DNA of 64,000 bases, from contig QJNS01000752.1 in the NCBI GenBank assembly GCA_004154925.1, positions 1-64,000 of the forward strand, in the 5' to 3' direction. The notes under the pieces are model-generated. The model searched no databases. It was not told where the DNA came from and worked only from the letters and a program-made list of their open reading frames with translations. The position numbers and the translations under genes are program-made. The stretch is from Monosporascus cannonballus. Its lineage: Eukaryota; Ascomycota; Sordariomycetes; Xylariales. Below are positions 1-64,000 of this stretch, piece after piece; position 1 is the first letter of the stretch, and each line of letters opens with the position of its first letter.

Positions 1-29
<29 letters not shown>
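1..29. repeat. poly-C homopolymer at window edge
   Basis: An uninterrupted run of 29 C opens the window and runs into what reads as the 3' part of an intron of the asparaginase gene. Such a run is unusual in a fungal intron. A read-end or contig-end artefact is as likely as real sequence, and the missing 5' exons of the gene lie beyond it. Confidence 0.8.
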
Positions 30-31
<2 letters not shown>

Positions 32-87
32 AACAGTCAGATTGTCAGATTCGGACCTCCGCTGACACAAACATCCCCGCATGACAG

Positions 88-1380
88 GAAGACCTCGGCA
101 AGCCGGTGATCCTCACGGGGTCGCAGGCCAGCATCTTCGCGCTGCAGTCGGACGCGGTGGACAACCTGCTGGGGTCGCTGATCGTGGCGGGGACCTTCGT
201 GATTCCCGAGGTGTGCCTGTTCTTCCACCACACGCTGTTCCGGGGCAACCGGACGACCAAGGTGTCGGCGTCGAGCTTCGAGGCCTTCGCGAGCCCCAAC
301 TGCGACCCGCTGGCGCGCGTCACGGGCCTCGGCGTCGACGTCAACTGGCAGCTCGTGCGCCGCCCCACGCGCCTCGCCCGCTTCGTCGACGCCCGCACCA
401 CCCACCTCGACACCGCCCACGTCGCCTGCGTGCGCGTGTTCCCCGGCATCAAGCCGCGCATGGTCGACTCGGTGCTGCGCGTGCCGAACCTGCGCGGGCT
501 CATCATCGAGACCTTCGGCATGGGCAACGCGCCCTCGGTGTCGTCGTCGGGCTCCGCCTCCCCCGCCGCCGAGGGGGAGGAGGGGGAGTCCCTGCTGTCG
601 GTCATCCGCGCCGCCGTGGAGCGCGGCGTCACCGTCGGCAACGTGAGCCAGTGCGCGCACGGCCTCGTGTCGCCGCTGTACGCGCCGGGGTTCGCGCTCG
701 GCGCCGCCGGCGTCGTCTTCGGCCACGACCTGACGTCCGAGGCGGCGCTGACCAAGCTGTCGTACCTGCTGGCGGCCGACCCGCCGCTCGCCCAGGCCGA
801 GGTCGCCGAGCTCATGGCGCGCGACCTGCGCGGCGAGATGACGGAGCGCCGCGTCCCCAGCTTCACGCACCCGGCCGCGCGGTCGCTGAGCTTCAGCCGC
901 CTGGGGCCGCTGGGCTCTCTCGGCGACGGCGGCCGCGGCGGCCGTCGCAATCCGATCAGCGACGCCGACGCCGCCTTCACGGCCCTCGGCTGGGCCGTCC
1001 GCGACGCCGACGTCGACGCCGTGCGCGACATGCTCGAGGGCGACGAGGTCAACTACCAACTCCTCAAGCGCGCCGACTACGCGGGCAACACGGCCGTGCA
1101 CCTCGCGGCCCTGGCGGCGGGCCCCGACTCACGCCAGCAGCAGCAAGGCGATGGGACGGCGGCGACGTCGACGTCGACGCGGAGCGGCCACGCCGCCGCC
1201 GACGTGCTCAAGGAGCTCCTGGTCCGCGGCGCCAGCGTGCACGCCCGGAACCGCGCGAACAACACGCCCCTGTTCCTCGCACAGCAGGCCGGCAACGCCG
1301 AGTGCGTGGCGCTGCTCAAGGAGGCCGGGGCCGTGCTGTGGGAGGACGAGGTCTCGGCTGCCAAGGAAGTGAGGGGGTGA
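88..1380 (+). CDS. L-asparaginase (type I-like) with C-terminal ankyrin repeats, 3' part
   Basis: Hydrolyses L-asparagine to aspartate and ammonia; fungal and animal proteins of this build are also called 60-kDa lysophospholipase/asparaginase. The exon begins after an intron end (branch-like CTGAC at 62-66, acceptor CAG at 85-87) and reads on from a family-typical VILTGSQ block. It includes IPEVCLFFHHTLFRGNRTTK, characteristic of the asparaginase N-terminal domain. A C-terminal asparaginase domain follows to about 850, with a Gly/Ser/Glu-rich insertion near 530-590. From about 970 the protein has ankyrin-type repeats, with NTAVHLAALAAG and NNTPLFLAQQAGNAECVALL visible. TGA at 1378-1380. The N-terminal catalytic threonine motif lies upstream of the window. 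The third position of codons is very GC-rich. Family assignment is firm; the 5' end is missing. Confidence 0.88.
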   Translation, partial: EDLGKPVILTGSQASIFALQSDAVDNLLGSLIVAGTFVIPEVCLFFHHTLFRGNRTTKVSASSFEAFASPNCDPLARVTGLGVDVNWQLVRRPTRLARFVDARTTHLDTAHVACVRVFPGIKPRMVDSVLRVPNLRGLIIETFGMGNAPSVSSSGSASPAAEGEEGESLLSVIRAAVERGVTVGNVSQCAHGLVSPLYAPGFALGAAGVVFGHDLTSEAALTKLSYLLAADPPLAQAEVAELMARDLRGEMTERRVPSFTHPAARSLSFSRLGPLGSLGDGGRGGRRNPISDADAAFTALGWAVRDADVDAVRDMLEGDEVNYQLLKRADYAGNTAVHLAALAAGPDSRQQQQGDGTAATSTSTRSGHAAADVLKELLVRGASVHARNRANNTPLFLAQQAGNAECVALLKEAGAVLWEDEVSAAKEVRG

Positions 1381-2240
1381 CGAGCTAGACGAGGAGATGT
1401 GCAGTCCTACCCGGGATGGGGAACTGGATCCTCCGAGGGTGATGGAGATATATATACGCGTATGTACAAGCACAGGTGCTAGGAAGGGAGAGAGAGAGAG
1501 GGAGAGGCGGGGGTTGGGGCCCGAACCGGGTTGGTTCGTTTTGCTTTTGGATAAACGGATATATGTCAGCTTTTTACACTAGATTGGTTGGCCAGGCGGC
1601 GTTTTGGAAACATAGTGAGGGTGCATAGACGTGCTGTCGTCAACGTTGTGTTCGCTTTGGTTAATTTCCAAATGCCTGTGCCCCGACAGACGGGCACCGA
1701 ATAATCCGTCAAGTATCAAAACGCTAACAAGCCATGCGCTTACGTCTATCTAGTCAGCCAAGTAGCCCAATAACCGTTACGCCGCGGAGCCCTCTCTCCC
1801 TTCCCCGAGATAGTCACCAATGCAGTCCTTCTCTATAACCTGAGCGCATGTTCATCATGCAGCCAAATAGTAGCTGGCTCACGCTCCGACGGCGTTGTCA
1901 CCGGCGCTTTTCTCCTGTTCCTGTTCCAGCGACGCCACCGAGACTTTCCGAAGACCAGTATCTTGGCCTGGCCCGGCTTCGCCTTTAACAAATCAAGTTT
2001 CTCCGTAAATAATAGCCTCCCCGTCATGAGCTGGTGGCACGGATTCTTCCTATGTTATGTGCCGACTCGGACTGCGACGGACCTTCCTTGCGTCCTTCTC
2101 GCGGATCAGCTGTTGGCTCGTGACCTGGTCGTATCCGATCACGTTCATTAAGTAATGGAGCCTATTTTTGATTTTAATTCTTGTCAGCTGGACACGATCT
2201 CCACGTGCGAGTATAGAGTCATACTGCCCGAAGAGAACGA
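1381..2240. other. gene-free stretch between convergent genes
   Basis: This is the 3' flank of the asparaginase gene. It holds a short TA run (about 1448-1456), a GA microsatellite (about 1488-1505) and short random ORFs only. I see no gene. Confidence 0.6.
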
Positions 2241-2327
2241 TTTTTTTTTTGGCGCGCCCCCCCCCGCCGGGGGGGGGGGGGGGGGTTTTGCGGAGGTTTA
2301 GTTGTTTTTGAAAAAAAAAAAAAAAAA
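2241..2327. repeat. compound homopolymer block (T10, C-run, G-run, A17)
   Basis: Ten T are followed by GGCGCGCC, a C run, CCGCC, an uninterrupted G run of more than 15, about 25 mixed bases and 17 A that end one base before the stop codon of the neighbouring minus-strand gene. Such stacking of all four homopolymers is not normal 3'-UTR sequence. A join of low-quality read ends is likely; a genuine low-complexity tract is the alternative. Confidence 0.7.
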
Positions 2328-2328
2328 C

Positions 2329-5300
2329 CTACTTCTCCTCCTGGCCTTCTTTCTCCTTGAAGGCCTCGAATCGCTGCTGGCACTCGCTCCACGCGAGGAT
2401 GCGCTCGCGCGGAGAGACAGACTTGATGGTGAACTTGAAGCGTCCCGTGACGGGTCTGTGATCGGAGACGCGGACCTCGTGGCGGCGGTAATCGAGCTGC
2501 TGGATGCGGCCCCCGCCGCGGTGCAGCAGGCGGTCGCACCAGGCCGGGGAGCGCTTCTTCTCGCTCGTGTCGTAGTTGTCCGTGCCCACGTCGTACTTGT
2601 ACGTGGGCGCGAACGTGATTGGCGCCTCCTCGAATGCCCGCAGCTTAAACGCCGGATTCCGCCGCTTAGCCACCAGCAGCTGGTCGCGCTCCAGCAGCTT
2701 CGCCAGATTGCCCGCCCTGACCGCGTTCACGACCGTGTCGCGCGACATGGTGTCGATGCGGTAGTTGAGGTCACCGTTCAGCAGGCAGAGCTCGTGATCC
2801 AGGATCATAGTGCCGTCGCCGCCCCCCGTGTAGCTGTCCATTCGAACGGCCGGGTCCAGCTCGGGTTGGAAGACGGCCGTCTCCAGGATCTCTTTGATAT
2901 CGTTGTGCCGTGCGTTCGCTTGGCTTTGGCCCGCCGCCAGATGGCAGTTTATGAAGCAGAGCGAGGTATCGTCAACCATAAAGCGCACGATAATAGCCCC
3001 TTTGTTGCCGTGTAAGCCACCCATGCCACGTTTGACCTCCTTGCTGCTGAGGTTCCGGATACGGCCATGGATACTCGATTTTACGAAAATGCAGGTAAAT
3101 AAGCCGACGAGTGTTGCACTGTGTAGAAGATGGTAGAGCGTATCTGCGGGCATGTGGTCATCGAGACTTCTAACCAGGAAGTCTCTCCAATCTCGGTACT
3201 GGTGGCTCATCCGCTCTTGCTCGGTCACTGGATCCTTCTTTTTAGACTTGAAGAGACGCTTCGCGGTGGCCGTCTTGTCTTCCAGGTCCACCAACTCTTG
3301 AAAGCCAAAAACAAGAATGTCTGGAGCAGCGCTCGACTGCAAGAGGTTCTGGATGAAGGTGGCGTCCGCCTCAGAGTACCTGAGACTGCTCGGGGTCGAG
3401 GCGCCGGCGTTCCACGTCATGACCAGTGCATTGATGTCCTCGAAGGTGCAATACCGCGCTTCTATAGCTTTCATCTCGGCTTCGGTGAAGTCCTCTTGCA
3501 GCAGACCATCCCACGACCTCAGCACATTGTCGGCGCCCAGAGAAATGACCTGGAGGCGATCGATATGATAGAAGCTCGACTGATCGGCGAGGATCCTTAT
3601 AACGGGATCCTTGTGTGCTTGGAAATCCTTCTTAATGACCCACGGGGACGCGTCCACATCATAAACGCAGATCTTCCCGCTGTTGTAACCTGCCCATATA
3701 TGACGGCCCACACCTGCGAGAGAGTTAATCTTGAAATTGCTTATGGTGAGCACGCTGAGACATGTGAAATCGTCTTGAGAATAGATGCTGACTTTGCCAT
3801 CAGCATGACCTAAGAAGACCTTCCCCGGTTGTGTTTTAAGAAGAGCCCCTGATGTCACTTCACCGGCGCCATCCGAGACCAGAGGCCGCACGAGAACCTG
3901 CACCTGGGTTCTTCCATCGATCGTGGGATGGAATATACGGATTTCTTTGCCAGTAGCGTGCCACAGTTTGTCGCCGACGAGCATCGAGAAGGTGTGCCCT
4001 CTGGGTAACCTAAATGTTTGATGAGGGTTGTTGTTCAGGCTAGGAAACCCGTCGCTGTCTGGCCCCCAAATATGTAAAGTGCCGCTTTCGTCCAGGGTCC
4101 ACATCTCATTGAAGTATCTGAAAATCCTTATCACCTCGAATCGTCCGTGTGCATTTGGCTTACCGGCGACAATGCTCTGGGTCGCAACATCGGCCTCCAT
4201 GAGTTCGCCTATATTGCTTCCGATCCATAATCTCGTGCTCTCATCTCGGACGTCCAAAGCAGGTTTAAATTTCACAGAGGTCACCTTTACCCCCTCCCCG
4301 TGGGCAAGGCTCATCATCTGCTCGCCATCTAGTATGTTCCAAACACGAGTGAAATGTCCGCCGGTACACACGTATCGCCCACAGACATCGAAAGCCCTTG
4401 TATCGTACTTCGTATGCAATTCATGGCTGCCCTGTTTGGAGAAAGGACTCCGACGGTTTACTTTTGAGGCGTCTGGGTATGTGGTGGTGGTAACCTGCGT
4501 AGGGGCTGTTGGCGTAATCGGGGTGGAGACGGCGGACTGCTGGTCTCCCGTTTCCTCCATACCGACTCTCCTACGAGGTTCGCGGAACTCGGGAGGCGTC
4601 TTCTCAGACGTCCTATCCACCGTCATAGACCGGTTATGTGTTCTCGAAGGCGGAGGCGCAAACTGAGCCGTAGGATTAGAGACAGCCCTCTTACCCGACT
4701 GAGAAGAAACCGTGGTAGTGTCCACCGTCACATTAGATGTGGCCGCACCAGGTCTCGGGGGGTGAGGTGGAGGTCTAAGAGTAGGGTTAACGGGAGGGGC
4801 ACGGGCGGGATCAGCTTCAGCAGTCGTGTTGGGTCGTGATGGCAGAGAAGGCCGGTCCGCGACAGGCTGGGGCGGCAAAGATACCCTTGCCTGCCCATTT
4901 ATCTCTTGGTCTCGCCTTCTACTCGCAAGGGAAGGGTGTGAAGGGTGTAGCGGTGGAGGCTCGAAAGTTGTCACCACGGGCGCCGTGGGAGCCCTCGTCA
5001 GCATCGCCTTTTGCTGCTGGGGCGGTCGCTGTGGCCGAGTCGGAAGTACTGGCGGTTCCTCACCATCACTACCAGGAGGGCTACTAAAAGGGGAGCGTCG
5101 ATCGGCCACGCGTGGAACCGCTTCTAACTTGGGCGCATTCTCCATGGGGTTTGCAAGACGAACACCCGGCTTGTCAGCGCGATTCACCGGCGGTGGCGGC
5201 CTTATATCACGGTCCCTTCTCAGCTCAGCAGATCTCCGGGGTGGCGGCGGCGACGGGGGCTGAGGGGCGCTGGGCTTGGGTGATCGACGAGGCTCGAGAC

Positions 5301-5793
5301 CCGGACTGGTCGTGCGGCTGGAGATCTTAAAAGGCCGGTTAGACGGAACGGCCGGTGCTGTAGGGCCTTTAGGGAGTTCGGGATTTAGGCGATTGTCCGG
5401 ATCGCCCATGGGCGTCATGATGATGTTGTTGTCTCGCGCGGGAGACTGAGGAGGCTCGACCATGACGGCCGGCGGCCTCGTGGGCTTGGGGCTTAGAGGA
5501 GGTGGGTTCATGAGGCGAGAAGAGCGAATAGAGCCAGTGCTCCCGTTAATGAAACTAGGCGAGGATGGGTGAGCGGGTATTTGTGGCCTTGGGGTGTCTA
5601 GACTCTCTCGCGGTTTCGATCGTCCATTCGCAACGGAACTTCTACTAGGCCTCGTGTCCGGCACAGGAGGGGGTTTCGGAGAGGGCGAACGACTAACGGT
5701 TCGGGGCGGCGGAGGCGCGGGAGCTGTAGACGTAACCGGCGTCGGGGGAGCAGACGTCTCGTTGGGCTTCGAGTTCGGGTTCTGGCTCTGCAT
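2329..5793 (-). CDS. WD40-repeat inositol-polyphosphate 5-phosphatase
   Basis: Predicted to remove the 5-phosphate from phosphoinositides or soluble inositol phosphates. It is a single 1154-residue ORF without introns. Residues 1 to about 450 are Pro/Ser/Arg-rich with many PPxP stretches and probably disordered. About 455-790 form a WD40-like propeller (RAFDVCGRYVCTGGHFTRVW, MWTLDESGTLHIWGP). About 800-1135 are the IPPc catalytic domain, with MTWNAG, FGFQELVDLEDK, GNKGAIIVRF, CHLAAGQSQANARHNDI, LLNGDLNYRID, SPAWCDRLLHRG and SDHRPV, so all the catalytic blocks are present. This order matches the large fungal and plant WD-5PTase type. Start: the AUG at 5793 is the first in frame, about 330 nt below the TATA-poor upstream region. 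The stop TAG lies one base from a 17-base A/T homopolymer, so the extreme C-terminus deserves checking. Confidence 0.9.
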   Translation of the reverse strand: MQSQNPNSKPNETSAPPTPVTSTAPAPPPPRTVSRSPSPKPPPVPDTRPSRSSVANGRSKPRESLDTPRPQIPAHPSSPSFINGSTGSIRSSRLMNPPPLSPKPTRPPAVMVEPPQSPARDNNIIMTPMGDPDNRLNPELPKGPTAPAVPSNRPFKISSRTTSPGLEPRRSPKPSAPQPPSPPPPRRSAELRRDRDIRPPPPVNRADKPGVRLANPMENAPKLEAVPRVADRRSPFSSPPGSDGEEPPVLPTRPQRPPQQQKAMLTRAPTAPVVTTFEPPPLHPSHPSLASRRRDQEINGQARVSLPPQPVADRPSLPSRPNTTAEADPARAPPVNPTLRPPPHPPRPGAATSNVTVDTTTVSSQSGKRAVSNPTAQFAPPPSRTHNRSMTVDRTSEKTPPEFREPRRRVGMEETGDQQSAVSTPITPTAPTQVTTTTYPDASKVNRRSPFSKQGSHELHTKYDTRAFDVCGRYVCTGGHFTRVWNILDGEQMMSLAHGEGVKVTSVKFKPALDVRDESTRLWIGSNIGELMEADVATQSIVAGKPNAHGRFEVIRIFRYFNEMWTLDESGTLHIWGPDSDGFPSLNNNPHQTFRLPRGHTFSMLVGDKLWHATGKEIRIFHPTIDGRTQVQVLVRPLVSDGAGEVTSGALLKTQPGKVFLGHADGKVSIYSQDDFTCLSVLTISNFKINSLAGVGRHIWAGYNSGKICVYDVDASPWVIKKDFQAHKDPVIRILADQSSFYHIDRLQVISLGADNVLRSWDGLLQEDFTEAEMKAIEARYCTFEDINALVMTWNAGASTPSSLRYSEADATFIQNLLQSSAAPDILVFGFQELVDLEDKTATAKRLFKSKKKDPVTEQERMSHQYRDWRDFLVRSLDDHMPADTLYHLLHSATLVGLFTCIFVKSSIHGRIRNLSSKEVKRGMGGLHGNKGAIIVRFMVDDTSLCFINCHLAAGQSQANARHNDIKEILETAVFQPELDPAVRMDSYTGGGDGTMILDHELCLLNGDLNYRIDTMSRDTVVNAVRAGNLAKLLERDQLLVAKRRNPAFKLRAFEEAPITFAPTYKYDVGTDNYDTSEKKRSPAWCDRLLHRGGGRIQQLDYRRHEVRVSDHRPVTGRFKFTIKSVSPRERILAWSECQQRFEAFKEKEGQEEK

Positions 5794-6553
5794 ATTCTCG
5801 AACCGCGATCTCAGAGACGAGACAGATCTCTGGGAGCAAGAGTCAGCACGGTACTCGAGGCCTAGTTTATATGCAGATGGAGAGCTTCATACGAGGGAGG
5901 AGCCATCAGGCCCATCCTGGTCCTGCCCGTTGTGCTCCATGGGGGATGGAGGATGAAAGTGCTCTGGTATAAGGGCTGCGGGGGGACCTAGGTCTATATC
6001 CAAACCAGACGTGCGGCTCTTATCACGCCCATGGCATCCCGTGACCGACGATGGGATACTCTCTCAGGGGGCCATCCGGTCGTGGATTTGTAAAGAGCTT
6101 CGCTATGCGCATGCGGGCTTGGAACTAGATCTCAGGAGAGAGTGTCACAGCCGGCAGTTGTAATGCAATGGCGGCTAGAACAGTAAAACGGGCCCTCTCT
6201 GACTGGCCATATGCAGCAATGGTGGGGTTGGGGTGGTGATGATCGTTTCGTCCCAAAACGAATGGCGGCCGCTTCTAGGTGCCGTGTAGTGATATGCGAT
6301 GTTGATGGTTCAGACCGCTGGTCGCAAAGACGCTCAATATTATTATTTGTCCTATTCGGGGCATTGCTCATTAAAATTCAAGGAGAACGTTACACGGTTA
6401 CCACTGGCAATGGATTCGTAGCCCTGGGGGGAATAGAGAGGGAGCACAGGCCGTAGACTTCGTAATACGATTGAAGCTGCTGTTGCTAAAAGGCGGGAAT
6501 CCCTGTTGAACAGGTACGTACGTAACCTTGTACGAAGCCACCTGCCCTCCTAC

Positions 6554-6569
6554 TACCTAGGTACCTAGA
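6554..6569. repeat. TACCTAGGTA-type palindromic repeat, short copy
   Basis: One short stretch reads TACCTAGGTACCTAG. It is of the same simple-repeat type as the longer block at 6771-6832. Confidence 0.6.
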
Positions 6570-6770
6570 AATAAAATTACCCGTGGGTACTAGGCAGCTA
6601 AAGCACTCCCTGACGCTTGCGGTTGTCCTTGGCTTTAATGTGGAATTTGCAGCCAGAGAGTCCGGTCCAATATTTGTGCCTTCCTGAGAATCAAGTGATG
6701 CATACCGACGTGGATGTGCAACCAACGGGTGCCTAGCCTCATGCATGCACAAACGGGCTACTACTAACTA

Positions 6771-6832
6771 GTAGGTACCTACAGAGGTACCTACCTACAG
6801 AGGTACCTACCTACCTAGGTACCTACTTACTT
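6771..6832. repeat. TAGGTACCTACC simple repeat
   Basis: About 60 bases are made of overlapping TAGGTACC, GTACCTAC and TACCTACC units, including an imperfect direct repeat of CAGAGGTACCTACCTA. The unit is partly palindromic. Simple repeats of this kind are scattered through many Sordariomycete genomes; this is general background knowledge, not tested here. Confidence 0.75.
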
Positions 6833-7187
6833 TGTAGAGGACCACATGTGCCGTTATTACTGGACGCGAACAAAGAGACGCGGCCGTTTCGACAATACAC
6901 CCCGCCGTCCCGGCAAATGCGACCCGCTAGGGACATTCAATGCTACCGGGGGAGGCCTTGTCGCAACTCGCAAATCGCTTGCATTGCCGCTATCTGATAT
7001 CTCAACCCGGAATAATCGTACCACTTTGCAGTATTAGAATAACCCTAACAGCAGCTATCATATTTTCTCTAACCAAACCCGCCGAATTGCATGCGTCTTG
7101 AGACTTCATAACTCCCGCACCCTACCCGTCTCCCCTCCTGCTTGTAAGATCACGATTCGAAGGTTAACGTACGATTTATCATCGAAC

Positions 7188-7786
7188 ATGAATACGGTAA
7201 GTGTCGCATGTTGCGGATAGATAAAAAGGTACACTCGAAGCTAATAGTCTCCCACAAGGTGAAATCCTTCTGGTACGCCAACCGGCCGTTATTGCGCATG
7301 GCCCGTTGAAGACACTAAGTAGTTGCTAACTGTCTGCGGCCTATCAGGGCGGGCTGGGGAGCTCTCTGTGTCGGTAGGTTGCACATCTCTGCTCTCTACT
7401 TCGTTGCGCCGCCTTTTACTTACTCGTCCGTCTCCCGATTTGTAGCCGGCGGAGGCGCATACTATTTCGCGAAGAGGAGCATCAACGCGGACAGGCAGGC
7501 GCGCTTGGAGGAGACGCGCAGGAAAAAGCAGATGATCGACTCCCTCGAATACTCGAACAACGTCCCCAACAGACCAATGTCGTCGGCAACCATGGGCGGC
7601 TCGACGACCGAGAACGGGACAGGGACTCCGCGGACCGATCCCTCGGGATCTCCCAGCCAGGAAGCAAGCTCCGACCCGGCCCCGACCAGACATGCGCCAG
7701 CGACAGAAGGGCAAAGGGTGATGGAGAAGAGCAAGTACGAGAGTAGTACGCCGTACAGGGCCCCCAAGGGCGATCGGTTTTCGTGA
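7188..7786 (+). CDS. small DUF4748-like protein, three-exon model
   Basis: The main exon (7446-7786) encodes GGGAYYFAKRSINADRQ, then a basic EETRRKKQ helix and a polar Ser/Pro-rich tail ending YRAPKGDRFS. This resembles the fungal DUF4748 family of small proteins with an N-terminal hydrophobic segment; that link is from memory. Proposed exons: 7188-7196 (ATGAATACG), intron 7197-7258 (GTAAGT, CTAAT branch, AAG); 7259-7304 (starts VKSFWYANRPLLRMA); intron 7305-7445 (weak donor GTTGAA, acceptor TTGTAG). The phases fit and no stop is introduced. The second donor is weak, so the junction before GGGAYYF is uncertain. The very short first exon is typical of small fungal membrane-anchored proteins. 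Function unknown. Confidence 0.62.
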
Positions 7787-8590
7787 TTCTACGTGACCTC
7801 TCCGTACGAGACGGGGACTGTCGCCGTTTGCACGGTTTCTCGCTCCGTTAACACAACCACGTGGATTTGTGTATGTATGAAGTAATGGCTATAAGCGAAT
7901 GGACGGCTTATGTAAATTGGCTATTAAGTCTCCTCTGTTTGATTACTCCCATACACAATAAAAGGTGTGATCTCGGTAGACGCAACTGTTGGCCCTCTGA
8001 CCTCATATATATAGCTGGAAGTAGCCGTCGACTTTTCTAACGTCCTAGATGACAAATTTCTTGGAGATCATAGCTCTATGATGGCCGATATGCGCATGGT
8101 AAGGGTTGCTTGCTCGCTCACTCCCCTAGACATACTTGGAGGGGAGGGAGCTTGCAACGTCATAGGCGCAACGGTTTGGGAAGATACCCCCCTTGATACC
8201 CCAATCAATTGATGAATCTTCCGCCTATATGCAAATTCACTACATCAATGCCCAGCGTGGACCTTGAAGCTACCTACCTAGGTTCCAGACGGGGGGGGGG
8301 TCGGGTGGGGTTATGCCGGTATCAGCTTCTTCCGGGTGCCGAGCGGAACTTTTGGTGCCCTTAGAAGACTGCCAAGCACCTGCATGGGCTCTAGTTACCC
8401 AGCAGGATGGTACTTGTGCATAGAATTCCGTCGCTGCATCCGTTAAAGGAGTTATTCGCTTCAGCTTAATTCATATATCCATTCACCCATCAACTGCGAA
8501 AGTTTCTCGTCTACTGCCAACCTCTGTTCCTGCAACACACGAAAATCGCAGAATCCCATGACGGTTCCTTTATAGCATCCACACCCCGCC
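7787..8590. other. gene-free stretch, promoter side of CID gene
   Basis: This is the 3' flank of the DUF4748-like gene and the 5' flank of the CID gene. It contains a G-run with GGGTCGGGTGGGG near 8290-8310 and one TACCTACCTAGG unit near 8272-8284. I see no supported ORF or RNA gene. Confidence 0.5.
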
Positions 8591-10396
8591 ATGGCGTCGC
8601 CACATCTTGACATCGCGAAAGTGTCCTTTTCCGCAGTCCTTCTGCGACCTGACCCGACGCCATGCTCACGAAGCGACCTCGATGAGTTCATCCGTCTTGT
8701 CGACGCGACTGTCTCGCGATGCTCTCCGTCGAATGTTCAGGTTTGAGCAACACATCTATGCAAGTTAAAGTCGTGTGCGACAGCTAAATGGTTCGTCGCG
8801 TAGAAAAGCAAGCAGTGGATATTACAGCATCTGGTTCATTCCCCAGGCCGCGTTGCCGCCCTGGGAAAATACCTGACGGCCTTGGCGAAGTCCTTCTCCG
8901 CCACTCTCGCTGCTACTAGACAGGCCCGCGAGCCCTCTTCGAAACGCAAACGCCTGCACGTCTTGTATCTGCTGAACGATGTGCTTTACCATGCCGCTGT
9001 CAGAGACCGCGACTCCAGCTTCCCGGCCAAAGTAGAGCCATTCCTTCCAGACCTCATTCAAACCGCCGCGGCCTTCTCAAACTCGCCAAAGCACGCAAAG
9101 AAGGTTCAGGATCTTGTCGGCCTCTGGGAGGAGAACCGATGTTTCGCCCCTGGTTTTGTCGAGAAACTCCGTTCGGTCGCTAAAGATGCCCCAAAGCTTG
9201 AGGAGCTCAAATCGGCGTCGAATGGGACCGCCGACGGCAACGGTGCTGCTACTTCCAAGTCCTCGAAGAATGCGCCTTTCATTATGCCAGCTATGCATGG
9301 CGATGCGGCGGCGCCTTGGTACGATCTCCCCGCGGCGAATTGGCTACCGGTTATTGAACCAAACTCAACAAGACCGATGAACCCGGATATGATCAAACCG
9401 CTACAGTTCGTGCCTGGTCCTGCGGACAAACGCCTGATCCAGGCCGTGACAGACTTGCTAGCGGATGTGGAGCGCATATATGCCAAGGACCGCGTTATCG
9501 GTGATGGCCCAGCCGAAGATATAGATCAGCTTGGTCAGAGAGTTATCGTTGATGAGATCACCGGGGACGTCGTTAGTGGGGAAACTTACTACGGATGGAC
9601 CCGCGCCTTCTGCGAGAAGATGAAGCAACGTCGGAAGGATCCAAATAGGTCTCAGGATGACCGACGCGGACGGAGTGTGTCACGCTCACCCTCACGCTCG
9701 GGGAGCTCGAGCCGCAGCTCATCACGCCCGGCGTTCAAGCGACCGAGGTTGTCGGGCTCCCGCAGCCGTAGTAGAAGTAGGGGTCGAAGCCGCCGCAGTC
9801 GCAGCTATAGCAGAGAACGGCACAGGCAGAGGTACAGCACCTCGAGGTCACGCTCACGGCCCAGGAGAGGCTGGCGTGACAACTCATCGCAATCGCCCTC
9901 CCGCTCGCCATCGCGAGGGCATAGTCCGCCGCTACGACCGCCACCATCTCAACAACCCCCGTCATACGGCAACCAGCAGCAGGGTTATTCGAACGATAAG
10001 CAGCCTGGCTACCATCCCCAGGCGGCACCGCTGCCTCCAGCGTTAAACCCGCAGTTCCAGCCCCCGCCTGGGGCATTTCCACCTCCCATTCCACCACCGG
10101 GGGATTTCAGCCAGTTCATGGTCCCGCCTCCGCCACCGCCCAACTTTCGAGGTCAATGGCCGCCGCCGCCTCCGCCGGTGCCGCCGGGAGGTGCCATGCC
10201 GAACTGGATGCCCGGCATGGTTGGTGGGTGGGGCGGTGTCCCTCCACCGCCTCCGCCGCTGCAGCAGCAGCAGCAGAATCAGCATCAATACCAAGGCGGC
10301 GGTGGCCATCATCAGTATGGTAGGGGAGGGGGAAGGGGGGACTACCGCGGCAACCAGGGGCACCGTGGAGATTGGAACAGGGGACGGGGGTGGTAG
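8591..10396 (+). CDS. CID-domain RNA-processing protein with RS and Pro-rich regions
   Basis: CID domains bind the C-terminal repeats of RNA polymerase II and couple transcription to mRNA processing. Exon 1 is 8591-8740 (ATG in GCCATGG context; begins MASPHLDIAKVSFSAVLLRP). The intron is 8741-8803 (GTTTGA, GCTAAA branch, TAG), phase 0. Exon 2 is 8804-10396; the total is 580 residues. Residues 1 to about 145 form the CID, with WILQHLVHSPGRVAALGKYL and RLHVLYLLNDVLYHA. Around 260-350 there is an RS-rich region (SRSPSRSGSSSRSSSR), then Pro/Gln-rich stretches, runs of PPPPP, and a C-terminal GGGRGDYRGNQGHRGDWNRG of RGG type. The build recalls the CHERP/SCAF group without a visible RRM or SURP domain. 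The nucleus is the inferred location. It is intact, and it is transcribed towards the questin-oxidase-like gene. Confidence 0.88.
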
Positions 10397-10679
10397 CGCC
10401 GGCAGCGTGGTCTGCGTGATGCTTCAGCGTCCGAAGTTGGATGCGTAGATTGGAGAGCTGTACTAGAGCGTACGTGATATGTAAGATTATCTCTGTGTCA
10501 GCCTGCACTGTTAGATAGGAATGTCAGTGGGAGGTTCCGTAGCAGATGGCAAGGACATATACCCAATTAAGTGGGTCGGGATTCCCACAAAACGGGACTG
10601 GTTGGTGAGTGTGGTATCACGCTTTAGAAATGTTATCAAGGCGCTTGGGCCCGTAGGGTCAGCATGGGTCCAGAGGCAC

Positions 10680-11125
10680 TCTTATGGGGGGAGAGCCCGG
10701 TTCCCATCCGGACTGCGTTTCTGGGCCCGCCGGCGCATGCCTGGCTAGTTTATTAATCCGGGTCCATTCGAGCTTCGCGTCCGGTATCTTGTGTTGCGCT
10801 TGCTTGAACCGGAGGGAATTTATCCATCTCGATGGCCTCTATGGGTCGCGCGACCCCCTCGACATGCTCCGCGCGAGCGATACCGCGTTCTTCGTCGCCG
10901 GCGGGTCGCCCATCGCGGTCTTGTTCCCCCTAGCGTGGGATCCCCATGCAAGTGGACTAGTCGTCGCTGGCCTAGCATGATCACCCCCCCGCCCGGGCCG
11001 TACGGGACCCCGTCAAACTCGAGCCGCGGTCGCTCGCCGAGCTAGACGAGCGGACGAAGCGCGAATGGGCAATAGTACGCCGAGGATTAGGAGTAGTTTG
11101 GCTTCCCTGGAGACTTTCGGATATG
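10680..11125 (+). pseudogene. unidentified coding relic with frameshift
   Basis: A GC-rich piece reads like protein in two frames. One holds SDTAFFVAGGSPIAVLFPLA and ends at a stop at 10978-10980. The other starts just after a C-run and reads DPVKLEPRSLAELDERTK, then REWAIVRRGLG. The change of frame at a C-run suggests a single indel, or an old degraded gene. I do not recognise the family. It sits between two convergent genes in otherwise non-coding DNA, and a chance GC-rich ORF cannot be excluded. Confidence 0.35.
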
Positions 11126-11269
11126 TGCTTTTAGTGTGGGTGTTGTGTGTCTACTACAATGCGCTGTGGGTATCGTACCTGAAGCACTATCTCTTGGGTA
11201 AAGTCTGAGGAGAGTTCCTGTACTCTTATAACGAAGTAAGGCATTGAGAATGCTTGAAGCTTAGATAGC

Positions 11270-13284
11270 TCATGTTTCCATCCCATCTCGGGCTCCACGT
11301 CTCAAATCCTAGTCATACACACTCGTTATCATCCGATAACCCCACGACACCATGATTTCACCCCCTCACCAGACCCTTCTCTCAACCTCTCGCTCAGAGC
11401 CCGTTCGGCACTCCTCCCTATTCATCTATCGATCCGGGATTTCCTATTCACGCATATCATCAGCAGGTGCTCCGTCCCGTCCACACGAACCCTTCTCAAT
11501 TTCTCCCCCACCAAAAACGAGACAAGGCAGGAAGATAAAGATAGACAGACTCACCTTCCACGCCTCAGCGTCCCCGGCGCCCCGCACCCAGTTAGGGCCC
11601 GGCGCCTCGACCGAGTCGACGGTGAGGTGCATGATCTTGTCCCAGAGCTCAGGGCCCCGGATCAGGACCCAGCAGGATTTGTTGTTGTTGTCGTTCTCGT
11701 ACCGCGAGATTGCGCGCCGTCCGACCTCCACCGCGCGGAAGAGCTTGCTGGTGTGCCCGTCGTCCTCGAAGGCGTGGATGCGCGGGAGGAGCCGGTCTGT
11801 GTCGAGCGAGTGAGCGAACGTGGCCTGTTGCTCCTGGCGGCGGGGGTAGGAAAGGGGGGAGGGGGGGGGGAGGAATGCAGGGAGGAGGAAGGGCGACGGG
11901 GGGCTCAGGGGACGTGTGTTCCGTCTATTAACTCACCGATGGCCGGGCCGGGACCCTTGTCCTTCGGCTCGTACGACGCGATCCTGTCGAGCAAGAGCTC
12001 GGGACACGCGCGGGCCGTGTACTGCCCGAGGTCCAGGCGGATCTTCCACTCGAGGATGCGCACCTTGCTCTCCAGCGGGATCCAGTCCTGGGCGTTGATG
12101 ACTAGGAAGATGGGGCAGACGTTGATGTGGTGTCTATCTCGCATCACGATTGTCAGGCCTTCTACGTCGCTTGTTCACTCACTTACCCACGCACTCGATC
12201 TCGCACGCGGCCTCGGGGCTTGGACGGGGGCGCGGTCGATCGAGTGGTGTGCAGACGGACGCGGGGGCGAAAGAACTCACATCATGAAGAAATCCCACTT
12301 CGGCTCCTTGCCGGGCCGCAGCGCCGCCGAGGCGCCCGCGTAGACGGCCGCGTGGTACATCTCGGCGGTGCGCTCGTCGAGCTCGTCGGGGTTCACGCGC
12401 ACGCGACTCGCCACCGCGGTGGCCTCGCCCCAGGCGCGGTCCAGCATGCCCTCCCGGGTCTTGTTGCCGTCGGACAGGCGCGCCGACCGCGCCAGCTTCT
12501 CGTCGGCCCGCGCCGCCTCCAGCAGGTCGACGATGGCGGGCATCGGCTCGGAGGAGGATGCTGCTCGCGCCTGCCGGTCGGTCGTCAGCAGGAAGTCCCG
12601 CATCCCGCCCCGGTCCCCGTGCACCGCGGCCTGGGCCAGGGCCATGGCCACGACGGCCGGCTGGCGCCACTCGACGCCGTACATGAGCTGCATGAGCGGG
12701 TGCAGGAGCCCGGCGAACATGCGGACGAGCAGGTCCTCGCTGCGCTCGTCGCCCGGCTTGAACAGGTACTCGCGGAGGACCGCCTCCCAGCCGCCGAGCC
12801 GCTCGATCTCGCCCTCGAAGAAGGCCAGGAAGTCCGCGTAGCGCTCCTCCTTGCCGAGGTACTGCTTGATCTCCGCCCAGTCGCGCAGCTCCTCGTGCGG
12901 CGGCGCCGCCGGTCGCTGGTAGCCCTCGTTGACCTTGTAGCCCTTCTCCAGGCTCTCCGGCGACGCGCCTGTCCCGTACAGGGCTAGGATGTGGTGGCTT
13001 ATGCTGAGCGCTCTGTTAGCTTCGGGCGCGATGGAACGGGGTAGCCGTAAGGGGGAGGTAGAGAGTGCGCTTACTGGTTGTGGAATCCATTGTTGTTGAA
13101 GAAGACGTGGTGTCTCTGATGATCGTTTAGCCGGCCACGACAAGGTTCTAGGGGTATGAGGAAGACCGACCTCGAGATCCTTCTGCAATAGTTCGGTTGC
13201 TTTCTTAGCCGCGGGCTCGCTCTGCTTGATATGCCACAGCCCGGTATTCTCAGGGGTGATCTGGATCTTGCTTGCCGTCGCCAT
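11270..13284 (-). CDS. questin-oxidase-like protein (DUF4243), six-exon model
   Basis: Family members include Baeyer-Villiger-type enzymes that cleave questin or versicolorin-like anthraquinones; many relatives have no known substrate. Model: exons 13171-13284 (ACAATGG start), 13075-13115, 12281-13003, 11937-12133, 11555-11833 and 11270-11308. The spliced reading gives HHVFFNNNGFHNHISHHILA across introns 1 and 2, then YQRP, EEYADF-like YADFLAFFEGEIERLGGWE, LVRMFAGLLHPLMQLMYGVE, ALAQAAVH, DFFM joined to INVCPIFLV, and FEDDGHTSKLFRA; all are family landmarks. Intron 1 has donor GTCGGT; introns 2, 3, 4 and 5 have GTAAGC, GTGAGT, GTGAGT and GTGAGT. Exon 4 ends in phase 1, but every candidate acceptor for exon 5 is phase 0, so the sum is one base out: a frameshift, sequencing error or undetected splice choice. 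No polyketide synthase lies nearby. Confidence 0.8.
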
Positions 13285-14109
13285 TGTTCTCACAAGTCTG
13301 TGTAGCGAGCGCTTGTTTAGATTCCTTTGAATGAGCTGGGAAGGTGATCTCATGAAGCTCATGGGCGGGGTATGTGAACCGCTCGAGAATTGCTGGAGGA
13401 GTATACTCAACTTATATCATGACGATGCAGCCCCTGTCGGTCGTGCCCCGTTAAGTCCGGGCCCCGGTCCACCTGAGCGTTTGGATCCGAGGCGGCGTAA
13501 TAGCAAGCCCGGTATAATATAGGAGTCGGATTGGCTAGCTAGCTACGAACCATACAGGCTGCAGCTCAGATTCCGCTAGACCGCACGATCTGGACTGTTT
13601 GAGCAGTACGAACTCACCCTCTCACGACTGCTGAGGAAGCTACCAGTGCGGACCTGGTGCGGACGGTGTATAGTGCGATTACAAGACCAATAGGATTTCA
13701 GAAGAACAATGCCCCGACGCCGCCAAGCCCGTAAACGAACCCGGGTCTCCAACTTGGCGGAGAGGCGAGAGGCCGAGATGTCAGTAAGCTGGCCAAATAA
13801 ACAATTGGCCATTTATAATAAAATATGTCTAGTGATGTCACACCACCGTAAGACGTCGCGGACTTGACTTGTTCAACGGCCGTTCTGTTGTGACGACGTA
13901 TCCGTCATAGGTAACGATATTAGACAATGAAGCCAGGCTCAGCGTCTATCACCACTGAGCTGGGTTGGAATATGAGCACGCCTAGTTGACGAGGGATACA
14001 CGTCTTCTTCGTCCGCACTTGTTGCGTTGAGTTACGCACTTGCCTTAGATGTCAAATTACCCATCCGACGGATAGTCTTAGGAAACAAAGATAATACGAA
14101 TTGATGGAA
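13285..14109. other. gene-free stretch upstream of questin-oxidase-like gene
   Basis: It holds the presumptive promoter of the minus-strand gene near 13.3-13.5 kb. Beyond that I find only short ORFs without coding character and no repeat or RNA gene. Confidence 0.5.
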
Positions 14110-15180
14110 TTGAGTTCCTGTTCAAGCTGACTCCCTACACGTAAACATAGCAGCGCCCCCCTCCGTCATACTCATTCCCTCTTTGACAAGCGGCCTGTAT
14201 TCACCACTGAGGTCCACCACATCAAGCGTCGCTTGGGACGGCTGGGTCCTCGGCGCCTTGTCGGGGGGCGCGTTCCCTCAAGAGTCCGGTTTCCGGAAAT
14301 GGCGTGCGCGCGCGTTTCCAGAATCCTGATCCTGGCAGATGGCCCAGAGGCCATCGTGGGCAGGTAAAACGTCGGGCCATTGCGAGAGGTAACTATGTCG
14401 ACGCCATCCCTGCCGATGAAAGCGTGGGACTGGCGGTGCTGCCCGAGACCCATCTACTTGCGCAACGTAGCGATGTCGGGCAAGTTTAGAAGCGCCAACA
14501 CCTCCGTCCAAGATAGGGCGGTGCCGAAATGGGGGTCGAAGTTGCGCCGTAGTCATCGCGGGTTCGCCACGTATCCATACTTGTTCTCCATGTCCACGTA
14601 TGGTTTATTCACCGATCCCGGGCTCACGTTAAAAGCTGGCGTAGTGCCCATCCCTGACATAACCTCCGCCCGTGCCCGCGGGAAATTGGACTCTAATGTT
14701 TCTTGCTAGTCCGGGGATTATGACGGCGAACGGCGCATGGCCGTCTGGGACGTACTCCCCGTCTCCGCCGAACGAGGTCATACTACCACCCCAGACTTTA
14801 GATGCCTTCTGGTCAAAGGAGAACCGGGCATGTTCTAGTACGGCAACGTTCCTTGCATCCGGATTCATGCCGTAATGCTTGTTCCATACGCCGTATGAAT
14901 AGACGATGTTAATGGAGGAATGAGCTCTGTAGATGAATCTGTGTGAGCCTTTGCGACTTGCCTGGTGATAGGATACATGATAGCGCTATATATGGGTTCA
15001 GTGAATTGTCTATTATGTTTGTCTGGTTGATATTGGTGTAACTGAAGTCATCTAGACGATGGACCAGCCCTGGGGGCCGGGGCCTTATCCACCGTTGCTG
15101 GCAACTCGGCAAGGTACTTCACAGGACGAATGTGGCCGTGCCTCTCGGGATCTGCGACGTCGTCCCTAAATTATCAATCG
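14110..15180 (-). pseudogene. tyrosinase (copper monooxygenase) relic, both copper-site regions
   Basis: Tyrosinases oxidise phenols with a binuclear copper centre. Read from 15180 downwards, the minus strand shows DPERHGHIRPVKYLAELPAT, then RLDDFSYTNINQTNII. Next comes SSFL followed by H, stop, HRLF and MEQAL, which is a CuA HWHRYF block whose Trp has become TAA. It continues with VWGGSMTSFGGDGEYV and PAGTGGGYVRDGHYASF, a YVANPR-like stretch, LRRNFDPHFGTALSW, FIGRDGVDIVTSRNGPTFYL, LWAICQDQDSGNARA (the CuB-region LWAIWQDQD counterpart) and the C-terminal ATLDVVDLSGEYRPLVKEGM. These pieces lie in different frames separated by stops and small indels, so no functional enzyme remains. The Trp-to-stop change fits RIP. 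The order and spacing of blocks are right for a family member of about 350-400 residues. Confidence 0.8.
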
Positions 15181-16769
15181 GCACCAGGCGTGGACTTTAT
15201 TCCAAGACCAAGAGAGGAAGATATTCGCTAATTACTATGATGTCTGCTCGAGGATATCTTCATTGGTGCAAGATGTAATTACCTTGTTCTTTAGCTGTTT
15301 GAATACCGTGCTGGCACTTTATTTTCCAGCCTCTTGAACTCTATAGGATTGGGCATTCTCCGTCTGTTAGATTCTAGCGGCACTCCCATACCTGACGGCG
15401 CCGCTGAGACGACGAGCGCCTGTTTTATAGTTGCAACGCGCATAGCTTGGGTAGAGCGGGGATTCGAGACAGGCTGAGGGTGAGGATGATGGTCCGAGTG
15501 GATAGCAAAAGCACCACGAAGCCGTCAATTTTGAGACGAAAGTGATACCGCCTAATGACCGACTGGAACACAGCAGAGACCATAAACGGGAAGCATCCTG
15601 TATAGATATATGTGCAGTCGTAGCGTTCGTGCCTACCCTACCATACTCTCCACACCTCCCGCTGCGAACAACTATTTAGGCCATATATATGCTCCTACAC
15701 TACTAGGATTCCCGATCCTTGATCCTACTTGGACCCGATCATCCCCTTATAACTGCTAGCCACTATAATTTTGCATAGGGCGCCATAGGTCGCTTAATAT
15801 GAACATGCTGGACATCCACAAGAGCTTCAATGGACGAATGGTTATCCTACGGGAAGCCGAGTGGATGGGTTGGCTTTAGCGGTTGCGCAATGCTATGGAT
15901 ACTGTCGTGGACGCGGTGGAATGGTTAGACCCCTGCATGAGGAGGACAATGCAGTGTTTCAAGTTAGTAATAATAGAATATACATGGCACAGTATTGTTA
16001 TGTAGTGGTTTGACCCTGTAGTTATGTATTAACATGGCTAATGGTATACACTGCTCGACGAGATCAGAAAACAGGGCCCGTGAAAACCCGGACTCTGAAG
16101 ATAGGGACCGAAAGCTCGCGAAGGCTCCGACATTTCATTGCATGATCCACACATTCAATTACCACAATCCCATACGAACCTGGGAAATTGAACATTATAA
16201 ACACATAATCATGGGAGCTGGGAGTGCTCGGCCTGTGTTGTGGCTAGTGGCGCATTTAATGGTCCCGTTAGCTAAAAATAAGCACTAGAAAGAAGTCCAT
16301 TAACCTTCCGATTCAGAGGCAAAGTGCAGAGGCGTATTTTCCTGGAATTTGAAGAGAGTCATAGAGCAGGGGCATATCGAAATAGTATTGAAAATACCTA
16401 ATTGTCATGGAAAAGGGCACCCCTAGTAAAGGTCTTCGGATGGATGACTGTTATTCCTCTCCGAAGCCCTATGTCAGTGGATCGCCCACAACAAGCGGGA
16501 TCGACGCTTCCTAGCTTCCTACAAGTCAATATACCTTCAAGAGCTGTGTATCTGCTCCCTAGTAAGTGTGACACTAATAAAGTGTCTTTGCTCCTCTTTT
16601 CATGCTTCCTCCTTCGCATTGTTTCTTTCTTTCTTCGGGATAGGTTTTGACAAGAAGTGTCTATGAAATTTCCTGTACTACCGGGGCCCCTACGCGTCAA
16701 GATTCGAATGGGTGAGATCTTGCCGTCGATACCCTTACCCCCGACCCCGGGGGATGGGGGGCTTGTCGT
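15181..16769. other. gene-poor stretch with possible coding crumbs
   Basis: No intact gene is present. A reading near 15880-15955 (plus strand), LRNAMDTVVDAVEWLDPCMR, has coding flavour but no recognised family. The 84-residue ORF at 16034-16288 shows no conserved pattern and is not called. Confidence 0.4.
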
Positions 16770-16771
16770 TA

Positions 16772-17882
16772 ACCTGGACCGTGGACCTGGACCGTGGATC
16801 TGGCTGACGGTCGATTAAAAAAAAGAGCGGATCCCCCTGGTGGGTGGGTGCGGAGGGGGGCCGCATACGGAAGTAACTGCCCCAGTTACGCTGACAATGC
16901 CGAATCGTTAATAATATACCGTTAAACGCCTTCTGGAAACTCCACCGACAATGGCGAGGTTTAGTGGAAAGTCCCTTTACGAGGGAATTTCTATCTTTAA
17001 CATATAGCCGACTGCTACTGTTAGGGTTAAGGTTAATGGTTAGGGCTAAGTCAGCCTTAAAGGGTTTTGGGGGCCGGCAAAAGGCCCACGTCTAAGTATA
17101 TAACGTTAATATTGCAGGTACGTTAATAATCATGGTTGAGAAGGTATCATGGCAGTTGTACCAGCACTCGCTTTGCCAATGCTACTAGTTTGAGTGAGGG
17201 TGGAAGGATTATCTAGGGTTGCCAAAAAGCGTTTAGCGGTGGGCTATTCACAATTCGACGTCGTCAGCGTAACTGGGGTTCGATGTATTAGCGTTAATGG
17301 TCTTCGCTACTTGGCTTATATGGTAGCGCTGTTAGGCAATTGCTGGTTTTAACCTGGAAGCACCCGTCTGCGGATCCTAATTAAGGCTGGCAATAAGTCA
17401 TGTCCCTCGAAAAAACACGCGCAATTGGACTACGCTGGTGGTAATAGACGCCGGGGGCGACTTTTGCCATCTGTAACTAGGTTCATCGTAGCAAGCTTTA
17501 CTAACCGCTTATGTCTTTCGTAAAGAAGTCTTGCCTAAGATTAAGAAACAGCACTATCTATTTTGGGGAAAGTTCTCCGCGCTTTATTAGTACTCTGTAA
17601 ATACGTTCATATAGTTATTTCGTCGAGGCAGTTGGGTGGGTAACTGACTATACTTGTAGTAATAACAGATCCTATTTCCTAAAAACGTGAGGGAACCGCG
17701 CGCGCGGCGAGCACAATAAATGCCGTCGTTTAAAGTGTGAATTCCAAGTTGACGGCTAGCGAGGTCGACGGTTAACGACGTCGACTGTTGCAAGGTATGT
17801 CACTTCCGTAGGCGGCTCCCCCCCCCACCAGGGGGAGCCGCTGTTTTATTAATCGACAGTCAGCCAGGTAGACGGTCCAGGT
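16772..17882. mobile_element. non-autonomous DNA transposon (MITE-like) with long terminal inverted repeats
   Basis: The two ends are inverted copies. The left end begins ACCTGGACCGTGGACCTGG at 16772; the right end, read on the other strand, begins ACCTGGACCGTCTACCTGG at 17882. Both continue through a CTGGCTGAC, GGTCGATTA-like block, a CCCCCTGGTGGG block and CGGAAGT. The left repeat spans about 105 bp and has an extra 13-bp unit; the right spans about 84 bp. TA flanks both ends (16770-16771 and 17883-17884), as expected for a TA-targeting superfamily such as Tc1/mariner. The 1.1 kb interior has no transposase ORF, so it would need a partner elsewhere. It contains a short TTAGGG-like stretch. 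Confidence 0.75.
17812..17841. repeat. perfect hairpin inside right inverted repeat
   Basis: GCGGCTCCCCC (17812-17822) is followed after an 8-base loop by its exact reverse complement GGGGGAGCCGC (17831-17841), then a T-rich stretch. The left inverted repeat has a decayed version near 16828-16863. It may be a transposase-binding or subterminal structure of the transposon. Confidence 0.8.
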
Positions 17883-17884
17883 TA

Positions 17885-18327
17885 ACTGGCTCACCCATAG
17901 TTACCTAGTATTAGTAAGGCGCGGATAACTTTCCCCGAATAGGTAATGGCATTCGGAACCTTAAGTACGATTTCTTCAGGGTTAATGAAAGCTGTGAAGG
18001 CCATGATACTAAAAAATATGCAATTACGACGCCAAATATATCTCAATAACCATATAAATCTATCATGTGGCAAGGTCGAACCTTCTAGATGGGGGCTATA
18101 CAGCGGTTGTAGGTGTGTATATATAGATCGTTTTCCTCCTATATACTAAAGGGGATAGGCATTCCTGGTTTAATCTATATACTGCTACCTTCCGGCGAGA
18201 CTGCTACTTCCTGTCTTCACACTGCTGCACCAAATAATAGCCTGACAAAGTCCGAATTAAAACGGAAGATTTATCGAACATTTGCTGCCTATACAAATCC
18301 TACTAGTTGTTTTTGTATTACCAAAAA
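17885..18327. other. gene-free stretch
   Basis: AT-leaning DNA lies between the transposon and the secreted-protein relic. I find only short ORFs and no repeat or RNA gene. Confidence 0.45.
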
Positions 18328-18855
18328 ATGCTCTCCTCGATTCTTTTCTTTATAACTGGCATAGCTGCCATCTTTGATCTCGTTCGTGCTGAACTTTACA
18401 TCTACGCTGTAAACACGTTCGACCCACTCGCCGACAATCTTGCAGGGGTGACGCTCTCCGGCTACCATTTCTTTGACTCGCCGCCAGATTGCAAGGATGT
18501 GGGCAACGCTATTTATTTTTCCGAGCTTGAGGACGTAAGCAGTCATCACGGTGTTCGCTGTGAGGGTTGTGGCACGGGTTCGGGATCCTTGGGCCCTGTT
18601 GGTATAACCGTGCTCGAATAGAATTTGGGTCCGGATGAGCGCTTTAGTTAGTGTATCTGGCTACCATCTTCGTTTTCCGAGTGCCGACCTTTACCCCAGC
18701 TTATTACGAGGACCGTAATGGAAGCTACGTCGATGTAAGAGACGTCCTACTTGGCTGGTGTGTGGTGGATACATCGGACGATTTAGGGTTTGCACTAACC
18801 ACCAACCCACGCTACCCACCAGGACCCACGGATGATATTTTCAATCATATATAAG
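18328..18855 (+). pseudogene. small secreted protein, probably decayed
   Basis: An ORF starts at 18328 with a convincing signal peptide (MLSSILFFITGIAAIFDLVR). It is followed by YIYAVNTFDPLADNLAGVTL, SGYHFFDSPPDCKDVGNAIY and a CxxC (CEGCGTG). The frame hits TAG at 18619 right after GITVLE, yet the codons beyond still read like protein (NLGPDERFS). A second frame from about 18690 carries YYEDRNGSYVDVRDVLLGW, CVVDTSDDLGFALTTNPRYP. The two parts look like one secreted protein broken by a stop and a frameshift. I do not know its function. An alternative is a short functional 97-residue secreted protein ending at 18621. Confidence 0.5.
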
Positions 18856-19129
18856 TAATACAGGCCCCTAGATAACAATAGGCTGCTTTTATAATAGTTA
18901 TATCCAGGTAACCGGAAGTATTAGGCTTTTATGGCGTATTACTTTACGTTGTGGGTAGTGAATGGGTACCCATTGGGTACCCATTGCAAACCCTAGGACG
19001 ATTTTAACTGCGTTTTCCCACCTGCTGCGTACACTATCAAGGGTGTTTCGCAGCTCCATTGCAGAACTGCGACTGAGGCCTTGGTCAAACTGGTTTTGGA
19101 TGGTCCGTCAATCGGCGTGTCCTAGGAAA

Positions 19130-19809
19130 GTGTGTCAAGTGTTTTGCTCGCGGTTTGCCGCACCCGAGCGTCGCGCACGCGAGCCTCCCGCAACCGAGTC
19201 TATCAAGCCAGTCTTACGTATTCAACCACTGGGTGGCTCAATCACCAAGGGGCAGTGGATCCAGCGACGGCAACGGATACTGAAATGGTGCAGGGTGCAA
19301 TAAAATCAGCGCCAGAGCCGGGCATCTATTAATACGCTCCGCATATGTATTCTAAACCTCCATTCGCCGGGTGCAACCCCGAGCAGCTTCAATCACCGTC
19401 AAGAAGTACGGTCTCAACATCAGCTCGAATATACTCGTATTGCCTTTAATTCCTCGCTATTACCGTCCCAGACCTTGATATCGCGACTTGCTTTATCCTG
19501 ACCAGGACCGAGTCACCCCTCCCAACTCAGTATAGACGCCGTCTTCGGGAGATACTTGCGGATATTGCCGTCGACATCGACATAATCGAGAGCCTTGCTG
19601 ACGGGATCATGGAAAATAGCTTACATAAAGGCTATAATAGGTCTTTCCTCGCTGAGATCCATGGTTACGTATCAAGTTCCTTCGGGGCTAGCTTTGACGT
19701 TATTCTTCTTCATACCGGCACTAACAACATAAACCTTGATGTTGGCAATAACACTATCTCAGGATTTGTCCAAGGTGTTACGACCTTGTCCACCGTAGCA
19801 GCTTTATAG
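19130..19809 (+). pseudogene. SGNH (GDSL-like) hydrolase relic
   Basis: SGNH hydrolases are secreted esterases acting on acyl or acetyl groups. Block I is visible as LRIQPLGGSITKG around 19213-19255, where the family has GDSIT. Another frame from about 19535 carries RLREILADIAVDIDIIESLA, DGIMENSLHKGYNRSFLAEI, and VILLHTGTNNINLDVGN, the block III-like GTND region. Parts are in different frames, separated by about 280 bases with stops, and Asp-to-Gly and Asp-to-Asn changes touch key positions. The C-terminal catalytic DxxH block is not seen before the stop at 19807-19809. The order of blocks is right for one gene. Confidence 0.65.
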
Positions 19810-20755
19810 CATATTTATAGCTATAAGTACCCGGTCGATTGTCACCAATGCGATTAATTGTTGATTTTTTGCCTTTGGAGGAATGGTACGTGGTGTAGCC
19901 ATAACAATTTGATGGCATAATAGGGTAAGGTGTTAATGCTGTGTTCGATTTCCTGACCAGCCGTTGCTTATAATGCGTGGCTTACGTAAATAATATTACG
20001 TCGTTATCTAAACTAATTTTGATTACTTCCCTAAGGTATCCCGAGTAAAACCTAATCAATTCCTAAATAGCGCCAAGTAAAATGTTAGGTAAGCGACTGG
20101 TGTTGGTAAGGGCAACTTTTGGAAAAGTAACGAAGTGAATTCAGGGGCGTCGAGTGATATAATGAATGACCAACTCGTTCTAGGCAGCGATCTGCTAGGA
20201 GCTCTATATTTGATCCATTTCATGGCGAGACGCACTTTTCTCACTAATCTTGGTTGTAGTTCATGCAGTAATCTACCTTTCGCCGTACTTCCTGTAGCTC
20301 AAAGATTGTCGTTAAGGCGTGAATAACGCGCTGGTAGCTAATAGCATGTAGGACTATGCCGATATTCAGTCAACACTTATTCACTGCCACTGGGAGCTAG
20401 TCAAAGGGAGTAGAATTGAAGATTCCGCTAGGTGTTATGTCACTAATCGTGAGTCACCCTAGTGACAAGACAGCCCTGGATTCTTCTAATTGTATGCATC
20501 ACAACGGTATAGAAAGAAAACCCTAGACCTGAGACACAATGGTCTAACGGAGTCTTTGGCTGTAACACCCTACGCCCAGAACCAACCGGTGGATCAAAGA
20601 GGAAACAGTCCTATTATTCAACAGAACGTGGAAGATTGTCGTCACTGAGTTTTATATCTAGACGCAGGTACATCTCCGATCCAACCACTAGGGGAGCCCC
20701 TTTCTCATTCTTTCAGTATTTTCACCAGAGGTCATCAACGCACTTAACGATCACA
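19810..20755. other. gene-free stretch
   Basis: I see no recognisable gene, tRNA or terminal repeat. It must contain the promoter of the small gene starting at 20756. Short ORFs here lack coding character. Confidence 0.45.
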
Positions 20756-21343
20756 ATGTGTAGGAGATACCTGTACCATACACTCTGCAGCAACCCAGAA
20801 TGCGTTACCGTCGTCAGCAACAAGCTCAGAAATGCTTACTGCCGGGAGGCGCTCGACGCTCGACGATTCGGCCACTGCGAGACAGGCGCGAAGATTACAG
20901 AGAACTTCTTTGACCAGGACAGCTCCAGTCTATGCGGACGTTGCAAATCTCTCACACCGCCGCAAGGCCGAAAGGCCAACTCCAAGTCCGGCTGCAGCCA
21001 CTCCGCCAAGCAGGGGACCGTGGTGTGGGGAAGAAAGAGGAAGGCGTGCAATATCTTTGAGCATGCGTTTGAGTACGCTATCGAGGATGAGATCGGGGAG
21101 TGGCGATGGTGTGAGACTGAAGGGAAGTGGGACGAGGCAACCGACTCTTATGTTGTCCAGAGCCCGGCGGAGCATTCCCAGGACGTACAACAACCGAAAC
21201 GGCGAACAAAAATCAAGAAGACTAAGACGGAGAACCATGATGATTACAAGCAGCCACCAAAGCCTGTGCAGGAGCCAGAACCCCTTGTGGACTATTACAG
21301 CCTACAACAGTTACACAAGATGCGAGAGGCACTGAGCAGATGA
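20756..21343 (+). CDS. hypothetical Cys-rich N-terminus protein, intact
   Basis: A 195-residue ORF. I place the start at ATG 20756 (CACAATGTG), giving MCRRYLYHTLCSNPECVTVV; the frame is open 40 codons further up, but that extension lacks coding character. Cysteines lie at the N-terminus, in RRFGHCETGAK and in SSLCGRCKSL, then CS, and could bind zinc. The middle has FEHAFEYAIEDEIGEWRWCE. The C-terminal third is Lys/Glu-rich and hydrophilic (KRRTKIKKTKTENHDDYK), ending LQQLHKMREALSR. Lineage-restricted hypothetical proteins starting MCRR-Y are common in filamentous ascomycetes; I know no function. It stands alone among relics and appears undamaged, with few signs of RIP. Confidence 0.72.
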   Translation: MCRRYLYHTLCSNPECVTVVSNKLRNAYCREALDARRFGHCETGAKITENFFDQDSSSLCGRCKSLTPPQGRKANSKSGCSHSAKQGTVVWGRKRKACNIFEHAFEYAIEDEIGEWRWCETEGKWDEATDSYVVQSPAEHSQDVQQPKRRTKIKKTKTENHDDYKQPPKPVQEPEPLVDYYSLQQLHKMREALSR

Positions 21344-22790
21344 TGCTAATATTGAACCAGAGAAGCCGGTAGAACGCGAAACAATGTCAAACATGCGGAA
21401 CGGGTGCATCTGCTAACTTATCCCGTTAATACTCCTGTTATTGTCAGTAATTCATCCTACATGGGTAGTTTTGTTCTGCCCCATCTATTTTACTTGTTCT
21501 TCATATCCCTGACTAACAACCTTCTGTTACCCGCGACACCTTAGCAATAATACTTGTCCCTCATGTACTCTCCTTCAGTTATCATAGTCAGTGTAGTCCT
21601 CTTCCTCCATGTTCCCGACTTGACCCTCATAAAGAGATTGCTAATCATCATTCTTCTCCGTCCCAGGCTCCTCATCACCATCGTCATTCACTTTATGGGA
21701 CCCTGGCCTTACACACTGAAACATTTGCACCTGAAGAAGTAGGTTTATCCGCTTGATCTCTAAATGTCCTAGCTAGGAAAAAGAGGATATCGGTGCCTCA
21801 TTATATGCACTGAAATACGGCTATAACCTTGACAAAAGGTCACCAGAGATATCGGGGTTGTCCCATACGCGGCCTAATCTACTGAGCCAAGGCCTAACTA
21901 TTGAGCGGTTATTTAGCGTTAATTTCGATACACTCCTTGCTCCTCCTCGTCGTCGCCATTTTCCAACTCGTGATCCTCATCCTCAAATCGTTCCTCATTA
22001 TCAACGTCACCCTCATCTTGTATGGCGGTCGGATGATGAAAAGCATCGAGATGAATGATATGTTTGACGAAATGCTGGAGGGGGAATATAGACACATGAT
22101 GAAGTAAATCAGAAATCATGGGTAGAGTATGATACGATTACCATAGTGATAAGCGTTATAGCTAGGAACGGCCTCTTTTGAAAGAGTCCTGTAATGCATT
22201 CTTTTGCACTGCTGGGTTATGTGATGTATTACTAGCATATCATCGTGCATGCTACGAATAGGAAGATTTTTTGCAAGAAGGCAAGTTTAATACATATAAT
22301 CCCTCCAAAACCACTTTAGCTTAGTGATTTTGACAACTCTGAGTTCAATCTGCTACCCGCTTGTATGACCTGATTACCGGGTGTGGCTCCTGGCGTCTTC
22401 GGTGATTAACATCGTTTTGATTTCCGCGACACCAATTATTGAGAAAAATTCGAAAGCGTATCTCGGCCTTAACTATGCAGTTACTCCTGACTTGATTAGC
22501 GGCCCTTTTTTTTTTAAAAAAAAAAAATCCACAGTTTCCCATATTTCGCCAATTGTGCATATAGGGTGATGTGCATTGGTACGTGCACACTCTACTGGCT
22601 TTGTGGAGCAAATAATCGAGTTTGGCTAGTTCGACCGCCCAGCCCCACCACGACAGAAGCTTGTTTGGACTTCACCTCACCGTATTGATGGCTCTGGCAA
22701 TCGGGACCGATAACCTATTTATCGATTTTATAGTGAACCTATTTGCGAAGTAAACGAGTAATCCCTGTTACCTTATAGTAATTTGCGACT
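21344..22790. other. gene-poor stretch with acidic-frame crumbs and a T10A12 block
   Basis: Two pyrimidine-rich stretches (about 21580-21740 and 21920-22060) read on the minus strand as Asp/Glu-rich peptides, for example DEGDVDNEERFEDEDHELEN. They may be pieces of an old acidic protein or simple low complexity. At 22506-22527 ten T are followed by twelve A. No gene is called. Confidence 0.35.
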
Positions 22791-22799
22791 GGCTAGCCA

Positions 22800-22958
22800 A
22801 AACCATCAGCTCGGAGTAGGGCTCCATCGCGCGCGCGGCGGATTTCCCGCGTATAAGGTGAGTAAGGCGGCGCTCAACATGCTGGGCGTTCTCTGGGTGG
22901 CCGCCCTCAAGAATGTCGGCGGCATGGTCAATGTGGCGTATCAGGGCCTTGTGCGGAC
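22800..22958 (+). pseudogene. short-chain dehydrogenase fragment
   Basis: The reading FPAYKVSKAALNMLGVLWVA, ALKNVGGMVNVAYQGLVRT contains the SDR catalytic YxxxK signature followed by the usual helix and a VN-G-V-T-like strand. The N-terminal Rossmann part is absent. The fragment ends exactly where the solo LTR starts at 22959, so insertion of an element probably removed the rest. Confidence 0.6.
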
Positions 22959-23330
22959 TGTGACGGCGGGGCTGATTCCTAACTATTAAACCAAGTCATA
23001 CGGTTTATGTTAACACGAGTCCCGTGGAATCTGGGCAATCGAGTGTACTTAGCCGCATCTGGATGTCAAGATTATCTTGATTAACCAAGATGCGTTGCGA
23101 GCTGGTGAACTACCGAAACTATAGGAAAGGAAAATAAGCGCGTATATACATGCTGGTCTTGGTTGAATTTTGTTGGACCTCTGGTATCTCTATGGATCAT
23201 TGGATCTCTATGGATCTAGTTGGGTCTCTTCAGGTCCGTTTGATCCAACTCGCGTGACCTTTTGTCATGTTGATGGTCTTTAGAATGAGCGTAATGAGGG
23301 ACGTGTCGTTGGCCCTGTTGGTTCATAACA
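22959..23330 (-). repeat. solo LTR of the same gypsy family, weakly RIP-changed
   Basis: The sequence starts TGTGACGGCGGGGCTGATTC, runs through AACTATTAAACC and GGTTTATGTTAACA, and ends GTTCATAACA. It follows the LTR pattern of the gypsy elements further right (TGTNACGG, AACTATTAAACC, GGTTTATGTT). Its length of 372 bp is near the 369 bp of the E2 LTRs, and its right half resembles theirs. It keeps far more G and C. Flanks CGGAC and AGGAT match at three of five bases, so a target duplication is not secure. Confidence 0.65.
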
Positions 23331-23580
23331 AGGATTCGGATAGTGTCGTACGGTTCAGACGCCTGGGCTCCGGAGGTTACGGCCCGGAAAGTCATCGAGT
23401 TGCCGACGTTTCCGAATGGCGGTCCTGCGAGCACTTCCAGCAATGCCGAGGGCGAGAGTCTGTGGCGAGAGAAAGTTCGACTTGGCAGGAGGAGGCGTCT
23501 TGTGAGATGGCTGTTCTAACTGGTGGGAGATTGAAAATATCACATCGTTTTTAGCCCCGTGCTTTGCAAGGTCCCCTTAA
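23331..23580 (+). other. coding-like crumb of unknown family
   Basis: The plus strand reads GSDAWAPEVTARKVIELPTF, PNGGPASTSSNAEGESLWRE, which looks like real protein. It is not recognised and has no start or end. It may be a relic cut by the neighbouring solo LTR. Confidence 0.3.
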
Positions 23581-23585
23581 ATAAG

Positions 23586-23692
23586 TTTGTAACGTTTGGT
23601 TTGTTTGGTTTACTTATAAATTTATCTTCAGATAGTAATCCTTAATTTGTAGTGTAAGTTTATTTATAAGATAAAACCATGTTACAAATTTG
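23586..23692. repeat. possible small inverted-repeat element
   Basis: A TTTGTAACGTTTGGTTT stretch on the left is matched in inverted form by AAAACCATGTTACAAA on the right, with a further inverted TTATAAATTTATC / TTTATTTATAA pair inside. The element is about 107 bp and AT-rich. It could be a tiny MITE or chance AT symmetry. Confidence 0.35.
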
Positions 23693-23896
23693 ATAATTGT
23701 AATTTGTATAAATAGAAAAGGGAAGACTTAGGATGTTATGTTTCTTTCTGTGTCTTTAGTCCGTTCTGCTGTCAAAGATAAAACTTTTGATCGTCTTTTG
23801 GAGTTATCACTATGTTTATTACTCAAATAAACGTTAACAGTGAGATGTGGTATTATTATTTCCTTGGTCATGCACGTGGCAGAGAGTGCTACTAGA

Positions 23897-24272
23897 ACTT
23901 TCTCTCGTACTCCAAATCCTTGAGGTCTCCAGGGCCGTCGACCCGAACGCGTGAACTGCGGATTTCGGGTCTTGCCAGGATATCCTCGTACCACTGACGC
24001 AAAGTCCGAGGCGCTCGTTGCCCCATTCTGGGCAGCAACTTCATCCACCTCGATTCGGAACGCGAGGAAGACTTCGTTGAAGCGGACATTCGTAACCGCG
24101 TTCTCACGGCAGGCGACCGTGGCCATGGAGAACAAGGCACCTTGCGCCATGGCCGGCACCGGGTGGGTTCCTATGTCGCCCTGCGCCCCGGTACAACTAG
24201 TCCACGTGCTCGCAGGATAGTTCTGTTCAAGCAGATAGCCGATGGTATCCCGATAGGCGACTGAGAGACATT
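23897..24272 (-). pseudogene. short-chain dehydrogenase-type C-terminal fragment
   Basis: The minus strand from about 24272 reads AYRDTIGYLLEQNYPASTWT, CTGAQGDIGTHPVPAMAQGA, LFSMATVACRENAVTNVRFN and EVFLAFRIEVDEVA. After a +1 shift near ASDFAS it continues in another frame as YEDILARPEIRSSRVRVDGP, ending LEYERKF and a stop. The pattern fits the C-terminal half of fungal NAD(P)-binding SDR proteins. One frameshift and the missing N-terminus mark it as a relic, although a single base error could explain the shift. Confidence 0.55.
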
Positions 24273-24436
24273 TGTTAGATGGGCGTCGGGTTAATTAAGG
24301 ATTGGAAGGGCCTACAGAAATTGGACTCGAAGAAGGCGTTCATGTTGTAGCGTAGCTGGCTAGTGGTGATGTCCTTGGGGGGAGTTGTCGTGTGCTCGCC
24401 ACCAACTTTATAATTTATTAATATATAAAAAACTGT

Positions 24437-24720
24437 TACGGCTAGGCGGTTTAACCAACTATTAAACCTAAGTCGTAGGGGTTTATGTTGGCAGGAGTAT
24501 CGTGGGAATCTGAGCAATAAATACGATGAATTATTACGTCTTGTAATACCAAAGGTTATCTTGTGTAGCCAAGTTGTAGATATTAATAAATGGTTACAAG
24601 CTAGTGTTATTTAACCTATAAAAACAATAAGTGTATATATCCTGATTTATTATTATTATTTATTCCTGCTTAATAAAGCTTTGTTAAACAGTTATTTAAT
24701 ATTAATTATTCGTATTTAAT
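24437..24720 (-). repeat. gypsy-family LTR fragment
   Basis: It starts TGTTACGGCTAGGCGGTTTA and follows the conserved R/U5 half shared by all the gypsy LTRs (AACTATTAAACCTAAGTC, GGGTTTATGTTGGCAGGAGT). After a TATATA stretch near 24635 it enters an AT-rich segment unlike the other U3 types, and it ends abruptly near 24720. It is a truncated or fifth-type LTR in minus orientation. Confidence 0.6.
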
Positions 24721-24796
24721 AAGATGGCCCCTTTACGAACGAGCTACACTAATCGACCAAATGGACCCGTGCGCTCAGACAACCCCGCCCCAAAAC

Positions 24797-25035
24797 TGTG
24801 AGACCCTGCATCACACACAGAAGCATATAACTGAAGAAAAGGTGTATTAAAGGTTGCATGACCTCTAGAAGGTCCTAGCTAGAAGGTGAGGGTAGCGAAC
24901 CCTCCTTTTATACATGTAAATACAACTGTAGCTAAGAGGAAAAGATACCGGGGGTGCATAAAGTAGCCTTGTTTCAATAGGTGATCAAACTAAGCCAAGG
25001 CTTAGCTGTTTGATCGACTTCAACTGGGTCTGACA
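24797..25035 (-). repeat. copia 3' LTR
   Basis: The 239 bp segment has inverted ends: on the minus strand it begins TGTCAGACCC and ends GGGTCTCACA, so the termini pair as TGTSAGACCC. A TATAAAAGG box lies inside at about 24906-24914 in minus orientation. A G-rich polypurine tract (AGCTGGGGGGG) abuts its internal side, as expected for a 3' LTR. Confidence 0.75.
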
Positions 25036-25187
25036 CACCCCCCCAGCTGTTAGGAACTAACAGCTAAAGTTCTTACGACATTAAACAAGTGCCCAAAAAG
25101 GAAATACCGTGGTATTTATGATAAAAATAAGGAAAATAAAAGTCGGGGAAGTGCGTTATAAAACATTCTCTACGACGCACCTCCGAA

Positions 25188-25258
25188 GCTTCTAATGGGA
25201 TTCGAGCCCATACCTTCAGGTATTAGGACCTGATATTATACCGCTAGATTACAAAAGC
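25188..25258 (-). tRNA. tRNA-like sequence inside the copia element
   Basis: The 71-nt minus-strand segment has a 7-bp acceptor stem (GCTTTTG with TAGAAGC, two G-T pairs), a perfect T arm (ATGGG, loop CTCGAAT, CCCAT) with a good B box (GGCTCGAATCC), and an anticodon arm TCAGG / CCTGA whose loop has 8 bases. The D arm is weak. The anticodon cannot be assigned because of the loop length. It lies between pol and the 3' LTR of the copia element, so it may be a tRNA pseudogene, an inserted tRNA gene or a tRNA-derived piece. Confidence 0.45.
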
Positions 25259-25429
25259 TTTATTAGAAAGCTTCCTTACTAACCCTACCTTTAAGGTCGT
25301 CTAAGGATAAAAATATAAAAACGGTAAGGGAAAGAACGATAGGAAGGAAACGGGGATAACAATCTTCCGTTGTTGGGCGACGCCTGGGATAAATCAACAC
25401 TTCTTAGGCTTCCTTCAGCCTTAAAGTAA

Positions 25430-26722
25430 TATCCCGAAAGTTCAGCAACCTAACAAACTTCTAATACTGCTGGAACTTTAAGGGCTTAATTAAGCCGTTT
25501 ACCACCATGGCATTAATAGGCGTCCATTTAATCCTTACCCTTCCTATTACGTAAACTTCGCGAAACCAGTAATTATGGATATTTACGTACTTTAATTTCG
25601 TAATTAGGCATATAATTTTTTAATAACTAACCGTATCGTTTGCTTATTATCCATCTGGATAACTAAGTCCTCGCTTAGCTTTAACCTAATAACCTTAAAT
25701 AACCTCAGCATAAAAAAGGTTTTCTTAACGGTTTGTAACAAAGCTAACAGCTTAACCTCCGTACTTAAAGTAATAACTATATTCTGCTTATTAGCCCTCT
25801 ATATAATAGGGCCACCGAAAAGTAATAACATAAATCCCTAGGAATTTTTCCGGTTAAGGTTATTCGTAAAAAACGCCTCGTTTACGCATAAAAACGATCG
25901 TATATTAAGATCTTCGGCACCTCCGAATTCTAAGGTTAAAGTACGTATGGAATAAACGTAAAAAATAACCTCATTAATAACGTTAAAATACGTAAAGCTT
26001 AGATTTTTATAATAATAAAATAAATAAGAAACAGTTTTAATTAAATTTAGGCGAATAACGACAGTTTCGTATAATAGGCTTCCAACCTTTTCGAAATACA
26101 GTTTCCTAAACGCTATTAACGTTTCGCCTTAATACTCCTTAAAATCTTTTTATCTAAGGACTTTAAAATAACGTTTTCCGAACTTAAATAATTCGAAACA
26201 TATATATAACTTTTCCTAATAAGTATCCTATAATAACCATAATTTCTTAATTACGCGGTTTCGCAAAATACGTATCCTAAGGAATTATTATAAATTCCTT
26301 AAGTCGTTAATATAAAAGCATTATATTAATTTCGCAAAAAATTTTTTAACGCGTATTATATTGCAAATTCTATATATTATAGCTATATCGTTAACGTAAA
26401 AAAATAACGTTAACCAATTATTAGTTATAATATATAAATTATCCGGAATAAATTTTAATCCCAATTCCTTTAGTTCTGCTATCAGGTCCCGTTACTATAA
26501 AAATAATAATCGCCTTAAGCTGTACAGGGCCTTCCGGAACCTCAAATAAAAGCCCGGGCGTACGAATCCCTATAGGAAACGTACGTATATTAGTTCATCG
26601 AGGTCGCTGTACAAAAACGCGTTAACGGCATCAAGTTAACAAAATTTAAAATTAAATCGGGCTATAATAACCATAAGCATACGGAAAAACTTACCTACTA
26701 ACGTAAAAATATAAGCGTTAAA
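25430..26722 (-). pseudogene. copia pol, RT to RNase H part, broken
   Basis: Reading the minus strand with stops tolerated gives a continuous copia-type C-terminal pol: a GGPI-stop-R block where Trp is expected, QNIVITLSTEVKLLALLQTV, KKTFFMLRLFKVI and VIQMDNKQTIRLVIKKLYA. Stops sit mostly at former Trp codons. The 5' side is cut by the E1 insertion at 26723 and resumes at 33469. Confidence 0.72.
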
Positions 26723-27101
26723 TATAACGGCTAAACTAATTAACCAACTATTAAACCTAAGTCGACGGGTTTATGTTAGCAAAGGTATCGTAGAAATCTA
26801 AACAATAAATACAGTAACTTGTTACGTCTCGTAATACCAAAAATATCTTAAGTAACGAATTATTATTACAAACTAATACTATCTAGATTATGGAAATAAT
26901 AAACGTATATATCTGTACATCCTTTTATTAACTTATCTTTGCTTAATAACAGCCATTAAGCAAAACTAAATCGTACCCAGTAAGCCTTAGTAATGCTTAG
27001 TAATTATCGCTAAACATTAATTACGTAACCTAACCCACTTAAGTCCTATTTCCGGTTCAAAACGACCGTTTCCGAAACCCGAAACGTATTAAGTCATAAT
27101 A
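26723..27101 (-). repeat. E1 3' LTR (type a)
   Basis: It runs from TATAACGG to GTCATAATA, the RIP-changed forms of the TG...CA termini. The length equals the partner at 33085-33463. Confidence 0.85.
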
Positions 27102-27177
27102 CGATCCTCCCCCTTTTAAAATCTTCGTTCCGAAAATTATAAGTACTCCTTCCTCCTTTATCCCACTATACTTCAAC

Positions 27178-27670
27178 ATGGCTTATAGGACCAGGAAAAC
27201 GCCTTCCCGTTTTTCCACTTTTTCCGTTAACCGTTTGAAATTATTTAAAATAATTAAAAACTTTGGTTTTAAAGTTATACCTTATTCCTGGTATTTTTTT
27301 AAGGCATTAAATGCGAAATAATAAAAAACGTTAAAAAATGCCGGGAATACACCCGTAAAAGTTATCCTTATAATAGCAACGGCATTCCTATTTAATCCTT
27401 AAATAACATTAGCCGGGAAAAATATCGTTTTAAGCTGGAAAAGGAGGTTGCCGAAAAACGATTCCTTCAAGCTTAGCAAAAAGTTAACAAAACCTTTTCC
27501 CGACTTATGCGTTTACGCAAACAAAAAAAATTTTTATACTTTAAAGGCGTAAAGATAATATAGCGAAATTTACAATCACTAAACGAACTGGAAAAACAAG
27601 AACGATAAGAAAAGGCCTATACGAAGGCCTCCATAACAATTTTAACGCCTTTTGCTAGTCCGGTAAATTA
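27178..27670 (+). pseudogene. E1 antisense zinc-cluster ORF relic
   Basis: This lies on the strand opposite to gag-pol, between the chromodomain and the 3' LTR. It starts MAYRTRKTPSRFSTFSVN. Cysteine positions are Tyr, Tyr (CX2C) and, after a one-base loss in a T run, Cys, Cys, Tyr, Tyr, giving CX2CX6CX8CX2CX6C. A charged helix follows (EKYRFKLEKEVAEKRFLQA and FSRLMRLRKQKKFLYFKG). Stops and the frameshift make it a relic. See E3 for the best copy. Confidence 0.65.
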
Positions 27671-27739
27671 ATTAGGCATCGCGGATACCGATTAGTCCGT
27701 TAACCACGTCGACTGGAACTTTATCCTTGGCGATATTAA

Positions 27740-30700
27740 CGTTACTGCTAATAAAAATTCTTTAATAGGCGCTAAACGCCAATAAAATTCTTAGCTAGCT
27801 TCCAGGTATTTTCGGAATCCGGGTACTTTTTCCACTTAATTAAGTACTAAATAAATCTATTTTATTTCCACATATCGAATATTTTCTTTATTTCGTATAT
27901 TCGTTCGTTTTTTATTTTTACATTATCCTATACCGTATACACCTTAATAATATCTATTATTAACTTACATAAAAAAATATAAAAAATTAAATAAAGTTTA
28001 ATTTTTAATAAAAATTCTAATTAATAATTATATTTTGAGATTTTCTTGGCGATTTTATATGGACCAATATATTTAAAATCGAGTTTTTTATTAAGTTGTT
28101 TTATTTAAATATTTTTTATAATAAAGAAAACCATTTCTCCCTTTTCGAAAATTAATCCTTTTAATTTTTTCTAGTTATAATACTTACTTATTTAATTTCG
28201 TACGAATTCCAATTTTATCTTTATTTTCTGATATAACTATCGTAATTATTTTAACGTAAAAATTATTTTAATATTAATTGGACTATTATCGCATACTTTC
28301 TTATAAACCTTTAAAATAAAACCAAAATTTGCGTTCGCAGGTATTATCTTAATACTTTCGTAATAGCTGGTATTATAAGTTAATTAAGTAATCGGTAACT
28401 TTTTAACCTAATTATTTTGTTCGTAATTAATATAATATCGTAAATAAATTTCTAAAATTTGATTTATTCGTTTTATTTATCCGTTTATTTATAATTTAAA
28501 TACGTTAAATAACTTATAATTTAAACCAATTTATATTATTATGCCTTATTAAAATTTAAATATAAATATCGATCCTTTATTTAATATAATTTCTATTAAT
28601 AATTCGTATATATTAAAAATATGTTTAAAGAAAATATATACCAGTTATTCGGCGTTTATATCCTTATAATATAATAAAAAATAAAAAAATTTCGTAAATC
28701 GATCGACGATTACGAAAATGCTATCGTAATATATTCCCGTAACTGGATTTTCTAATATAAAAAGCTTAATAATAAAATCGAATATAACTAAATATTATAA
28801 TTACTTTATAACTAATAATAACTATAATTTTCCGTATAGCTTATATCGTCGAATCTTTATTTTGGCGCAAATATTATATTATCGTATAACTTTTTATATT
28901 ATTAATTTTATTTTAAAAAAAAATATATATATTAAAATCGCTTTAAGGTTTTATAAATCCCTAAATATTTATATAATTAATATTTATATATTTTTCGTAT
29001 TAAATTCTTTCAATATTCTTCTAAAATTTATATTTTATTTATTTTTTGGTTTTCTGGAAAATTATTATTATACTGCTAAATTTTTTAATGCATATCGAAA
29101 GGTACTACCCGAATCGTCGTAATCTGTCGTAAACGTAAATATCCTTTTATAATAGTATTAAAAATTATATGGCTAACTTTAACCAATTTTTTTTCAAAGT
29201 TTAATTACCTGCTTAAAACATTTACTTTACCGTTCTTTAATTTTTTTTGTAAATAATAACAAAATCGAAATTCGCCAATTTTTTTACGTAATAAAATTAT
29301 CGTTTTATAAATTTCCTAATCGTAATAAATCGGGTAAAATTTTGATAATCCGTATAAACCTTAACCTAATACAAATTTCTTTTTAGGAAATGCTTAAACT
29401 TTCGAAATGCCATAATAATGGCCATAAATTTTTTATCTGGAATACCGTAATTAAATTCGGCTCCTTTTAATTTATACGAAAAAAATATAATAAAATATAA
29501 TTTACCTTAATTATTTCGTTATCCGATTATTACGTTTAACGTATAATCCGAAATATCGGTTTCTAATTTAATAAAACGGTTTAAATCATATATAATTAAT
29601 ATTAATTCGTTAATAATTACATCCTTAATATCTTAAAATATTTTTTCCGTATCTGGCGGCTATTTAAATTTTTTTTTTCGTAAAATTTATTAAGGATATA
29701 ATTATTCTGCTAAAATTTCAAATAAACTTCCTGTAATAATTAACGAATCCAAAAAATGCCTATATTTCCTTAACCGTATTTAGCATTTATTATTTTATAA
29801 CTACAACGATTTTCTTAAAATTTATCCTAATATATCCTAAAATAATAATATATTTTAAATATTTAACTTCCTATATATAAAATTAATTTTTTTTTGCGTT
29901 AACAAATAATTTTGCGTTTTATAAAACTTAAAGAACTTTATGAACGTATTTTACGTATATTTTTTTTATTTTCGAAAAAATAAAAATATTATCGAAATAA
30001 TAAACAACGAAAACATTAAAATATTTTTATAATACGTAATTAATTATTCGTTAAAAAGTTATTAATATATTTATAAGTTTTATTAATATAATTAAATACT
30101 TAAATAATTCATATTTTATTTTAAAAACTATTTTCTATTCGTATTCTTTTTTAATCTTAATAAAGTTATATTTATTTCTAAAATCAAATATTATAAATTA
30201 TTTAATTCCATAAAATCGGTTTTTTATTTTCGTAATCAAAAATAATAATATTCAATCTTTAATAATAATATCGTTTATTTATCGATAATTAACTATAAAT
30301 CGTAATTTCTTATTCTTTTTAAATACAAAAAATATAAGATATCCTATTAATAATTTCGAAAATCGAATTTATCCTTTTTATAGCCAATTTTCCAGGTATT
30401 CTCTGAAAATACGTAATTCGTTTTTATTAAAATTATAAATAAAGTAAAACTTTGTCGAAAATCCTTTTTTAAGGATTATTTCATAATCCTATTTATTATA
30501 TTCTAATAATTCTGTATCGAACTTTTTCTTAAAGAATTATTCGTATTTGTAATATTATAATAATATATTAATTAATTTTTTTTAATTTTTTAAGTTATTA
30601 TTTTTATTATTCTAAATTATTATTTAGTTATTTAAATTTCGCTTTAATGGTAATAATAATATATTATATTTTTCTTTAATACTTATTTTTTTAAATTTTG

Positions 30701-32990
30701 TTCCTTTAGGCGGTAAAATATTTATTATATTTTTATGTTTATATTCGTTACCATTATTAATCAAATATTAAGATTTTAATTTTTCCTTTTTTTTATTTAT
30801 TAATAAAAAATAAAATAAATTTTACCTAATTAGTTCCGCCGTTAATCAAAATTCCGTACTGGCATATCCATAATAATCTTAAGATTATATCGTAATTCCC
30901 GAATAAAACGATATCGAAATTAACCGTTTGGTATCGTCCTTAAATAAAAATTTCGAAATAATTAATTTTACGTATAATTTTTCCGTTATCGTAAATAAAT
31001 TCTTAACTTTCGGCATTTATCGTTATATAAGGTTCTAATTTATATTTTTATAATAATTTAAATTTATTAACTATATCCAGTATAATATAATTTCCGCCCA
31101 AAGTTCCGTAATCTATTATTACAATATATTAATACGTTCCGATTTATATATCCAAAATAATAAGGTTATTAACGTTTCCTATTATTGCGTTTAAAGCTTT
31201 TCTTAGGAATTCCTTTTAATTTCTTTAGGTTTTATTATTTTACGGCTTTTTTACAGATAATTTTCTTCTTTTAATTTTTATTCGAATCGGTCGAACCTTA
31301 TTTATATTTCTTCGTTTAACGCGTTAAATTATTATATTTATCGTTATTGTCGGCGTATTGGTCTTTCGAACTATATTAATTATTCTTAATTTTTTTACAA
31401 TTCCTTTTTTTATTAAGTAAATTACTTTTTTATATTTATAATTATATCCCATTATATATCGTTATAATTATTATTTTAAAAATCTTTTATAAATTAACGT
31501 ATTTTTTTTTTAATAATTTTTCTTTCGTAAAAATTTATAATAAATACTAATTAAAAATAAAAATCCGTAATAATTTTTTTAATAATACTTTTTTACCGTA
31601 CGTTAAATTAATTCCTTTTTTATTTAATAGTTATATTATTTATAATAACAAAAAAGGTTTTTTTACGGGTATTGCTTTTTTTAAGTTAATTTTTTATTTC
31701 GGCCCGTTATTGGACATTTTTTGGGGTTATAATTCGAAACTGTCGATATTATTATTTATTGTTTTTATTATGCCTGGTTCGATTTGGAAAATCGAATCCC
31801 TTATAATATATACAGGTAATTTGTATGTAAATATAATATTTTTATTTTTCGTAATCGGGGTATTTTCGTCGTCGACAGTATATAGCATATATTTTGTTAT
31901 ATCGATCGGGTATTCCGGAACAAATTTTTTTTGTCTAATTTTAATATTTGCGTAATTAGTTTTATAATGCTTTTTATTATATTTACGTTATTTATTAAAT
32001 TAGCTTTTTAGCTTTTCGCATTTTTCGTTAAATTTTTTGTCGTAATAATCCTTATTAAACTTTTTATTTAAAGCTTAATACGTATTTGGCTTAAATTATG
32101 TTAATAATTTTGTTATTTTTTCTTTAATTATTCCTAAATTATTTTTTTAATATAAGGATTTAATTATCTTATCGTAATTCTTTAGGTTTTTTATACTTAT
32201 AGGCCTTATATCCCATTTTGCCATAATTAAAGCATTTAATCTGGCTTTAATCTTATTTATAAGTAATACCGAATTTCATAAATCCTGGCGCCGTTTTATA
32301 AAAAATAAAAAGTGCATTTCGTTTTTTCTCCTGGTTAAACTTATATCCCGAACATAAAGCATATTTTTTTTTCTGTCGTTTTTTAAATTGTTAATTGTTA
32401 ATCTTAATTACTTTTACGATATACCGGTTTAAAGCAATTAATCGTTTGATTCGAATAATTTTATCTTTTATATTATCCTTTAATCCTTTATAAAATATAT
32501 CGATAAAGGTATTAGTTTTATTATTTTCTTATTCTGCTTTAACCACAAAATATTTAAAGATTACGGCGTATTTAGACGTAAATCTTTTTTATCGGAATTA
32601 TAAAAATTATTAAACCGTTAATCGTTTTTTATCCGGATTGCCGAAATTATCGCGTACTTTATTTTCGAAATTAATATAAATCGAAAAATTTTGTTAATAA
32701 AATTTTCCTTATTTATTTTTTTTATTTTTAAAAAGTTTTTCATAATAAGCTTAAATTAATTAGCCGCATTTCTTATTAGATATATTCCTATTACTAAAAC
32801 TATATCCGCTAAGTCGTTAAAATCTAAAAAGCGAAAGTAAATTCGTACCTAAGTTAAAAAAGTCTAAGGGTTACCTTTTTTATCGTAAGGTTCTGGTTTT
32901 TTCGGCTTTATACGAACGAAAAAAAATTAAATAAGCGTAACCTTAAATTATCGAACTTTTTTTTTAATTTCCGAATTTACGTTTAAAGTT
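27740..32990 (-). pseudogene. E1 gag-pol relic
   Basis: Read from 32990 downwards: gag with a zinc knuckle (IKCFNYGKMGYKAYK) at about 32.2 kb and a gag C-terminal segment near 31.87 kb (YTVDDENTPITKNKN), then protease/RT, the YFDN block, RNase H, integrase and chromodomain (KYPDSENTWKLAKN). The order is that of Ty3/gypsy chromodomain elements. No ORF longer than about 90 codons survives. Confidence 0.75.
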
Positions 32991-33084
32991 ATTAAATAAA
33001 GGTTTTCTAAATATTGGTCGATATTTTAACAATATTAAATATTGCTTACAGTTTGACGATACTATTAAATAAAAGCTTATAACG

Positions 33085-33463
33085 TATAACGGCTAAATTA
33101 ATTAACCAATTATTAAATCTAAGTTAACGGGTTTATGTTAATAAAAGTATTATAAAAATCTAAATAATAAATATAATAACTTATTATATTTCGTAATATT
33201 AAAAGTATTTTAAGTAATAAATTATTATTACAAATTAGTATTATTTAAATTATGGAAATAATAAACGTATATATCTGTACATTTTTCTATTAATTCGTCT
33301 TTGCTTAATAATAACTACTAAATAAAGTTTAATCGTGCCCAGTAAACCTCAATAATACTTAGTAATTATCGCTAAGCACTGGTTACGTAACTTAACCCAC
33401 TTAGGTCCTGTTTCCGGTTCAGAGCGACCGTTTCCGAGACCCGAAACGTATTAGGTTATAACA
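33085..33463 (-). repeat. E1 5' LTR (type a)
   Basis: It starts TATAACGG and ends GGTTATAACA with an intact CA terminus. The internal side is followed (minus strand) by the CGTTATAAGC start common to all five elements, probably containing the primer site. Confidence 0.85.
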
Positions 33464-33468
33464 TTAAG

Positions 33469-34096
33469 GTCTTTACGGAGCTAAAGGTCGCTACGGATAA
33501 TTATCTTAGCCTTAAATTTCTGAAATATCCCGTATTTATTAAATTTATATATAAATACTTATATTAATAAAAGGATACCGTTAAAACTTACGTTCTAAAT
33601 CGCTTTTTGCAATAAGATAACGGTAATTAATTACTTTACCCAATATAATTGATTTTATTTTCTTTGCGTAACCGTTTTCCAATTTTTAACATATTTATAT
33701 TATATAGCTTCTTGCCAATTCTTGGGGGCAGCAAGAAAACTAATATAATACAGGCGATTATGCTTAATCGCAATCAAAAAAATAACGTTAAAAGCGGTTA
33801 AATACGTATTGCGTTTTTCGAATTCTAATTTATAACTAATATTAGCCGAAAATAACTTTTTTCTTTTTCCATTTCGCGTTCCAAAATCGATAATAACTGA
33901 TTAATCCAGAAAATTTAACTCGGTACAGCGTTATCGTAGCTGAAAAAAACTTAATAATACATTTTAAATTTTATCCGGTAATAATACGTAATATTATTAA
34001 ATTTTTTTTTCGAAAGCTAAAATAACTTTCGGTATAGGTAAACAAAGCTATTTTACCTTACGTTCCGAATTATCCGTTTTATTAATAATACCTAAA
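33469..34096 (-). pseudogene. copia pol internal segment
   Basis: This is the continuation of the host copia element between E1 and E2. It is AT-rich and full of stops, and no domain is clear by eye. It is assigned by position and by the E1 and E2 target duplications at its edges. Confidence 0.55.
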
Positions 34097-34465
34097 TATA
34101 ACGGCCAGGCTAATTAACCAATTATTAAACCTAAGTCGACGGGTTTATGTTGGCAGGAATATCGTAAGAATCTAAATAATAAATATAATAACTTATTACG
34201 TTTCGTAATATTAAAAGTATTTTAAATAACGAATTGTTATTATAAACTAAAATTATCTAAATTATGGAAGTAATAAGCGTATATATTTTCATAAGTTAAT
34301 TAAATCGTCCTTGGATTTTGACGTTATTAAAGATCTAATATTATTAAATTCGGTTGGTTTTATATGGATTTATTTGGATCTTAATGCCAAAAAAGATCCA
34401 AATTACGTAATTCTTTTTTATGGGTCCGACCGTTTTCGTGGCCAATTTTGGGTTAAGTCGTAATA
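34097..34465 (-). repeat. E2 3' LTR (type c)
   Basis: It runs from TATAACGGCCAGG to GTCGTAATA and is the same length as 54065-54433. Its U3 half contains GTTGGTTTTATATGGATTTA, GGTCCGACCGTTTTCGTGGC, unlike types a, b and d. Confidence 0.85.
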
Positions 34466-34533
34466 CGATCTTTCCTTTCTTAAGATTTTTGCTTTTAAAG
34501 ATTTTCCTTCTTGGTAAGTTATTTTTTTTTACC

Positions 34534-35040
34534 ATAGCAGGTCGTATTATTAACCGTAAGCCTTATAATCGTCCTAATTAAAAAAAAAGCTTAGATTCCT
34601 TGGCTGCTTATATTATCAAATTTGGTTTTGAAATTATGCCGTATATGTTTTATTTCGAAAATAATACAAAATATCAAATAATTGAAAAATTTGTCGTTAT
34701 AGCGAATATATTAAGAATTGTTATCGTTACGATGGTTCTGGCGTTTTAATTGATTCCTTGCATCGTATTAGGGAAAAAAAAGATCATTTAAATTGCGAAA
34801 AAGCTATTATTAAAAAGACGTTTTTACGCCTTTAGTAAAAATTAAAAAAGGATTTGGTACGTAAATAACGTAATATCGATAAAACCATTAGTCGTTTTTT
34901 TTGTTTTCGTTATTAAAAGAAATTTTTTTACGCCAAAGGAATTAAAATTATTAATTACGGACTTTAGTTAATAGATAAGCTAAATAAATAAGAACGTACG
35001 GAGGCCGAGGTTCTGCTTTCCGTGCTATTCTTTGTTTCTT
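34534..35040 (+). pseudogene. E2 antisense zinc-cluster ORF relic
   Basis: The start codon is ATA in an ACCATAGCAGG context, a likely RIP product of ATG. The Cys positions read Tyr-X2-Tyr-X6-Tyr. After a one-base loss in an A/T run they read Tyr-X2-Tyr-X6-Tyr (YSEYIKNCYRY). A charged helical part follows, with SLHRIREKKDHLNCEKAIIK and LRLxxKLKKDLVRK. Same place, strand and spacing as the other four elements. Confidence 0.62.
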
Positions 35041-36037
35041 TTAATTGGTTTATTCCTGATAACCTTAACTGGGGAGTTTTTTTTAGTAATTCCGTTATCG
35101 CTGGTAAAAGCTTTTTAATAGGCGTTAGGCGCCAATAAGGTTTTTGGCGGGTTCCTAGGTATTTTCGGAGTTTAGGTGCTTTTTTTTATTTGATCAAGTA
35201 CTAAGTAAGTCCGTTTTGTTTCCGTATGTCGAATATCTTTTTTATTTCGTATATTCGTTTATTTTTTATTTCCATATTATCCTGTGCCGTATATATTTTG
35301 ATGGTATTTGTTATTAACTTAAGTAAAAAAATATAAAAAATTAAATAAAATTTAACTTTTGGTAAAAATTCTAATTAATAATTATTTTCTAAGATTTTCT
35401 TAGTGATTTTGTATAGACCGATATATTTGAAATCGAGTTTTTTTACTGGATTATTTTATTTAAATGTTTTTTGTAACGAGGAAAACCATTTTTCTTTTTT
35501 CGAAAGTTAATTCTTTTAACTTTTTCTAATTATAATATTTGTTTATCTAATTTCGTACGAATTTCAATTTTATCTTTATTTTTTAATATAGCTATTATAA
35601 TTATTTTAACGTAAAAATTATTTTAATATTAATTAAACTTTTATTACGTACTTTTTTATAAATCTTTAAAATAAAACCAAAATTTACGTTCACAGGTATT
35701 ATCTTAATATTTTCGTAATAGTTAATATTATAAGCTAACTAAACAATTAGTAACTTTTTAACCCAGTTATTTTATTCGTAATTAATATAATATTATAATT
35801 AAATTTTTAAGGTTTAATTTATTCGTTTTATTTGCCCGTTTATTTATAATCTAAACGTATTAAATAATTTATAATTTAAGCCGATTTATATTATTAAGCC
35901 TTACCAAAATTTAAATATAAATATCGATTTTTTGTTTAATATAATTTCCATTAATAATTTATATATGTTGAAAATATATTTAAAGAAAATTTATGTTAAT
36001 TATTCGGCATTTGTATTCTTATAATATGGTAAAAAAT

Positions 36038-36475
36038 TGTTATAACCTAGCAACCTTAGCTTCTTTAAACGGTCGGAAAGCTTAGGAACTCAGGCCCCGA
36101 CCATGCCAAAAGGGTTACGTAACTGGCTCAAAAAGACTTAATATACTTAATTAATATCGCAAAAATTTGGCGCCTTAAACCAATTAAGCCAGGAAATAGG
36201 CTTAAAGGGGCTTAAGGATATTTAAGGAAATTAACTTACCAAAAAATGTTTTAAATTCGCTTAAATAATTTAAACCAAAATAAAAATATATACGTTTATT
36301 ATTTTTATAACCTAAATAATATTAATTTATAATAATAATTCGTTATTTAAAATATTTTTAATATTACGAAACGTAATAAGTTAATTTATTTATTATTTAA
36401 ATTTTTACGATATTTTTATTAATATAAATCTGTTAACTTAAATTTAATAATTTATTAATTAATTTAGCGGTTATA
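36038..36475 (+). repeat. E3 5' LTR (type b)
   Basis: It starts TGTTATAACCTAGCAACCTT and ends GCGGTTATA. The conserved R/U5 half begins near the TATATACG box at about 36288. Same length as 42461-42898. Confidence 0.88.
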
Positions 36476-36599
36476 TATTATAAGTTTTTATTTAATAATA
36501 TCGTTAAATTTTAAAAATATTTAAAATTATTAAAATATTGATTAATACTTAAAAAAATTTTATTTAATAATTTTAAATACGAATTCGAAAATTAAAAAA

Positions 36600-39500
36600 A
36601 AATTTAATAATTTAAGGTTATATTTATTTAACCTTTTTTCGTTTATATATAGCCGAAAAAACCTAAACCTTATAATAAAAAAAATAACTTTTAAATCTTT
36701 TTAATTTAAATACGAATTTATTTTCGTTTTTTAAATTTTAACGACTTAACGGATATAATCCTAATAATAAAAATATACTTAATAAAAAATACGGCTAATT
36801 AATTTAGGTTTATTATAAAAAACTTTTTAAAAATAAAAAAAATAAATAAAGAAAATTTTATTAACGAAAATTTTTTAATTTATATTAATTTCGAAAATAA
36901 AATACGTAATAATTTCGGCAATCCGGATAAAAAACGGTTAACGGCTTAATAATTTTTACAATTCCGATAAAAAAACTTATATCCAAATATGCCGTAATTT
37001 TTAAAGGTTTTACGGTTAAAGCAAAATAAAAAAATAACGAAACCGATATCTTTATTAATATATTTTATAAAAAATTAAAAAATAATATAAAAAATAAAAT
37101 TATTCGGATCAAATAATTAGTTACCTTAAACCGGTATATTATAAAAATAATTAAGATTAATAATCGACAGTTTAAAAAATAATAAAAAAAGAAAAAATAA
37201 TATATTTTATGTTTAGGATATAAGTTTAATTAAGGGAAAAAACGAAACGTATTTCTTATTTTTTATGGAACGGCGTTAGGACTTATGGAGCTTAACGTTA
37301 CCCATAAACAAAATTAAAACCAAATTAAATATTTTAATTATAACAAAATAGGATATAAAGCTTATAAATATAAAAAACCTAAAACGTTACAATAAAATAA
37401 CTAAATCCCTATACCGGAAAAGCAATCCAAAAATAATTAAAAAAACGATAATAAAATTATTAATATAATTTAAACCAAATACGTATAAAACCTTAAACAA
37501 AAAATCTAATTAGGCTTATCTCGATAAAAAATTTGACGAAAAATGCAAAAAACTAAGAAACTGATTTAATAAATATTACGAACATAATAAAAGGTATTAT
37601 AAGAATAATTAAACAAATACCGGAATTAAATAAAAAAGGTTTATTCCGGAATACTTAATTAATATGGTAAAATATATGTTATACATTATCGACGACGAGA
37701 ATACCTTAATTACGAAAAATGAAAATAATATATTTACGTACGAATTACCCGTATATATTATAAGGGATTTAACTTTATAAATCGAACCGAATATAATAAA
37801 AACGACAAATAATAATATTAATAATTTCGAATCATAACTTTAAAAAATATTTAATAATTAGCCAAAACGGAAAATTAATCCGAAAAAAAATAATATCCGC
37901 AAAAAAACTTTTTTTATTATTATAAATAATATAATTATTAAACAAAAAAAATTAATTTAACGTAACGGTAAAAAAATATTATTAAAAAATTATTACGAAC
38001 TTTTATTTTTAATTAATATTTATTATAAATTCTTACGAAAAAAAATTATTAAAAAAATATATTAATTTACGGAAAATCTTTAAAATAATAATTATAATAA
38101 TATATAATAAGATATAATCGTAAATATAAAAAAGCAATTTACTTAATAGGAAAAAAAATTATAAAAAAATTAAAAATAATTAATACGATTTAAAAATTAA
38201 TATGCCGATAATAATAATAAATATAATAACTTAACGCATTAAACAAAGAAATATAAATAAAATTCAACCGATTCGAATAAAAATTAAAAAAAAAGTTATT
38301 TATAAAAAAGCCGTAAAGTAATAAAACTTAAAGAAATTAAAAAAAACTTTTAAAAAAGGTTTTAAACGTAATAATAAAAAATATTAATAATTTTATTACT
38401 TTAAATATACAAATTAAAACATATTAATATACCGTAATAATAAATTACGGAATTTTGGGCGGAAATTTTATTATATTAAATATAATTAATAAATTTAAAT
38501 TATTATAAAAACATAAGTTAAAAGTTTATATAACGATAAATACCGAAAATTAGGAATTCGTTTACAATAACGGAAAAATTATACGTAAAATTAATTACTT
38601 TAAGATTTTTATTTAAAAATAATATTAAACGGTTAATTTCGATATTGTTTTATTCGGAAATTACGATATAATCTTAAGATTATTATAAATATATTAATAT
38701 GGAATTTTCATTAATAACGGAATTAACCAAATAAAATTTATTTTATTTTTTATTAATAAATAAACGAAGAACTTAAAATCTTAATATTTAATCGATAATA
38801 GCAACAAATATAAATATAAAGATATAATAAATATCTTATTATCCAAAAAAATAAAACGTAAAAAAAACGAGTATTAAAAAAATATAACGTATTATTATTA
38901 TTATTAAAACGAAATTTAAGTAATTAAATAATAATTTGGAATAATAAATATAATAATTTAAGGAATTAGAAAATTTAATTAATATATTATTATAATATTA
39001 CAGATACGAATAGCTTTTTAAAAAGGAATTCGATATAATATTATTAAAATATAAGGAATAAAATTACAAAATAAGTTTTAAAAAAAACTTTTCGATAAAG
39101 TTTTACCTTATTTATAATTTTAATAAAAATAAATTACGTACTTTTAAAAAATACCTGGAATATCGGTTATAAAAGAAATAAATTTAATTTTCGAAATTAT
39201 TAGCAAAATACCTTATATTTTTCGTATTTAAAAAAAATAAAAACTTATAACTTATAATTAATTACCAATAATTAAACGATATTATTATTAAAATTAAATA
39301 TTATTATTTTTTATTACAGAAATAAAAAACCGATTTTACGGAATTAAATAATTTATAATATTTAATTTTAAAAATAAATATAACCTTATTAAGATTAAAA
39401 AAGAATACGAATAAAAAGTAATTTTTAAAATAAAATACGGATTATTTAAATATTTAATTATATTAATAAAATTTATAAACATATTAATAACTTTTTAACG

Positions 39501-41800
39501 AATAATTAATTACGTATTACGAAAATATTTTAATATTTTTATCGTTTGTTTTTTCGACGATATTCTTATTTTTTTAAAAACGGAAAAAGCATACATAAAA
39601 TACGTTCATAAAATTCTTTAAGCTTTATAAAACGTAAAATTACTTATTAACGTAAAAAAAAATTAATTTTATATATAAAAAATAAAATATTTAGGATATA
39701 TTATTATTTTGAAATATATTAAAATAAATCCTAAAAAGTTTATTATAATTATAAAATAATAAACGTTAATTATAATTAAAAAAGTATAAGTATTTTTTTG
39801 ATTCGTTAATTATCATAAAAAATTTATTTAAAATTTTAATAAAATAATTATATTTTTAATAAATCTTATAAAAAATATTTAAATAAATATTAAATACGGA
39901 AAAAATATTTTAAGATATTAAAAATATAATTATTAGCGAATTAATATTAATTATATACGATTTAACCTACCTTATTAAATTAAAAACCAATATTTTAAAT
40001 TACGCGTTAAACATAATAATCAGATAATAAAATAATTAAAGTTAATTATACCCTATTATATTTTTTTCGTATAAATTAAAAAAAACCGAATTTAATTATG
40101 GTATTTTAAATAAAAAGTTTATAATTATTATTATGGTATTTCGGGAATTTAGGCATTTTTTAAAGGGAAACTTATATTAAGTTAAGGTTTATATGGATTA
40201 TTAAAATTTTACTTAATTTATTACGACCAAAAAACTTATAAGACGATAATTAAGATATATAAAAAAATTAACAAATTTCGATTTTGTTATTATTTAAAAA
40301 AAATCAGAAAATAGTAAAATAAATGCTTTAAGTAAATAATTAAACTTTGAAGAAATATTAATTAAAATTAATTATATAATTTTTGATATTATTTCCAAAA
40401 AATATTTATGCTTATAACACATTATAATAATTTGGGTAATACTTTACGATATGTATTAGAAAATTTAATAATATAATAATAATTTCTTAAAAAACCAGAA
40501 AACGAATAAAATATAGATTTTAAAAAAATATCGAAAAAACTTAATACGAAAAATATACGAATATTAATTATACGGATATTTAAAAATTTATAAAACCTTA
40601 AAACGAATTAAATAAATATATTACTTTCCTAAAATAAAGTTTATAATTTAAAAAATTATACGGTAATATAATATTTATACTAAAACGAAAATATTATAAT
40701 ATAAATCTTACGGAAAATTATAACTATTATTAATTATAAAACGATTATAAAATTTAATTATTATGGACTTTATTACCAAATTTTCTTTATCCGAGAATTT
40801 AACGATAAAAATATATTATAATAATATATTTATAATCGTTAACCAATTTATAAAGTTTTTTTATTTTTTACCTTATTATAAAAATATAAACGTCAAATAA
40901 TTAATATATATTTTTTTCAAAAAAGTTTTTAATATATATAAATTATTAATAAAAATAATATTAAATAAAAAATTAACGTTTATATCCAAATTTTAATAAG
41001 GCCTAATAACATAAATTGGCCTAAATTATAAATTATTTAATACTTTTAAACCTTAAACGGATAAATAAACGGAATAATTAAACCAAATATTAAAAATATA
41101 TTTACGATATTATATTAATTACGAACAAAATAACTGGGTTAAAAAATTACCTATTATTTAATTAATTTATAATATTACTTATTACAATAATATCAAAATT
41201 ATTCCAGTAAACGCCAATTTCGGATTTATTTTAAAAATTTATAAAAAAATACGTAACGATAATTTAATTAATATTAAAGTAATCCTTATATTAAAATAAT
41301 TAAAATAATTATATTAAAAAATAAAAATAAAATTAAAGTTCGTACGAAAACAAATAAATAAATATTATAACGAAAAATAGTTAAAAAAATTAATTTTCGA
41401 AAAAAGGAAAATGGTTTACCTTATTATCAAAAATATTTAAACAAAAAGGCCTAATAAAAAATTCGATTTTAAATATATTAATCCATACAAAATTACTAAA
41501 AAAATTTCCGAAAATAATTACTAATTAAAACTTTTACCAAAAGTTAAATTCCATCTAATATTTCATATATCCTTATTCGAATTAATAACAAATATGATCA
41601 AAATACGTACGGCATAAAACGAAATAAAAATAAAAAACAAAATAATATATAAAATAAAAAAAATTCTTAACATACGGAAATAAAACGGATTTACCTAATA
41701 CCTAATCAAATAAAAAAAATATTTAAATTCCAAAAACACCTAAAAACCAGCCAAAAATCTTATTAACGCTTAACGTCTATTAAAAAATTTTTACCAATAA
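36600..41800 (+). pseudogene. E3 gag-pol relic
   Basis: Gag is followed by the knuckle reading YFNYNKIGYKAYKY, where every Cys and His of CX2CX4HX4C is Tyr. RT shows ITEIKNRFYGIK, KYNLIKIKKEYE and FFDDILIFLKTEK, with the two catalytic Asp kept. RNase H shows FREFRHFLKGN and NFDFVII. Integrase shows MDFITKFSLSENLT, a QTE-like motif and YINYEQNNWVKKLP. The chromodomain has EILNIRK, KYLNSKNT and PAKNL. Dozens of stops make it non-functional. Confidence 0.8.
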
Positions 41801-41879
41801 CAATAAACACGTTTAAATTAATAACTAATTAATTAATAATTGGAATATCGGGCTAATTAGCCATAACCTATATTAACGT

Positions 41880-42374
41880 AACGGCCATAATAACAGCCTC
41901 CAATTATTATTATTCTTACTTTAAACGTTCAAATTCTTCCATTATTTCCGCACTTTAAATACCGTAATAAAATATCTTAATTCCCCGTTAACGAAAAAAC
42001 TTCTTTTATTTTCGTAAATAACTTAAATAATTAAGTAATTCGTTAATATATTATTACAATTCGGATAAACGTTAATAAGCTTTAAGCAGTTTTTCTTCGG
42101 CAAAACGTTTTTAAAAGTTTAACTAATCCTTTTTAATTATTAACTAACGGTATTCGACCTCGAAAAAACTAAAAAGATTACAAAGGCCCCCGTAAACCGT
42201 ACAAAAAAAACATTTCCCCGAATTATAATAAATTTTACAAATTTTGTTCGTAAACTTACAGCGAAAACAAAAAAATCCAAAAACATAATTAAACCGAGAC
42301 GGTCGATATATTTTAAAAAAAATAAAAACGTTAATACATTTATAAAACCGAAATTTTTTAATACGACCAAATAT
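41880..42374 (-). pseudogene. E3 antisense zinc-cluster ORF, best preserved copy
   Basis: It lies opposite to gag-pol, between the chromodomain and the 3' LTR. The first part is open (to about 42144); the start is probably ATA at 42374, a changed ATG before FGRIKKFR. All six cysteines remain: C-FR-C-KFTNKI-C-KIYYNSGK-C-FF-C-TVYGGL-C, i.e. CX2CX6CX8CX2CX6C, which fits the Zn2Cys6 fungal cluster consensus. Beyond an internal stop, a Lys/Glu/Leu-rich helix-like stretch follows (RFAEEKLLKAY, ELLNYLSYLRK). RIP on the other strand spares Cys codons on this one, so retention alone does not prove selection. Role unknown; DNA binding or regulation of the element is a guess. Confidence 0.7.
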
Positions 42375-42460
42375 ATTAAATATGAAAAAAAAGTTACTTA
42401 CCAAGGTTAACAAACGGACGAATTAATCTTTAAGGACAAAAATCCTGGAAAAAAAAATCA

Positions 42461-42898
42461 TATTATAACCTAACAACCTTAGCTTCTTTAAACGGTTAAA
42501 AAACTTAGGAGTTCAGGCCCCGACTATACCAAAAAAGTCACGTAACTGGCTCAAAAAAACTTAATGTACTTAATTAATATCGCAAGGACTTAGCGCCTTA
42601 AACTAATTAAGCCAGAAGATAAGCTTAAAAGGGCTTAAGGACATTTAAGGAAACCAACTTACCAAAGGATATTTTGAACCAACTTAAATAACTTAAGCCA
42701 AAATAAGAATATATATACTTATTATTTCCATAACCTAAATAGCATCAGCTTGCAATAATAATTCGTTACCCAAAATATTTTTAACATTACGAAACATAAC
42801 AAATTACTATATCTATTATTTAAATTCCTACGATACTCCTGCTAATATAAACCCGTCGACTTAGGTTTAATAGTTGGTTAATTAGCCTAACCGTTACA
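42461..42898 (+). repeat. E3 3' LTR (type b)
   Basis: It starts TATTATAACC after a polypurine tract (GGAAAAAAAAATCA) and ends CCGTTACA with its CA end intact. Confidence 0.88.
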
Positions 42899-43443
42899 AA
42901 AATAAGAAAATTTCGTAAATCGGTTAACGATTACGAAACTGTTATTGTGGTATATTTCCGTAATTAGATTTTTTAATATAGGAAACTTAATAATAAAGTC
43001 GAATATAATTAAATATTATGGTTGCTTTGCGATTAATAATAGCTGTAATTTTCCGTATGGCTTGTGTCGTCGAGTTTTTGCTTTGGCCCAAATATTGTAT
43101 TGCCGTATGATTTTTTGTACCGTTAATTTCATTTTAAGAAAAGAATATGTATGTTAAAATTGTTTTAAGGTTTTGTGGATCCCTAGATATTTATGTAATT
43201 AATGTTCGTATATTTTTTGTACTAAATCCTTTTGGTATTTTTCTGGAATTTATATTTTATTCGTTTTTTGGTTTTTTGAAAGATTATCGTTATATTGTTA
43301 AATTTTTTAATATATATCGAAAGATATTGCCCAAATTGTTATAATCTGTCATAAGCGTAAATATTTTTTTATAGTAATATCAAAAATCGTATAATTAATT
43401 TTGACCAATTTCTTTTTAAGGTTTGGTTACTTGCTTAAAGCGT

Positions 43444-43647
43444 TTATTTTGCCGTTTTTGATTTTTTTTTATAGATAATAACGAAATCGAAATTCGCCAA
43501 TTTTTCCGCATAACGAAATTGTCGTCCTGTAAGTTTTTTGGTCGTAATAAATCGGGTAAGATTTTGATAATCCGTATAAACCTTAACCTGGTACAAGCTT
43601 TCTTTTAAAAAGTGCCTAAATTTTCGAAATACCATAATAATAACCAT
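43444..43647 (-). pseudogene. E2 RNase H open fragment
   Basis: A 67-codon open stretch of gypsy RNase H: MVFRKFRHFLKES, QVKVYTDYQNLTRFITTKKL, TGRQFRYAEKLANFDFVII. The catalytic-region YTD and the DFVIIY end of the domain are visible. Flanking pol is broken; a 3' integrase region lies to the left and RT to the right. Confidence 0.8.
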
Positions 43648-46009
43648 AAATTCCTTATTTGGAATACCGTAATTAAATTCGATTCCTTTTAATTTGTACG
43701 AAAAAAAATGTAATAAGGTGCAATTTGCCTTAATTATTTTGTTATCCGATTATTACGTTTAACGCGTAATCCGAAATATCGGTTTTTAGTTTAACGGGGT
43801 GGGTTAAATCGTATATAATTAATATTAATTCGTTAATAATTATATCCTTAATATTTTAAAATGTTTTTTCCGTATTTGGCGTTTATTTAAATTTATTCTT
43901 TTCGTATAATTTAATAGGGGTATAGTTATTTTGTTAAAATTTCGAATAAATTTCCTGTAATAATTAATAAATCCAAAAAATGCTTATACCTTTTTAATTA
44001 TGTTTAACGTTTATTATTCTATAATTGTAGCGATTTTCTTAAAGTTTATCTTAATATGTCCGAAAGTAATAATATGTTTTAAATATTTTATTTCTTGTAT
44101 ATAAAATTAATTTTTTTTACGTTAATAAATAATTTTGCGTTTTATAAAAATGTTATCGAAATAATAAACGACAAAAATATCGAAATATTTTCGTAATACG
44201 TAATTAATTATTTACTAAAAAGTTATTAATACGTTCGTAAATCCTATTAATATAATCAAATATTTAAATAATCCGTATTTTGTTTTAAAGATTATTTTTT
44301 ATTTATATTTCTTTTAATTTTAATAAAGTTATATCTATTTTTAAAATCGAATATTATAAATTATTTGGTTTTATAAAATCGGTTTTTTATTTCCATAATT
44401 AAGGGTAATAATATTTAATCCTTAATAATAACGTTATTTAATTATCGGTAATTAATTATAAATCGTAATTTTTTATTTTTTTTAGATACGAAAAATATAA
44501 GGTATTTTGCTGGTAATTTCGAAAGTTAAATTTATTTTTTCTGTAACCGATTTTCCAGGTATTCTTTAAAAGTACGTAATTCGTTTTTATTAAGGTTATA
44601 AATAAGGTAAAACTTTGTCGAAAATCCTTTTTTAAAAATTATTTTATAATTTTATTTATTATATTCTGGTAATTTCGTATCGAGTTTTTTCTTAAAGAGT
44701 TGTTCGTATTTATAATATTATAATAATATATCAATTAAACTTTTTAATTTTTTAGGCTGTTATTTTTATTATTCCAAATCTTTATTTAATTGTTTAAGTT
44801 TCGCTTTAATAATAATAATAATGCGTCGTATGTTTTTTTAATATTTATTTTTTTTAGATTTTATTCCTTTAGGTAATAAAATATTTGCCGTATTTTTGTA
44901 TTTATATTTATCGCCATTATCGATCGAATATTAACATTTTAATTTTTTCTTTTTTTATTTGTTAATAAGGAATAAAATAAATTCTATTTGGCTAATTCCG
45001 CCGTTAATTAAAATTCCGTATTAACGTATTTATGGCAATCCTAAGAGTATATTGTAATTCCTAAATAAAACGATATCGAAATTAACCGTTTGGTATTATT
45101 TTTAAATAAAAATCTCGAAATAATTAATTTTGCGTATAATTTTTCCGTTATTATAGGCAAATTCCTGATTTTCGGTATTCGTCGTTATATAAGGTTTTAA
45201 TTTATATCTTTATGGTAATTTAAGCTTATTGATTATATCCGATATAATATAATTTCTGTTTAGAGCTCCGTAATCCATTATTACGGTATATTAATACGTT
45301 TTGATTTGTATATCCAAAGTAATAAGGTTGTTAATATTTCTTATTATCGCGTTTAAAGCCTTTTTTAAGAGTTCTCTTTAATTTCTTTGAGTTTCGTTAT
45401 TTTGCGGCTTTTTTATAAATAATTTTTTTAACTTTTGTTCGAATTGGTCGAACCTTATTGGTGTTTTTTCGTTTAACGCGTTAAGTTGCTATATTTATCG
45501 TTATTATCGGCATATTGTTCTTTCGAATTATATTAATTATTTTTGATTTTCTTATATTTTTTTATCAAATAAATTGTTTTTTTTATATTGGCGATTATAT
45601 CCCATTGTACGTTATTAAAGTTATTATTTTAGAGATTTCCTGTAAATTAACGTATTTGTTTTAATAATTTTTTTTTGTAAGGATTTATAATAAATACCAA
45701 TTAAAAATGAAAGTCCGTAATAGCTTTTTAATATTTCTTTTTACCGTACGTTAAATTAACTTTTTTTCCGTTTAATAATTATATTATCCATAACAATAAA
45801 AAGGGTTTTCCTGCGGGCATTACTTTCCTTCGGGCTAACTTTTTATTTCGGCCAGCTGCTGGATATTTTTTGGGGTTATGGTTCGAAATTGGTCGATATT
45901 ATTATTCGTTATTTTTATTATGCCTGGTTCGATTTGGAAAATCGAATCCCTTATAATATATGTAAGTAATTCGTACGTAAATATGTTGTTTTTATTTTTC
46001 GTAATCGGG

Positions 46010-46447
46010 TATAACGGCTAGGCTAATTAACCAACTATTAAACTTAAGTCGACGGGTTTATGTTAGCAGGAATATCGTAGGAATCTAAGTAATGGATATA
46101 GTAACTTATTACGTCTTATAATGCTAAGGGTATTTTGGGTAACGAATTATTATTGCAAACTGATATTATTTAGGTTATAGAAATAATAAACGTATATATT
46201 TTTATTTTAACTTAAACTGTTTAAGCTGGCTTAAAATATCCTTTAGTAAATTAATTTTTTTAAATGCCTTTAAGCCCCCTTAAACTTATTTCCTAATTTA
46301 ATTAACTTAAAGCGCTAAATCCTTACGACATTGATTAAGTACATTAAGTTTTTTTAAGCCAATTACGTGATCCTTTTAATATGGTCGAGGCCTAAGCTTT
46401 TAAGCTTTCCGACCGTTTGGAAAAGCTAAGGCTATTAGGTTATAATA
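46010..46447 (-). repeat. E4 3' LTR (type b)
   Basis: It runs from TATAACGGCTAGG to GGTTATAATA, followed (minus strand upstream) by the polypurine tract seen here as TCTTTTTTTTTCC. Same length as 52389-52826. Confidence 0.87.
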
Positions 46448-46538
46448 CGATCTTTTTTTTTCCAGGATCTTTATCCTTAAAGATTAATTTGTCCGTTTGT
46501 TCACCTTAGTAAGTAACTTTTCCTTCTTTATATTTAAC

Positions 46539-47030
46539 ATATTTGGTCGTATTAAAAAATCTCGGTTTTGTAAGCGTACTAATATTTTCGTTTTTTTAAA
46601 ATATATCGACCGTTTTAGTTTTATCATATTTTTGGACGTTTTTTGTTTTCGCTGCAAATCTGCGAATAAAACTTATAAAGTTTACCATAATTTGGGAAAA
46701 TGTTTTTTTTATACGGCTTACGGAAGGCCTTATAATTTTTTTGGTCCCTTTAAGGTTAAATACTATTAATTAGTGGCTAAAAAGGATCGGCTAAATTCTT
46801 AGGAACGTTTTGCCGAAAAAAAACTGTTTAAAACCTATTAACGTTTATCCGAATTGCAGCAATATATTAACGAATTACTTGATTATTTAAATTATTTACA
46901 AAAATAAAAAAAGTTTTTTCGCTAATAAGGAATTAAGATATTTTGTTACGGTATTTAAGGTACGGAGGCGATAAAAAAATTAGAACGTTTAAAGTAAAAA
47001 TAATAATAATTAAAGGCCGCCGTTACGGCT
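46539..47030 (+). pseudogene. E4 antisense zinc-cluster ORF relic
   Basis: The start is ATA before FGRIKKSRFCKR. The cluster is C-FR-C-KSANKT-Y-KVYHNLGK-C-FF-Y-TAYGRP-Y, identical in spacing to E3 with three Cys now Tyr. After a stop at about 46770 the reading continues LVAKKDRLNS, ERFAEKKLFKTY, RLSELQQYINELLDYLNYL, a convincing amphipathic, coiled-coil-like stretch. It is antisense to gag-pol, between chromodomain and 3' LTR. Confidence 0.68.
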
Positions 47031-47129
47031 ATTACGTTAATATAAATTACGGCTAATTAGCCCAATATTCCGATTATTAATTAATCGGTTATTAATTTAA
47101 ACGCGCCCGTTATTATTAATAAAACTTTT

Positions 47130-50100
47130 TTAATAAATGCTAAGCGTTAATAAGATTTTTAAATAACTTTTAGGTATTTTCGGAATTTGAATATTTTTTT
47201 TACTTGATTAAATATTAAGTAAATCCATTTTGTTTCGGCATATCGAAATTTTTCTCTATTTTATATATTATTTCGTCTTTTATTTTTATTTCGTTTTATG
47301 CCGTACATATTTTAATTCTATTTGTTATTAATTCAAATAAAAAAATATAAAAAATTAGATAGAGTTTAACTTTTAATAAAAATTCTAATTAGTAATTATT
47401 TTCGGAAATCCTTTTGGTAATTTTATAGAAATTAATATATTTAAAATCAAATTTTTTGCTAGGCCTTTTTATTTAAATATTTTTAATAATAAGGTAAACC
47501 ATTTCCCCCTTTTTAAAAATTAATTTTTTTAACCATTTTTCGTTATAATATTTATTTATTTATTTTCGTACGAATTTTAATTTTATTTTTATTTTTTAAT
47601 ATAATTATCTTAATTATTTTAACATAAAAATTGCCTTAATATTAATTAAACCGTTATTACGTATTTCTTTATAAACTTTTGGAATAAATTCAAAATTAAC
47701 ATTTATTAAAATAATTTTGATATTATCGTAATAAGTAATATTATAAACTAATTAAGCGATAAATAATTTTTTAACCTAATTATTTTGTTCGTAATTAATA
47801 TAATATTACAAATATATTTTTAATATTTGGTTTAATCGTTTTATTTATTTATCCGTTTAAAGTTTAAAAACATTAAATAATTTATAATTTAAGCCAATTT
47901 ATGCTATTAGGCTTTACCAAAATTTGGATACGAACGTTAACCTTTTATTTAATATTATTTTTATTAATAACCCATATATATTAAAAATATATTTAAAAAA
48001 AATATGTATTAATTTTTCGGCGTTTATATTTTTATAATAAAATAAAAAATAAAAAATTTTTATAAATCGGTTAACGATTATAAATATGTTATTATTATGT
48101 ATTTTTATTATTAGATTTTCGAATAAAGGAAATTTGATAATAAAATTTATAATAATCGAATTTTATAATTATTCCGTAATTAATAACGGTTATAATTTTC
48201 CGTAAAATTTATATCGTAATATTTTTGTCCTAACATAAATATCATATTACCGTATAACTTTTTGAACCATAAATTTTATTTTAGGAAAATAATATATTCG
48301 TTTAATTCGTTTTAAGGTTTTGTAAATTCCTAAATATTTATATAATTAATATTCGTATATTTTTCGTATTAGGTTTTATCAATATTCCTTTAAAACCTGT
48401 ATTTTATTTATTTTTTAATTTTTTAAAAAATTATTGTTATATTATTAAATTTTCTAATATATATCGCAAAATATGGCCCAAATTATTATAATTTATCGTA
48501 AGCGTAAATATTCTTTTGCAATAATATTAAAAATTATATGGTTAATTTTAACCAATTTTTCTTTAAAGTCTAATTATTTACTTAAAGTATTTATTTTGCC
48601 GTTTTTTAATTTTTTTTATAAATAATAACGAAATCGAAATTTGCTAATTTTTTTATATATCTTAATTATTATTTTATAAGTTCCTTAATTATAATAAATT
48701 AAGTAAAATTTTAATAATTCGTATAAATTTTAATTTAATATAAGTTTCCTTTTAAAAAATACCTAAATTCCCGAAATGCCATAATAATAATTATAAGTTT
48801 TTGATTTAAAATACCGTAATTAAATTCGGCTTTTTTAATTTATACGAAAAAAATATAATAAAATATAATTTACCTTAATTATTTTATTATCCGATTATTG
48901 CAGTTAACGCGTAATCCAAAATATCGGTTTTTAATTTAACGGGGCAGTTTAAATTATATATAATAAATATTAATTTATTAATAATTATATCCTTAATATC
49001 TTAAAATGCTTTTTCCGTATTTAACGTTTATTTAAATTTATTTTTTTATAAAATTTATTAAAAATATAATTATTTTGTTAAAACTTTAAATAAATTTTTT
49101 ATAATAATTAACGAATCCAAAAAATATTTATATTTTTTTAACCGTAATTAACGTTTATTATTTTAAAATTGCAATAATTTTCTTAAAATTTATTTTAATA
49201 TATCTCAAAATATTAATATATTTTAAATATTTTATTTTTTATATATGGAATTTACTTTTTTTTACGTTAATAAATAATTTTATGTTTTATAAAACTTAAA
49301 AAATCTTATAAACGTATTTTATATATATTTTTTCCGTTTTTAAAAAAATAAGAATATCGTTAAAATAATAAATAATTAATTATTCGTTAAAATATTATTA
49401 ATACGTTTATAAATTTTATTAATATAATTAAATATTTAAATAATCCGTATTTTATTTTAAAAATTACTTTTTATTCGTATTCTTTTTTAATCTTAATAAG
49501 GTTATATTTATTTTTAAAATTAAATATTATAAATTATTTAATTTTATAAAATCGGTTTTTTATTTTTATAATGAAAAATAATAATATTTAATTTTTAATA
49601 ATTAATTATAAATGGTAATTTCTTATTTTTTTTAAATACGAAAAATATAAAATATTCAGCTGGTAATTTCGAAAATTAAATTTATTTTTTTATAACCAAT
49701 TTTCCAGATATTTTTTAAAAATACGTAATTCGTTTCCGTTAAAATTATAAATAAAGTAAAACTTTGTCGAAAATCCTTTTTTAAAAATTATTTTATAATT
49801 TTATTTACTATATTCTAATAATTTTATGTCGAATTCCTTTTTGAAAAACTATTTATATTTATAATATTATAATAATATATTAATTAAATTTTCTAATTTC
49901 TTAAATTATTATTTTTATTATTCCAAATCGTTATTTAATTATTTAAATTTCGCTTTAATAATAATAATAATATACCGTATTTTTATTAATATTTGTTTTT
50001 TTGCGTTTTATTTTTTTAAGTAATAAGATATTTATTATATCCTTATATTTATATTCGTCGCCATTATTAATCAAATATTAAGATTTTAATTTTTTCGTTT

Positions 50101-52320
50101 ATTTATTAATAAAAAATAAAGCGAATTTTATTTGGCCAATTTTGCTATTAATTAAAATTCCGTATTAATATATTTATAATAATCTTAAAATTATATTGTA
50201 ATTTCGGAATAAAACGATATCGAAATTAATTATTTAATATTTTCCTTAAATAAAAATCTTAAAATAATTAATTTCGCATATAAATTTTCCGTTATCGTAA
50301 GTAAATTCCTGATTTTCGGTATTCGTTATTATATAAGATTTTAATTTATATTTCTATAATAATTTAAATTTATTAATTATATCTAATATAATATTATTTC
50401 CGCTTAAAATTCCATAATTTACTATTACGGTATATCAATATATTCCGATTTATATATCTAAAGTAATAAAATTATTAACGTTTTTTATTATTATATTTTA
50501 ATTTTTTTTTGGAAATTCCTTTTAATTTTTTTAAATTTTATTACCTTACGGCTTTTTTATAAATAATTTTTTCTTTTAATTTTTATTTAAATCGGTTAAA
50601 CTTTATTTATATTTTTTCGTTTAACGTATTAAATTATTATATTTATCGTTATTATTAGCATATTATTTTTTTAAATTATATTAATTATTTTTAACTTTTT
50701 TATAATTTTTTTCTTTATTAAATAAATTATTTTTTTATATTTATAATTATATTTTATTATACGTTATTATAGCTATTATTTTATAATTTTTCCGTAAATT
50801 AACGTATTATTTTAATAACTTTTTTATAAGGATTTATAATAAATACTAATTAAAAATAAAGGTCCGTAATAATTTTTTAATAATATTTTTTTTTATTATA
50901 TATTAAATTAATTTTTTTTCCATTTAATAATTATATTATTTATAATAATAAAAAAAGTTTTTTTATAGGTATTATTTTTTTCGGGTTAATTTTCCGTTTC
51001 GGCTAATTATTAATTATTTTTTGGAATTATAATTCGAAACTGTCGATATTATTATTTATTATTTTTATTATACCCGGTTCGATTTATAAAATCGTATCCT
51101 TTATAATATATATAGGTAATTCGTACGTAAATATATTATTTTTATTTTTTATAATTAAGGTATTCTTATCGTCGACAATATATGGCGTATATTTTATTAT
51201 ATCGATAAAGTCTTCCGGAATAAATTTTTTTTGTTTAATCTTAATATTTGTATAATTATTTTTATAATACCTTTTATTATATTCGTAATATTTATCAAAT
51301 TAATTTCTTAGTTTTTCGTATTTTTTATTAAATTTCTTATCGGAATAAACTTAATTGGATTTTTTGCTTAAGGCTTAATACGTACTTAGTTTAAATTATG
51401 TTTATAATTTTATTATCGTTTCCTTAATTATTTTTAAATTGTTTTTCCGGTATAGGAATTTAATTATTATATCGTAATTTCTTGGGTTTCTTATATTTAT
51501 AAGTTTTATATTTTATTTTGCCGCCGTTAAAATATTTAATTTAGCTTTAATCTTATTTATAGGTAACGCCGAGCTCCATAGGTCCTAACGCCGTTCCATA
51601 AAAAATAAAAGGTACGTTTCGTTTTTTCTCCTGGTTAAATTTATATTTTAAATATAAAGCATTTTATTTTTTTTTTCTTATCGTTTTTCAAATTATTAAT
51701 TATTAATCTTAATTATTTTTACGATATACCGGTTTAATATAATTAATTATTCGATCCGAATAATTTTATTTTTTATATTATTTTTTAATTTTTTATAAAA
51801 TATATTAATAAAAATATCGGTTTCGTTATTTCCTTATTTTATCTTAACCGTAAAACCTTTAAAAATTACGGCATACTTAAACGTAAATCCTTTTTATTAA
51901 AATTATAAAAACTGTTAAACCGTTAATTATTTTTTATCCGGATTACCAAAATTATCGTATATTTTATTTTTAAAATTAATATAAATTAAAAATATTTCGT
52001 TAATAAAATCTTTTTTATTTATTTTTCTAATTTTTTAAAAAGTTTTCATAATAAGCTTAAATTAATTAGCCGTATTTTTTATTAAATATACTTTTATTAT
52101 TAAAACTATATTTGCTGGGTTATTAAAATTTAAAAAACGAAAATAAATTCGTACTTAAATTAAACAAAATTTAACAAATATTTTTTATTATAAAGTTCTG
52201 GTTTTTTCGATTTTATATAAACGAAAAAAAAATAAATACGTATAACCTTAAGTTATTAACCTTTTTTTCCAATTTCCGAATTTATGCTTAAAATTATTAA
52301 AAAAAGTTTTTTAAATATTG
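47130..52320 (-). pseudogene. E4 gag-pol relic
   Basis: The domain order matches E1 and E3 but with heavier decay and two small deletions. Assignment rests on the RNase H stretch near 48.6-48.8 kb and on base-by-base resemblance to E1 over the full length. No useful ORF survives. Confidence 0.7.
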
Positions 52321-52388
52321 GTTAATATTTTAATAATATTAAATATTATTTAAAATTTAATAATATTATTAAATAAAAACTTATAACA

Positions 52389-52826
52389 TATAATAACTAA
52401 ATTAATTAACTAATTATTAAATTTAAGTTAACAAATTTATATTAATAAAAATATCGTAAGAATTTAAATAATAAATATAATAACTTATTATGTTTTATAA
52501 TATTAAAAGAAATTTAAATAATAAATTATTATTATAAATTAATATTATTTAAATTATAGAATTAATAAGCGTATATATTTTTATTTTGGGTTAAATTATT
52601 TAAATTAATTAAATATATTTTTTAATAAATTAATTTTTTTAAATGCTTTTAAGCCTTTTTAAGTTTATTTCCTAGCTTAATTAATTTAAGACGCCAAATC
52701 CTTACGATATTAATTAAATATATTAAGTTTTTTTAAGCTAGTTACGTAACCCTTTTGGCATGGTTGGGGCCTAAGCTCCTAAATTTTCCGACCGTTTAAA
52801 GAAATTAAGGTTACTAGGTTATAATA
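52389..52826 (-). repeat. E4 5' LTR (type b)
   Basis: It starts TATAATAACT and ends GGTTATAATA. It is strongly RIP-changed, and the conserved half aligns with E1-E3 and E5. Confidence 0.85.
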
Positions 52827-54064
52827 TTAGGGTATTTTCGTTGTCGACAGTGTATAACGTTTATTTTGCCATATCGATCGGGTATTCCGGGACAGATTTT
52901 TTCTGTTTACTTTTAATATTTGCGTAATTATTTTTGTAATATTTTTTGTTATATTCGCGTTATTTGTTAAATTAGCTTTTTGGTTTTTTGCATTTTTCGT
53001 CGGATTTCTTATCGTGATAGTTCTTATTAAACCTTTTACTTAAGGCTTAATACGTATTTAGCTTGGATTATGTTAATAACTTTGCTGTCGTTTCCTTAAT
53101 TATTTTTAGATTATCCTTTCGGTATAAGAATTTAATTATTTTATCATAATTTTTTTGGTTTTTTGTATTTATTGGCCTTATGTCCCATTTTATTATAATT
53201 AAAATATTTAATTTGGCTTTAATCTTATTTGTAGGTAACCCCAAATTCTATAGGTCCTAACGCCGTTCTATAAGAATTAAGGGGTACGTTTCGTTTTTTC
53301 CCCTAATTGGATTTATATTCCAAACGTAAAATATATTATTTTTTCTTTTTTTGTCGTTTTTCAAATTGTCGATTATTAATTTTAATTACTTTTGCGATAT
53401 ACCGGTTTAGGGTAATTAATCGTTCGATCCGAATAATTTCATTTTTTATATCGTTTTTTAATCCTTTATAAAATATATCGATAAAGGTATCGGTTTCGTT
53501 ATTTCCTTATTTTGCCTTAGCCGTAAAACTTTTAAAAGTTATGGCGTACTTGGACGTAAATTCTTTTTGTCGGAATTATAAAAGTTATTAAACCGTTAAT
53601 CGTTTTTTATCCGGATTGCCGAAATTATCGTACACTTTATTTTCGAAATTGGTATAAATCGAAAAAATCTCGTTAGTAAAATTTTTCCTATTTATTTTTC
53701 TTATTTTTACGAAATTTTTCATAATAGGTTTAAACTAATTAACCGTATCTCTTATTAGGTATGTTCCTATTATTAGGACCATATTTGCTAAATCGCTAAA
53801 ATCTAAAAAGCGAAAGTAAATTTATATCTAAATTAAAAAAATCTAAAGGTTACTTTTTTTATCGTAAAATTCTGGTTTTTTCGGTTTTATATAAACGAAA
53901 AAGGATTAGGCAGGCGTAACCTTAAATTATCGAACTTTTTTTTTCAGCTCCCGAATTCGAACCTAAAGCTATTAAATAAGGGTTTCTTAAATACTGATCG
54001 ATATTTTAACAATATTAAATATTGCTTAAAATCTGACGGTATTATTAAATAAAAACTTATAACG

Positions 54065-54433
54065 TATAACGGCCAGGCCAATTAATTAATTATTAAACCT
54101 AAGTCGACTAATTTATATTAATAAAAATATCGTGGAAATTTAAATAATAAATATAATAATTTGTTATATTTCGTAATACCTAAGGTATTTTAAGTAACGA
54201 ATTATTATTATAAGCCGAAATTTTTTAAATTATGGAAATAATAAGCGTATATATTTTTATAAGTTAATTAAATCGTCCTTAAATCTTAACGTTATTAAAG
54301 ATCTAATGTTATTAAATTCGGTTGGTTCTGTATAGATTTTTTTAGATCTTAATGCCAAAAGAAATCCAAATTACATAACTTTTTTTTGTAGGTCCGACCG
54401 TTTTCGTGGCCGATCTTAGGTTAGGTCGTAACA
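54065..54433 (-). repeat. E2 5' LTR (type c)
   Basis: It starts TATAACGGCCAGGCC and ends GGTCGTAACA with an intact CA end. Its length equals 34097-34465. Confidence 0.86.
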
Positions 54434-54438
54434 TTAAA

Positions 54439-55749
54439 ACGTTTTTTTCGGAATTATTATTAACTGCCGAATTAAAAAAATCTTTATCCAAAATAACTAT
54501 ATAAGGATTATAAGGTTTTACCCCCTTAACTTCCTATAAAACTTCCTTATTAAGAAAATCTATAACCACTACGATAATATCGTAAATAATTTCTTTAGGT
54601 TCGTTTTACTTTGCCAAATTATCTACCCCTTTAACGATATCTATTTCCAAGAGATCGCTATTAAAAATAACTTTAAACGTTCTTAAAAAAGTTGTTACTG
54701 CAGGTAGAATAAAAATACTGTCGATTTGGTCGTTCAATTCCGCGATCTCGAACGAGGATTTTTTTTGTTTGCTTTAATACTTTTTCGTTTCGTCGAAGAT
54801 AACGTCCCTAACGGTAATAACGCGTTATTACGAAAAAATCCATATCCGATATATGTTATTAGTTACGTATCCCACAAAATAACCGATATACATTCTGAAA
54901 TTTATCTTTTTTAAGTATTTTACACCCCGACGAATAATTTCCGTAAGCGCATAAACCTTTAATCCGAAAAGCACAATATTTACCACGCTTACCTTTAAAC
55001 CTTTTTCGGAAATAAGTATTTTATCCTTTTTAATTAGTTATTCGTTAAAAACCTAAATAAGGGTTTTCTAAATTAAGGCATAAATAAATATGCGATTAGC
55101 GATATATATGGTTATTTTTATTACTTTCTGCCATAAATCGGAAAAAAGGTTATTACTAATAATTAGGCAACGTACTTTCGTAATAATTACGCCCCTAGCG
55201 CGATCCTAGATGCCTGCGGGCTTTTTGGTATATAAAGGCGAAAACTTATGGAAAATACCTATATCAAAAATCTATTTTCGGAACCTATTTCCGAAAAAAG
55301 CCTCGCTATTTAATACGATCGTTTTAATTTTAATATGGAACTATTTTTTAAAAAAAACTATTGCGTTTATTAAAATAGTTAAAATATATTTTTTCTATTT
55401 CAAATTATAATTAATCCTAATTTTAATAACTGGATAAATAATAATTAGCATTTTTATACGCCCGTTAAAAACGTTACTAAATTCGAAAAAATCAGCGCAT
55501 ATCGTATTAAAAAGTTTACTTTCCCTAATTAATTACCATCGTAATACCTTTTTCCGTACCTTAATAACCTAATAATCCTAATATTAAATCGCTAAAAGCA
55601 AATAAATCTTCGCTTTAGTAATTATTTATACCACTTTTTCGAAGGTACGTAAGCTTAAATACGCAAATTTTCGATACCATAACGTAACATCTCCCTTTAA
55701 AAGTTTTAAAAAAAGCCTGGAATTATTGCCATAAAGCTTTTACTATAGG
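54439..55749 (-). pseudogene. copia pol internal segment (integrase side)
   Basis: This is host copia sequence between E2 and E5, by position the integrase/protease part. It is less AT-extreme than the gypsy elements, but stops remain in all frames. Plus-strand ORFs at 54726-54914 and 55210-55410 are shadows. Confidence 0.55.
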
Positions 55750-56164
55750 TGTTACGACTTAATAAGTTACGGCTTCCAGAAATAATCGTAACAGGAAAGG
55801 CCAAAAAAAACTATGTGGATCAAGTTACGTAATGGATTACTAACTTACTAGTAATAAGCCAGTAAGCCGGATTACCAACTTACTGATGGTAAGCCAATAA
55901 GCCGGATTATTAATTTATTGGTAATAAGCCAGCTAAAGGAAAAAAATATATATGTTTATTAATTCTATGGTTTAAATAATTTTAGCTTATAATATTTATT
56001 AATACCAAATATTTGCACTAAAATAATTTGTTACCTAAGGCACTTTTGGCATTACGAAACATAATACGTTACTATATTTATTACTTAGATTTTTACGATA
56101 TTCCTATTAATATAAACTTATTAACTTAAGGTTTAATAATTAATTAAACCGCCTAGCTATTATA
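55750..56164 (+). repeat. E5 5' LTR (type d)
   Basis: It starts TGTTACGACTTAATAAGTTA and ends GCTATTATA. Its U3 contains three short tandem-like units (AACTTACTGGTAATAAGCCA type). Same length as 62092-62506. Confidence 0.86.
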
Positions 56165-56289
56165 TATTATAAGTTTTTATGTAATAATATCGTTAAACTT
56201 TAAACAATATTTAATATTGTCAAAATATCGACCAATATTTAAAAAACTCTTATTTAACAACTTTAAGTTCGAATTCGGGAACTAAAAAA

Positions 56290-59200
56290 AAAATTCGATA
56301 ACTTAAGGTTACGCCATTTACCTAATTTTCTTTCGTTCGCATAAAACCAAAGAAACCAGAACCTTACGATAAAAAAAATAACCCTTAAACCTTCCAGATT
56401 TAGGTACGAATTTACTTTTATTTCTTAAATTTTAATAATTTAACGGATATAGTCCTAATAATAGGAATATACTTAATAAGAAATACGGCTAATTAATTTA
56501 AACCTATTATAAGAAATTTCCTAAAAATAAAAAAAGTAAACAAAAAAAACTTTATTAATAAGATTTTTTTAACTTATATTAATTTCGAAAATAAAATACG
56601 CGATAATTTCGGTAATCCGGATAAAGAACAATTAACGGCTTAATAACTTTTATAATTTTAATAAAAAAGATTTATATTTAAGTACACCATAACCTTAAAA
56701 TATTTTGCGGTTAAGGTAAAATAAGGAAATAACGAAGCTAACGCCCTTATCGATATATTTTATAAAAAGTTAAAAAATAATATAAAAAATTAAAATTATT
56801 CAAATTAAGCAATTAATTGCTTTAAATCGGTATGTTATAAAGGCAATTAAGATTAATAATTAATAATTTAAAAAATAATAAAAGAAAAAAAAATATATTT
56901 TACGTTAAAGATATAATAAATTTAACCAAGGGAAAAAAAAACGTACCCTTTATTTTTTACGGAACGGTATTAGGATTTATGGAATTCGGCATTACCTATA
57001 AATAAAATTAAAACCAGATTAAATATTTTAATTATAATAAAATAAGATATAAAATTTATAAATATAAAAAATTTAAAACCTTATAATAAAATAATTAAAC
57101 CTTTATATTTAAAAAATAAAATAAAAATAATTAAAGAAATAATAATAAAATTATTAATATAATTTAAATTAAATATATATTAGGTTTACGACAAAAGGTT
57201 TAATTAGGATTATTACGATAAAAAATTTAACGAAAAATGCAAAAAATTAAAAAATTAATTCGATAAACGTTATAAATATAACAAAAGGCATTATAAGGAT
57301 ATTTATATAAATACCGGGATTAAATAAAAGAATTTTATCCCGAAATACCTAATCGATACGGTAAAATATATGCCATATATTATCGACGACGAGAATATCC
57401 TAATTACGAAAAATAAAAATAATATATTTACGTACGAATTACCCGTATATATTATAAGTGATTCGATTTTTTAAACCGTACCGGGTATAATAAGAATAAT
57501 AAGTAATAGTATCGACAGTTTCGAATTATAATCCCAGGAAATATTTAATAATTGGCCGAAATAAAAAACTGGCCCGAAAAAAAATAATACCCGTAAAATT
57601 TTTTTTGTTATTATAAATAATATAATTATTAAACGAAAAAGGAGTTAATTTAGTATATAGTAAAAAAGTATTATTAAAAAATTATTATAGATTTTCATTT
57701 CTAATTAATATTTATTATAAATTTTTACAAAAAAAAGGTTATTAAAAAAATACGTTAATTTATAAGAAATTTTTAAAACGATAACCAAAATAACGTATAA
57801 TAAAATATAGTCGTAAATATAAAAAAATAATTTATTCGATAAGAAAAGAAATTACAAAAAAATTAAAAATAATTAATACGGTTCGAAAAAACAATACGCC
57901 GATAATAACGATAAATATAATAACTTAATACGTTATATATAGAAATATAAATAAAATTCGATAAATTCGAATAAGAATTAAAAAAAAGTTTATTTATAAG
58001 AAAATTACAAAATAACGAAATTTAAAAAAATTAAGGAAAATTTTTTAAAAAAAGTTTTAAACGCGATAATAAAAAACGGTAATAACTTTATTATTTTGAA
58101 AATATAAATCGGAACGTATTAAAATATTATAATAATAAATTACGGAGTTTTGGATAGAAATTATATTATATTAAATATGGTTAATAAACTTAAATTATTA
58201 TGGAAATATAAGTTAGAATTTTATATAACGACGAATATCGAAAATTAAAAATTCGTTTATAATAACGGAAAAGTTATACGCGAAATTAATTATTTTAAGA
58301 TTTTTGTTTAAAAACAATATTAGACGGTTAATTTCGATATCGTTTTATTCGGAAATTACGATATAATTTTAAGATTATTATGGATACGTTAATACGGAAT
58401 TTTAATTAACGAAAAAATTAACTAAATAAAATTCGTTTTATTCCTTATTAATAAACGAAAAAAAAATTAAGATCTTAATATTCGATCGATAATGGCGACG
58501 AATATAAATATAAAAATACGACAAATACCTTATTACCTAAAGGAATAAGATATAAAAAAACGGGTATTAAAAAAATACGACGTATCGTTATTATTATTAA
58601 AGCGAAATTAAAATAATTAAATAACGATTTAAAAAACAATAACCCTACGAATTAAAAAATTTAATTAATATATTATTATAATATTATAAATACGAATAAC
58701 TTTTTAAAAAGGAACTTGACATAAAATTATTAAAACATAAGAAATAAAATCATAAAATAATCTTTAAAAAAGGATTTTCGACAAAATTTTACCCTATTTA
58801 CAATTTTAGCGAAAATGAACTACGTATTTTCAGAAAATATCTGGAAAACCGGCTATAAAAAATGGATTTAACTTTCGAAATTACCGGCAGAATACCCTAT
58901 ATTTTTCGTACTTAAGAAAAATGGGAAATTACGATTTGTAATTAATTGTCGACAATTAAACGATACTACAATTAAAAATCGAATATTATTACTTTTGATT
59001 ACGGAAATAAAAAACCGACTTTACGGAACCAAATAATTTACAGCATTTGATTTTAAAGATAAATATAACCTTATTAAAATTAAAAAAGGATATAAATAAA
59101 AAATAATTTTCAAAACGAAATACGGATTATTTAAATATTTAATTATACTAATAGGACTTACGAACGCATTAATAACTTTTTAACGGATAATACATTACGT

Positions 59201-61500
59201 ATTACGAAAATACCTTAATATTTTCGTCGTTTATTATTTCGACGACATTTTTATTTTCTTAAAAACGGAAAAAATATACGTAAAATATGTTCATAAAATT
59301 CTTTAAGTTTTATAAAACGTAAAGTTACTTATTAATGCGGAAAAAAATTAATTCCATATATAGGAAATAAAATATTTAGGACATATTATTACCCCAGGAT
59401 ATATTAGGATAAACCTTAAGAAAATCGCTGCAGTTTTAAAATAGCAAACGTTAACGATAATTAAAAAAATATAAACATTTTTCGGATTTATTAATTATTA
59501 TAGGAAGTTTATTCGAAACTTTAATAAAATAATTATACCTTTAATAAATTTTACGAAAAAAACTTTTAAATAAATACCAGATATAAAAAAAATATTTTAG
59601 GATATTAAAGATACGATTACCAGCGAATTAATATTAATTATATACGATTTAAACCGCCCCGTTAAATTAAAAACCGATATTTCGGATTACGCGTTAAACG
59701 CAATAATTAAATAACGAAATAATTAAAATAAATTACATTTTATTATATTTTTTTCGTACAAATTAAAAAAAGCCGAATTTAATTACGGTATTCCAAATAA
59801 GGAATTTATAGTTATTATTATGGCATTTTAGGAATTTAAGTATTTCTTAAAAGGAAATTTATATTAGGTTAAGGTTTATACGGATTATCAAAATTTTATC
59901 TAATTTATTACGATTAGGGAATTTATAAAACGATAATTTCGTTATGCGGAAAAATAGGCGAATTTCGATTTCGTTATTATCCATAAAAAAAATTAAAAAA
60001 TAACAAAATAAATATTTTAAGCAAATAAACAAATTCCAAAAAAATTAATTAAAGTTAATTATATAATTTTTGATATTATTACAGAAAAATATTTACGTTT
60101 ATAACAAATTACGACAATTCGGGTAATATCTTATAATATGTATTAAAAAGTTTAATAACATAACGACGGTCTCTTAAAAAACTAAAAAACAGACAAAATA
60201 CAAATTTTAAAATAATATCAAAAAGATTTAGTACGAAAGATATACGAATATTAATTACATAAATATCCAGGGATTCATAAAACCCTAAAGTAATTTTAAC
60301 GCATATATTCTTTTTTTAAAATAAAATTAACGGTACAAAAATTATATAACAATACGACGTTTACGCCAAAATAAAAGTACGACGATATAAGCTATACGGA
60401 AAATTACGGTTATTATTAGTTACAAAACGACCATAATATTTAGTTATATTTAATTTTATTATTAAACTTTTTATATCAAAATATTTAATTACGGAAATAT
60501 ATTACGATAATATCTTTATAATCGTCGATTGATTTACGAAATTTCTTATGTCTTACCATATTATAAGAACATAAACGCCGAATAATTGGCATATATTTTT
60601 TTAAAATATATTTTCAATATATACGGATTACTAATAAAAATTATATTAAACGAAAAATTAATATTCGCACCTAAGTTTTAACAAAGCCTAATAATATAAA
60701 TCGGCCTAAATCATAAATTATTTAACGTATTTAAATTTTAAATAAATACATAAATAAAACGAATAAATTAATTTTTCGAAATTTATTTACGATATTATAT
60801 CAATTACGAACAAAATAATTAGGTTAAAAAATTACTAATTACTTGATTAACTTATAATATTAGCTATTACGAAAGTATTAAGATAATACCTGCAAACGTA
60901 AATTTTGGTTTTATTTTAAAAATTTACAAAAAAATACATAATAACGGTTTAATTAATATTAAAATAATTTTTACGTTAAAATAGTTATAATAGCTGTATT
61001 AAAAAATGAAAATAAAATTAAAATTCGTACGAAATCAAATAAATAAATATTATAACTAAAAAAGATTAAAAAGACCAGCTTTCGAAAAAGGAAAAATATT
61101 TTTTTTTGCTACATAAAATATTTAAATAAAATAACCTAGCAAAAAACTCGATTTCAAATATATCGGTCTATACAAAATCGCCAAGAAAATCTCAGAAAAT
61201 AATTATTAATTAGAATTTCCACCAAAAGTTAAATTCCATCCAATTTTTTACGTTTCCTTATTTAAATTAGCAATAAATATAATTAAAATGCATACGGCAT
61301 AAAACGACGTAAAAATAAAAGACGAATAAGTATACGAAAAGGAAAAAAATCTTTAACATACGAAAATAAAACGGACTTATTTAATATCTGATTAAATAAA
61401 GAAAATACCCAAATTCCGAAAACACCTGGGAACCCGCCAAAAATCTTATTGGCGCCTAGCGTTTATTAAAAAACTTTTACCAACAACGGCGGAACCGCCC
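56290..61500 (+). pseudogene. E5 gag-pol relic
   Basis: Gag includes a knuckle decayed to Tyr and Ile positions. RT has KDLTLRKLPAEY-like and YFDDIFIF segments with both Asp kept. The chromodomain shows ILDIRK-like, then YPNSENTWEPAKNL. G-to-A change dominates on the coding strand. It is a relic throughout. Confidence 0.76.
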
Positions 61501-61599
61501 GAAATAATGGTATCCCAATTTACGAAATCCACGGAAAAAAACCTTTGGTTTACCGTATTCCAATTAATAACGTCCACTTTTCTTAAGGCCTAAACCTCA

Positions 61600-62016
61600 A
61601 TTACGGATTCCGATTCCAATTGCGCAAGGTTATCGGAATTATCCAAGGATTAAAAGATACGATTAACAAATTTCGCATCCTAAGATTAATAGTATTAATG
61701 TTAACGACATATACGAAAAAAACGCGCAAAAGCTTTAGATAAAGATTTTTCGGCTGCTAACTTTTTTTTTTAATTTTTTTAATTTTGCGATATGGCGATT
61801 AATTATGGAAATAAAGATTCTTATCCCGTTATACGAACGACCTTGACGGACATATTCCTTATAACGAAAAACCCCATCTATCATTTAACAATTCAATTAT
61901 CGAACAAAACAAAAAAAATAAGGCATCGCGTTAAAACCTTCGAATTCAATTAAATTAGCCAAGGCAAATCGTTATTCGGATTTGCGAAAACGACGTTTAA
62001 ACATACCAGAAAACAT
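61600..62016 (-). pseudogene. E5 antisense zinc-cluster ORF relic, ATG kept
   Basis: It starts at an intact ATG (MFSGMFKRRFRKSE). The cluster reads Y-FF-C-FVR-stop-LN-C, eight positions, Y-KE-Y-VRQGRS-Y-NG, which is CX2CX6CX8CX2CX6C once Tyr and the stop are seen as RIP products. A Lys/Leu-rich helix follows (INRHIAKLKKLKKK). The surrounding residues differ from E3/E4 while the Cys spacing is the same, which supports an ancestral coding function. Confidence 0.68.
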
Positions 62017-62091
62017 ATTAAAGATATATAAAAAAAGACTTACCAGAAAAAAAAAAATCTTAAGGACAAGATTTTGGGAAAAGAAGGATCG

Positions 62092-62506
62092 TATCACGAC
62101 CTAATAAGTTACGGCCTCCAAAAACGGTCGCAACAAAAAAGGCTAAGGAAAACTATATAAATCAGATTACGTAATAGATTACTAACTTACTGGTAATAAA
62201 TTAATAAGCCGGATTATTAATTTGCTAGTGGTAAGCCAATAAGCCGGATTACCAATTTACTGGTAATAAGCCAGCTAAAGGAAAAAGATATATACATTTA
62301 TTAATTCCATAATTTAAATAACTTTAACTTGCAATACTTATTAATACCAAGTATTTGCATTATAACAATTCGTTACCTAAGGCACTTTTGGCATTACAAA
62401 ACGTAATACGTTACTATATTTATTATTCAAATTCCCACGATATTCCTATTAACATAAACCCGTCAACTTAAGGTTTAATAGTTGGTTAAACCGCTTAGCC
62501 GTCACA
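62092..62506 (+). repeat. E5 3' LTR (type d)
   Basis: It starts TATCACGACCTAATAAG after the polypurine tract GGGAAAAGAAGGATCG and ends GCCGTCACA. Confidence 0.86.
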
Positions 62507-62511
62507 GTAAA

Positions 62512-64000
62512 ATTAACTTGGGAAATAGGAATTCCTAAATCAAGAACTCCAGAACAAAATCTTCGTTTTCGTTTTCGAAAATAACTTTATCCTTTAGGTT
62601 ACTCTCATCCTCCAAAACGGTAACAATAAGCTTTTCAATCACTGCAAAGGTTATTAAAGCAATATCGTCGTCGTCGTTCTCCGGCATCACTTTAACGTAA
62701 TATATAACAGGCTGGCGTTCGATTTAATTAACCTTAGCCATCTTTATACCTAACATCTTATGATATACGACGTCGGTCTCGTAATTCCAATAAATTCCAA
62801 TCTGCTAAAACAATTTATGCGAAACTAAGTTAATATACATCTCAAAGACATATAAACAATTTTTCAAAAAGAAGGTATTAAACCTTTTTAACGATATAAT
62901 AAACGTAATTTTTCATATACCCTCGCCCACGATATCGAAATACTTTCTTCCGGCTAAAATTTTTCCGCTAACTTTCGGTAAGTATAAATCAAAAAAATCA
63001 ACCTTACGATTTTCCATATGGAAGTCGGAACAAATATCTAACAAAATAAATCTTTTCAGGCTATATCCGATAATAACACCGTTAACCTATAGGCTTATAA
63101 GAAATCCTGTTACGAAAAGCGTTAAAACTAACTAAGGAACTTATAACTTATTTCTTTTTTGCAAATTCTTAATCTTTTTCTTTTGCTAAAAAGAAACTTT
63201 CGAAATATGCTTATTTACCTTTTTCCTAATTTCAAAAACCTCGTTCCACCTATCGGGTTTAACGCTTTCGTTAATATAAAGGCAGTCCTTAAAGAAATAT
63301 TTTTTTCCACAGTAACATTTTGGCGTAAAACGGTTATTATTATTACCGCCGCCGTTATTCCGGCTGTTATTATTCCGGTTATTTGAAAATATACCCGTTT
63401 AATCAGGAATTTCTCCGTTTAGGGTAATACCGAACGCTTTCCGTAATAACTGTTTTGCGGTAACGCCTTAAGCCTTCCGCAGCTATATATAGCTTCGGAA
63501 CCGCTTTACGAACTTTTATACGGGTAAAAGCTTAGCAAAATCCTTACTTTCGAATATAACTTCCTTTACTTTAGCCCTTTGGGTAACAAAAAAATCGGGT
63601 AAATAAATACTAACAGCCTTTAAGAAATTAAGGTAGCCGTAATAACCTACGACAGCTAGTATTTAAAGCTCCGCAGCTTTAATATACATTTTCCAGTATG
63701 TAAATAATTAAATATTTATCTAAATCTTATTAATTTTTGACGCTTATTTATATTGAATATCGACCTCGTAAATTCAAACGTTATTACTAGGCTTAAACTT
63801 ATCTTTTAAAATAATTAACCTTTTTCGAAACGTAACTTTTTTCTAATACACCTAATAATAATTAAAGTAAACGAACTGGTTCAAAAACGTATTAATTTCA
63901 GCAAATACCTTTTCTTAAGCGATATATAAGAATTACTTTTTATTATATGCCTTTAAGGCCCTTTCGAACTTCGAATAATTCGGGCTATCCAAGGCATATT
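62512..64000 (-). pseudogene. copia gag to protease part, running off the window
   Basis: The minus strand has an Asn-rich stretch and a zinc knuckle of copia type (RFTPKCYCGKKYFFKDCLYI) at about 63.27-63.36 kb, with upstream gag to the window end. The 5' LTR is not reached. The plus-strand ORF at 63159-63386 is its shadow. Confidence 0.65.

What the first reader, a model, noticed from the sequence alone, without database searches (positions are those of the whole stretch)
41880..42374. Antisense Zn2Cys6-type ORF shared by five nested gypsy elements
E1 (27178-27670), E2 (34534-35040), E3 (41880-42374), E4 (46539-47030) and E5 (61600-62016) each carry, opposite to gag-pol and between chromodomain and 3' LTR, a reading with six Cys (or Tyr from Cys) spaced CX2CX6CX8CX2CX6C, followed by a charged helix-like part. 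E1, E2, E5 and the E3/E4 pair differ greatly in the residues between the Cys, yet spacing is identical. That argues for an ancestral coding gene, perhaps a DNA-binding accessory or antisense regulator. I do not know a description of it.
Basis: partly seen in the sequence, partly recalled or inferred. Interest (0 to 1): 0.88.

Follow-up and report, generated by a model that had tools for sequence, protein, structure and literature searches.

The report
Antisense zinc-cluster gene in fungal retrotransposons
Decayed jumping elements in this fungal genome carry, on the strand opposite to their other genes, a real small gene whose relatives in other fungi look like a DNA-binding regulator, which suggests these elements bring their own control protein along.

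Summary
All five gypsy elements carry an antisense coding region (about 155-175 codons, broken by stops or frameshifts) between chromodomain and 3' LTR, starting 71-92 bp from the LTR. E3, E4 and E5 keep the CX2CX6CX8CX2CX6C array (C, or Y as RIP product) in one frame; in E1 and E2 a 1-nt shift splits it. Three genome searches each stopped at their limit of 150 matches; 48 of 48 loci examined have a convergent integrase/chromodomain. Transversions, which RIP does not make, concentrate at antisense codon position 3, so the frame was under selection. A profile search found 163 uninterrupted relatives (120 listed) in Fusarium, Pyricularia, Colletotrichum, Metarhizium and others; 102 of 121 held have the six-Cys array. 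The predicted module fits the Zn2Cys6 fold (12 of 12 listed entries, low Z) and is followed by a 69-residue helix. Pfam's Zn_clus cut-off is just missed (20.1 of 21 bits). Antisense genes at this place are known (brtn of Boty); a zinc-cluster one was not found in nine paper searches. Regulation of the element's own LTR is inferred, not shown.

The parts
41850..42374 (-). E3 antisense reading (aORF), start to conserved tail; decayed by stops
42180..42269 (-). E3 six-Cys array CX2CX6CX8CX2CX6C, all six Cys kept
41162..41737 (+). E3 integrase C-terminus and chromodomain (pol, convergent with the aORF)
   Evidence: domain names from then on the L029 relative
36031..36461 (+). E3 5' LTR
42452..42884 (+). 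E3 3' LTR; aORF starts 78 bp from its inner edge
27178..27670 (+). E1 aORF; 1-nt frameshift inside the Cys array
27808..28383 (-). E1 integrase C-terminus and chromodomain
26707..27099 (-). E1 3' LTR (5' LTR at 33067-33461)
34534..35040 (+). E2 aORF; 1-nt frameshift inside the Cys array
35174..35738 (-). E2 integrase C-terminus and chromodomain (RT/RNase H part at 43358-44106, split off by E3)
34097..34463 (-). E2 3' LTR (5' LTR at 54065-54431)
46539..47063 (+). E4 aORF; Cys array 46644-46733 (3 C, 3 Y)
47176..47751 (-). E4 integrase C-terminus and chromodomain
46024..46447 (-). E4 3' LTR (5' LTR at 52403-52826)
61548..62016 (-). E5 aORF; Cys array 61831-61920 (2 C, 4 Y); frameshift behind the array
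60847..61423 (+). E5 integrase C-terminus and chromodomain
62096..62499 (+). E5 3' LTR (5' LTR at 55754-56157)

Best explanation
These chromodomain gypsy elements carry a third gene, antisense to gag-pol, that starts just inside the 3' LTR and runs tail-to-tail against pol. It encodes a protein of about 200 residues: a short basic N-terminus, a zinc-cluster module with six cysteines, a long helix that probably dimerises, and an acidic tail. Most likely an antisense promoter in the 3' LTR expresses it, and the protein binds DNA as a dimer and tunes transcription of its own element family, in the manner of an antisense-encoded LTR regulator. Shown: the reading, its place, selection on its frame, its homologues and a predicted fold. 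Inferred: zinc, dimer, DNA binding, LTR promoter, regulatory role. In this genome the copies looked at are damaged by RIP.
For: Place and orientation: five of five in the window; 48 of 48 loci (E3- and E5-type) with convergent integrase/chromodomain at 93-339 bp. Start 71-92 bp from the 3' LTR in five of five. Selection: transversion-variable columns by antisense codon position 15/6/33 of 160 each, p 7e-6, with no bias in either flank (27 copies); with only the 18 copies found by DNA search 18/8/32 of 160, p 2e-4, or 8/1/11, p 0.016, under the stricter count; 44/21/68 of 123, p 3.5e-9, over 11 E1/E2-type sequences. Homology: hhalign E3-type vs E1/E2-type E 6e-19, E1/E2-type vs E5-type E 1.7e-18; E3-, E5- and E1/E2-type vs 82 picked relatives E 1.1e-24, 4.9e-13, 4e-25. 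Relatives: 163 at E<=0.01, 120 listed; six-Cys array in 102 of 121 held, 0 of 24,200 shuffles. Fold: full model pLDDT 85.6, one helix at 81-149; the module model matches LAC9, LEU3, PPR1, Pho7, GAL4, HAP1, AlcR and PUT3, 12 of 12 listed entries, 7 of them at rmsd 1.5-1.7 over 31-33 of 38 residues.
Confidence: 0.55

Rival explanations
1. The protein is real and zinc-cluster-like but acts in integration-site choice or chromatin (with the chromodomain integrase), nuclear entry, or relief from silencing, not in transcription of the LTR.
For: It sits beside chromodomain integrases; some plant antisense ORF products localise to the nucleus and accessory roles were proposed (PMC7264820, passages). 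The architecture does not tell transcription from targeting.
Against: The antisense arrangement off the 3' LTR decouples it from gag-pol expression, which fits a regulator better than a structural part of the particle (inference).
Confidence: 0.25
2. The antisense RNA is the functional product (RNAi or transcriptional interference with pol) and the protein is secondary.
For: Antisense transcripts of LTR elements may feed silencing (PMC7264820, passages); small RNAs from gypsy elements matter in Botrytis (PMC8365987, passages).
Against: Codon-position bias and amino-acid conservation across fungi show selection on the protein.
Confidence: 0.08
3. The gene is a captured host Zn2Cys6 transcription factor that still acts on host genes.
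For: The Zn2Cys6 class is typical of fungal host regulators (recalled), and the predicted fold matches.
Against: The family has its own helix and tail signature, and none of 82 members scanned reaches the Pfam Zn_clus cut-off, so a capture would be old. Whether single-copy host relatives exist was not tested.
Confidence: 0.1
4. Chance reading or RIP artefact.
For: The window copies are full of stops.
Against: Chance expectation 0.02 against 3; relatives match only aORF places of the elements in the window and reversed proteins match nothing; transversion test.
Confidence: 0.02

Closest known systems
brtn of Boty-like retrotransposons (Botrytis, Sclerotinia; Zhao et al. 2011, not held, known from citing papers)
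   Same: Antisense gene between pol and 3' LTR of a fungal chromodomain gypsy element (passages).
   Different: Its protein sequence and domains could not be read, so homology is untested; one form is called brtn-106, whereas 79 relatives here have a median of 206 residues. The passages read do not call it a zinc cluster.
Antisense aORF-3R genes of plant gypsy elements (Grande gene23, RIRE2, Retand, PvRetro13)
   Same: Same place and orientation; product nuclear for Grande (PMC7264820, passages).
   Different: Plants; no zinc cluster reported in the passages read.
HBZ of HTLV-1
   Same: Antisense gene under 3' LTR control that encodes a transcription-factor-like regulator lowering expression from the 5' LTR (PMC10186651, passages).
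   Different: HBZ is a bZIP protein of a retrovirus; here a zinc-cluster-like module plus helix, and a retrotransposon. Analogy only.
GAL4/HAP1/PPR1 class Zn2Cys6 regulators (PF00172)
   Same: Six-Cys spacing, predicted fold, cluster then linker then helix order.
   Different: Below the Pfam cut-off; about 200 residues, too short for the large regulatory region of many such factors (recalled); an RLRxQK / RGxxSxEEL signature of its own.

Membership tests
Zn2Cys6 binuclear cluster (PF00172) | Six Cys at about CX2CX6CX5-12CX2CX6-8C (recalled definition) | tested here: met
   102 of 121 relatives fit a pattern of this kind, 13 of them exactly 2-6-8-2-6; 19 do not; E3 exact
Zn2Cys6 binuclear cluster (PF00172) | Pfam gathering score of 21 bits | tested here: not met
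   17 of 82 match at E<=1, best E 0.0007 = 20.1 bits
Zn2Cys6 binuclear cluster (PF00172) | Two helix-strand halves folded as in GAL4 | tested here: met
Zn2Cys6 binuclear cluster (PF00172) | Basic first loop contacting DNA | tested here: inconclusive
   One R/K-rich column in loop 1 (57 of 82), module net charge +2.0 on average over 79 proteins
Zn2Cys6 binuclear cluster (PF00172) | Binds two zinc ions and DNA | not testable with these tools
   needs protein chemistry
Ty3/gypsy chromodomain LTR retrotransposon | RNase H, integrase C-terminus and chromodomain between paired LTRs | tested here: met
   Pfam above cut-off on relative L029 for RNase H, Tf2-1-like SH3 and Chromo; placed in the window by tblastn (for E2 in two parts split by E3); five LTR pairs
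brtn of Boty | Antisense gene between pol and 3' LTR | tested here: met
brtn of Boty | Sequence homology to BRTN | not testable with these tools
   paper not held, no sequence at hand
HBZ-type antisense bZIP regulator | bZIP domain | tested here: not met
   no bZIP among the Pfam matches of the 18 relatives listed in full; the predicted fold is zinc-cluster-like

The most novel reading that the evidence does not exclude
A whole lineage of fungal gypsy retrotransposons carries its own GAL4-class transcription factor, made from an antisense promoter in the 3' LTR, that recognises the family's LTRs: a retrotransposon counterpart of HBZ built on a different DNA-binding fold, old enough to be spread over many genera of Sordariomycetes (classification recalled) and a possible source of, or descendant from, host zinc-cluster regulators.
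Probability: 0.4. Interest if true: 0.85.

Novelty: new variant of a known kind. Interest (0 to 1): 0.72.

Why it matters
Antisense genes of LTR retrotransposons are known in plants and in Botrytis, but their origin and function are called unknown (PMC7264820, passages and section 6). A recognisable DNA-binding-type fold and a large set of uninterrupted relatives make the question testable by protein-DNA binding. It would also explain a group of unnamed 'hypothetical protein' entries in fungal genomes as probable transposon genes.

Tried and rejected
Rejected: chance or RIP artefact; an intact frame in the five window copies (all broken by stops or shifts); filing under PF00172 (cut-off not met). 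Pfam matches printed with their cut-offs for relatives all lie below them (18 proteins); for 82 relatives only the 25 commonest of 149 weakly matching families were shown, and one of the listed relatives, P0047, carries a precomputed domain, PF13094. Zn_clus was the second commonest weak match (17 of 82) behind PHM7_cyt (20 of 82). NCBIfam gave only matches far below cut-off for 3 of 5 relatives, the best a transaldolase model (29 of 550 bits), and none for 2. Considered and left open: that the two halves of the zinc cluster are swapped relative to the canonical order. LEU3 alignments suggested it, but 2 of 5 first halves matched the first half of the Pfam profile and 0 of 5 second halves matched anything, and the model aligns colinearly.

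Led nowhere: protein search with one decayed copy (none); viral contigs and genome-contig scans (none); gene-name paper search (none); a Pyrenophora paper with extra ORFs, which are in hAT elements (PMC3538342, passages); solved-structure searches with the longer query or profiles found no zinc-cluster protein (best Centromere protein O, E 0.015). The E5-type copies alone say little on selection (transversions 0/0/5 of 150 columns each, 20 copies), and so do the four nearest E1-type copies (1/4/4 of 120, p 0.36). Dropped before counts: L030 gave no blastn match and is not (27 of 28 given); one search used 48 of 68 loci (10 duplicates and 10 short ones left out, so no E1-type locus outside the window); alignment A5 holds 82 of 121 relatives, picked by me, 79 of them with the six-Cys array, so its near-invariant Cys columns are partly a matter of choice; A6 holds 12 modules picked by me.

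In-print check: paper searches; listings and the named passages or sections only were seen. No description of a zinc-cluster antisense gene was found there; the key 2011 Virology paper is not held.

Full report
1. Observation. The antisense reading at 42374-41880 contains the exact array CX2CX6CX8CX2CX6C. Only three places in the whole window fit that spacing with C or Y, and they are E3, E4 and E5; a Markov-1 model of 26001-64000 gives 0.02 on average and never 3 in 200 runs. E1 and E2 hold the same array split by a 1-nt shift.

2. Anatomy. tblastn with pieces of a relative (L029, Pfam RNase H, Tf2-1-like SH3 and chromodomain) places the integrase C-terminus and chromodomain of all five elements, each time on the strand opposite to the aORF and converging with it. 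Five LTR pairs were found (78-85% identical): E1 26707-33461, E3 36031-42884, E4 46024-52826, E5 55754-62499, and E2 34097-54431. E2 is split by E3 and E4. The aORF starts 79, 71, 78, 92 and 80 bp from the inner edge of the 3' LTR in E1 to E5 (edges as aligned). So any promoter has to lie in or next to the 3' LTR (inference).

3. Genome-wide. A DNA search scored 40 of 286 candidates and all 40 matched. Protein searches with E3, E5 and E1 readings each stopped at 150 scored matches, of 446, 1137 and 1018 candidates. Of 48 distinct loci examined (E3- and E5-type), 48 have a convergent integrase/chromodomain, at gaps of 93-339 bp (median 124).

4. RIP. Dinucleotide ratios TA/AT are 1.09-1.12 and (CA+TG)/(AC+GT) 0.43-0.51 in E1, E3, E4 and E5, against 0.80 and 1.05 in 1-15000. 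Cys codons TGY hold the RIP target CA on the other strand (RIP context recalled); the six Cys codons of 26 E3-type copies read C 77, Y 78, stop 1 of 156.

5. Selection. RIP makes transitions only (recalled), so transversions were counted. In 27 E3-type copies 15, 6 and 33 of 160 columns vary by transversion (each class in at least two copies) at antisense codon positions 1, 2 and 3 (p 7e-6). The LTR-side flank (7, 4, 6 of 50) and the pol-side flank (5, 6, 3 of 80) show no bias. Since part of the copies came from a protein search, the test was repeated with the 18 copies found by DNA search: 18, 8, 32 of 160 (p 2e-4) counting any variant, with flanks 10, 6, 8 of 50 (p 0.55) and 10, 16, 10 of 80 (p 0.31); counting as before, 8, 1, 11 of 160 (p 0.016), with flanks 3, 2, 2 of 50 and 2, 5, 3 of 80. 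Eleven E1/E2-type sequences, found by protein search apart from the two window copies, give 44, 21, 68 of 123 (p 3.5e-9, any variant); this last set was not repeated free of the search bias. The E5-type copies differ almost only by transitions (0, 0, 5 of 150).

6. Relatives. The element types are homologous by profile comparison (E3-type against E5-type alone is weak, probability 63, E 7e-5). A profile of nine E1/E2-type readings found 8 proteins (E<=0.1). A profile of five of these found 163 at E<=0.01 (120 listed), in Fusarium, Pyricularia, Colletotrichum, Cordyceps, Metarhizium, Apiospora, Gaeumannomyces, Chaetomium and others, many from unnamed sources. Of 121 held, 13 have exactly 2-6-8-2-6 and 89 a close spacing (mostly one or two residues more); 19 lack it, several being fragments without the module, others with Tyr for a Cys. 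Shuffled sequences gave 0 of 24,200 for the loose pattern. Matched back to the window, these proteins hit the E1, E2, E3 and E5 places (111, 4, 1 and 10 of 121), E4 not at all, and nothing else; reversed proteins hit nothing. At least six different annotated genes come from one Pyricularia isolate (names MCOR02_...), which fits a repeated element but does not prove it.

8. Mechanism. A basic N-terminus, zinc cluster, short linker and long helix is close to the order of dimeric GAL4-class DNA-binding proteins (recalled). With a start just inside the 3' LTR, the economical reading is an antisense-expressed regulator of the element, as HBZ is for HTLV-1 (PMC10186651, passages). Confidence by step (my estimates): real antisense protein gene 0.97; Zn2Cys6-type fold 0.85; DNA-binding dimer 0.7; acts on the element's own LTR 0.45.

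9. Known. [quoted passage not shown] PMC8365987 and PMC4227169, passages; a Monilinia transcript resembles BRTN, PMC5987419, passage). The 2011 brtn paper was not readable here. Not found in the nine paper searches: the zinc-cluster nature, the breadth of the family, and selection on it.

10. Limits. No RNA data, no species name, no DNA context for the relatives. Among the copies listed the two with all six Cys in place (E3 and L015) both have stops behind the array; intactness was not tested for the rest of the genome.

Noticed in passing
24000-28000: Sharp border between a gene-rich GC part (0.41-0.67) and the AT-rich RIP part (down to 0.13) near 26 kb, with an isolated LTR-like stretch at 24434-24648.
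   Followed up: no
34097-54431: E2 (about 6.7 kb of its own) holds two insertions with both LTRs, E3 in the opposite orientation and E4 in the same orientation.
   Followed up: partly
L029, minus strand, about 2124-2213: A second Cys/Tyr array of the E2 type lies about 2 kb from an E3-type aORF (4237-4698, plus strand): two such elements side by side on contig C16.
   Followed up: no
window E1-E5: Between element types the aORF is 28-38% identical where the integrase/chromodomain part is 64-69% (E3-E4 and two non-significant short aORF alignments left out; E2 integrase not compared): the accessory protein evolves faster than pol.
   Followed up: partly
L065 (C18:216500-217200): A divergent copy whose conserved C-terminal part reads without stops but whose Cys part lies in another frame.
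   Followed up: no
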